Source: Salinivirgaceae bacterium (lineage in GTDB: Bacteria > Bacteroidota > Bacteroidia > Bacteroidales > SZUA-534). Taken from it: a stretch of 36,580 nt of DNA. A program made the translations under genes and the position numbers. Below are positions 1-36,580 of this stretch, in pieces (the stretch's first letter is position 1; each line of letters opens with the position of its first letter). The notes below the pieces were generated by a model. It had not been told where the DNA came from and ran no database searches. It saw only the letters and a list, made by a program, of their open reading frames with translations. The DNA is taken from contig JAGCFC010000121.1 in the NCBI GenBank assembly GCA_017650325.1, positions 1 through 36,580 on the forward strand, written 5' to 3'.

Positions 1-1
1 A

Positions 2-58
2 ATGTTGAACACTGCATCTTACTTCGCTTATTATTTCTTTTACTACTTCAGTAATTGA
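2..58 (+). CDS. Phe/Tyr-rich leader peptide of the pheA attenuator
   Basis: This is an 18-codon ORF reading MLNTASYFAYYFFYYFSN and ending in TGA at 56-58. Residues 7-16 contain five Tyr and four Phe codons, which is the hallmark of an attenuation leader peptide sensing charged tRNA-Phe and tRNA-Tyr. The stop codon touches the antiterminator strand at 60-66, and a strong intrinsic terminator follows at 96-123, immediately before pheA. A ribosome stalled on the Phe/Tyr run would leave the antiterminator free, while one reaching the stop would cover it. The role is inferred from this arrangement, which matches classical phe/trp leader logic. The promoter lies outside the window. Confidence 0.85.
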   Translation: MLNTASYFAYYFFYYFSN

Positions 59-59
59 G

Positions 60-102
60 GCGGGGTGATGTTCGTGTAAATGATAATGAATACAGGCCCC
101 GC
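60..102 (+). promoter_or_regulatory. Antiterminator pairing of the pheA leader
   Basis: The segment gcgggg at 60-65, plus a possible U66-G96 wobble pair, is the exact reverse complement of ccccgc at 97-102, which is the 5' arm of the terminator. The two structures are therefore mutually exclusive. The 5' strand begins one base after the leader peptide stop region, so a terminating ribosome would mask it. The pairing is read directly from sequence; the switch behaviour is inference. Confidence 0.75.
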
Positions 103-123
103 GTTTTGCGGGGCTTTTTTTTT
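96..123 (+). terminator. Intrinsic terminator (attenuator) in front of pheA
   Basis: A perfect 7-bp GC stem, gccccgc (96-102) and gcggggc (108-114), has a 5-nt loop and is followed by nine Ts (115-123). It lies between the leader peptide stop (58) and the pheA start (128). This placement marks it as a conditional terminator and not the end of an upstream gene. Confidence 0.85.
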
Positions 124-127
124 GAAA

Positions 128-955
128 ATGAATATGAAAATTGCAATTCAAGGAGTGAACGGAGCCTTCCACGAAATAGCCGCAAGGCAGTATTTCGGTG
201 CCGATATTGAGACAGTCAATTGTGACCAATTTCGCGATTTGTTCCGCGCTGTTGAGGACTGCACTGCCGATTACGGTATTGTGGCCATCGAGAACACTAT
301 TGCTGGCAGCATTCTGGAGAACTACCTGTTGCTTAAACGCTCGAAACTGAAGGTGATTGGCGAACTTAACCTTCACATCACGCAAAACCTTATGGCTCTG
401 CCTGGTACGCGGATTGAGGACATTACAGAGGTTTACTCGCACCCAATCGCTATTCAGCAAAGCAAGGATTTCTTCGATAACTATCCGAATATCAAAATGA
501 TAAACTGGTCGGATACGGCGTCGGCGGCACAGAAGGTGGCCGAAGAAAAACTCACTCACACGGCGGCCATTGCAAGCGAGTATGCGGCCGAACTTTATGG
601 CCTTCAGATACTTGCGGCGCAGATTCAGACTCACAAGAAGAACTACACTCGCTTTCTGGCCATCAGTCGGTCGGCGGTGGATGCGCCCGACACCAACAAG
701 GCATCTATCTGTTTTGAACTGACGCATCAGCCTGGCTCGCTTGTTGATGTGTTGGCCGAATTCAAGAACAACAACATCAACCTGACGAAAATTCAGTCGC
801 TGCCTATTCTCGGCAGTCCGTTCCAATATTCGTTCTACGTCGATTTGGAGTGGAGCGACCGCCGCAACTTCGACAAAGCCATCAGCCGCGTACTAACGTT
901 GGTATCAAATTTGTCGGTTTTGGGCGAGTATCACGGAGCGAAAATTGAAAATTGA
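128..955 (+). CDS. pheA: Prephenate dehydratase with C-terminal ACT domain
   Basis: It converts prephenate to phenylpyruvate, the committed step to phenylalanine, in the cytoplasm. The N-terminus carries the family start (MKIAIQG, GAFHE), the catalytic TRF signature appears in NYTRFLAI, and an ACT domain follows with the HQPGSL and TKIQSLP motifs that bind Phe for feedback inhibition. The open frame reaches back to 80, but that stretch encodes the attenuator hairpin, so the start is ATG 128, or 134, which gives MKIAIQG. The length of about 275 aa is normal for a monofunctional enzyme without a chorismate mutase domain. It is the first structural gene of the aromatic cluster. An aminotransferase that I would expect between pheA and tyrA in related genomes is absent. 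Confidence 0.96.
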   Translation: MNMKIAIQGVNGAFHEIAARQYFGADIETVNCDQFRDLFRAVEDCTADYGIVAIENTIAGSILENYLLLKRSKLKVIGELNLHITQNLMALPGTRIEDITEVYSHPIAIQQSKDFFDNYPNIKMINWSDTASAAQKVAEEKLTHTAAIASEYAAELYGLQILAAQIQTHKKNYTRFLAISRSAVDAPDTNKASICFELTHQPGSLVDVLAEFKNNNINLTKIQSLPILGSPFQYSFYVDLEWSDRRNFDKAISRVLTLVSNLSVLGEYHGAKIEN

Positions 956-1007
956 AATCAGAAATTCAATAAATCAGTAAAATCAATTAATCAATAAATA
1001 AATAATT

Positions 1008-1850
1008 ATGGTAGTAACAATCATTGGTTTAGGTTTGATTGGCGGTTCAACCGCAATCGACATCCGTCAGCAGAAGTTTGCTGACCACATCATCGGTGTT
1101 GACAGCAACCCGACAAACGCCGCAGGAGCGGAGCACATCGGACTTGTTGACGAAATTTGTGATTTGGAGAACGGTGTGAAGCGTGCCGACCTGATTCTGG
1201 TGGCCGTGCCCGTGAACGCGGCTCTGAAGGTGCTTCCGAAGGTGCTCGACCTTGTGAACGACAATCAGGTTGTGGCCGATATGTGTTCGGTAAAAGGCAA
1301 ATTGTGCGATTGGGTGAAGTATCATCCTAAACGTCAGCGTTATGTGGCTTCGCACCCAATGGCAGGAACGGAGTATTCAGGCCCGTGGGCGGCCAAAGCG
1401 GGAATGTTCGCAGGCAAGGTGGCCATTCTTTGCGATACGGAGGACAGCGATGTCAAAGCCGTCAACCTGGTGCGCAGTATGTACGAGGCTATGTATATGC
1501 GTATCATCTTTATGAATAGTGCCAACCACGATGTTCACACGGCTTACGTGTCGGCCATCTCGCACATCAGTTCGTTTGCGCTGGCGCTCACCGTTCTCGA
1601 CAAGGAGAAGAACGAAAAACACATTTTCGACCTTGCTTCGGGTGGTTTTGACTCGACAGTTCGTCTGGCAAAGAGTTCGGCAGCAATGTGGCAGCCGATT
1701 TTTGAGCAGAACAAAGACAACGTTCTCATCGTGCTCGACACTTATATTAAATATCTTCAGGAGTTTAAGAAGAATCTCGAGGACGACAACAACGAGGCCG
1801 TTTACAATATGATTGACGAGGCTAACCGTATTCGCAGAGTGCTGAAATAG
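1008..1850 (+). CDS. tyrA: Prephenate dehydrogenase (tyrosine branch)
   Basis: It oxidatively decarboxylates prephenate to 4-hydroxyphenylpyruvate using NAD(P)+. The N-terminal Rossmann motif GLGLIGGS is at residues 7-14, and the SHPMAGTEYSG segment carries the histidine expected to be catalytic. The protein is 280 aa with no ACT domain or chorismate mutase fused to it, so any Tyr feedback control must come from elsewhere, plausibly from the upstream leader with its Tyr codons. It starts 52 nt after pheA in an AT-rich spacer with no promoter or terminator I could recognise, so co-transcription with pheA is likely. Confidence 0.95.
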   Translation: MVVTIIGLGLIGGSTAIDIRQQKFADHIIGVDSNPTNAAGAEHIGLVDEICDLENGVKRADLILVAVPVNAALKVLPKVLDLVNDNQVVADMCSVKGKLCDWVKYHPKRQRYVASHPMAGTEYSGPWAAKAGMFAGKVAILCDTEDSDVKAVNLVRSMYEAMYMRIIFMNSANHDVHTAYVSAISHISSFALALTVLDKEKNEKHIFDLASGGFDSTVRLAKSSAAMWQPIFEQNKDNVLIVLDTYIKYLQEFKKNLEDDNNEAVYNMIDEANRIRRVLK

Positions 1851-1961
1851 AGAGTAAAGATGAGAGAGTAAGGAGTAAAGTCAGGGTGCGAAATCGTTAC
1901 TCATTACACTTTACACATTACTCAAAAAATAATAGTTAAACGATTAAACAACAATAAGATA
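1851..1961 (+). other. Spacer between tyrA and the DAHP synthase gene
   Basis: These 111 nt are built of near-repeated short words (variants of gagagtaa, then ttactc and tttacac), then an A-rich stretch before the next start. There is no hairpin with a T run and no clear TAnnTTTG box. It seems non-coding. Confidence 0.5.
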
Positions 1962-3047
1962 ATGAATACAAACGAGACCCCGTTTTCATCGTGGGGAATT
2001 ATAAAAAACACAAAACGTCCTGTAGTGATTGCGGGACCTTGCAGTGCAGAGACTGAAGAACAAGTGCTGGCAACGGCTCGCGGCCTGAAAGAGCAGGGCA
2101 TCGAGATTTTCCGTGCGGGAATATGGAAACCGCGTACCCGTCCGAATTCTTTCGAAGGTGTTGGTTCAGAAGGACTTACCTGGCTGAAACGTGTGAAAAC
2201 CGAAACTGGTATGCTCACATCGACGGAAGTGGCCAACTTCAAACACGTTTACGAGGCGTTGCGCGCAGGTGTTGATATTCTTTGGATTGGCGCCCGTACA
2301 TCGGCCAACCCGTTTGCTATGCAGGAGATTGCCGATGCGCTGCAAGGCGTTGACGTTCCTGTACTTATCAAGAATCCTGTGAACCCCGACGTTGAGTTGT
2401 GGGTGGGCGCCGTTGAGCGCATTATGGGTGCGGGAATCAAGCGTGTGGGCGTTATTCACCGCGGTTTCTCGTCGTTCGAGAAGACACGTTTCCGCAACGT
2501 TCCGCAGTGGCAAATGGCCATTGAGTTCCGCCGCCGTATGCCTGATTTGCCAATGATTTGCGACCCGTCGCACATTTCGGGCTGCACCGAATTGCTTCAA
2601 GAAGTTTCGCAGAAGGCACTCGACTTGAACTACGACGGCTTGATTGTTGAAAGCCACTGCAATCCGAAGGAGGCCTGGAGCGACGCCAAACAGCAACTCA
2701 CGCCCGAAGATTTGGGTAAATTGCTGAAATCGTTGGTTTTGCGTAACGTCGAAATCGACCAAGCGCAGAAGGAGACTCTCGACGACCTTCGTCTGAAAAT
2801 CGATAAGTTCGACAATGATTTGCTCAAGACTCTCGATGAGCGTATGAAGGTTGCCGAAGCCATCGGTCAATACAAGAAAGAACACAATATCACCATTTTA
2901 CAGCCGTCGCGTTGGGACGAAATCATCAGCAAGATTGTTGCCAAAGGTGCGGAGCACAACTTGAGCGCGGAGTTCCTTTCCACTGTTTTCAAGGCTATCC
3001 ACCAAGAGTCAATCAACAAGCAGAACCGAATAATGAATGAGGAGTAG
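1962..3047 (+). CDS. DAHP synthase fused to chorismate mutase
   Basis: This bifunctional enzyme is 361 aa. Residues about 15-265 form a 3-deoxy-D-arabino-heptulosonate 7-phosphate synthase of the KDO8P-synthase-like type: IAGPCSAE, FRAGIWKPRT, the IKNPVNPD segment, RGFSS and the metal-ligand region CDPSHISG. Residues about 265-361 form an AroQ-type all-helical chorismate mutase (LRLKIDKFDNDLL, ERMKVAEAIGQYKK, then a QPSRWDEI helix). One protein thus performs the first step of the shikimate pathway and the first step of the Phe/Tyr branch. In related fusions the mutase domain with bound prephenate inhibits the synthase; that regulation is family knowledge, not visible here. The gene lies with tyrA and pheA, which use its product. 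Confidence 0.95.
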   Translation: MNTNETPFSSWGIIKNTKRPVVIAGPCSAETEEQVLATARGLKEQGIEIFRAGIWKPRTRPNSFEGVGSEGLTWLKRVKTETGMLTSTEVANFKHVYEALRAGVDILWIGARTSANPFAMQEIADALQGVDVPVLIKNPVNPDVELWVGAVERIMGAGIKRVGVIHRGFSSFEKTRFRNVPQWQMAIEFRRRMPDLPMICDPSHISGCTELLQEVSQKALDLNYDGLIVESHCNPKEAWSDAKQQLTPEDLGKLLKSLVLRNVEIDQAQKETLDDLRLKIDKFDNDLLKTLDERMKVAEAIGQYKKEHNITILQPSRWDEIISKIVAKGAEHNLSAEFLSTVFKAIHQESINKQNRIMNEE

Positions 3048-3194
3048 TTGAGTGATAGTGATTAGTTGCAAGTGGTTGATAATTAACAATTAAAAATTAA
3101 CAATGAAAGCGCTCAACGCTCACGGCTCACAGCCTTTCAATTTATCAATCTGACTAAACACTAACACCTGACACCTAATACCAAATACCTGATA
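3048..3194 (+). other. Spacer before aroB
   Basis: These 147 nt contain short repeated words (taacaatt/aaaaattaac, ctcaacgctcacggctcac, and acac/acct variants). There is no ORF, T-tailed hairpin or convincing promoter box. It resembles the tyrA-aroG spacer in texture. Confidence 0.45.
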
Positions 3195-4214
3195 ATGAGA
3201 ACAGTAACAATAAACGGTCAGCAGGGGCAATCGCAGATTCTGATTGGGGAGAGTTTTCTGAATTTCAAGAAATATCTGCCCACGCAGCAGGTTGTGGTTG
3301 TTACCGACACCAATGTCAACCGCATCTACGGCAAGTATTTTGCTGATTATCCGATAATTGAGATTGGGTTGGGCGAGAAGTCGAAGACGCTTGCCACCGT
3401 GTCGGAAATCATCGGGCGTATGCTTGAGTTGAAAATCGACCGCAAAGGCTTTGTGCTGGCGGTTGGCGGCGGCATTGTCACCGATGTGGCTGGTTTTGCC
3501 GCGTCAATCTATCAGCGAGGCATTGCATTTGGCTTTGTGTCAGGCACTTTGCTGTCGCAGGTCGATGCGAGTGTGGGCGGAAAGAACGGCGTCAACTACG
3601 AGGGATTCAAGAATATGGTGGGCACGTTCAATCAGCCGCAGTTCGTCATTTGCGACCCGCAGATGCTCACCACGCTGCCTGCCGACCAACTCGACAGCGG
3701 CTTTGCCGAAATTGTGAAGCACACGCTCATTGCCGACCGTCAAATGTTTGAATATCTGGAAGAAAACGCCGAAAAGGCTTTGAATCTCGATATGAATGTC
3801 ATTGAGACGCTGGTTGACAATTCGGTCAACATCAAGTCGGGCGTTGTGAACCGCGACGAGAAGGAGCACGGCGAGCGCCGCAAACTCAACCTTGGGCACA
3901 CCTACGGCCACGCAGCCGAAAAGGTGCTGGGCGTGAGTCACGGCTACGCTGTCAGCCTTGGACTGGTGGTTGCCGCGCGGCTTTCGGTCAAGCGCGGACT
4001 ACTTTCGCAAGCCGATGCCGACCGCATTGTGGCGCTGTTGCGCAAACTGAATCTGCCAACAGTGATAACTGGCGATAAACAAGCCATTTACAACGCTCTC
4101 GAACTCGACAAGAAGCGCGAGGGCTCGCAAATCAATTTTGTGCTGATGCGCGGAATTGGCGATGTGGTGATTGAGAAAATTGATATTAACGAACTGAAAC
4201 AGATAGAGTTATGA
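3195..4214 (+). CDS. aroB: 3-dehydroquinate synthase
   Basis: It cyclises DAHP to 3-dehydroquinate using NAD+ and a divalent metal. The visible signatures are the NAD-binding loop VGGGIVTDVAGF, the SQVDASVGGKNGVN substrate region, the metal-ligand glutamate in SGFAEIVKH, and the zinc histidines in NLGHTYGHAAEK and VSHGYAVSLG. Its 339 aa are normal for the family. The start ATG 3195 gives MRTVTINGQ. The stop overlaps the aroD start by 4 nt, so translation is probably coupled. Confidence 0.96.
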   Translation: MRTVTINGQQGQSQILIGESFLNFKKYLPTQQVVVVTDTNVNRIYGKYFADYPIIEIGLGEKSKTLATVSEIIGRMLELKIDRKGFVLAVGGGIVTDVAGFAASIYQRGIAFGFVSGTLLSQVDASVGGKNGVNYEGFKNMVGTFNQPQFVICDPQMLTTLPADQLDSGFAEIVKHTLIADRQMFEYLEENAEKALNLDMNVIETLVDNSVNIKSGVVNRDEKEHGERRKLNLGHTYGHAAEKVLGVSHGYAVSLGLVVAARLSVKRGLLSQADADRIVALLRKLNLPTVITGDKQAIYNALELDKKREGSQINFVLMRGIGDVVIEKIDINELKQIEL

Positions 4215-4858
4215 CAGCATTATGCCGTTCTGTGGCGCAAAAGGGTTACGACAGCATCTGCCGTCTGGTTGAAGGGGCGGAAATGGTCGAAATCCGACTT
4301 GAGGAGTCGGGCCTGACGATTGAGCAGACTCGCCAACTGTTTGGCACTCACAAGAATATGCTTGCAACGTGTCGTCCCGTCGGTCTGTCGCAAGCCGAAC
4401 AAACCGCCTATTTGCAGGCCGCCATCGAGGGTGGCGCCGCTTGGGTTGATGTTGAGGTTGAGGCCGACGACGACTATCGCAAAAACATCATCAGCATTGC
4501 CCGCAAGCACAACTGCAAGGTGATTGTGTCGTATCACAACTACGACGAGACGCCGCAATTTCTTGAACTGCAGCAGATTGCCAACATCGCTCACTCAATG
4601 GGCGCCGATGTGGTCAAGTTGGCTTGTATGTGCCATAGCAAAACCGATGTTATGAATCTGTTGAATCTGTATAATGCCGATTATCAGATGCTTGCAATCG
4701 GAATGGGGCGCGTGGGCGCATTGACTCGCATTGCCGCCATCACAATGGGCGCGCCATTCACTTTTGTCGCCACAGCCGACGGCGGAGCAACCGCACCTGG
4801 CCAAATCGACGAAGGTATTATGCTCAAAATGAAACAATTGCTTACCGAAACAAAATGA
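4211..4858 (+). CDS. aroD: Type I 3-dehydroquinate dehydratase
   Basis: It dehydrates 3-dehydroquinate to 3-dehydroshikimate through a Schiff base. The expected catalytic lysine lies in DVVKLACM and the general-acid/base histidine in VSYHNYDETP; the GMGRVGALTR and ADGGATAPGQ loops close the active site. The protein is 215 aa, at the short end for the (beta/alpha)8 type I fold. It overlaps aroB and aroA by 4 nt each, so the three form one translationally linked block. Shikimate dehydrogenase and shikimate kinase are not in the window. Confidence 0.94.
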   Translation: MTALCRSVAQKGYDSICRLVEGAEMVEIRLEESGLTIEQTRQLFGTHKNMLATCRPVGLSQAEQTAYLQAAIEGGAAWVDVEVEADDDYRKNIISIARKHNCKVIVSYHNYDETPQFLELQQIANIAHSMGADVVKLACMCHSKTDVMNLLNLYNADYQMLAIGMGRVGALTRIAAITMGAPFTFVATADGGATAPGQIDEGIMLKMKQLLTETK

Positions 4859-6108
4859 ATTTAACGATAAAACCATCGAAAGTTGCAGGAAGCGTGACGG
4901 CGCCGCCATCGAAAAGTTATATGCAGCGTGCCATTGCGCTTGCCGTTTTGTCGCATAAACCGACCATAATCAGCAACTTATCGGATTGCAACGATTGCCG
5001 TGCGGCGATTGGCGTTGCCAAAAGTCTTGGCTGCGAGGTTGACCTTTCCGATGCCGAACTGAAGATTGTTCCGCCTGTCAACGGATTGAGTGGCAGTCAT
5101 TTGCATTGCGGCGAGTCGGGTTTGGCACTTCGTATGTTCACGCCTGTTGCATCGTTGCTCGGTAGCGAGGTGATGCTGACAGGTGAGGGGTCGCTGCAGC
5201 AGCGGCCTGTTGGTTTTATGGAAGACACTTTGCGTCAGTTAGGCGTTGATATTCAGTCGGATAAAGGATTGCTGCCAATCAAGGTCAAAGGCCCGATGAA
5301 AGGAGGAAAAGCCACGGTTGATGGCTCGGTCAGTTCGCAGTTCTTGACGGGATTGTTGATTGCGCTGCCAACGCTTAAGAACGATACTGTGCTGACAGTC
5401 AATAATTTGACAAGCCGTCCGTACATTGATATGACGCTGCAGATTATGCGCGATTTTGGCGTGGTGGTCGAAAATGCAGATTATGAGCAGTTTACCATAA
5501 AAGGCAGCCAGCAGTATGTCAACGCAAAATATCGTGTTGAGGGAGATTGGAGTGGGGCGGCGGCGTTCATTGTTGCCGCGGCCATTGCAGGAACGCTGAA
5601 AATCAGCGGTTTGAACCCGCAATCGGCTCAAGCCGACCGCGCCATTATGGACGTGCTTCGGCTCACAGGCACACAATTCGCTTTTGATGCCGATAATTGC
5701 TTGATTGTCAATAAAAACGATAATCTGCAGTCGTTCAAATTCGATGCCACCGATTGTCCCGATTTATTCCCCGTGGTGGCGGCTTTGGCGGCCAACTGCA
5801 AGGGAAAATCGGCCATTGCGGGTGTTCATCGCCTGACGCACAAGGAGAGCAACCGTGCGGAAGCAATCAGGCGCGAACTTGGCAAACTCGGCATCTGCGT
5901 TGAGTTTGAAGGTGACAGTATGGTTGTGACTGGCGGCCCGATAAGCGGTGGCACGGCTTCAGCCTGCAACGACCACCGTATGGCTATGTCGCTGGCACTC
6001 TGCGCTTTGACGGCTTCGTCGGCTGTGACAATCGAAGGCACGGAGTGTGTCGGCAAGTCGTATCCTGGCTTTTTCGATGATTTGGAGAAGGTTTTAATTA
6101 TTGATTGA
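4855..6108 (+). CDS. aroA: 3-phosphoshikimate 1-carboxyvinyltransferase (EPSP synthase)
   Basis: It transfers the enolpyruvyl group of PEP to shikimate-3-phosphate. The N-terminal PPSKSYMQRA segment carries the shikimate-phosphate-binding Lys/Ser/Arg, GESGLALRMF and TGEGSLQQRPVG are the inter-domain and PEP-binding motifs, and CNDHRMAMSLAL is the C-terminal signature. The 417 aa length is normal. The start ATG overlaps the end of aroD. It is the last gene before the restriction-modification insert. The natural next gene, aroC, lies 2.7 kb further on. Confidence 0.96.
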   Translation: MNLTIKPSKVAGSVTAPPSKSYMQRAIALAVLSHKPTIISNLSDCNDCRAAIGVAKSLGCEVDLSDAELKIVPPVNGLSGSHLHCGESGLALRMFTPVASLLGSEVMLTGEGSLQQRPVGFMEDTLRQLGVDIQSDKGLLPIKVKGPMKGGKATVDGSVSSQFLTGLLIALPTLKNDTVLTVNNLTSRPYIDMTLQIMRDFGVVVENADYEQFTIKGSQQYVNAKYRVEGDWSGAAAFIVAAAIAGTLKISGLNPQSAQADRAIMDVLRLTGTQFAFDADNCLIVNKNDNLQSFKFDATDCPDLFPVVAALAANCKGKSAIAGVHRLTHKESNRAEAIRRELGKLGICVEFEGDSMVVTGGPISGGTASACNDHRMAMSLALCALTASSAVTIEGTECVGKSYPGFFDDLEKVLIID

Positions 6109-6184
6109 AAGAGTATTATTCTACTTTTTCGCAAAAAAAATATGTCTTCATAATGTGTCGTGGCTTATAATTGGTGCAATTAAA

Positions 6185-6192
6185 TATCTTTG
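6185..6192 (+). promoter_or_regulatory. Predicted -7 box of the restriction-modification module
   Basis: TATCTTTG fits the Bacteroidota -7 consensus TAnnTTTG and lies 19 nt before the start at 6211. No well-spaced -33 TTTG is evident. The 102-nt gap after aroA shows no strong terminator. Confidence 0.5.
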
Positions 6193-6210
6193 TGAAATAA
6201 CATTGTAAGT

Positions 6211-7074
6211 ATGCTTAACACAAATCCTATTGCAGAAGTATTCGGCTTTCCCGTATCTAATGAGACGGCTGACGCTAAATATTTTAGAGAAAACAGATTA
6301 TGTCCCTTTCATAATAGATTTCCGAATTGCACTAAAGACAAAGCAGATGACCCATTGGGTGTATGTTGTGTAAATCATGGAAACGACAAAGTTATTACTT
6401 GTCCGTCTCGTTTCCGTGAGGATTGGAAAATTCTATATAATGCCGCGTCTTTTGTTTGGCCTAAAGGGACAAAATGGACTTCACTTCCTGAAATTAAACT
6501 TGTTGATGGTAGTGGACAATCAGCGGGAAATATTGACTATGTGATAGTTAGTTATAATGATGAAGGTCAGATAGTTGATTTTGCTTCCATTGAAGTGCAA
6601 GGTGTTTATATTAGTGGAAATTTGCGAAATCCATTCAATCAATATATGAAAAATCCATCAGTCAATTTTGAATGGAATGGTAAGAATTTCCCGCATCCCG
6701 ACTACCTTTCTTCTTCAAGAAAGCGATTGATTCCACAAATGCTATATAAAGGGGGTATATTCAAGGCGTGGAATAAAAAGCAATGTGTTGTCATTCAAAA
6801 ATCATTTTTTGATACGCTTCCGAATCTTCCAAAAACCACCAAAGAGAAGGCAGATATAGCATGGTTTCTATATGATTTGAAATATGACAATGCGGATAAA
6901 AAGAACCATCTTGTTTTGATAGATACCGTTTATACAGAATTTCAAGCAGCATTAGAACAAGTTATTTTTACAAAACCTGGGAAAATGTCTGATTTTGTGA
7001 CGCTTTTGCAAGGGAAACTTGATGAACGTATAAGCAATGAGCCTGACACTCATTCAGTTTATGAATTATTATGA
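6211..7074 (+). CDS. NotI-family type II restriction endonuclease
   Basis: This is a predicted DNA-cleaving enzyme of 287 aa. Cysteines C31, C40, C52, C53 and C64 in the N-terminal quarter recall the four-Cys iron site of NotI. The nuclease core follows as D109 in NIDYVIV and E128-V-Q130 in IEVQGVY, the PD-(D/E)XK variant with Gln replacing Lys, as in NotI (D...ExQ). The family call comes from these motifs and the partner gene; no alignment was run. It overlaps the methyltransferase start by 4 nt. Codon use is clearly AT-richer than in the flanking aro genes, which suggests horizontal acquisition. The target sequence is unknown but should contain adenine if the partner is an adenine methyltransferase. 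Confidence 0.8.
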   Translation: MLNTNPIAEVFGFPVSNETADAKYFRENRLCPFHNRFPNCTKDKADDPLGVCCVNHGNDKVITCPSRFREDWKILYNAASFVWPKGTKWTSLPEIKLVDGSGQSAGNIDYVIVSYNDEGQIVDFASIEVQGVYISGNLRNPFNQYMKNPSVNFEWNGKNFPHPDYLSSSRKRLIPQMLYKGGIFKAWNKKQCVVIQKSFFDTLPNLPKTTKEKADIAWFLYDLKYDNADKKNHLVLIDTVYTEFQAALEQVIFTKPGKMSDFVTLLQGKLDERISNEPDTHSVYELL

Positions 7075-7952
7075 GCATAAAACAATTAGAATTTGATTTG
7101 TTTCCGGAAGAAGAGAAAGAATTGGTTGCTGTTATGCACAATGTAACAAATGTGGCTTCAGTTCCACAGAGGAGCCCATTTCGTTATCCTGGAGGGAAAA
7201 CTTGGCTTGTTCCAACAGCCCGTAAATGGTTCTCTCTCGCCAATGCTGATTCATATCTTGTTGAACCATTCGCTGGCGGAGGAATAATAAGTCTTACTGC
7301 GGCAGCAGAAGGATATTTCAAGCATGTGACAATGGTTGAATTGGATGATGATGTCGCAGCGACATGGCAGACAATACTTTCCGATGATAACCAATGGCTC
7401 ATTAAACAAATATCCACATTTGATGTTACAGCAGAAAACATCAATTATGTGATTAATCATGCTTCTGACGGAATAAAACAAAGGGCTTTTGCTACAATCG
7501 TACGGAATCGGACTAATCATGGGGGAATTCTCGCAAGAGGTTCTGGATTAATAAAATCCGGAGAAAATGGGAAGGGACTATCTTCTCGATGGTATCCGGC
7601 AACTTTGATTAAACGTATTTCTGAAGTAAATAGGAATCGGGATAGAATATCATTTATACATGGTGATGCATTTGCTTACATGGAGCAAAAACTATTTGAC
7701 CCTAATGCATTTTTCTTTATTGACCCGCCGTACACAATAGCCGGTCGTAGGTTGTATAATCATTTTGATGTTGACCATAGGCGTATTTTTGAATTAGCAA
7801 GTAAAATGCAAGGGCATTTTTTAATGACATATGATGATACATTAGAAGTTAGAAGTTGGGCGGACGAATTTAATTTGTCATATATAACGATTCCAATGCA
7901 AACAACTCATCTTGTAACAAAGGAAGAATTGCTTATTTCTAATGATTTTTAA
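7071..7952 (+). CDS. D12-class (Dam-like) DNA N6-adenine methyltransferase
   Basis: It is predicted to protect the host at the site cut by the neighbouring nuclease, using SAM to methylate adenine. Visible motifs are FRYPGGK (37-43), the SAM loop EPFAGGG (65-71), an acidic ELDDD after strand 2 (90-94), and the catalytic DPPY at 218-221. This order is typical of the alpha/D12 class. At 293 aa it lacks any fused specificity domain. The ATG overlaps the nuclease stop, so the order is nuclease first, methyltransferase second; how self-cleavage is avoided on entry into a new host is not evident. Confidence 0.92.
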   Translation: MSIKQLEFDLFPEEEKELVAVMHNVTNVASVPQRSPFRYPGGKTWLVPTARKWFSLANADSYLVEPFAGGGIISLTAAAEGYFKHVTMVELDDDVAATWQTILSDDNQWLIKQISTFDVTAENINYVINHASDGIKQRAFATIVRNRTNHGGILARGSGLIKSGENGKGLSSRWYPATLIKRISEVNRNRDRISFIHGDAFAYMEQKLFDPNAFFFIDPPYTIAGRRLYNHFDVDHRRIFELASKMQGHFLMTYDDTLEVRSWADEFNLSYITIPMQTTHLVTKEELLISNDF

Positions 7953-8011
7953 TCATAGAGTAAACTTACTGTTTATTGTTGTTTGAGTAAATGTTTTACC
8001 TTGATTTTGAA

Positions 8012-8019
8012 TACATTTG
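8012..8019 (+). promoter_or_regulatory. Candidate -7 box for the thioesterase-aroC genes
   Basis: TACATTTG matches TAnnTTTG and lies 35 nt upstream of the thioesterase start. A TTTG at 7982-7985 is further away (26 nt) than ideal for a -33 element. It could restore expression of the genes separated from the aro operon by the insert. Confidence 0.4.
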
Positions 8020-8054
8020 GAGGAATCATAATGATTTTGAAATAGTTACAAGAA

Positions 8055-8762
8055 ATGTATAGTCTCGATTACAAAGTTACAGTCTCGATGTGCGACGCCG
8101 ACGGTCGTTTAAAACTGTTTTCGGCTTTGCAGATGATGCAGGATTGTTCTGAACTTTGGAAAACATCGGAACCTGTTTACGACCAATACTTTACCGAAAA
8201 CGGAATGGCTCAACTTCTGGCATCGCGGCAGGTGGAAGTTGTGCGAGTACCGCAATACAAAGAGAATCTGAAAGTTACCACATCGGTTTTCGACATTAAC
8301 CCGATGTTTGGTTTCCGCAATACGTTCATCTACGATGCCAACGGACAGCCTTGCTACAAGAGTTGGAGCACGGGCGCGTTTGTAAAACTCGACACAGGCA
8401 AACTGAACAAAATCAGCGACGAATTGGTCGCAAATTTCAATCGAGAGCCTAAACTTGAGATGAATTATGCCGACCGCAGAATTATTGTGCCGAAGATAAA
8501 TCCAACAAGCACAGTTAGTTATGTGGTGCAGCGCAACGATATCGATTATAACCGCCATATGAACAACGCCAACTACATTCGTTTGGCGCTCGAGGCCTTG
8601 CCTGATGATTTTGAGGTCCGCAATATGCGCGTTGAGTTTAAAAAACCTGCCAAACTGTCCGACGAACTGATTTTGGAAGTTGTTAATCAGTCCGATGACA
8701 CTATATTTGTTGTGGAGAAATTGGCGGAGCAGATAAGCACAATCATCGAATTGAAAAAATAA
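8055..8762 (+). CDS. Acyl-ACP thioesterase
   Basis: It hydrolyses acyl-acyl carrier protein to release fatty acids. The 235-aa protein has two hotdog repeats. The first begins near residue 1 (SMCDADGRLKLFSALQMMQD). The second, near residue 155, carries NDIDYNRHMNNANYIRLAL, the Asn/His-containing segment expected at the active site of the PF01643 family. Codon use is like the aro genes, not the adjacent insert. It ends 10 nt before aroC, so the two are co-transcribed. No functional tie to aromatic synthesis is obvious. Confidence 0.87.
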   Translation: MYSLDYKVTVSMCDADGRLKLFSALQMMQDCSELWKTSEPVYDQYFTENGMAQLLASRQVEVVRVPQYKENLKVTTSVFDINPMFGFRNTFIYDANGQPCYKSWSTGAFVKLDTGKLNKISDELVANFNREPKLEMNYADRRIIVPKINPTSTVSYVVQRNDIDYNRHMNNANYIRLALEALPDDFEVRNMRVEFKKPAKLSDELILEVVNQSDDTIFVVEKLAEQISTIIELKK

Positions 8763-8772
8763 AATATTGATT

Positions 8773-9741
8773 ATGAACACATTTGGTAGAATCTTCAGAG
8801 TGAGCATTTTTGGTGAGTCGCACGGAGCGCAGGTGGGCGTTGTGATTGACGGCTGCCCTGCAGGTATCGCGCTGACTGACAGTGATTTCACTGCCGACTT
8901 GCAACGTCGCAAAAGTGGCGCGAAAGGCACCACGCCGCGCATCGAGGCCGACGAGCCTGAGATTGTTTCGGGCGTGTTCGACGGCCACACCACTGGCACC
9001 CCGATAACCATTTTGTTCAAAAACGCCAACACCCATTCGTCTGACTATTCGAACCTTGTGGCGCAGCCCCGTCCTGGTCACGCCGATTTCACTGGCCGCT
9101 GCAAGTACAACGGTTTCAACGATTACCGTGGCGGCGGGCATTTCTCGGCGCGTAACACGGTGGCGATTGTGGCTGCGGGTGTTGTGGCAAAGAAAGTTCT
9201 CGACGGCGTTAGCATCAAATCGACGATTGTTGAAGTTGGCGGTCAAGCCGATATTGAGGCGGCTGTGGCAAAGGCAATGGAGCAGAACGATTCGGTTGGC
9301 GGCATTGTCGATTGCCGCGTGAACGGTCTGCCTGTCGGGCTTGGCGAGCCGTTCTGGGATTCGGTGGAGTCGCTCATCAGCCACGCTGTGTTTGCCATTC
9401 CCGCCGTCAAAGGCATTGAGTTCGGAAGCGGTTTTGCGGCAGCGCAATTGTTTGGCTCACAGCATAACGACGCAATCATCGACGAGCGCGGCACAACAGC
9501 CACCAACAACGCAGGCGGCATCAACGGCGGCATTACCAACGGAAATGAGCTTTATTTCCGTCTGGCAGTGAAGCCCACGGCAAGCATCGCCCGCGAGCAG
9601 ATGACCTACAATTTTGAGACTCACAAGGTTGAACCACTGATAGTTAAAGGCCGTCACGATGCGTGCATCGCATTGCGCGTTCCGCCAATTGTCGAGGCAA
9701 TGACGGCAATTGTGCTGGCGGATTTGAAGTTGCTGATGTAA
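8773..9741 (+). CDS. aroC: Chorismate synthase (short form)
   Basis: It converts EPSP to chorismate with reduced FMN, closing the shikimate pathway. Signatures are FGESHGAQVG near the N-terminus, RPGHADF, RGGGHFSARNT, and the C-terminal VPPIVEAMTAIVLADL. The frame extends to a TTG at 8767, but ATG 8773 gives the usual MNTFGRIFRVSIFGESHG. At 322 aa it is shorter than the roughly 350-360 aa usual for the family, mostly in the middle and the tail; the active-site motifs remain, though the position usually written as Arg after RGGG is His. The pathway's preceding enzyme AroA is encoded upstream of the R-M insert. Confidence 0.93.
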   Translation: MNTFGRIFRVSIFGESHGAQVGVVIDGCPAGIALTDSDFTADLQRRKSGAKGTTPRIEADEPEIVSGVFDGHTTGTPITILFKNANTHSSDYSNLVAQPRPGHADFTGRCKYNGFNDYRGGGHFSARNTVAIVAAGVVAKKVLDGVSIKSTIVEVGGQADIEAAVAKAMEQNDSVGGIVDCRVNGLPVGLGEPFWDSVESLISHAVFAIPAVKGIEFGSGFAAAQLFGSQHNDAIIDERGTTATNNAGGINGGITNGNELYFRLAVKPTASIAREQMTYNFETHKVEPLIVKGRHDACIALRVPPIVEAMTAIVLADLKLLM

Positions 9742-9774
9742 ATCGTTATAAATCAAATTGATTAACTGATAATC

Positions 9775-10755
9775 ATGGCAAAAGCACAACAACGGTCACA
9801 GCTGCCAAAATTCACATCAATGGCTGTCCTTATTGATGGTGAAAATGTTGACAGACAGAAGATAGAGTCGATTCTTGCCAGAATTAGCCAATTCGGAACC
9901 ATCACCACCAAACGCGTATACGGCGATTGGTCGCAAGAAAAAATGAAACTTTGGAACGATACGGTGTCGGTGTGTGCGTTGCGCACAATGCACCATTACG
10001 TTCACAGCACGCAGAAAAACACCACCGATATAGCAATGGTGATTGACGCCATGGATTTGCTGCACACAGGCTTGTACGACGCATTTGTGATAGTGTCGAG
10101 CGATGGCGATTTCAGCAACCTTGCCGTTAGAATACGCAACGAGGGAAAGTATGTGATAGGTGTGGGGCAGCGTAAGACCAACCATAACTTTATTTCGATA
10201 TGTGACGCCTTTGTGAATCAGGACAGACTGGCATCGTCGGATTGCTGCATCGATACCGAAAAACTGAAGAATATGGTGAACGTGCTGAACTCAAAGATTG
10301 CCGAAAAGAATACAGCCTTGCAGGAACAGCGCAAAAAAGTCACTGAAAAGAATAAGAATCTGGCCGATTTGCGGAAGGAATTGTCAGAGACGAAAAAGAG
10401 TTTGCGCACATCAGCCGGCGGGGTGAAAAAACTCGAATCTCAAATGGCTAAACTCCAAAAGAGTAACGAGTTGCTGAAGAAAAAGGTTGAAGTGTCGAAG
10501 GCTCGTTTAAGAGACAAAACAGCAAAAAAATTCATCGATCTGCTGCTGAATGCAATTTCAGGCGAGGAGATAGGAGAGAACAAGTATCCGCTCGATATTA
10601 TCGGCAAGAAAATCAGAATCGAAAATCCTGGTTTCAGACCATCGGACTATGGCTTCCCGACGTTGTCGAAACTTATTTGTTCGGTTCCCGGTGTCGAAAT
10701 GCAAACGGAACAGAATCGATTGGTGTTCTCGTTCTCGAAAGAGAGTTCAAACTGA
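9775..10755 (+). CDS. NYN-domain (LabA/DUF88-like) protein with coiled coil and OST-HTH/LOTUS domain
   Basis: This is a predicted RNA-acting protein of 326 aa. Residues about 10-150 form a NYN PIN-like nuclease domain: acidic residues in AVLIDGENVD, in TTDIAMVIDAMDL and in VSSDGDFSNLAVRI. Residues about 165-240 are a strongly charged coiled coil (KIAEKNTALQEQ, LADLRKELSETKK). Residues about 245-320 resemble an OST-HTH/LOTUS fold (KFIDLLLNAI, FRPSDYGFPTLSKLI, VPGVEM), which is associated with RNA binding. It begins 33 nt after aroC and precedes a strong terminator, so it is probably transcribed with aroC. The substrate is unknown. Confidence 0.85.
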   Translation: MAKAQQRSQLPKFTSMAVLIDGENVDRQKIESILARISQFGTITTKRVYGDWSQEKMKLWNDTVSVCALRTMHHYVHSTQKNTTDIAMVIDAMDLLHTGLYDAFVIVSSDGDFSNLAVRIRNEGKYVIGVGQRKTNHNFISICDAFVNQDRLASSDCCIDTEKLKNMVNVLNSKIAEKNTALQEQRKKVTEKNKNLADLRKELSETKKSLRTSAGGVKKLESQMAKLQKSNELLKKKVEVSKARLRDKTAKKFIDLLLNAISGEEIGENKYPLDIIGKKIRIENPGFRPSDYGFPTLSKLICSVPGVEMQTEQNRLVFSFSKESSN

Positions 10756-10838
10756 ATTTAAAACGGTAACCGTGACATGCCGGAGGAAAGATATTAATCG
10801 TATTTTTCTGAATAATAATTCAATACCATAACAAAATA

Positions 10839-10871
10839 AAAAAGGTGTAACCTGTTGGATTACACCTTTTT
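10839..10871. terminator. Bidirectional intrinsic terminator
   Basis: A 12-bp stem pairs aaaaaggtgtaa (10839-10850) with ttacaccttttt (10860-10871) around a 9-nt loop. The A and T tracts on either side let it serve both the NYN gene on the plus strand and the convergent secreted-protein gene on the minus strand. Confidence 0.85.
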
Positions 10872-10897
10872 ATTATATGTTTTTTATCTAGGTTCTA

Positions 10898-11539
10898 TTA
10901 GAATCCGCTGCCATTCCACTTGATTACTTTGTCGGCGTCACTCGCATAGTCAAAATATTTGAGGTCGCGGCCCTGCTTGGGGAGTTTTACAAAGATTTCG
11001 GTGCTTTGGTCGATGGCTGTAAGCACATTTTGGGTAATGTCGGCGCGGGGGGTGAGAGTCTCCTTTGCGACGTTGTATTCGTAGAACAATGCTGCGCACT
11101 CGGGGAATATTTCGCCATCTACTTTTATGCTTATGCCAAAGAGTTTGTTGCCGCTGGGAAGGCTCCAATACACAGCTTGAAGAATACTTTCCCTCGTGAT
11201 CACTTCGCCTTTTACGAAATTTCCATCCTCTTTAACGACAGTCGATTTAGAGCTGTAGATTTCTATGAAACCATTCTTAGGGGCGTAGTCCACATTTACG
11301 GAGTCCTTGTCCTGCTTGTCTATCTTGCCGTTGCTGTACTTGTATTCGTAAAATACGTCCACAAGTTTGCCAGGGAACTCTTCGCCCCATGCCATAAAGA
11401 GTTTCTCGACGATTGGGTCTTGCGATGGTCGCACGGTAATGGTCTTTTGCCAAGAGTCTCTGAGCTCCTCGGGGTCTTGTGCGTTGGCTATGTTGGTTGC
11501 AAACAACGCCATAATTGCAATGATTGAAATCTTTTTCAT
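10898..11539 (-). CDS. Secreted protein of unknown function
   Basis: The N-terminus MKKISIIAIMALFATNIANAQ is a clear signal peptide with likely cleavage after ANA, so the mature protein of about 190 aa should be periplasmic or exported. An upstream TTG at 11551 keeps the frame open, but ATG 11539 gives the better signal. The mature part is rich in aromatic and acidic residues (VDVFYEYKYSNGK, ECAALFYEYNVA, ITQNVLTAIDQSTEIFVKL), and the FYEY motif recurs, suggesting two related beta-rich segments. I do not recognise a family. It follows the GH43 gene by a short gap on the same strand and ends at the shared terminator, so it is probably in one operon with it. Confidence 0.75.
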   Translation of the reverse strand: MKKISIIAIMALFATNIANAQDPEELRDSWQKTITVRPSQDPIVEKLFMAWGEEFPGKLVDVFYEYKYSNGKIDKQDKDSVNVDYAPKNGFIEIYSSKSTVVKEDGNFVKGEVITRESILQAVYWSLPSGNKLFGISIKVDGEIFPECAALFYEYNVAKETLTPRADITQNVLTAIDQSTEIFVKLPKQGRDLKYFDYASDADKVIKWNGSGF

Positions 11540-11575
11540 TTTGCTTATCAATTTTGATTCCAGCGTTTTATAGCA

Positions 11576-13234
11576 TTATTTCACTACTGCAAACCTGAAG
11601 TTCTCCAATGTGCAGAGAGATTTCTCTTTGGTGTCCGATGAGAATTTGAAGTAGATGGCGTGCTTGCCTGTCATTTCCGACAGCTTTGGCAATTTGGCGG
11701 TCATTTCGACAGCGGTTTTCGGCATATCGGCCTTTAGAGCGATAGTGCCCAACTCTACACCGCCGCGCGACACCCATGGATTGTCAACCATAATGGTAAT
11801 GGTGCCGGCGATTCCTTCGGGAATGAGTGTCAGGCACAACTCTATGTCGCGGCCTTGTGTGGTGCTGAAGTTGAAGTATTTGTAGCCGACAATCGAGCCG
11901 TCGGTATTGTTGACAACAAAGTTGGTGTTGTTGCGAATGTCGTAAGGCGCCTCAAACTTATCGCTGTCACCATAGCTTGCGGCAACGTACGAGCCGAAGA
12001 ATGTGTTGTTCGGCCAGTTGTGGATGGCCTTCTTCGGACCTGTGTACCAACAAGCTATGCCTGCAGAGTGGCGCTCGAATGGATTGAGGCCGTTGAGCGC
12101 GAAACCTTCTGATGTGTACTCGCCTTCGCTGATTTCAACCTTGCCGCCCTTGCCTTCCTCAACCTTGACGGTGATGGGCGCAACCATGGCCTGGCGGGCA
12201 TATTCGTCGGTGCCGGTCTGGCGGTGGTAGAACACGTACCACTGGCCGTTAATCTCGCAGATGCTGCCGTGCGTGTTACCGTCGATGGTTGCTGATGCAA
12301 TTGTATCGCCCTGCTCATTCACCTCGCGGCCGCGTCCGTCGATAATGGTGCCGCCGTAGGTCCAGGGACCCATCGGATTATCGCTGTATGCATAGGCCAG
12401 AGTGTAGTTCGACAGAGGCAACCCGAACTCGCCCTCTTTCGAGAATCGGCTGTAGATGAACACGTATTTGTCTTTTATCTTACGGATTGACGAAGCCTCG
12501 AAGAAGCTGAACACGCCTTCCTGCATACGTCCTGAAACCATATCCTCAACGATTTTTGTTCCCGGTTTTACGGTTGCCATTGTGGCGGGGTCAAGTTCGG
12601 CAGCGTATGAGCGGTTGAAGCCCCAGTAGCCGTAAATCTTGCCGTCATCGTCGACAAACACGGCAGGGTCGAACGCCAGAACACCATCGGTTACATTCGG
12701 GTTCTGCTTGCTCCAGTTGCAAACCTCAAATGGTCCGTCGGGGCGCGAACTCTTGCAGACCATTCCGTTGCGGCCGCCAGCCTGATTGTTAGGGTAGAGG
12801 TAGTAGGTTTTTGAGCCGTCGGCGTTGGTTACAAGCGTAACGTCGGGTGCGAAAAGCACGTCGGCAGTGCTGTCGGGACGGAGCAGCTCACCATTGGCGT
12901 TTTTGTTGACTTTGAAAATCTCGCCGTCGTAGCGCCATTCCATCAGATTGTCGACGGGTGCCGACCAAACCACCAGCTCAAGTCCGCAGTACTCTGTAAT
13001 GCGGCTGTCGTGTGAGCCGTAGATGTAAACGCGCTGCTGGCCCGGATTATCCGGATCCTCGAACACATAAGGCTCGCCATCGGGAATATGTTCCCAAAGC
13101 GGCAGAAACGGGTTGCCGGGCATTGTTAGCTCCGGCTCGGCGGTTGCAGTCGTGTTGTTGCACGATGTGCAGACTGCTGCGCCATAAGCGGTCATCAGAC
13201 CTAATAAACTGTTGCGTAGTAAGTTGTGTTTCAT
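11576..13234 (-). CDS. Glycoside hydrolase family 43-like lipoprotein
   Basis: It is a predicted arabinan- or xylan-active glycosidase (552 aa) exported to the envelope. The N-terminus is a signal sequence ending in a CTSCNN stretch, with Cys25 the likely lipid-modified residue, though the lipobox is weak. The catalytic five-bladed propeller spans about 35-370, with acidic residues in YGSHDSRITE, FAPDVTL, DGVLAFDPAVFVDDDG, FFEASSIRKI (candidate general acid) and NTHGSICEINGQWYVFYHR. A C-terminal beta-sandwich of about 150 residues (NNTNFVVNNTDGS, RDIELCLTLIPEG) looks like a carbohydrate-binding module. There is no SusC/SusD pair in the window, so it is not in a typical polysaccharide utilisation locus here. 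Confidence 0.87.
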   Translation of the reverse strand: MKHNLLRNSLLGLMTAYGAAVCTSCNNTTATAEPELTMPGNPFLPLWEHIPDGEPYVFEDPDNPGQQRVYIYGSHDSRITEYCGLELVVWSAPVDNLMEWRYDGEIFKVNKNANGELLRPDSTADVLFAPDVTLVTNADGSKTYYLYPNNQAGGRNGMVCKSSRPDGPFEVCNWSKQNPNVTDGVLAFDPAVFVDDDGKIYGYWGFNRSYAAELDPATMATVKPGTKIVEDMVSGRMQEGVFSFFEASSIRKIKDKYVFIYSRFSKEGEFGLPLSNYTLAYAYSDNPMGPWTYGGTIIDGRGREVNEQGDTIASATIDGNTHGSICEINGQWYVFYHRQTGTDEYARQAMVAPITVKVEEGKGGKVEISEGEYTSEGFALNGLNPFERHSAGIACWYTGPKKAIHNWPNNTFFGSYVAASYGDSDKFEAPYDIRNNTNFVVNNTDGSIVGYKYFNFSTTQGRDIELCLTLIPEGIAGTITIMVDNPWVSRGGVELGTIALKADMPKTAVEMTAKLPKLSEMTGKHAIYFKFSSDTKEKSLCTLENFRFAVVK

Positions 13235-13342
13235 CTTTATAGATATTATAAGTTGCTTTTTTCAAATTGGATGGCAATTTAGTTTTTTCATCGATATTCG
13301 GTACAAAAGCCACGAATAATCTTGCTGTCGGATGATTATTTA

Positions 13343-13503
13343 TCAGTAGCCGTTTTCGATATGGTGGACGGCGAAACTTTCAATTAATTCATCATCAAGT
13401 CGGGTAACTCAATAATTGAAGATTCCAAAAACGGATTACATTTGTTGCAGACTTCGGCTTTGGTGTAAGGCGTTCTGGTAATCAGTAACTTGGCAATATT
13501 CAT
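13343..13503 (-). pseudogene. Frameshifted small gene remnant
   Basis: From ATG at 13503 a frame reads MNIAKLLITRTPYTKAEV and on for 39 codons to TAA at 13384. A +1 frame opening just before that stop continues LDDELIESFAVHHIENGY to TGA at 13343-13345. The joined product of about 53 residues looks protein-like, which suggests a single-nucleotide frameshift in a former or miscalled small gene. No family is recognised. The rest of the 13235-13580 gap shows no other feature I can support. Confidence 0.35.
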
Positions 13504-13580
13504 TATGCTAATAACAACCAGACATAAAACCGAATAGACAAATGGCAGAATTGGAATCGTATCTGTAAAGAAACAGGCTG

Positions 13581-14384
13581 ATGGCAGAGAACTGGGAAAT
13601 ATACGCCGACTGGAATCCGTGGCACGGCTGCACCAAGATTAGCTCGGGGTGCAAGTATTGCTACGTGTACCGCCAGGATGAGATGTACGGCAGCGAGATA
13701 TCGACTCAGGAATGTCGGAAAACCGCCAATTTCAACCTTCCTGTAAAGCGGAAGCGTGACAAGAGCTGGAAGATTGAAAGCGGGAAACTGGTTTTCACCT
13801 GCTTCACCTCCGATTTTCTGCTGAAAGACGCCGACGCGTGGCGCCCCGAATGCTGGAAGATGATGAAAGAGCGAAGCGACCTCTGGTTCTATTTCTTCAC
13901 CAAACGCATCGACCGCTTTATGGAATGCATTCCCGACGACTGGGGCGACGGCTACGACAATGTGCTTGTGGGCTGTACCGTCGAGGACCAGGAAATGGCC
14001 GATTACCGCCTGCCGATATTTCTGTCGGCACCCATCAAGCATAAGAGCATTATGGTGGCGCCAATGCTCACCGATGTTGACCTCACGCCGTACCTTACCC
14101 CGCAGATTGAGGAAGTGGCCGTCAGCGGTGAGTCGGGTGTTGACGCGCGGCCCTGCAACTACGACTGGATTCTCAACGTGCGCGAACAGTGCATATCGAA
14201 AGACATCGCTTTCCGATTCCATCAGACTGGGGCGCATTTCATCAAAGACGGCAAGATGTACCGCATTCATCGGCGCTTTCAGTTAAGCCAGGCCCACAAG
14301 GCGAACATCGATTACAAAATCGGCAAATATATGGTGCCCGAAACCATCAGATTTGAATGGAAGGATGATGATTATCACGAGTGA
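13581..14384 (+). CDS. DUF5131 (phage Gp37/Gp68-like) three-Cys protein, solitary copy
   Basis: This 267-aa member of the DUF5131 family has the three-cysteine motif C17-x6-C24-x2-C27 inside WNPWHGCTKISSGCKYCY. The pattern resembles, but is not identical to, the radical SAM CxxxCxxC cluster site. Further family motifs are WKIESGKLVFTCFTSDF, FFTKRIDRF, VGCTVEDQE and VAVSGESGVDARPCNYDW. The biochemical role is unknown. The family is often found beside TcmP; here no TcmP is adjacent, while a second DUF5131 gene at 33968-34693 does have one. Its last 75 bp are duplicated at 28421-28495. The codon use is core-like and GC-rich. Confidence 0.85.
   Translation: MAENWEIYADWNPWHGCTKISSGCKYCYVYRQDEMYGSEISTQECRKTANFNLPVKRKRDKSWKIESGKLVFTCFTSDFLLKDADAWRPECWKMMKERSDLWFYFFTKRIDRFMECIPDDWGDGYDNVLVGCTVEDQEMADYRLPIFLSAPIKHKSIMVAPMLTDVDLTPYLTPQIEEVAVSGESGVDARPCNYDWILNVREQCISKDIAFRFHQTGAHFIKDGKMYRIHRRFQLSQAHKANIDYKIGKYMVPETIRFEWKDDDYHE
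14310..14384 (+). repeat. Left copy of a 75-bp direct repeat (3' end of DUF5131 gene)
   Basis: It matches 28421-28495 with four mismatches by eye, in the same orientation, including the stop codon. The flanks diverge after the stop. The two copies bracket the Z1/MORC operon, both DUF4143 genes and the symporter. Confidence 0.9.
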
Positions 14385-14671
14385 GGGTTAAGTTTTGCTA
14401 CGCCTATACGGTAAGATATAACACTTTGAAGACGACAAAAAACTTATTTGATTCCAGACTGACTACTTTTCTGCTATTTCCATTATGGAAACAACTGATA
14501 ATAATACACAGATATTTTTGCTAACCGATTTAAATCCTAATGTAGCATATGTCGTTTTCTTGCCTTATCAATAATTCGCACGAACAATCGGGAAGGCTGA
14601 CTAAGGCGACTAATACCGATTCTTTTCTACAATATGGAGATTGCATATGAATAAGCACTCAAATGTTTTTT
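14385..14671. other. Intergenic region between convergent DUF5131 and AIPR genes
   Basis: No convincing terminator or promoter is seen. A 29-codon plus-strand ORF at 14485-14574 (start METTDNNTQIFLLTDLNP) reads protein-like, but has no recognisable family and may be chance or a remnant. Confidence 0.4.
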
Positions 14672-16792
14672 TCAAGGTTCAGGCATAATATACCCTTTGT
14701 CCTCAGCCTTTTCCACAATCTTCAAAAGGCGACTACATTGTGCTGGTGATGGTAATTGTCCCCGCTCAATACAAGACGCAACACCTCTAACAAACTCACA
14801 ATCACCATATGAAATGAGTTCTTCTTTCACTAAGGCAGCGTAAACATTCAGCCAATATGTTGCCCCCCAATTATATATTTCAACCGAAGCATCTATTTTT
14901 GAATTGAATTTGTGAGCACGCCGTGCGGCTTGTTCCGCCAAACGTGTTTCATCTTTTGAAATCAAAGATTGCACAAAGGCTTCTGAAAGTTCATACTCGA
15001 CTGCTTTGAAGTCGTGCCAAGTACCAGCAAGACGAGAGAGGCTTCGCACAAGTCCGCCTGCAGCCTTCTCTTCAAGATATTTATGTGTGAAATATGCCAA
15101 TCTCAACAACTCTGTAGCTAATTCGGGATAGATTGTTTGTTTATTCCAAATGGAGACCCAATCCAAATCAGAACCTTTAGGTATTAATGTCATTAGCTTC
15201 GCTATGGTATAAGGTGTTATTTGTGCCTTATTACCCCCTTTAGGATACCATTCTTCTTTGCTAATAAGATTATCGAGTGTGTCAAAAATTATAATTGAGC
15301 AAACACTTTTCTTAAAGAATTCATCATTAATGCTATCACGGTCCTTCTCATATATTTCGTCAATATAAGGCGCAAAAATCTTGAAATTGTCCGCTGAACT
15401 TTTACATACTTGGTCAGGATGCATAAGAATGGCATTATAGCATTTCGCCAATTTTTCTTTTGTTATGAGTTGGTTCTTCGGATGCTTCTCTTTGAACATA
15501 TCTCTTTGATGTGAATTCAATTTCATCTGTTCTTGCTCCCATTTGCCACGAGAACGTTCATAGAACCAAACTGTTTGATACGGATTGCCCCCTACAGGAG
15601 GAGCCATCACCTTATGTGAAAGTTGTTCCATCTTAACATGGAAAGGATGATTTGAGAAGAAATCTGCAGGCTTTACGGCGTTTTGACTATTGGCGCATTC
15701 TGAAATGGTTTTAGTAAGCTCGTTGTAATTTTGCACTTGTTCTTCTGACATATCATCCTCCACATTCAATACAGTCAATTTCATAGGTACATAAAGTGTA
15801 TCCAAGCCTTTGGAGGCTTCTTTCTTTATAATGGCACTTGCTAATGAAGCTGTTGTTTGACCACCGTTAATAATTTGTAAATCTTTAAAGTAAGTAATTT
15901 TGGTTTCATCTGATGAAAATTTAACAGATCGAGCTACGATTGCTATGCCGTTATTATAAGTGAAAAAATTTTCAGGTTCCTTCATAATGGTACTTCGAAT
16001 ACCCTTATTCACATTGCCGCGAAAACTTAAGAATGCTCGCACATTACCTTGAAGTAACTTACTTCCATATTTTAAGTATATGTCAGCCAAAAACTTACCT
16101 GGAACAATGCCTAAATAGGCATCATAATTACGCTGTTCTCCTAAGTCTGCCTTTAAGCAAGGAATGCCTTCACAATCAAAATCACTGGTTTCTATTTCTA
16201 TTACTTCGCTAGAATTTGATATATATGATTGGAAGAAACGTTCTATAGTCCATACATTTAAGTCTACAGGGCGTTCTAAGAAATCTGGTTGTGATATATT
16301 CTTAACTTGTTTGCTTAAAGTTAGATTGGAAATAATAATAAACTTAAACCGTAATATTTCCGTTGAAGTCATTCCTTTTCCAAATTTCTTTCGAAATTCA
16401 TTCGCAATATTTATAGCTGGATCCGAATCATCACAAAAGCGATTAATATCGCCTGTTACTGCCTCAACAATAAATCTTTGCATATATGACAACAACTCAT
16501 CAATTCGGGTGTTTGTTAAAGTCTGAACATTGTCACGCTGATTAGTAAACTCGCTTTTTATCATTATCAATGCTCCATCTGCTTCATCATACGCATATCC
16601 ATCAAAAGCAAGGATTTGCTTTTTGGCATTTCTAATTTCAACAGACAACGGAAATGGGTCATTTATTTCTCCCATTTCTTCAAGTTCTGTCAAAACGTGT
16701 TCAATAAAATACCTTTCTGGATCGGTCCCTTCATGCTCCGCATTGAATCTAATATCATCAATAAACTGTTGACGAAATTCTTCTATTTCCAT
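14672..16792 (-). CDS. AIPR-domain protein (abortive infection/phage resistance family)
   Basis: This 706-aa protein is the last gene of the five-gene restriction-like operon. The central AIPR hallmark is visible as the NFFTYNNGIAIVARSV segment followed by LQIINGGQTTASLASAI, preceded by RAFLSFRGNVNKGIRST. The N-terminal 200 residues (EFRQQFIDDIRFNAE, ILAFDGYAYDEADGALIMI) may hold a degenerate PD-(D/E)XK-like fold, which is inference. AIPR proteins were named from lactococcal abortive-infection loci, and the domain recurs in predicted restriction systems with Z1 and MORC-type ATPases. The ATG lies 1 nt after the upstream gene's stop, so translation is probably coupled. The gene is AT-rich. Confidence 0.87.
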   Translation of the reverse strand: MEIEEFRQQFIDDIRFNAEHEGTDPERYFIEHVLTELEEMGEINDPFPLSVEIRNAKKQILAFDGYAYDEADGALIMIKSEFTNQRDNVQTLTNTRIDELLSYMQRFIVEAVTGDINRFCDDSDPAINIANEFRKKFGKGMTSTEILRFKFIIISNLTLSKQVKNISQPDFLERPVDLNVWTIERFFQSYISNSSEVIEIETSDFDCEGIPCLKADLGEQRNYDAYLGIVPGKFLADIYLKYGSKLLQGNVRAFLSFRGNVNKGIRSTIMKEPENFFTYNNGIAIVARSVKFSSDETKITYFKDLQIINGGQTTASLASAIIKKEASKGLDTLYVPMKLTVLNVEDDMSEEQVQNYNELTKTISECANSQNAVKPADFFSNHPFHVKMEQLSHKVMAPPVGGNPYQTVWFYERSRGKWEQEQMKLNSHQRDMFKEKHPKNQLITKEKLAKCYNAILMHPDQVCKSSADNFKIFAPYIDEIYEKDRDSINDEFFKKSVCSIIIFDTLDNLISKEEWYPKGGNKAQITPYTIAKLMTLIPKGSDLDWVSIWNKQTIYPELATELLRLAYFTHKYLEEKAAGGLVRSLSRLAGTWHDFKAVEYELSEAFVQSLISKDETRLAEQAARRAHKFNSKIDASVEIYNWGATYWLNVYAALVKEELISYGDCEFVRGVASCIERGQLPSPAQCSRLLKIVEKAEDKGYIMPEP

Positions 16793-16793
16793 A

Positions 16794-17717
16794 TTAACCG
16801 AGTTTAAAACGTTCTAATTCGGACAATAACAACTCATATTGAACTTTTGTAATAGCTTCTGGCAATATGTCTCGTCGCATCCGAGGAAAAGTCTTATTAC
16901 CAACTTTATACGTATGTTTTGTTCTCAAAACAAATACATTATTATCATTTTCATTTGAAAAGTCGAATCCATAAAGTTGCAACTTGTTCATAAACGTCTC
17001 TCTTTGAACTGTGTTTGTCAACAAAGCAATAATATCATTAACAAGTTGATTGATTCTAATTCCATCAAAAGATGGACTCATTTTCTCCAATTCATAAACG
17101 ACTAAATAACCATCTATATCACTATCTAATTGTTCAATGGACGAGATACGGACTGTTTCTTTTCCAAAGTTGATAGTTTTAATTTCAAACCAATCCTTTT
17201 TATCAGAGAAATCTTTGTGTGTTTTCTCTGGTCCCATCCAACTCTGAAGAGCAGTATCAATACCTCTTTCTGGTATCATGTAATCTTTAAGGAATAGTAG
17301 TTCGCCTATTAATCCCATTATTTCTGCTTCGGCCATACGTGCATTATCCGGTCGGAAGAGTTGTCTCCATGAGTAATAACGAGAACGCAAAGTATGATAT
17401 GCCGTTTCGTCATCAGTTAATACTTTAACAGAATCAAAAAGATCCTGACAAAAAGTGCAAAAATACTCCAGTAAGTCATTATTCTCCAATGAGAAGCGTA
17501 AAGTTAACAAATCCTCGTCTGCATATTGTTCCACAGCAATGACATCTGAGCTGGAAATCCTAATCGGTTTATACTTCCCCCTAAAATCAAATGAATATCG
17601 AGCATCATCATCTCGGCCTATATATAAACTTAGATAACGATTTTCTCCAAAGCGAATAAAATTGCGACTTGGAAAATCACCACGGAATATCTTATATATT
17701 TCATTATTCCTCATCAT
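16794..17717 (-). CDS. DUF4420 PD-(D/E)XK-motif nuclease
   Basis: It is a predicted restriction nuclease of the Z1/MORC operon. The active-site pattern is E in MGLIGELLFLKDY, D in GPEKTHKDFSDKKDW and the E-x-K pair in WFEIKTINFG, followed by VRISSIEQLD. The frame is open to 17798, but that reading overlaps 95 nt of the Z1 gene; the paired ATGs at 17717 and 17714 give M(M)RNNEIYKIF and an overlap of about a dozen nt, which fits the tight spacing of this operon. The length from there is about 306 aa. Cleavage is presumably directed by the ATPases and blocked by the 5mC mark, by analogy with restriction systems. Confidence 0.85.
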   Translation of the reverse strand: MMRNNEIYKIFRGDFPSRNFIRFGENRYLSLYIGRDDDARYSFDFRGKYKPIRISSSDVIAVEQYADEDLLTLRFSLENNDLLEYFCTFCQDLFDSVKVLTDDETAYHTLRSRYYSWRQLFRPDNARMAEAEIMGLIGELLFLKDYMIPERGIDTALQSWMGPEKTHKDFSDKKDWFEIKTINFGKETVRISSIEQLDSDIDGYLVVYELEKMSPSFDGIRINQLVNDIIALLTNTVQRETFMNKLQLYGFDFSNENDNNVFVLRTKHTYKVGNKTFPRMRRDILPEAITKVQYELLLSELERFKLG

Positions 17718-20592
17718 CTTCCTCTTCGGGTTCTTCCCCCTCAATATTAAGTTGTTGAAAAATCTTGTTGACCTGATATTTAATAGCCTTACCTTCATCT
17801 TTTATGCCTGGAAAACCCGCAGCAAAAGCAACAATACTGTCTTTCCCCAATGCCTTTCTATAGTTTGTTAAATATGTTTTTTCTTCTTTAGTCTCGTTTT
17901 TGCTATTGTCTGGTTCTTGCGGTTTTATGAACATAATTATAAGAATCGGATTTCGTTTGGGAAGAAATCTAAAATAGGCTCTAACAGGAATTTCTCTTCC
18001 TTCTGTTTTTTCATCATCTTCTTTCCATAATTTTCGTTGCTCTAATTCTGCTTTTTTAATGTCTTCTTCAGAAAGCGCAAATTGCCCCTCCATATTTCCC
18101 GTTAAAACACGACGACGAGAACTAATCTGGATAATATTACGATTGGTGTCACAAATGGAACGTAACATGCATTTTATCGGAGGAAGGCCATCTATGTCAT
18201 ATGTTTCTTCGGATTTGCCACTTTCAAATACAATACTCCACCAATTCATTCCTTCAGTTTCTTCATTTTCCAAAAAATCAATAATATTTTTTGCGTCAAA
18301 CCGAGGATTGGCCATAGAGTATTTGATATCGCGTAAGAATTTAATTACAATGTCTTTGGGGACATCAGCGAAATAGCGAGAACTACCATCAGAATGGTCA
18401 TCCACGTTCTTATTAGCTTTTTTGTAATCAGCATATTTAAGTTTATAACCCTGACTGAAAAGATTGGCCACAAGCTCCCGTACTTTTTTTGTGTTGATTC
18501 TATTATGCTCGATGTTTGATGTTATATATGGAGTATCATAAATGTTGCCATAGAATGTTTCCATAACATCCTTACTTGCAGCTGTTCTCATTTTGTTAGA
18601 AGCTGTAATCTGCAACTCGTCGCAATTGTCTCGAACCTTAATGCCAAAATCTTTAGGAGTCAGCCTTTGGTCAAACATTTCACGAATGTCGTTTTTCAAC
18701 TCTGCCGATGCACGTGCAACTTCGGCATACCATAATGCACTGGTTTTGCTGGTCCATATTTGAAATATGTCCTCGTAACCTCCACGATAGCCAAACCAAC
18801 GCCCCATCTGCATCAAGACATCAAATGTGGCTGTATTACGATAAAAATAGCTAATCATTAAGCCCTCCAATGTCAAACCTCGTGAAAGAGCAAGTCCTCC
18901 TATGGCAATAACGCGCATATCAGGATTATCCTTATAATTCAGAGAATCACTTTGCTTAGAAGCATTAACCATCTTTATCTCAATCTTTTCCATCGCATTC
19001 AAAAGCATTGTTTTTTGCGAAACGCGTTCAAATGTTATATCTTCAACATTGCCAAAATGCTTTTCCCAAATAACTTGCAGTTCTTTATAAAGTGGTAAAT
19101 GTTTATTCTTACTATTGTCATCACTGAAATTCACACGTATGTCGTTGTAAATGTCTTCGAACCATTTAGCGACTTTTTCAGTAATAATTTTCTGAACGTG
19201 AATGAATCTTGACATATTCACCAACATGCTGCGTGGCTTATCTCCTTGGCCTCGCGCATCACGTATGACATTTGCCAAACAAAAACATATAACAGCTTCG
19301 CGAAGCGAATCAGGCAATATGCCGTTCCATTCTTTTTTGTGTTTATAGTAGAATTGACCAGAATTTAATACTTCGGGGCAGTTTTGGCTAAGTTCTCGAT
19401 ATTCATCAGATGTGTAATCTGGCTCTGTCAAATCATTAATGTAACGCAGATTCCCATAAAATTGTCCTTCTGGGAAAAATATTTTATCTGCTCCGACATA
19501 ATTAGATGGAGCTTCTAACGCATAAATAAAATGTTCAGGAAAAAGGTCTGCATGCTGCATGTCATTTACTGAATCCGGATCAATGAATACATTCGCAAAA
19601 GGTGTAGCTGTAAATCCCACATAAGTAGCATTCTTGAATAGATTGCATATTTTGCGGATTATATTGTTTGTTTTGGTCGGATTGGTTTCTTCTTTCCTTG
19701 TATTTACAGACGCATTATCAGCTTCGTCATCAACAAGCAACATTGGGACATCTACATAGCCTTTAACGGGATCAATATTCTGTTCCTTCAACCAATTGTA
19801 TAGTCTTTCCAAAACAGATACGTTTTTCTTCACTACAAAAAGTACCAATGAGTTACTGGCCAACGACATTGTTATCTTGTTGCAATTACCAACAAAATCA
19901 TTCCATGTGGATGTAACAGATGTTGCCTTGATAGGCTTGTTATCTAATCCTACGCCAACTCGTGGATATTTATCAAAATTACCTTCCTTTTTTAAAGTGA
20001 TTCCAACAATACCTTCATCAATTCTCACTTGAGTTTGTTGCCGAAGACTTTCTGTTATGCCAGCCAGTAGAATAACGACCTTATAACCAGCATCTGCCGC
20101 TTTACAAATCAATCCTGTATATGTGGCGGTTTTACCAGATTGAACATCTCCGATAATAAGCCCCCGACGAAGACGTTTCCCTTCAAACTTTTCATTAGGG
20201 TTTCCCAAACAGTTCATGATGTCAGGCAACGTATCGTCTTCCAATCGGTTGATGCTTGCTCGACTAATAGTTGTATTGTTGATGAGATGATTCTTGTAAC
20301 GAGGCCAAAAGAATGCATCGCTAATATTCATATTGGAATACCAATCGCGACTTTCATCATAATTGTTGTATATGGCATGACCTTTAGGATGAACAATCTT
20401 GAATTCATATTCGATATCTACAAATAATCTATCTCTTGTTTCTTTATCACAAGGCAACTGTGAGATTTTTATGGCATCATCAATGAATGAGTCAATATCC
20501 TCTAATTTTAGTTCTTTACCACTAATCTTTGCGACATCAATTAAATTCTTGACTATTTGTCCAAGCAAACTATATGATTTTTCGTCTATCAT
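17704..20592 (-). CDS. Z1-domain P-loop ATPase
   Basis: This 962-aa ATPase has a helicase-like core. Walker A is GDVQSGKT at 148-155 and Walker B is LLVDDEAD at 285-292. The late motif RVIAIGGLALSRGLTLEGL, followed by LMQMGRWFGYRGGYED with its arginine fingers, corresponds to the end of a superfamily 2-like motor and is characteristic of Z1 proteins. The C-terminus is acidic. Its ATG overlaps the GHKL ATPase stop by 4 nt, and its own end overlaps the DUF4420 gene. It probably translocates or remodels DNA to license cleavage; that role is inferred from its consistent pairing with MORC-like ATPases and nucleases. Confidence 0.93.
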   Translation of the reverse strand: MIDEKSYSLLGQIVKNLIDVAKISGKELKLEDIDSFIDDAIKISQLPCDKETRDRLFVDIEYEFKIVHPKGHAIYNNYDESRDWYSNMNISDAFFWPRYKNHLINNTTISRASINRLEDDTLPDIMNCLGNPNEKFEGKRLRRGLIIGDVQSGKTATYTGLICKAADAGYKVVILLAGITESLRQQTQVRIDEGIVGITLKKEGNFDKYPRVGVGLDNKPIKATSVTSTWNDFVGNCNKITMSLASNSLVLFVVKKNVSVLERLYNWLKEQNIDPVKGYVDVPMLLVDDEADNASVNTRKEETNPTKTNNIIRKICNLFKNATYVGFTATPFANVFIDPDSVNDMQHADLFPEHFIYALEAPSNYVGADKIFFPEGQFYGNLRYINDLTEPDYTSDEYRELSQNCPEVLNSGQFYYKHKKEWNGILPDSLREAVICFCLANVIRDARGQGDKPRSMLVNMSRFIHVQKIITEKVAKWFEDIYNDIRVNFSDDNSKNKHLPLYKELQVIWEKHFGNVEDITFERVSQKTMLLNAMEKIEIKMVNASKQSDSLNYKDNPDMRVIAIGGLALSRGLTLEGLMISYFYRNTATFDVLMQMGRWFGYRGGYEDIFQIWTSKTSALWYAEVARASAELKNDIREMFDQRLTPKDFGIKVRDNCDELQITASNKMRTAASKDVMETFYGNIYDTPYITSNIEHNRINTKKVRELVANLFSQGYKLKYADYKKANKNVDDHSDGSSRYFADVPKDIVIKFLRDIKYSMANPRFDAKNIIDFLENEETEGMNWWSIVFESGKSEETYDIDGLPPIKCMLRSICDTNRNIIQISSRRRVLTGNMEGQFALSEEDIKKAELEQRKLWKEDDEKTEGREIPVRAYFRFLPKRNPILIIMFIKPQEPDNSKNETKEEKTYLTNYRKALGKDSIVAFAAGFPGIKDEGKAIKYQVNKIFQQLNIEGEEPEEEDDEE

Positions 20593-22094
20593 GATGACAT
20601 AAAATATTGAAGGAGTTTTGTTTTAACATCTGGATAATTACAAAGTGGCTCGGATTTCATTATCTCTTCGATGATTGTTTCTGCGCCATCATTGCGCACT
20701 TGCATCAAAGCAGAGACTAATGATACCCCGATTTGGTATACATCGTCCACGCGGTTGTCCGTATTGTCCTCTAGAGCAATCGCTTCATTACTTTTGTCAA
20801 TGTATAATTGCTGAATAGGAATATTTTTCTCGATTTCTGACAAGAGCATTTCCAAATAACCATAATCCTCATCACTCATTTTGTCACGGACAAATTGGAA
20901 AAGTTTGCTTTCTCGATTAATCTGATAAAAGAACGTGTTATTCCGACCTTCTTTACGATCCCATATATAATCTATGTCATCGTTAATCTTTTTAGAACGC
21001 CCTCTGTAGTTTTGTTGACGAGTAGAAAATTCCAAAGCTTCTTCAATTGCTTTCTTTAGCCTATTAAGAATTTGTTTGGGAATAGATGCTTGTTGCTTTT
21101 TAATATCAATCGACCAAATATCATCGAGCGAATTAGGAATGTCAACTCGAATACGGACATTCTTGGTTAATTCTGCAGGTTGCTTTATTCCAAACCATTT
21201 CCCCCAAATAATCAATCTTTTATTTCTGTAGATATAAAAGCCTTGCTTAGAACGCATATTATCTAAGCCTCCCACGAGTCGCTTATCTTTAGTGCTTAAT
21301 TCAGTTGCAAACGGCAGAATAAATGGACGAACGTGAATATAACGTTCAATTCCATCACTATCTTTTACGTCTAATATGATTTCTTTCTTGCGCGTTGTCT
21401 TTGGATGTAATTCAAGGAATGGGTCTAAAGGCTTTATATCTAACTTATTAATGAAAATATGTAATCGTGCATTACCCGTTTCGGAAATGAAGCGATGAAA
21501 AATAAGTGACAATGAATTTTCCAAAGACAAGCAATACTCTTTTAATGTTGAAAATACTTGTCCTCCACTTGATTTTGATATTACATCAAAGTCTTGCCAT
21601 ACTACCAATGTCCCTTTTTTCTGTGATTTAAGGTTTTCAATATATGGGAGAGCATCTATTTCGGATTCATTGAGTTCTTGAATCGTCCAATCCTGTGTTT
21701 CAAGAATATGTTTGTAATCCCAAGTATAGCTATTAAGTGATTTGCCATCGAAACTGATTACAGTCAAACATCGACATTGCGACAATGAGGCAGATTTCAT
21801 CCCCATTCCGAATCGGCCTAAATCATCTTCGTTACGTTCTTCATCAGCAGAGTTACTTCCATATCTCATCGCTTCAAATAACACGTCAGCGGACATTCCA
21901 TCTCCATCATCAAGAATACCCAGAGCCAATTCATCCATTGGACTTGTTGGAAATAAGATATGAACGTTTTGCGCATGTGCACTAATACTATTATCAATCA
22001 CATCAGCCACGGCGGACTCAAAAGAATAGCCCATTGACCGAAGTGATTTCATAAGTGTTGAAGCCTTCGGAATGTGTATTTTATCAGTGCTCAT
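20589..22094 (-). CDS. MORC/MutL-like GHKL ATPase
   Basis: It is a 501-aa Bergerat-fold ATPase. The N-box AVADVIDNSISA has D31 where most family members have Glu, and N35. The G1 box is LDDGDGMS (61-68), and LGRFGMGMKSASLS (92-105) is the G2 lid. These match MORC-type proteins found in predicted prokaryotic restriction systems more than DNA repair MutL. ATP-driven dimer clamping on DNA is the known behaviour of the fold. The start overlaps the methyltransferase stop by 11 nt. The C-terminal 250 residues do not show a motif I can name. Confidence 0.88.
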   Translation of the reverse strand: MSTDKIHIPKASTLMKSLRSMGYSFESAVADVIDNSISAHAQNVHILFPTSPMDELALGILDDGDGMSADVLFEAMRYGSNSADEERNEDDLGRFGMGMKSASLSQCRCLTVISFDGKSLNSYTWDYKHILETQDWTIQELNESEIDALPYIENLKSQKKGTLVVWQDFDVISKSSGGQVFSTLKEYCLSLENSLSLIFHRFISETGNARLHIFINKLDIKPLDPFLELHPKTTRKKEIILDVKDSDGIERYIHVRPFILPFATELSTKDKRLVGGLDNMRSKQGFYIYRNKRLIIWGKWFGIKQPAELTKNVRIRVDIPNSLDDIWSIDIKKQQASIPKQILNRLKKAIEEALEFSTRQQNYRGRSKKINDDIDYIWDRKEGRNNTFFYQINRESKLFQFVRDKMSDEDYGYLEMLLSEIEKNIPIQQLYIDKSNEAIALEDNTDNRVDDVYQIGVSLVSALMQVRNDGAETIIEEIMKSEPLCNYPDVKTKLLQYFMSS

Positions 22095-23163
22095 GCTCTT
22101 TCGTCAGTTTTACTATTTGCTGAAATACTGCCTTTGATAGTAGCGGAGGCACTGCATTCCCGATTTGTTGCTGAATGTGCGTTAATGTACCATCAAATAC
22201 AAATGAATCAGGGAAGCTTTGAAGGCGGGCTGCTTCTCTTACAGAAATACCCCTATCTTCCCATGGGTGTATCAACATACTTTTTCTATAATTGGAAATC
22301 ACAACTGATGGTTGATCCTCCCTTAAGCGTTTATAAATGCCACTATGGCAACGATTTTTATCCGCATAGTTTTGCATTAAAGAATCTGGTATCGCACGCC
22401 AGTTTTGCCCCTGTCCAATATATTTATATCGCTCTATTACCAAATCATTATTTCGTGAAACAAAGTTTTGACGTGCCTTATCAGACCCCTTTCGCATTAA
22501 CCTTGCGTATTCGCTGGCATCTTTAAAAGATTGAGTGTATGAAGCTTCTTCCAATAATTCTCCATTTTTTAATGATGGCAAATCACTTATTGCTTCTTTT
22601 ACTGAAATTTTAGATGGATATTTTTCGGGGAATTTGTAGTCAATTCCTAATCTATTACCAACCAAAAAGAACCGATTTCGATTTTGAGGAACACCGTAAT
22701 CAGAAGCCCAAAGTATATCTGATGTGATGTTGTCGTATCCTTTAATGGCGCGAAACTGATCTTCAATCATTGTACGAGTTTTACCCTCGTTTATATTCGT
22801 TATTCCCCATACATTTTCAAGAACGAACCATTCGGGTCTGATTTCTTTAACAAAGCGGACAAATTCTTGAAATAAGAAATTCTTCGCGTTTTCCATGTTG
22901 CGTGTTCTTGTATTTGATAACGAAAATCCTTGACATGGAGGGCCTCCCATTATTACAAAGACCGTTTTCTTGTCGTTTAATAATGCTTTGGGTTCTATAT
23001 CTTTAATATCACATTGTAGTACATTCGCATCCTTATGATTTCGTTTAAAAGTTTTTGCCGCATTTGGATCAATTTCTATGGCATCACTTATATTTATTCC
23101 AGCCATTTCTGCACCTAAACTTAAACCTCCTGCACCAGAAAATATGTCTATTCCGTATAACAT
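22084..23163 (-). CDS. C5-cytosine DNA methyltransferase
   Basis: It methylates cytosine in a specific DNA site, presumably to mark self DNA for the operon. The ten-motif order is present: DIFSGAGGLSLG (I, 6-17), GGPPCQGFS with catalytic C77 (IV), PEWFVLENV (VI), YGVPQNRNRFF with RxR (VIII), and RLQSFPDSF plus QQIGNAVPP at the end (IX-X). At 359 aa it is a full-length monospecific enzyme with a modest target-recognition region. It is the first gene of the five-gene minus-strand operon. Its upstream region carries repeated ACAAGT half-sites and no recognised controller gene. Confidence 0.95.
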   Translation of the reverse strand: MLYGIDIFSGAGGLSLGAEMAGINISDAIEIDPNAAKTFKRNHKDANVLQCDIKDIEPKALLNDKKTVFVIMGGPPCQGFSLSNTRTRNMENAKNFLFQEFVRFVKEIRPEWFVLENVWGITNINEGKTRTMIEDQFRAIKGYDNITSDILWASDYGVPQNRNRFFLVGNRLGIDYKFPEKYPSKISVKEAISDLPSLKNGELLEEASYTQSFKDASEYARLMRKGSDKARQNFVSRNNDLVIERYKYIGQGQNWRAIPDSLMQNYADKNRCHSGIYKRLREDQPSVVISNYRKSMLIHPWEDRGISVREAARLQSFPDSFVFDGTLTHIQQQIGNAVPPLLSKAVFQQIVKLTKEHEH

Positions 23164-23575
23164 TTTATTAATCTTTAAGTATTTGCTTTCCTCATTTCAT
23201 AAAGTCAAAAAAAAGCTTCTGTTGACACTTTAATGTATGTAACTGCCACAAGTGCTAAAATGGCACAAGTGGCGAAAAACAAATGTAGGGAAATTTGGTA
23301 AAGATTGTAGTGTCGGCGTTTTTTATTCAAGTGACAGTTTTCCATTTTTTTACCGAACTTGTCCTATACTTGTCTTGTCAGATTGTCAAATCGTGCAGTT
23401 GGCAACAGCACAAATAATCAGTTTTTCATAGAAAAGTGTCATCAAAAAAGGCCATCCTTAACCAACGGTTTATTTTACTGACAATCGAAACAGTTACGCA
23501 TTTCTATTGTACCATTTGAAAATTTTTTGTTGTGCCATAGCCGACAGACAAGCCCAGCAAAATCAAAAAATCATA
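23164..23575. other. 412-bp intergenic region upstream of the methyltransferase operon
   Basis: Near the operon start are CACAAGTG direct repeats at 23247-23254 and 23264-23271, and inverted-sense ACTTGTC repeats at 23357-23363 and 23368-23374. These are possible operator half-sites, though no regulator gene is seen. At 23419-23458 is a partial copy of the terminator element found at 25036 and 26623. At 23478-23538 is a relic of the upstream region of the second DUF4143 gene. No ORF was identified. Confidence 0.55.
23478..23538 (-). repeat. Relic of a DUF4143-type upstream repeat region
   Basis: It aligns without gaps to 26425-26485 upstream of the DUF4143 gene at 25101-26369, with nine mismatches over 61 bp by eye. 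No gene follows it; about 20 bp further on the minus strand comes a partial copy of the shared terminator. This looks like a cassette whose coding part has been lost. Confidence 0.65.
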
Positions 23576-24886
23576 TTACCTTTTCTGTCGTTTAACGTAA
23601 CTTTCTGTTGCATAAAGCGGAATATTTTCCATCCATTGCTGGTCGATGTATGGTTTCATTGAGATGCGCAAGGCTTTGAGCGATTTATCTCTAAACTCTT
23701 GATTTATAAAGGTTGATAGCGATTTACTCTTTACATTTTCCTCGGCTTTCACTTCAACAGGCACAACCCGTTCGGCTGTTTGGTATAGAAAATCAACTTC
23801 CATTGTCGATTTATCTTTGGAATAATAGTAAACAGTCTGTCCGTCAACCGATTTAAGTTGTTGAAGAACAAAGTTTTCCGAGAACGCACCTTTGAACTCC
23901 ACGAACGCATTCTCCCCCAATAGCATCGAATTCGGACTGGTTTCGGCCATACACGCCAGCAATCCGCAATCGAACAGATAGAGTTTGAAAGCATCGTGGT
24001 CGGCGTAGAATTTCAGCGGTAGCGATGGCTCTCGCACACGCTCCACCTTATAGACAAGCCCCGCATCGACAAGCCATTGTATGGAATCCTCGTAGGTAGC
24101 CGCCCTTGCTCCCTTACGGACCGCCCCGAAAATGAATTTCTTGTTCTCGCGGGCCAATTGGGCTGGTATGCTGTTCCAAACTTGATGGATGTTAACAGCC
24201 TGTGTTTTAGTATGTTTGGCGATATCACGCTCGTATGCGTCGAGAATCTCACTCTGAACGGCACGCACTTTTGCCACATCGCCAGTCTCGATGTATGTTT
24301 TTACGGCTTCGGGCATTCCGCCTGTGAAGTAATATTGCCGAAGCAACTCTGTAAAATCCTCATTCATAGCCTTCATCGAGTCCCATTGCAACTGGTTGAG
24401 CACTTCAACCAAACCATTCCGATTTTTTGCCATCAGAAATTCCAAAAAGGTCATCGGGAACATTTTCAGTGTATTAACCTTGCCAACTGGATACGACTCA
24501 TCGCTGCGCAACGAGATACCCAATAGTGAACCCGCCGCCACTACGTGAAGCAGTGGCATATCCTCACAAAAATATTTCAGCGAGGCAATACCGTTATGGA
24601 CCTCTTGAATCTCGTCGAACACCAACAATGTTTGGCCTGGCACTATGTGTGTGTCATAGAAACGCTCCAGTTCGGTAACGATTCTTTCTGTCATTAAATC
24701 ACGGAACAAATTGTTAGTGAACTCGTTTTGATGGCAATTCACATACACCACGTTCTTAAATTCCTGTGCGCCGAAATCCTTCAGGATATATGTTTTTCCA
24801 ACCTGACGGGCCCCCAACAATATTAAGGGCTTTCTGTCCGCCGAGTCCCTCCAAGCAACCAAATCATTGTAAATGAAACGTTTCAT
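23576..24886 (-). CDS. ATP-binding protein with C-terminal DUF4143
   Basis: This 436-aa protein is of the AAA_14/DUF4143 type common in Bacteroidota. The Walker A is GARQVGKT (25-32), and Walker B is LLVFDEIQEV (87-96) with D91-E92. AAGSLLGISLRSDES is a sensor-like region. The C-terminal DUF4143 portion includes EFKGAFSENFVLQQL and a nuclease-like acidic/Lys segment, STMEVDFLYQ followed by VPVEVKAEE, reminiscent of a PD-(D/E)XK core (D..ExK). The function of the family is not established. A triple 32-bp repeat lies just upstream. It is probably not part of the methyltransferase operon because 412 bp separate them. Confidence 0.87.
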   Translation of the reverse strand: MKRFIYNDLVAWRDSADRKPLILLGARQVGKTYILKDFGAQEFKNVVYVNCHQNEFTNNLFRDLMTERIVTELERFYDTHIVPGQTLLVFDEIQEVHNGIASLKYFCEDMPLLHVVAAGSLLGISLRSDESYPVGKVNTLKMFPMTFLEFLMAKNRNGLVEVLNQLQWDSMKAMNEDFTELLRQYYFTGGMPEAVKTYIETGDVAKVRAVQSEILDAYERDIAKHTKTQAVNIHQVWNSIPAQLARENKKFIFGAVRKGARAATYEDSIQWLVDAGLVYKVERVREPSLPLKFYADHDAFKLYLFDCGLLACMAETSPNSMLLGENAFVEFKGAFSENFVLQQLKSVDGQTVYYYSKDKSTMEVDFLYQTAERVVPVEVKAEENVKSKSLSTFINQEFRDKSLKALRISMKPYIDQQWMENIPLYATESYVKRQKR

Positions 24887-24911
24887 TGTAATTCAGATAT
24901 AATTGTTTATA

Positions 24912-24919
24912 CAAAATTA
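24912..24919 (-). promoter_or_regulatory. Predicted -7 box of the first DUF4143 gene
   Basis: On the minus strand the box reads TAATTTTG, a match to TAnnTTTG, ending 25 nt before the start codon. A TTTG from the neighbouring 32-bp repeat lies 22 nt upstream and could serve as -33. The promoter is therefore partly made of the repeat. Confidence 0.55.
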
Positions 24920-25000
24920 CACTTTTTCGGGGGAATAATTACAAAAACTTACACTTTTTCGGGGGAATAATTTCAAAAATTTACACTTTTTCGGGGGAAT
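24919..25000 (-). repeat. Three tandem copies of a 32-bp-spaced element
   Basis: The 18-nt core acactttttcgggggaat occurs at 24919, 24951 and 24983, at exact 32-nt intervals. A degenerate single copy lies near 26571-26592 upstream of the other DUF4143 gene. A 32-bp period places copies about three helical turns apart, on the same DNA face, as expected for cooperative protein binding. Confidence 0.85.
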
Positions 25001-25035
25001 GAAAGATACCCACTGTGTGTGAAATCGTTTTTTAG

Positions 25036-25098
25036 CAGTTTTATTCAGATTAGTCTTGTGGCAAACAAAAAAGGCCATCCTCAACGGATAGCCTTTTT
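25036..25098 (-). terminator. Terminator of the second DUF4143 gene, repeated element copy
   Basis: On the minus strand an imperfect hairpin (aaaggctatcc, ggatggccttt) is followed by a T run, directly after the stop of the gene at 25101. The surrounding 63 bp are nearly identical to 26623-26683, with a partial copy at 23419-23458. Confidence 0.75.
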
Positions 25099-25100
25099 AA

Positions 25101-26369
25101 TTAATCTTTCAAGCAACCTATTGGCACTATCATAACTCCATCGGAGCGTTGGTACGCATACGAGCCCGTGGCGGTCAGCACCATCAGGAAAGACGGTGAT
25201 TTCATTCTTTCGGTATCTATTTTACCAGCCAGTCTTTTGAGTGTCTTAACGCCTTCTTCAATCAAGGTTTCGCCACCCAATTTAACCTCAACCAGTCCGT
25301 ATCGTCCGTCACGCAAATGCACCACAGCGTCGCACTCCAAGCCGTTGTTGTCGCGATAATGGAACACTTCGCCGTCGAGAGCGTCGGCGTAAACCCGCAA
25401 ATCGCGTACAGCCATAGTTTCAAATAGCAATCCGAAGGTGTTAAGGTCGTTCATCAGGTCTTTCGGCCCAATTCCCAAAGCGGCCGTTGCCACCGATGGG
25501 TCAACAAAATAGCGTGTGTCGGAAGTGCGAATGGCTGTTTTGCTCCGCAGATTGGGATTCCAAGCAGGCATATCCTCAATGACAAAAATCTTTTTCAGTG
25601 CCGAAATGTACGACACGATAGTGTTCTCGCTCATTGTCTCCTTATTGGAACCTGACAAATCAGCGCGTATGGTGCCTACAGATACTTGTCCGCCTTGGTG
25701 GCGGGCATAGCAGCGAAGCAGCCTGTGCGTAAATGCCGCATCGCGGTTAACGCCATCAACTCGCGAGATATCGCTCTTGCAAACAGCGTCAACATAATTC
25801 GAAGCCAGCTTCAACGCCACTTTACTTTCCAACCCAATCACGCCAGGCCAGCCTCCACGGCAAAGCAGATATGCTATCTCTTCAAGCGATTGGTCCAGTG
25901 CAATCGCAGCCTTATCGGATCCTTCGAACAGGTTCCGTAAACTGATTGCGCCATTCGACTCACCCGATTCCCATAAGCTCATCGGGCGCATTGTCAGCCA
26001 GGCAAAACGCCCAACGCCCGAATGGCTTATTTTGCTTTTGTCGGCAGGCACGGCCGAGCCTGTGAAAATATACAGACCGCGTTCTTTGCTGCGGTCAACT
26101 GCAAAGCGCGCGGCATCCCACAGTTGTGGCGCCAATTGCCACTCGTCCAAAAGGCGGGGAGCGTCGCCTTCCAAAAGCAAACCGGGATTGTTTTCCGCCA
26201 TCAGCAAGTAATCTTTACGCTTTCGCGGATCATCCAAATACAGCACGCTATGGGCTGCCTGTTCGGCTGTGGTTGTTTTTCCGCACCATTTGGGGCCTTC
26301 AACAACTACAACTCCGGCGGCTTTCAGTTGCTCTTTCAGCAGATTATCGGCAATTCTAAATCTATACAT
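25101..26369 (-). CDS. ATP-binding protein with C-terminal DUF4143 (second copy)
   Basis: It is a 422-aa paralogue by architecture, but not a close duplicate, of the ATPase next door. Walker A is GPKWCGKT (25-32) and the Walker B-like LLDEWQ carries D75-E76. YIFTGSAVPAD is the sensor-like segment. The C-terminal DUF4143 half ends with VFHYRDNNGLECDAVVHL and GLVEVKLGGE, a D..ExK arrangement like a PD-(D/E)XK fold. The function is unknown; family members are widespread, often in multiple copies per genome. It has its own promoter, an upstream 23-bp repeat array and a terminator, so it is a self-contained unit. Confidence 0.88.
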   Translation of the reverse strand: MYRFRIADNLLKEQLKAAGVVVVEGPKWCGKTTTAEQAAHSVLYLDDPRKRKDYLLMAENNPGLLLEGDAPRLLDEWQLAPQLWDAARFAVDRSKERGLYIFTGSAVPADKSKISHSGVGRFAWLTMRPMSLWESGESNGAISLRNLFEGSDKAAIALDQSLEEIAYLLCRGGWPGVIGLESKVALKLASNYVDAVCKSDISRVDGVNRDAAFTHRLLRCYARHQGGQVSVGTIRADLSGSNKETMSENTIVSYISALKKIFVIEDMPAWNPNLRSKTAIRTSDTRYFVDPSVATAALGIGPKDLMNDLNTFGLLFETMAVRDLRVYADALDGEVFHYRDNNGLECDAVVHLRDGRYGLVEVKLGGETLIEEGVKTLKRLAGKIDTERMKSPSFLMVLTATGSYAYQRSDGVMIVPIGCLKD

Positions 26370-26406
26370 TTTTCACTGCGTTTTTATCATTTTTTCTCTC
26401 TCGCTA

Positions 26407-26414
26407 CAAAGATA
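26407..26414 (-). promoter_or_regulatory. Predicted promoter of the second DUF4143 gene
   Basis: On the minus strand the -7 box TATCTTTG fits TAnnTTTG. A TTTG at 26436-26433 lies 18 nt upstream as a plausible -33 element. The start codon is 37 nt downstream. Confidence 0.65.
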
Positions 26415-26455
26415 ATTCTTTTTGCTGATAATCAAAATAGTTACGCATTTTTATT

Positions 26456-26570
26456 GTGGCATTTGAAGATTTTTTATTGTGCTATTTGAAGATTTTTTGT
26501 TGTGCCATTTGAAGATTTTTTATTGTGGCGTTTGAAGTTTTTTTTATTGTGCAATTTGGAGATTTTGTTT
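26456..26570 (-). repeat. Five-unit 23-bp tandem repeat array
   Basis: Units begin gtg at 26456, 26479, 26502, 26525 and 26549, with the core atttgaagattttttattg. The fourth unit is one base longer. On the minus strand it reads as A-rich repeats upstream of the DUF4143 promoter. There are no spacers, so it is not CRISPR. It may be curved DNA or a binding array. Confidence 0.85.
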
Positions 26571-26622
26571 GCACTTTTTCGGGAGGGGGGATAATCACAA
26601 AGCTAACAACGGCGTGTAAAAT

Positions 26623-26683
26623 CAGTTTTATTCAGATTAGTCTTTGGCAAATAAAAAAGGCCATCCTCATCGGATAGCCTTTT
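26623..26683 (-). terminator. Terminator of the AGCS symporter gene, repeated element copy
   Basis: It is the same element as at 25036-25098, differing by one indel and a few substitutions. The hairpin and T run face the minus strand, just downstream of the symporter stop at 26708. Confidence 0.75.
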
Positions 26684-26707
26684 AATAATTTATTGAACAC
26701 CAACAAA

Positions 26708-28270
26708 CTAATCCTTATCCCAAAAATCCGCATTGCTTATGCCGAACTCCTGCGGGTGGAAAACAGGTTCGCGGCCTTCTTTTTTCTGTCGTTCGTAATC
26801 TTTGAGCGCACGCAACGCCTGCGATGACAGCAGCAGTATGGCAATAATATTTATCCAGGCCATCAGCCCCACACCAATATCGCCCAATGTCCACACCGAG
26901 CCGCTTCCCGACAAAGAGCCGGCAAACACCGTCAGAACAGTGACGCCGCGCAGTATCCAGATAATCGCACGCTCGCCTTTATCGCTGGCCACATAACCTT
27001 TTTCTGATAATTCGGGGCGATTCCTGCGGCGACGCCAACGGCTGAACAGATAAACTAGGTTGGTCTCGGCGTAATAGTAATAGGCCATAATGGTTGTGAA
27101 AACAAAAAAGAAGAGCGCCACCGAAACAATTATGTCGCCTGCTTGCGGCCCGACAACGGTGCCCAATGCCGATGATGTGTAAAATACTCCCGGCTCGCCT
27201 GTTGGGGCATTGGCGTTTTGTTGAAGATAGGTAACGATGGTTTCGCCTGTGGGCGCAGTCTGCACATTGTCGATGATGTTGTACGTTTTGCACGCCAGAA
27301 TCATCAATGCCGTGGCGGTGCAGACAAGCAGCGTATCAATATAAACCGAAAACGCCTGCACAAATCCTTGTTTGACTGGGTGATTCACCGTTGCGGCCGC
27401 GGCAATTATCGGCCCGGTGCCTTGCCCGGCCTCGTTGCTGAAAATTCCACGTTTCACACCCATTGCTATTGTTGTGCCAAATATGGCGCCACCAACCTCG
27501 TCAACTCCCACAGCACCTCGCAACATCTGAATAAACATATCGGGGACGATATCGTAATTGACAGCGAGAACCACTATTGAAAGGACTATGTAAATAAAAG
27601 CCATAAACGGCGCAACTATCTGTGCCACATGGGCAATCCGCTTCACGCCTCCAATAATGACCAACGCTATCAGCAGAGCCACCACTGCACCGATAATCCA
27701 CGGCTCGATGCCAAACGTGCGCGCGCATGAAATGGCCACACCGTTGCACTGAAGCGGCGGCAGGCACACACCGCAAGCCAATGCCGTGAACACAGCAAAC
27801 AGGCAGGCGAAAAACGTGCTGTGCAGCCCCTTTTCGATATAATATGCCGGACCACCGCGGAACTGTCCGTTGTGCTTCTCCTTGTAGATTTGCGCCAGTG
27901 TGGCCTCGGCAAAGGCCGTGCCCGCGCCGAAAAAGGCGATAATCCACATCCAGACAATGGCTCCGGGACCGCCAAAACCGATGGCCGTGGCAACGCCGAC
28001 AATATTGCCCGTTCCCACGCGTCCCGACAACGCCAGCGCGAAAGCCTGAAACGAAGAAATGCCCACTCGCTTCTTGCCATTGTTGGCTGCGCCGAAAAGC
28101 AGACGGAACATCTCGCCAAACCGCCGCACCTGAACAAAGCGTGTGCGCAAACTGAAATATAGTCCCGCAGCCAGACATAAAACCACCAGCGCAGGACACC
28201 AAACCAAACCATTTATAAAAGATACCGCCGAGGCGAACCAATCACCTATGTGGTAGAAAAAACTGCTCAA
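26708..28270 (-). CDS. Sodium:alanine (AGCS family) symporter
   Basis: It is an inner-membrane Na+-coupled amino acid importer, typically for alanine or glycine. At 520 aa it has about eleven hydrophobic segments. The family signature SGRVGTGNIVGVATAIGFGG lies near residue 88, followed by PGAIVWMWIIAFFGAGTAFAE. Also diagnostic are GGPAYYIEKG, VKRGIFSNEAGQGTGP and a long final loop with basic residues. Codon use is GC-rich and core-like, unlike the defence operons either side. A near-consensus -7 box (TATCTTG at 28363-28357 on the minus strand) lies about 90 nt upstream. It has no evident functional link with its neighbours. Confidence 0.93.
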   Translation of the reverse strand: MSSFFYHIGDWFASAVSFINGLVWCPALVVLCLAAGLYFSLRTRFVQVRRFGEMFRLLFGAANNGKKRVGISSFQAFALALSGRVGTGNIVGVATAIGFGGPGAIVWMWIIAFFGAGTAFAEATLAQIYKEKHNGQFRGGPAYYIEKGLHSTFFACLFAVFTALACGVCLPPLQCNGVAISCARTFGIEPWIIGAVVALLIALVIIGGVKRIAHVAQIVAPFMAFIYIVLSIVVLAVNYDIVPDMFIQMLRGAVGVDEVGGAIFGTTIAMGVKRGIFSNEAGQGTGPIIAAAATVNHPVKQGFVQAFSVYIDTLLVCTATALMILACKTYNIIDNVQTAPTGETIVTYLQQNANAPTGEPGVFYTSSALGTVVGPQAGDIIVSVALFFFVFTTIMAYYYYAETNLVYLFSRWRRRRNRPELSEKGYVASDKGERAIIWILRGVTVLTVFAGSLSGSGSVWTLGDIGVGLMAWINIIAILLLSSQALRALKDYERQKKEGREPVFHPQEFGISNADFWDKD

Positions 28271-28420
28271 AACGCAACCAGATTTTTAGATTTCACTTTA
28301 TGCGCGTCAACTAAATGCATTGTTAAACACACACTTACATTCTAAATTTTGCGGCGCAAGATAGTTTTTTTCTGTTTTTCAGCAGAACAATTATTTTCAC
28401 TTTTGATTAGTCAAAAAATT

Positions 28421-28495
28421 GATTGCAAAATCGGCAAATATATGGTGCCCGAAACCATCAGGTTTGACTGGAAGGATGATGACTATCACGAGTGA
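28421..28495 (+). pseudogene. 3' fragment of a DUF5131 gene (right copy of direct repeat)
   Basis: These 75 bp encode the last 24 residues and stop codon of the protein at 13581-14384 (KIGKYMVPETIRF, WKDDDYHE), with two amino acid changes (Tyr to Cys, Glu to Asp). There is no start or upstream homology beyond a few bases. It is a non-functional relic. Confidence 0.88.
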
Positions 28496-28631
28496 GAGGA
28501 TGCGAATCGCACGACATTCGCTGCAAATTTTGAAGGAAATGTTGGTAAGATTCGCTTCAATTGCAAGAATACCAGTTATGTTTTGGGGAAGATAGGTAAG
28601 GCGGGGACAATAAATAAAAAGCCAACAAAAC

Positions 28632-28666
28632 GGGCGGAATCGATGATTTTTTAGCCGATTCCGCCC
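28632..28666 (-). terminator. Strong intrinsic terminator of a lost gene
   Basis: A perfect 11-bp stem pairs gggcggaatcg (28632-28642) with cgattccgccc (28656-28666). On the minus strand it is followed by a T-rich stretch. It lies about 20 nt downstream of the truncated reading frame ending at 28687. Confidence 0.8.
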
Positions 28667-28686
28667 TGATTGTGCTTGCTTATTTT

Positions 28687-28818
28687 CTAATCTAACGGGG
28701 CTGGCTCATCGTCTTCAATACTTCCTACGGGCGAAGCATCAAAAACCAAAAATATTTCAAGGAAAGCAGTCTCGCGGTAGAAATAGTTGGGGTCGTCGGT
28801 CTGTTTGTCCTCCCAAGT
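28687..28818 (-). pseudogene. Truncated 3' end of an unidentified gene
   Basis: The minus-strand frame reads WEDKQTDDPNYFYRETAF, then LEIFLVFDASPVGSIEDD, and ends EPAPLD before TAG at 28687-28689. A stop lies immediately upstream in frame (28819-28821), so only about 43 codons remain. The protein-like composition, core-type codons and retained terminator argue for a real gene end. I do not recognise the family. Confidence 0.5.
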
Positions 28819-28911
28819 TCACAAACTGTAGTATCACTACATATCAAGCGATTTGCGAAGAATATTTCCTTTGTACTAATTAAACAATAGAAAATTATTG
28901 CCTAGTGAAAA

Positions 28912-31206
28912 CTATTTACGCTGTTTAACCTCATTCCAAAAATTATAAAATTGTGATTTACAATCATCTTCAGCGCCAAGAATCTCATTGATTTCGTATT
29001 TAAGTCCATACGAAATTGTTGAAGCTTGTTTTGTCTTACCATCACTATGAATTTTTATAATATCATACTTTACCAACAAGGGTATAATTTCATCTATAAC
29101 CATTTTAGGATTACTAGATATATAAGAACCTTCCTCTATGTTCTTTTTATAAATCCAAGAAACTTTGGAATACTTATTAATTAATTTTTTTACAGTCTTA
29201 TAAAAATCTGTAGGTTCATATCCCGAATTAGCATCAGACATTATACTAATAATATTTGTTTTTATGCCATAAGCATTTAGCAACTTGTCAATTTGCGTAG
29301 GAGAATATTCCGAATCATAATTTATTCCGTCTGACGAATACGAAATGCTTTTTATATCACAGCTTTCAGTAATAATGACATTGTTGAATCTATTTTTCCT
29401 TCCATTAATCTTTAAACCGCTAAATGAGCAGTTTTCAAACTTAATATTAACTAGTTCTGTCTTCCTATAACTAATGTTAGTAAACGTGCATTTATTAAAC
29501 ACAATATTTTGAATTTTCTTATTTTCAAATACTAAACTAGAGAAAATGACATCGGATATTTCTATGGTCTCTGTATTTTGAATATTGTCCAAAACATACG
29601 GGATGATTGTTCCAACATTTGGTTGCACGTATGTAGGTTTCCATTCCTTTTGGATTATTGCGGTCAGCAATCCCTTAACTACACTAATTTTAGAACCATT
29701 ATCAATATTTTTCGCCAAATAATCTGCTACGGTATCTGGTAATTGTGCAGTGTTTAAAAATGCGCTTACATAACTCCATTGCCCTGTTCTAACAGCATCA
29801 TCTATTTGACCGCTTAATGCAATAGCAAGAAAATAGTTTTTAAACTCCTCGTGATCAAATTTACGATCATTATCATTTGTATTAATTAGCAATGCATAAG
29901 AATCTACCATCCTTAAAACTTTGTGCTTGATATCTTCACTTATTTTCCATTCTTCCATAAGAATAGTCAGCAATAATTGAATACTCTCTTTTGAAAGGAA
30001 ATCCTTTTTATTATTCCACATTTCCTCCGCGACAGTAGCTAAAAATTGCCTATGTTGTCCAAAGGTTAAATACGGTTCCCCCGTTATATTATCATTCGCA
30101 TTATTTGAAAATTTTTCAACCTCTCGTCGAATAAAAGCGTCTATTATTTCATTAATAGTATCTAAGTGATTGTCTGATTTCTTTACGAAATCAACTGGAC
30201 TGATACTATCGTCATACGAAAATTGAACTAATTTCGTAAAAAGGTATGGCCTTGCTAATAACGGGTTCTTGGGATTAAGTATTTTAGCTAATTCTTCATA
30301 GTCATTTTCGCTATATGCATATTCATCAAGATATTTAACACATTGTTCTTTTTCCCAATTTTTTATTTTTATCTCATTGAACATACAAGAATCTCCACTA
30401 TCAATATAATTATGTAGAATCCTTGTTTGTTGAATATAGTTTTGGGTATCAAAGAAAGTACGACGTGATGCCGCAATTAGCGCGCCATTGCCATCCATCT
30501 GAGATACAAAACTTGACAACGAGCCAAGAGCTTTTTCGCCTCCTATTTCCACAGCCAACTCATCGAAACCATCTATTCCTAAAACAACGAGTTTATGCTT
30601 TACCAACGTCAAAATTGTAGAATAATAGATTCCTCTTACTCGCAACTCCACCAATTCAAACATAATGGCCTCATTAAGTCTGACTAACTCACGACCATGC
30701 AAATCAATGTGTAAAAAAACATATTTACTTTTATGATCTAAAAACTCTTTTGCTTTTTTATATTGAAACTGCCTCAATAACATTGATTTACCGTATCCGG
30801 CATCCGCGGTAACGAAACAAATTTTAGTACCAGAATAATTACCGCTAATCTCTTTTTCCAATATATCTAGAGACGTTCCTTCTGTACATTCACCAATTTC
30901 ATTGTATAATATCGATTGAGAATCCACGAAATGAGACTCTACGTTGTACTTTTGTATTATTTTATCAGCCAAACAACTTAATTCTGCCAAAACCTCTCTC
31001 AAATATTTGGGGTATGGTACAAAGTTGGCACCATCATTAACCATTATCGTTCCCGTATCAACATCTTCAGATACATTTATAGAAATATCTTTTCCATTTC
31101 TACAGAACATAATATCTCCTGTATTGGAATCTGCAATCACTTCATACTCATCATCTGCAAATGACTGAATATCTTTGACAATATCATTAAATCTATTTTT
31201 ATTCAT
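28912..31206 (-). CDS. NACHT-type STAND NTPase with pentapeptide-like C-terminal region
   Basis: This is a 764-aa predicted signal-transduction NTPase. The N-terminal 100 residues show no known effector motif. The P-loop TADAGYGKS is at 133-141, Walker B/NACHT motif LVVLGIDGFDEL at 206-217, and a sensor-like AASRRT at 245-250. A KFDHEEFKNYFLAIAL segment (449-464) resembles the winged-helix end of NACHT modules. Residues about 556-620 form irregular pentapeptide-like repeats (IVFNKCTFTNI, VNIKFENCSFSGL), and a further 140-residue C-terminal domain follows. NACHT proteins in bacteria act as phage sensors (bNACHT, Avs-like); since no effector domain is fused, the overlapping NYN gene is the likely effector. 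The gene is AT-rich and last in the operon. Confidence 0.83.
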   Translation of the reverse strand: MNKNRFNDIVKDIQSFADDEYEVIADSNTGDIMFCRNGKDISINVSEDVDTGTIMVNDGANFVPYPKYLREVLAELSCLADKIIQKYNVESHFVDSQSILYNEIGECTEGTSLDILEKEISGNYSGTKICFVTADAGYGKSMLLRQFQYKKAKEFLDHKSKYVFLHIDLHGRELVRLNEAIMFELVELRVRGIYYSTILTLVKHKLVVLGIDGFDELAVEIGGEKALGSLSSFVSQMDGNGALIAASRRTFFDTQNYIQQTRILHNYIDSGDSCMFNEIKIKNWEKEQCVKYLDEYAYSENDYEELAKILNPKNPLLARPYLFTKLVQFSYDDSISPVDFVKKSDNHLDTINEIIDAFIRREVEKFSNNANDNITGEPYLTFGQHRQFLATVAEEMWNNKKDFLSKESIQLLLTILMEEWKISEDIKHKVLRMVDSYALLINTNDNDRKFDHEEFKNYFLAIALSGQIDDAVRTGQWSYVSAFLNTAQLPDTVADYLAKNIDNGSKISVVKGLLTAIIQKEWKPTYVQPNVGTIIPYVLDNIQNTETIEISDVIFSSLVFENKKIQNIVFNKCTFTNISYRKTELVNIKFENCSFSGLKINGRKNRFNNVIITESCDIKSISYSSDGINYDSEYSPTQIDKLLNAYGIKTNIISIMSDANSGYEPTDFYKTVKKLINKYSKVSWIYKKNIEEGSYISSNPKMVIDEIIPLLVKYDIIKIHSDGKTKQASTISYGLKYEINEILGAEDDCKSQFYNFWNEVKQRK

Positions 31207-32009
31207 ATTTCAGATATTTTGATATTTGGGTTAAACTTATACAGATAATTTGAATAATCCGTCAAACTTCTACTTTGCCGTGTTAATTCAGAATCGTCTA
31301 GATGGACATTGTTGTTAATTGCTTGTCTTGTTCTAATTTTCAAATTTAGCACGACTTCGCTATGTTTGATACTGCATAAAACAATCCCAGGAAACAAGTC
31401 AACGTCATTTGACAAAACATAAATAACTTTTGTTTTTTCATCCTCACCATAAGTCAAAATATCGCAAACCATAATACTATCAACCATCTTTTGCTCAATA
31501 CGATAAAAAACAGCATTAGTGTTCTGACAATTTGAAATATGACAAATTTTACTGCGTTTTTTGGTAAACTTTTTCAAAATGTTAACAGGACAAACATCTT
31601 TATTATCATCCTTCTCACATTCTATTCGACTAATATTAGAAGTGTTAACTACCAACTGAGGAAGTCCTTCTTTTTCTCTACAAGTATTATCCCAAACGCC
31701 ATCAACTCCAAACATTTGGTCCGCGATTTCAAGGGTTCCACTAATAGTTTTATTTCCATTGGGTACAGGAAACAAATCTACAGATACAGCACTTAACTTT
31801 TGTTGTATTCTAGACCCTTTGTTTGTCAATCCATTTTTGTCATACCAACCACCGTAAGCTCTCATAACAATATGTTCCACCGAATTATAATCACTTTTAA
31901 TTTCATTAATAATTTCGGTTAACAATGATTGAACATTACTTCCATCTTCACTATCATCCTGCTTAAAAATATTGTTATAATCAATTATTACAACTGCCGT
32001 ATCTTTCAT
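31203..32009 (-). CDS. NYN/PIN-like predicted RNase paired with the NACHT protein
   Basis: A 268-aa protein with the acidic residues of a NYN nuclease: D10 in VVIIDYNNIF, D177 and D183 in QKMVDSIMVCDIL, and D202/D204 in YVLSNDVDLFPGI. The order matches the (V)DG-N, K-x-VD-x5-D and S-x-D-x-DF pattern of the family. An insert between the first and second motifs carries C131, C140, C156 and C161, a possible zinc site. The start codon of the NACHT gene overlaps its stop (4 nt), so the two are produced together. A toxic RNase released by a sensor NTPase on infection is the most economical reading, but it is inference. It begins 19 nt after the upstream HIT gene. Confidence 0.78.
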   Translation of the reverse strand: MKDTAVVIIDYNNIFKQDDSEDGSNVQSLLTEIINEIKSDYNSVEHIVMRAYGGWYDKNGLTNKGSRIQQKLSAVSVDLFPVPNGNKTISGTLEIADQMFGVDGVWDNTCREKEGLPQLVVNTSNISRIECEKDDNKDVCPVNILKKFTKKRSKICHISNCQNTNAVFYRIEQKMVDSIMVCDILTYGEDEKTKVIYVLSNDVDLFPGIVLCSIKHSEVVLNLKIRTRQAINNNVHLDDSELTRQSRSLTDYSNYLYKFNPNIKISEI

Positions 32010-32028
32010 TTTCTTGTAATTATCATTT

Positions 32029-32910
32029 TTAATACTTCTGCTTCCCTGGTATAACTCCTCTCACCCCGCCTTTCGGGTTCTCAACATCGCCTTTATAGCG
32101 CGGAATCAGGTGAATGTGAACGTGAAAAACGCTTTGCCCTGCGGCCTCGCCAACGTTTATACCCACGTTGAAGCCATCGGGGTGAAAACGCTCCGCCAAC
32201 AGTTTTTTGCAATGGTTCACCAAAAGCCACAAGGCTCGCTGTTCACGTGTTGTTAAGTCGAAATAACTGGCAACGTGGCGTTTGGGGATAATCAACGTGT
32301 GGCCTTTGCTCACTGGGTAGCCGTCGAAAAAGGCCACGGCGGTGGCGGTCTCGCTCAACAATTCCACTTTCGGATTCAGATTGCAGAATGGGCAACCTTG
32401 GGCAATCTCATATTTCTTTTTGTAGTCGGTCTTGTTGAAGTGCTTGTACTCGTAGATTTCGCAATTCTCGTTTGCATATACGCTTTTGTACGGCAGCACG
32501 ACATTACACTGATAGGTGGGTTGCTTATGTACAAAATGCGTGCGGAATCCTTCGCTTTTCAAATCGCGGCGGACTGCGAAATAGGCGGTTCCCGTTGGTT
32601 TGAGCAGTTCTGAAACCGACATCAGCACTTCGGCCTGCTCTTCGGGTTCAAGAACATTGAGTACGTAATTGCAAATTATTGTGTCAAAGCGTTTTGTCGG
32701 GTACTCGGGGCGGTAATAGTTGTCGTAACCAACAATATTGTAGCCTTCTTTCTGAAGTTGGTCGGTGTCGAATCCAAAACCACAGCCGAAATCAAGAATC
32801 TCGCCTTTCAAAAGGTTGTTTTGTTCCAGCCAACGTGTTGGAAACGAATATGTTGTGCGCTCTTTGGCCGTCAAATGTGGGTTGTTCTTTATCTTTTTCA
32901 TCGCTCCCAA
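32029..32910 (-). CDS. Class I SAM methyltransferase fused to HIT-family hydrolase
   Basis: This is a 293-aa two-domain protein. Residues about 15-160 are a small Rossmann methyltransferase with SAM loop EILDFGCGFGFD (37-48) and acidic GYDNYY (61-66). Residues about 170-290 are a HIT domain with CPFC (173-176), PKRHVASYFDL and the histidine triad HVHIHLIP (263-270). HIT enzymes hydrolyse nucleotidyl bonds such as in Ap4A or adenylated proteins; the methyl acceptor is unknown. The start could be Met4 (32901), as the first codons overlap the upstream gene. Codon use is GC-richer than the NYN and NACHT genes that follow, so the operon is a compositional mosaic. Confidence 0.88.
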   Translation of the reverse strand: MGAMKKIKNNPHLTAKERTTYSFPTRWLEQNNLLKGEILDFGCGFGFDTDQLQKEGYNIVGYDNYYRPEYPTKRFDTIICNYVLNVLEPEEQAEVLMSVSELLKPTGTAYFAVRRDLKSEGFRTHFVHKQPTYQCNVVLPYKSVYANENCEIYEYKHFNKTDYKKKYEIAQGCPFCNLNPKVELLSETATAVAFFDGYPVSKGHTLIIPKRHVASYFDLTTREQRALWLLVNHCKKLLAERFHPDGFNVGINVGEAAGQSVFHVHIHLIPRYKGDVENPKGGVRGVIPGKQKY

Positions 32911-33956
32911 TATTTAAAGCCCATATTTTCAGCAATCTGCGCCAATGGCGAGAATGTCTTTTGAAAAACATTGCAAAAATCATCGTCTGACATACGAACC
33001 AATTCACCAACAGAATCATATACAGTAAGATAATCTTCGAGAATCTTGTTGTTAGGATTCTTCGGATAGATTGTTTTCAACGCCTTATGGTGCAACTCTG
33101 CATACGGCTTCAGGTAAACATCCAACGGCGGCAGATTGTTGCTTTTCGACGAATTAATGCTTGAATCGGCTGGCAACAAATTCCATAACAGATTGTGCGA
33201 CACAAAACTCCACGGGACAAAATGGTCTAAATCATAACCTTTCGCAACCAACAGATTGTTGGTATAAATGCAGCGAATTGAACCAACTGTTTCAATATAC
33301 GAATCCCAAAATTTGTGCTGCTGCATCAGCGAATCTCGCAAAATCGGCTTTATCAATTTTGACGGCACATCAGGCACATTCGGGTTGCGTTTTTGAAGAA
33401 ATTCCGTCAGATTCCAAAATGCGAAATCTTGCAAAATGCGATAGTGTTCGGAAAGATAGTCAATCCATTTCGGGTTCACCTCAACAAAGTCGCCATTTAT
33501 CGCATAAAGGCTCTCGTTTTCAAACCGTTGCGACCGCAAAACCACATCCTTGTCGGTAGTGTACTTTATCCACGGCGACAAAAAGCGATAAGGTACATTC
33601 AACGTGAACACCCGCAAAAGACTTTTAACCCGATTATTATCAATATTATCTATCAGTAATTGCTTGATTTTCTTTTTGTCGGCATCTATCGGAATATTCA
33701 ACTCCTTCTGTAAGGCCAACGACTGAACATACAATGAATCTGATTTGCCGAACGAAAGTTTGAAATAGTGAATCGGATACCACGATTCTGCCGCCATTCC
33801 TGCAATGATTTCCCAAAACGTAATCCTTGTTCGTCGCTCTTTTACAACGATTTCCAATATTGCCAAAAACCAGTAGAACTTGTACGTTGCGCTGGTGTTG
33901 CTGAATATCGCCGCAAGACTGGAAATGGGAAGCTTATGATTGTCTGGTAAAATCAT
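32898..33956 (-). CDS. HNH-type endonuclease
   Basis: A 352-aa protein with an HNH nuclease motif in its last third: the D244-H245 pair in GYDLDHFVPWSF, N255 and N259 in SHNLLWNLLP, and N268 to N273 in SINSSKSNN. Only one cysteine (CIYTN, C229) remains where some HNH proteins have a CxxC zinc knuckle. The N-terminal 220 residues are helical and basic (FYWFLAILEIVVKE, RYRILQDF-like segments) and are unlike domains I can name. It lies 11 nt downstream of the DUF5131 gene and overlaps the methyltransferase-HIT gene start, so it is part of the six-gene run. The target may be DNA or RNA; the motif alone cannot tell. Confidence 0.82.
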   Translation of the reverse strand: MILPDNHKLPISSLAAIFSNTSATYKFYWFLAILEIVVKERRTRITFWEIIAGMAAESWYPIHYFKLSFGKSDSLYVQSLALQKELNIPIDADKKKIKQLLIDNIDNNRVKSLLRVFTLNVPYRFLSPWIKYTTDKDVVLRSQRFENESLYAINGDFVEVNPKWIDYLSEHYRILQDFAFWNLTEFLQKRNPNVPDVPSKLIKPILRDSLMQQHKFWDSYIETVGSIRCIYTNNLLVAKGYDLDHFVPWSFVSHNLLWNLLPADSSINSSKSNNLPPLDVYLKPYAELHHKALKTIYPKNPNNKILEDYLTVYDSVGELVRMSDDDFCNVFQKTFSPLAQIAENMGFKYWER

Positions 33957-33967
33957 TTGAGTGCAAA

Positions 33968-34693
33968 TTATATTGGCATTTCCTGAACAACTTTGCCGTT
34001 GATTAATTTGCCATTCTTATGTTTATTGCGCTTAACACCATCACTTCCCCACGTTCCCCACTGTTTAAAGAAAAAGGCTGCGCCTTGTGCTTCTGTTTGT
34101 TGCTTAATATTCAACACCCAGTCCTCTTTCATTGGTCGTGCTTGCGGACCGCTTTCCCCACCAACAATTACCCAATCAATATTATTCAGATTCAATTTTC
34201 CCAAATCTTCAATCAAAGGCTCACACGAGAGGAACCGTATAGGCGCATCTAACACTCTTAAGCAATCAATACGTGATTTTGACGTTTGCGCCTCCACCGT
34301 AACACCAAGCCATACATTTTCGGGAACATTATGTGTTAAAAAATATTCTGCCATACGCTCTGCTCGTTTAGTCAACAACTGATACCTATGCTGTGGTGTA
34401 CGCTTTATAGTATTCATCACTTTATCAATGAATACAAAAGGAACATCCTTGTGGAACAAATCACTCATAGAGCAAACAAAAATGGTATGCGGATGTTGCC
34501 ATTCCAAAGGCTCTTCAAGGCAATCTTCGTGCAGAGTTACTTGAAACCCGTTTGCGTATTTATCAAGTCCCATTGCATTTAATCTGCGAGACATCACCTC
34601 CGCATAGCAATGTGCGCACCCTTGTGATATTTTTGTACACCCAGTAATGGGATTCCAAGTTTTATCAGTCCATTCTATTTTCGTGGTTTTCAC
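33968..34693 (-). CDS. DUF5131 (phage Gp37/Gp68-like) three-Cys protein with TcmP partner
   Basis: This 241-aa DUF5131 protein carries the C19-x6-C26-x2-C29 motif in WNPITGCTKISQGCAHCYAE. Other family motifs are VCSMSDLFH, LLTKRAERM, WLGVTVEAQ, FLSCEPLIEDLG and VIVGGESGPQARPM. The cluster resembles an iron-sulfur site of the radical SAM kind, though the spacing differs from the canonical CxxxCxxC. Its start overlaps the TcmP stop by 4 nt; TcmP was named for exactly this pairing. It is a distant paralogue of 13581-14384, and moderately AT-rich. The reaction is unknown. Confidence 0.9.
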   Translation of the reverse strand: MKTTKIEWTDKTWNPITGCTKISQGCAHCYAEVMSRRLNAMGLDKYANGFQVTLHEDCLEEPLEWQHPHTIFVCSMSDLFHKDVPFVFIDKVMNTIKRTPQHRYQLLTKRAERMAEYFLTHNVPENVWLGVTVEAQTSKSRIDCLRVLDAPIRFLSCEPLIEDLGKLNLNNIDWVIVGGESGPQARPMKEDWVLNIKQQTEAQGAAFFFKQWGTWGSDGVKRNKHKNGKLINGKVVQEMPI

Positions 34694-35808
34694 TTCTTTA
34701 CTATTTTATATATTACTATTCTATTCTTCTTGTACACTTGTTCATAATTAATCAATGGGGATTTTTCATTATAATCAATTATACCTTCTTTTTTCATTTG
34801 TTTTATTTTGTCTGAAGAGTGCGTAGGCAAATGCCCACATTCTAAAGTATAATCATAAACTTCTTTATTTGTGCGAAGGATTCCTTGAATGAGTTTTTCT
34901 TGTAATTCATTTTGGAAACGCTCTATTTTTGTTGGAAGTTTTCCGTCAAACAAACTTAACTGGACTTTTTTAAGGTCATCATCAATATCAAAATTTGCCT
35001 CTCCGTTTATATTGTTTTTATCCCAAGCCGTTTTTAAAAACTTGTCAACAGCTCGTGGATGTTTAGCCCCAAATATTATACCATATATGTTTGCGCCTTT
35101 TTTTATTGTAAATGGATAAAGTTTCAATTTGGAATTATTAGGCAACTTGCATTTTAATTGTTCAAGGATGCTTTTGTGGACATATTTATATGGGTTTTCT
35201 TTTATTCTATTTATATCTATTTTTAAATTAGTTTGAAATGCTTCAGTCTCACCAAATCTAATAAAATAAGATGAAGATAAAAAATACAAAAAGTCAGTTT
35301 GCGACAAACCTTCTAAATCTAAAAGGTATTTATCTGCTAAAAATTTCATTCCATTTTGGTCTAATAACACTAAAGACGGATTTGCCGATATAGTAGTTAA
35401 TGTTTTTGGAAATAGTTCTGCAAAATCACAATTTCGATAATGCAAAAACAAATATGTATCGGACAATCTAGCCAATTCGCTATCATTTTTTACAAACTCG
35501 TCACAACACTTTTGCAGCAAATTGTATTTCTCTTTTTCAAATTCATTTAAGCACATATGTATTTTGCATTTTTTATTGAAGATGTTGCCTGATTGTGCTT
35601 TAACTTGTTGTAGTAAACGAATTGGGCTACCTGCAATTCCATTAATATCACGACCCGTTCCTGCAAAAAAATCAAATATCCATAATTCCTTGTCTGGATA
35701 ACTCATAACAAATGTTGGCAACCACTCTTTCGCATAATTCTCAAATATTTCAAGTTTTGTGATAGTGCCATCATCAAATGGGTGGTCGTGTAAATCTCTT
35801 GTTGCCAT
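34690..35808 (-). CDS. tcmP: Three-Cys-motif partner protein TcmP
   Basis: A 372-aa protein starting with the family signature HPFDDGTITKLEIFENYAKEW (9-29, written in part: HPFDDGTITK, EIFENYAKEW), then WIFDFFAGTGRD (43-54), which looks like the SAM-binding loop of a Rossmann methyltransferase, and AGSPIRLL. The remainder contains the family's KFLADKYLLDLEG and FLSSSYFIRFGE segments. TcmP occurs as the companion of three-Cys DUF5131 proteins; neither function has been settled to my knowledge. It is the first gene of the minus-strand run and clearly AT-rich, pointing to transfer. Confidence 0.9.
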   Translation of the reverse strand: MATRDLHDHPFDDGTITKLEIFENYAKEWLPTFVMSYPDKELWIFDFFAGTGRDINGIAGSPIRLLQQVKAQSGNIFNKKCKIHMCLNEFEKEKYNLLQKCCDEFVKNDSELARLSDTYLFLHYRNCDFAELFPKTLTTISANPSLVLLDQNGMKFLADKYLLDLEGLSQTDFLYFLSSSYFIRFGETEAFQTNLKIDINRIKENPYKYVHKSILEQLKCKLPNNSKLKLYPFTIKKGANIYGIIFGAKHPRAVDKFLKTAWDKNNINGEANFDIDDDLKKVQLSLFDGKLPTKIERFQNELQEKLIQGILRTNKEVYDYTLECGHLPTHSSDKIKQMKKEGIIDYNEKSPLINYEQVYKKNRIVIYKIVKK

Positions 35809-36016
35809 ATACTTATATAAATTATAATTCCTTTTAGAGGTATATTATCCCAAGCAATAATTTACGAAGATAATCTGTAAATTTGACTTTTCGTAAGTAT
35901 TTCTGTTTTTTTCACATCATTAAGATTTGGCAACCTGACACATCACCTCTTTGCAATAGGTTCTTGCCAAACCAATCGGGAAGTGTCGCTTGCACATTAT
36001 TATTGCAAATAATAAA
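35809..36016. other. Region upstream of the tcmP operon
   Basis: An imperfect -7 box (TATCTTCG on the minus strand, about 35875) lies roughly 60 nt before tcmP and could drive the six-gene operon. The rest shows no ORF with support; composition shifts from AT-rich to core-like towards dnaK. Confidence 0.4.
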
Positions 36017-36046
36017 AAGCGCGCGATATACAAATACCGCGCGCTT
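36017..36046 (-). terminator. Intrinsic terminator of dnaK
   Basis: A 9-bp stem pairs aagcgcgcg (36017-36025) with cgcgcgctt (36038-36046) around a 12-nt loop. On the minus strand it is followed by tttttatt. It lies about 30 nt after the dnaK stop. Confidence 0.85.
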
Positions 36047-36075
36047 CCGACTTGTTGTATTTAACAGACAATCAA

Positions 36076-36580
36076 CTACTTAATTTCTTCGAAATCAACG
36101 TCAGTTACCTCGTCACCGCCGTTCTTGCCACCATTGTTAGCCTGCTGTTGCTGGCCAGCGTTTGGTTGAGCTTGTTGGGCTTGAGCCTGTGCGTTGTACA
36201 TGTCCTGCGAAGCGGCTTGGAATGCGGTGTTCACCTCGTTCATAGCAGCGTCGATAGCGGCAATGTCTTGAGCCTTGTGAGCGTCTTTCAGTTTGTTCAG
36301 AGCGCTCTCGATAGCCGATTTCTTGTCGGCAGGCAGTTTGTCGCCGTACTCTTTCAGGTTCTTCTCGGTTTGGAAAATCATCGAGTCGGCCTGATTGATT
36401 TTGTCGATACGCTCTTTCTCTTTCTTGTCGGCTTCGGCGTTGGCCTCGGCTTCAGCTTTCATACGCTTGATTTCGTCGTCAGACAGACCAGACGATGCCT
36501 CGATACGGATTTTCTGCTCCTTGCCAGTGGCCTTGTCTTTGGCCGAAACGTTCAGAATGCCGTTGGCGTCGATATCGAAT
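36076..36580 (-). CDS. dnaK: Molecular chaperone DnaK (Hsp70), C-terminal part, runs off the window
   Basis: The last 167 or so codons of the ATP-dependent Hsp70 chaperone. At the window edge the frame reads [16 protein letters not shown], the end of the substrate-binding beta domain, followed by the helical lid ([28 protein letters not shown]) and a Q/N/G-rich linker ending in [11 protein letters not shown], the conserved acidic tail that binds TPR-type partners. The N-terminal ATPase domain and most of the substrate-binding domain lie beyond 36580. It is a core gene and marks the right edge of the accessory island. Confidence 0.97.

Follow-up and report, generated by a model that had tools for sequence, protein, structure and literature searches.

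A recurring NYN–NACHT gene pair as a candidate anti-phage system with separately encoded sensor and effector

Bacterial NACHT proteins are described as single chains that unite sensor and weapon (PMC12169576). What, then, does a NACHT gene do when its nearest companion is a separate nuclease gene? The question is raised by a locus in the 36,580-nucleotide stretch of Salinivirgaceae DNA analysed here (the window), where the original prediction had placed a NYN nuclease gene and a NACHT gene overlapping by 4 nt. Both open reading frames are present, on the minus strand and with that overlap (Table 1). The AT-rich block in which they were said to lie is borne out by a GC content of 0.30–0.34 at 29–32 kb versus 0.53 at 27–28 kb. 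The same holds for the defence-type neighbours, namely DUF5131 and TcmP (PADLOC PDC-M30B/A, NCBIfam TcmP) and HNH, with MzaB/D/E-like genes farther away.

Table 1. Positions in the window of the gene pair, its sequence features and its surroundings.
Feature	Position	Strand	Remarks
Inserted element, ~7.7 kb	28391..36076		Between transporter gene (AGCS type, by eye) and dnaK 3' end (by eye)
Upstream genes TcmP, DUF5131, HNH, methyltransferase-HIT fusion	32029..35808	minus	Neighbouring module, not a constant partner
NYN-type predicted ribonuclease ORF	31203..32009	minus	268 aa
NACHT (STAND) NTPase ORF	28912..31206	minus	764 aa; effector domain not recognised
ATGA 4-nt overlap, NYN stop codon/NACHT start codon	31203..31206	minus
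Small N-terminal domain, NACHT residues 1–85	30952..31206	minus
NACHT NTPase core, ~residues 129–263	30418..30822	minus	Walker A GYGK140S, Walker B IDGFDEL 211–217, R248
Pentapeptide-like stretch, NACHT residues about 553–601	29404..29547	minus	Pentapeptide_4 E 4.8e-5, below cut-off

The core of the larger protein scores 27.1 bits against Pfam PF05729 over residues 130–262 (cut-off 26.7). K140, which the original prediction had named, D212, R248 and H452 are invariant in all 26 NYN–NACHT pairs compared; they correspond to the Walker A lysine, the Walker B aspartate and what we take, by NLR structures, to be the sensor arginine and the winged-helix histidine, which presumably belong to the assembly switch as they do in NLRs. 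As predicted, the protein has no recognisable effector domain of its own: in Pfam, PADLOC and NCBIfam, nothing N-terminal to residue 124 matched a family at E ≤ 0.1. PADLOC returned no match at E ≤ 0.1 for the NACHT at all, and neither protein of the pair passes any NCBIfam model. The small N-terminal domain, which is present in two copies in the NACHT of one relative (L005/L014, genome G402), is our proposed NYN-docking adaptor. The pentapeptide-like region that had been described was also found and, together with the C-terminal 160 residues, is the likely sensing region. Fibrillarin-like matches at about residues 623–676 were set aside as unsupported elsewhere.

The pentapeptide-type stretch is also a likeness to HalA of the Hailong system. 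The NCBIfam HalA model matches the C-terminal part of the window NACHT at 37.2 bits (E 1.8e-9; cut-off 250 bits), and the NACHT profile matches HalA chain 9nyi at E 0.00089. The C-terminal 262 residues of the window NACHT alone give E 0.024 against the HalA chain (best stretch 0.24), in a match confined to pentapeptide repeats, which are common to unrelated pentapeptide proteins. We therefore rejected a specific Hailong link.

The smaller protein falls below the Pfam PF01936 cut-off (18.9 bits, E 0.0023; cut-off 24.2), which its Microbacterium homologue L018 passes with 24.8 bits. Twelve NYN residues are invariant in 26/26 pairs (D10, R50, Y52, G54, W55, T109, K174, D177, D183, D202, D204 and P207), among them all three that the original prediction had named (D10, D177 and D202), and the window protein carries a four-cysteine insert (C131/C140/C156/C161). 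A canonical NYN protein encoded at 9775–10755 of the window has the same motif order; in a profile comparison it aligned with the NYN of the pair over the C-terminal half only (E 0.0012, probability 19%). Among the solved structures of the PDB the NYN profile had no match at E ≤ 1, and PADLOC gave a weak, partial match to HEC-09 over the C-terminal half (window E 0.0017, L024 8.5e-5, L018 2e-7). The CRISPR-associated NYN of Bacteroides fragilis is an RNase whose D13A variant is reported to be unable to cleave, and its D118–D143 spacing equals the 25 residues between D177 and D202 of the window NYN (PMC11346440). It differs in acting beside type III CRISPR, whereas the window protein has the cysteine insert and a NACHT partner. 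We treat the NYN of the pair as a predicted RNase, which would cut RNA.

The pair is not confined to the window but recurs in the genomes of distant species, on viral contigs and in held-out genomes, and its members stay adjacent. NYN lies directly upstream of NACHT at 14/14 species-genome loci and on 10/11 viral contigs; at the remaining viral locus a contig end cuts the sequence. A held-out scan of 395 genomes of the phylum gave six new NACHT loci, five with NYN and a sixth interrupted by a contig end. Because the recurrence scans were seeded with NACHT peptides only, adjacency was not favoured. Three loci (L003, L004 and L006) were not counted; they matched residues 548–633, the pentapeptide-like region, only. 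A reciprocal scan with NYN agrees: all six genomes at E ≤ 2.9e-30 (the window's own included) carry the NACHT, and the best match of the next genome is at 2.6e-8.

Full-length NACHT relatives are patchily distributed, in 2/99 genomes of relatives, 3/393 of the order and 7/395 of the phylum (the last at E ≤ 1e-15), the window's own genome being included each time; same-genus genomes, some of them incomplete, gave a NACHT match in 0/10. The phylum of Microbacterium G408 yielded 2 of 396 genomes, G408 itself being one. The second match, L053 (E 2e-22), has an open frame of 1097 aa and resembles a different NACHT family; no NYN was found in its 3.9 kb stretch, in which 645 bases upstream are covered, and we counted it as a miss. 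Viral contigs gave no match to a single-sequence query and 11 matched contigs to an alignment query (the A5 query returned the identical 11), while the NYN profile retrieved one contig, already among those known. There were no matches in the plasmid collection for the window proteins, L030, L018 or L024, in the phage collection for L030 or L026, or in the E. coli collection for L029 DNA.

The gap between the two genes stays within −23 to +11 nt across the 26 pairs, and the proteins diverge together: NYN and NACHT distances are correlated with r = 0.897, a value that 0 of 5000 within-clade shuffles reached. The NYN and NACHT alignments comprise 22 rows each. Five rows of the 26-pair residue set come from outside alignments A3 and A4. 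The set excludes L020, whose NACHT is split in two ORFs (also left out of A4), and L016 (= L002/L008), in which the NYN frame is interrupted at a homopolymer (also left out of A3). L013 (same MAG as L012), L028 (a cut twin of L027) and L031 (near-identical to L030) were excluded from A3, A4 and the 26 pairs. Recurrence at distant loci with such tight spacing makes the arrangement more than chance. Since the two genes stay paired both on viral contigs and across distantly related bacteria, NYN and NACHT probably form one anti-virus system, in which weapon and sensor are separate proteins.

We consider it likely that this is a two-gene anti-phage (or anti-mobile-element) system in which infection is detected by the NACHT, which then activates the NYN in trans, and the NYN cuts RNA; binding, sensed cue, RNA cutting and direction of control are inferred. 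The NACHT would act as an NLR-like sensor that perceives an infection cue through its pentapeptide and C-terminal region. Exchange of the nucleotide in the core would lead to NACHT assembly, upon which the small N-terminal domain would dock and activate the separately encoded NYN. Once active, the NYN would cut RNA of the host (tRNA or mRNA) or of the phage, and growth or phage replication would stop.

An unlikely alternative is that the NACHT instead keeps the NYN inactive until a phage protein binds and frees it, so that the pair would behave as a toxin whose antitoxin is a very large sensor. This is modelled on PARIS, another two-gene system with an ATPase sensor and a separate RNA-cutting effector, in which the AriA hexamer sequesters AriB and a trigger releases it (PMC12409363). 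A nuclease separate from the ATPase, overlapping or abutting genes and two-way co-occurrence would all suit such a scheme, although PARIS pairs an ABC ATPase with a Toprim nuclease where we find NACHT and NYN, and the window pair has no AriA/AriB match in PADLOC and different Pfam domains. Against sequestration speaks the sensor itself, a NACHT in which R248 and H452 are invariant; in known NLRs these residues are part of an assembly switch.

Among the closest known systems are some built on STAND NTPases. Avs/AVAST systems use these as phage sensors, usually with a fused effector, AVAST type I being multi-gene. The window NACHT shares the STAND NTPase and has no PADLOC Avs match at E ≤ 0.1; Avs2 models match two of its relatives weakly (L026, E 0.0018; L024, E 0.0065). 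The first paper on bacterial NLRs is said to be that of Kibby and colleagues in 2023. The bNACHT proteins (bNACHT25/32, bNACHT02/12), for which phage defence is described, resemble the window protein in the NACHT switch and a C-terminal sensing region, which is putative here; the chain of bNACHT25/32, however, itself includes a PD-(D/E)XK effector at the N-terminus (PMC12169576), whereas the pair has a constant, separate NYN gene. In the family searches the window NACHT shows no fused N-terminal effector like that of the tripartite bNACHT layout, and its nuclease is a separate gene. Clade-14 bNACHT proteins are reported to be without a discernible effector (PMC12169576), and partner genes like NYN suggest where to look.

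No NYN–NACHT pair was found in the literature searched, as far as its text was accessible. We lean towards the view that the pair represents an undescribed, widely spread immune system, in which an effector-less NLR-like NACHT receptor would signal in trans to an NYN RNase dedicated to it. No fewer than three lineages would belong to it: the Bacteroidales/Maribacter/Microbacterium/Acidobacteria type, a viral-contig type and one from other classes of the phylum to which the window belongs. If this is true, receptor-to-effector signalling in trans, comparable to the recruitment of procaspase-9 by the APAF-1 ring (PMC13174449), would become directly testable in bacteria. NYN RNases such as KHNYN and the Regnase family take part in antiviral defence and in the control of inflammation in animals, and the NYN–NACHT pairing would therefore add a prokaryotic counterpart.

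The pair is horizontally mobile. In the same-genus genome G001 the site occupied in the window is empty, without the ~7.7 kb insertion. Six genes between 35808 and 28912 follow one another on one strand of this insertion, spaced by −13 to +19 nt, and the pair here may therefore be co-transcribed with the TcmP–DUF5131–HNH–MTase/HIT module. It could even be argued from this string that NYN and NACHT are the late genes or accessory arm of a single six-gene operon, and in L020, the closest relative, DUF5131 likewise occurs, together with an ORF that by eye is TcmP-like, 5–6 kb away. We regard this as very unlikely, given that those genes of L020 lie on the other strand and that the immediate upstream neighbour varies (by eye): a BsuBI/PstI-type restriction enzyme (L009), BrxL (L017), a HEPN-like ORF (L014) or a membrane ORF (L020).

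BREX, restriction and DUF5131 genes occur in the flanks, but some loci have no defence neighbours and lie, by eye, among ordinary genes (L016, L022 and L068, the last with secDF/purA on one side and metabolic genes on the other). PADLOC families in the flanks number 169 versus 5 in the control, a count of redundant models rather than genes, with the control representing part of the genomes. The flank set covers 12 of 14 genome loci (L012 and L013 were too short) and the control 8 of 12 stretches, or 124 proteins, four having been dropped for size; the flanks of L066–L071 were judged by eye only. Members on viral contigs adjoin genes of filamentous and tailed phages (Zot-type, baseplate, integrase, head protease), and defence or phage-gene context is present at many loci. 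Several members on viral contigs and genome loci without visible defence neighbours would also be expected of a pair of mobile-element genes with a regulatory or RNA-processing role, for instance in controlling prophage or island expression, and NYN proteins process cellular RNA too (PMC11346440). We find such a role very unlikely, as the patchy presence across phyla, the defence-gene neighbours and the STAND sensor fit defence better, and the genomic context supports a putative defence role for the pair. The PADLOC Cas9 matches in the window are weak (E 0.00051 and worse) and fall on the HNH protein.

The two overlapping minus-strand ORFs of the original prediction, a NYN-type predicted RNase gene followed by a NACHT (STAND) NTPase gene, were confirmed: a 4-nt ATGA overlap joins the end of the first to the start of the second. 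The AT-rich block said to hold them is also present (GC 0.30-0.34 versus 0.53 nearby). In Pfam the NACHT domain scores 27.1 bits (cut-off 26.7) and the protein carries a short pentapeptide-like stretch, while the NYN match is sub-threshold (18.9 bits, cut-off 24.2). Neither protein reaches any NCBIfam cut-off; PADLOC has no match for the NACHT protein and a weak one for the NYN (HEC-09, E 0.0017).

Positions of the features discussed, in window coordinates
Feature	Position	Strand	Remarks
NYN ORF	32009-31203	minus	268 aa; first gene of the pair
NACHT ORF	31206-28912	minus	764 aa; second gene of the pair
Insertion filled by six genes	about 28391-36076		between transporter gene and dnaK 3' end
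Canonical NYN gene	9775-10755		PF01936, 116.6 bits, above cut-off
MzaB-like gene	20589-22094		PADLOC E 4.8e-62
MzaD-like gene	16794-17798		PADLOC E 4.1e-12
MzaE-like gene	14672-16792		PADLOC E 2.9e-63
C5 DNA methylase	22084-23163		adjoins Mza-like genes

A profile built from three NACHT proteins (A1) identified 14 loci in the genome collection, in Parabacteroides, Prevotella, Bacteroidaceae, other Bacteroidales, Maribacter, Prolixibacteraceae, Colivivens, two Microbacterium, one Acidobacteria MAG and one unclassified MAG; the search was seeded on NACHT peptides, which does not favour adjacency, and was not exhaustive. With the window NYN alone as query, a NYN ORF was found directly upstream on the same strand at 14/14 loci. 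Two of these, L012 and L013, lie on separate contigs of a single MAG, and L014 and L016 come from genomes used to build A1 (G402 and G095). The NACHT of L020 is spread over two ORFs, and the NYN of L016 is split over two frames. In this locus (L016, also L002 and L008; L002 691-1457) a homopolymer breaks the NYN frame between two conserved parts, through either assembly error or decay. Distant NACHT relatives (20-26% identity) lie on 11 viral contigs, with L030/L031 and L027/L028 near-identical, and the adjacent upstream gene has NYN motifs in 10; the eleventh, L028, starts at the contig end. Five of these NYNs (L024, L025, L026, L029 and L033) are recognized by the window NYN alone (E<0.01), the other five by motif and by a profile in which they are themselves included.

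As a held-out test, NACHT profile A4 was run against 395 genomes of the window's phylum and gave seven matches at E<=1e-15, the window's own included. The six new loci were all absent from the alignments; five have a NYN upstream (E 3e-31 to 5e-38) and the sixth is truncated at a contig end. For the reverse search, NYN profile A3 was applied to a set of 395 genomes from this phylum, in which the genome handles of the first search recur; it matched 14 genomes at E<=1e-6. Six of them, including the window's own, match strongly (E<=2.9e-30) and all six bear the NACHT gene; in the remaining eight the NYN profile matches in part, at best at 2.6e-8, and a NACHT match at 1e-15 is absent. The seventh NACHT genome, without a strong NYN match, is that with the contig-cut locus. 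Across 26 non-redundant pairs the NYN end lies -23 to +11 nt from the NACHT start (first start codon of each frame), and NYN and NACHT pairwise distances correlate (r=0.897). When partners were shuffled within three clades that we drew ourselves, the maximum r was 0.79 and 0/5000 shuffles were as high as the observed value.

D10, R50, Y52, G54, W55, T109, K174, D177, D183, D202, D204 and P207 are invariant in 26/26 NYNs, as are K140, D212, R248 and H452 in 26/26 NACHT proteins (P320 in 22/26); D10, D177, D202 and K140 had been singled out beforehand. The canonical NYN of the window, whose kind of PF01936 match (E about 1e-31 to 1e-33) occurs in 10/11 genus members searched (own included), served as internal yardstick. 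Both NYNs have the motif order LID, R-x-YG-W, K-x-x-x-D-x5-D, SSDGD, and in a profile comparison D177, D183, D202 and D204 align with their canonical counterparts, in the C-terminal half only (E 0.0012, probability 19%); the two agree at the level of motifs, with weak statistics. According to the part of PMC11346440 available to us, a B. fragilis CRISPR-associated NYN has conserved aspartates D13, D118 and D143, and its D13A mutation abolishes RNA cleavage. The 25 residues between its D118 and D143 equal the spacing of D177-D202 here. C131 and C140 are found in 18/26 NYNs and gapped in 8; together with C156 and C161 they may form a zinc-binding insert. In the NYN alignment that we inspected, the gapped rows are viral-contig sequences (viral L033 has the cysteines). 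The first ~85 residues of the NACHT protein form a separate small domain, since they are duplicated in the relative L005/L014, and we propose this domain as a candidate docking site for the NYN.

The pair's conservation, context and mobility are direct observations of this analysis. Because the STAND switch keeps its key residues without a fused effector and an intact nuclease is always adjacent, the sequences point to activation of the NYN in trans: the NACHT sensor would assemble on a cue and recruit the NYN, which would then cut RNA. A PARIS-like sequestration of the NYN by the NACHT protein is a possible but less likely reading of the same gene pair. The pair is probably a NACHT/STAND-type defence whose effector is encoded by a second gene that constantly accompanies it. 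In contrast, bNACHT proteins, as described in the accessible part of PMC12169576, are tripartite with the effector as their N-terminal part, and clade 14 has no discernible effector. The available portion of the DefensePredictor paper (PMC13092281) describes two PIN systems as well as P-loop/NACHT systems, one of which is a metallophosphatase-NACHT protein; the NYN-NACHT pair is not among them. Nor is it described in the accessible parts of PMC8195603, PMC3710099, PMC10853773 and PMC10910872, which mention NACHT and NYN, and the main text of a BREX survey (PMC12839542) contains neither term. The pair is undescribed in the literature we searched, which included few subscription papers, and may be in print elsewhere. 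Overall, the analysis supports and strengthens the original prediction of a two-gene defence candidate.

The gene upstream of the pair varies among genome loci (rows matched by eye to pooled family tables): a BsuBI/PstI-type restriction enzyme (L009), BrxL preceded by PglZ (L017), or a membrane ORF preceded by a Schlafen-type ORF (L020). At L014 a 356-aa ORF (5947-7017), 11 bases upstream of the NYN, has by eye a C-terminal HEPN-like RNxxxH motif and is possibly a further RNase or adaptor. At 1e-10, the 127 flanking proteins from 12 loci drew matches to 169 PADLOC families, versus 5 for 124 control proteins (8 stretches, 5 genomes), figures that count redundant models rather than genes, with a control spanning some of the genomes. 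No defence neighbours were visible by eye in the flanks of L068, L016 and L022, and ORFs are poorly called at the GC-rich Microbacterium loci. On viral contigs the pair adjoins a Zot-type filamentous-phage gene (L030; family matched by 2/91 viral flank proteins), baseplate genes (L023, L029), a head protease gene (L025) or integrases (L032, L033); the neighbour protein matches a family of unknown function in L026 and no family in L027. In the short contigs L024 and L030, which have phage families in common, the pair lies near one end, as if it were cargo of small prophages.

The insertion in the window, whose flanking transporter and dnaK were named by eye, is filled by six genes on one strand: TcmP, DUF5131, HNH, methyltransferase-HIT, NYN and NACHT, in this order. 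Its two flanks are only 128 bp apart in G001, of the same genus, and none of 10 genomes from that genus, not all of them complete, gives a NACHT match. The dnaK 3' end may be an insertion hotspot, or variable site, in the genus, since the site is empty in G001, other genes follow dnaK in the relatives G002 to G005 (stretches L108-L112 for G001 to G005 together) and an Hsp70 gene also lies upstream of the pair in L020, the nearest relative. The methyltransferase-HIT ORF of this string (32029-32910) fuses a methyltransferase domain similar to Dnd-related TIGR04096 (E 1.7e-15) to a HIT domain (E 5.5e-24). Elsewhere in the window, the Mza-like genes are perhaps a divergent MZA-type system, since they (14672-23163 region) fall below NCBIfam cut-offs. 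A short intergenic stretch (26648-26684) is found again between genes close to the insertion site in both G001 and G002 (L108 845-875, 31 bases identical; L112 9334-9370, 37 bases at 89%).
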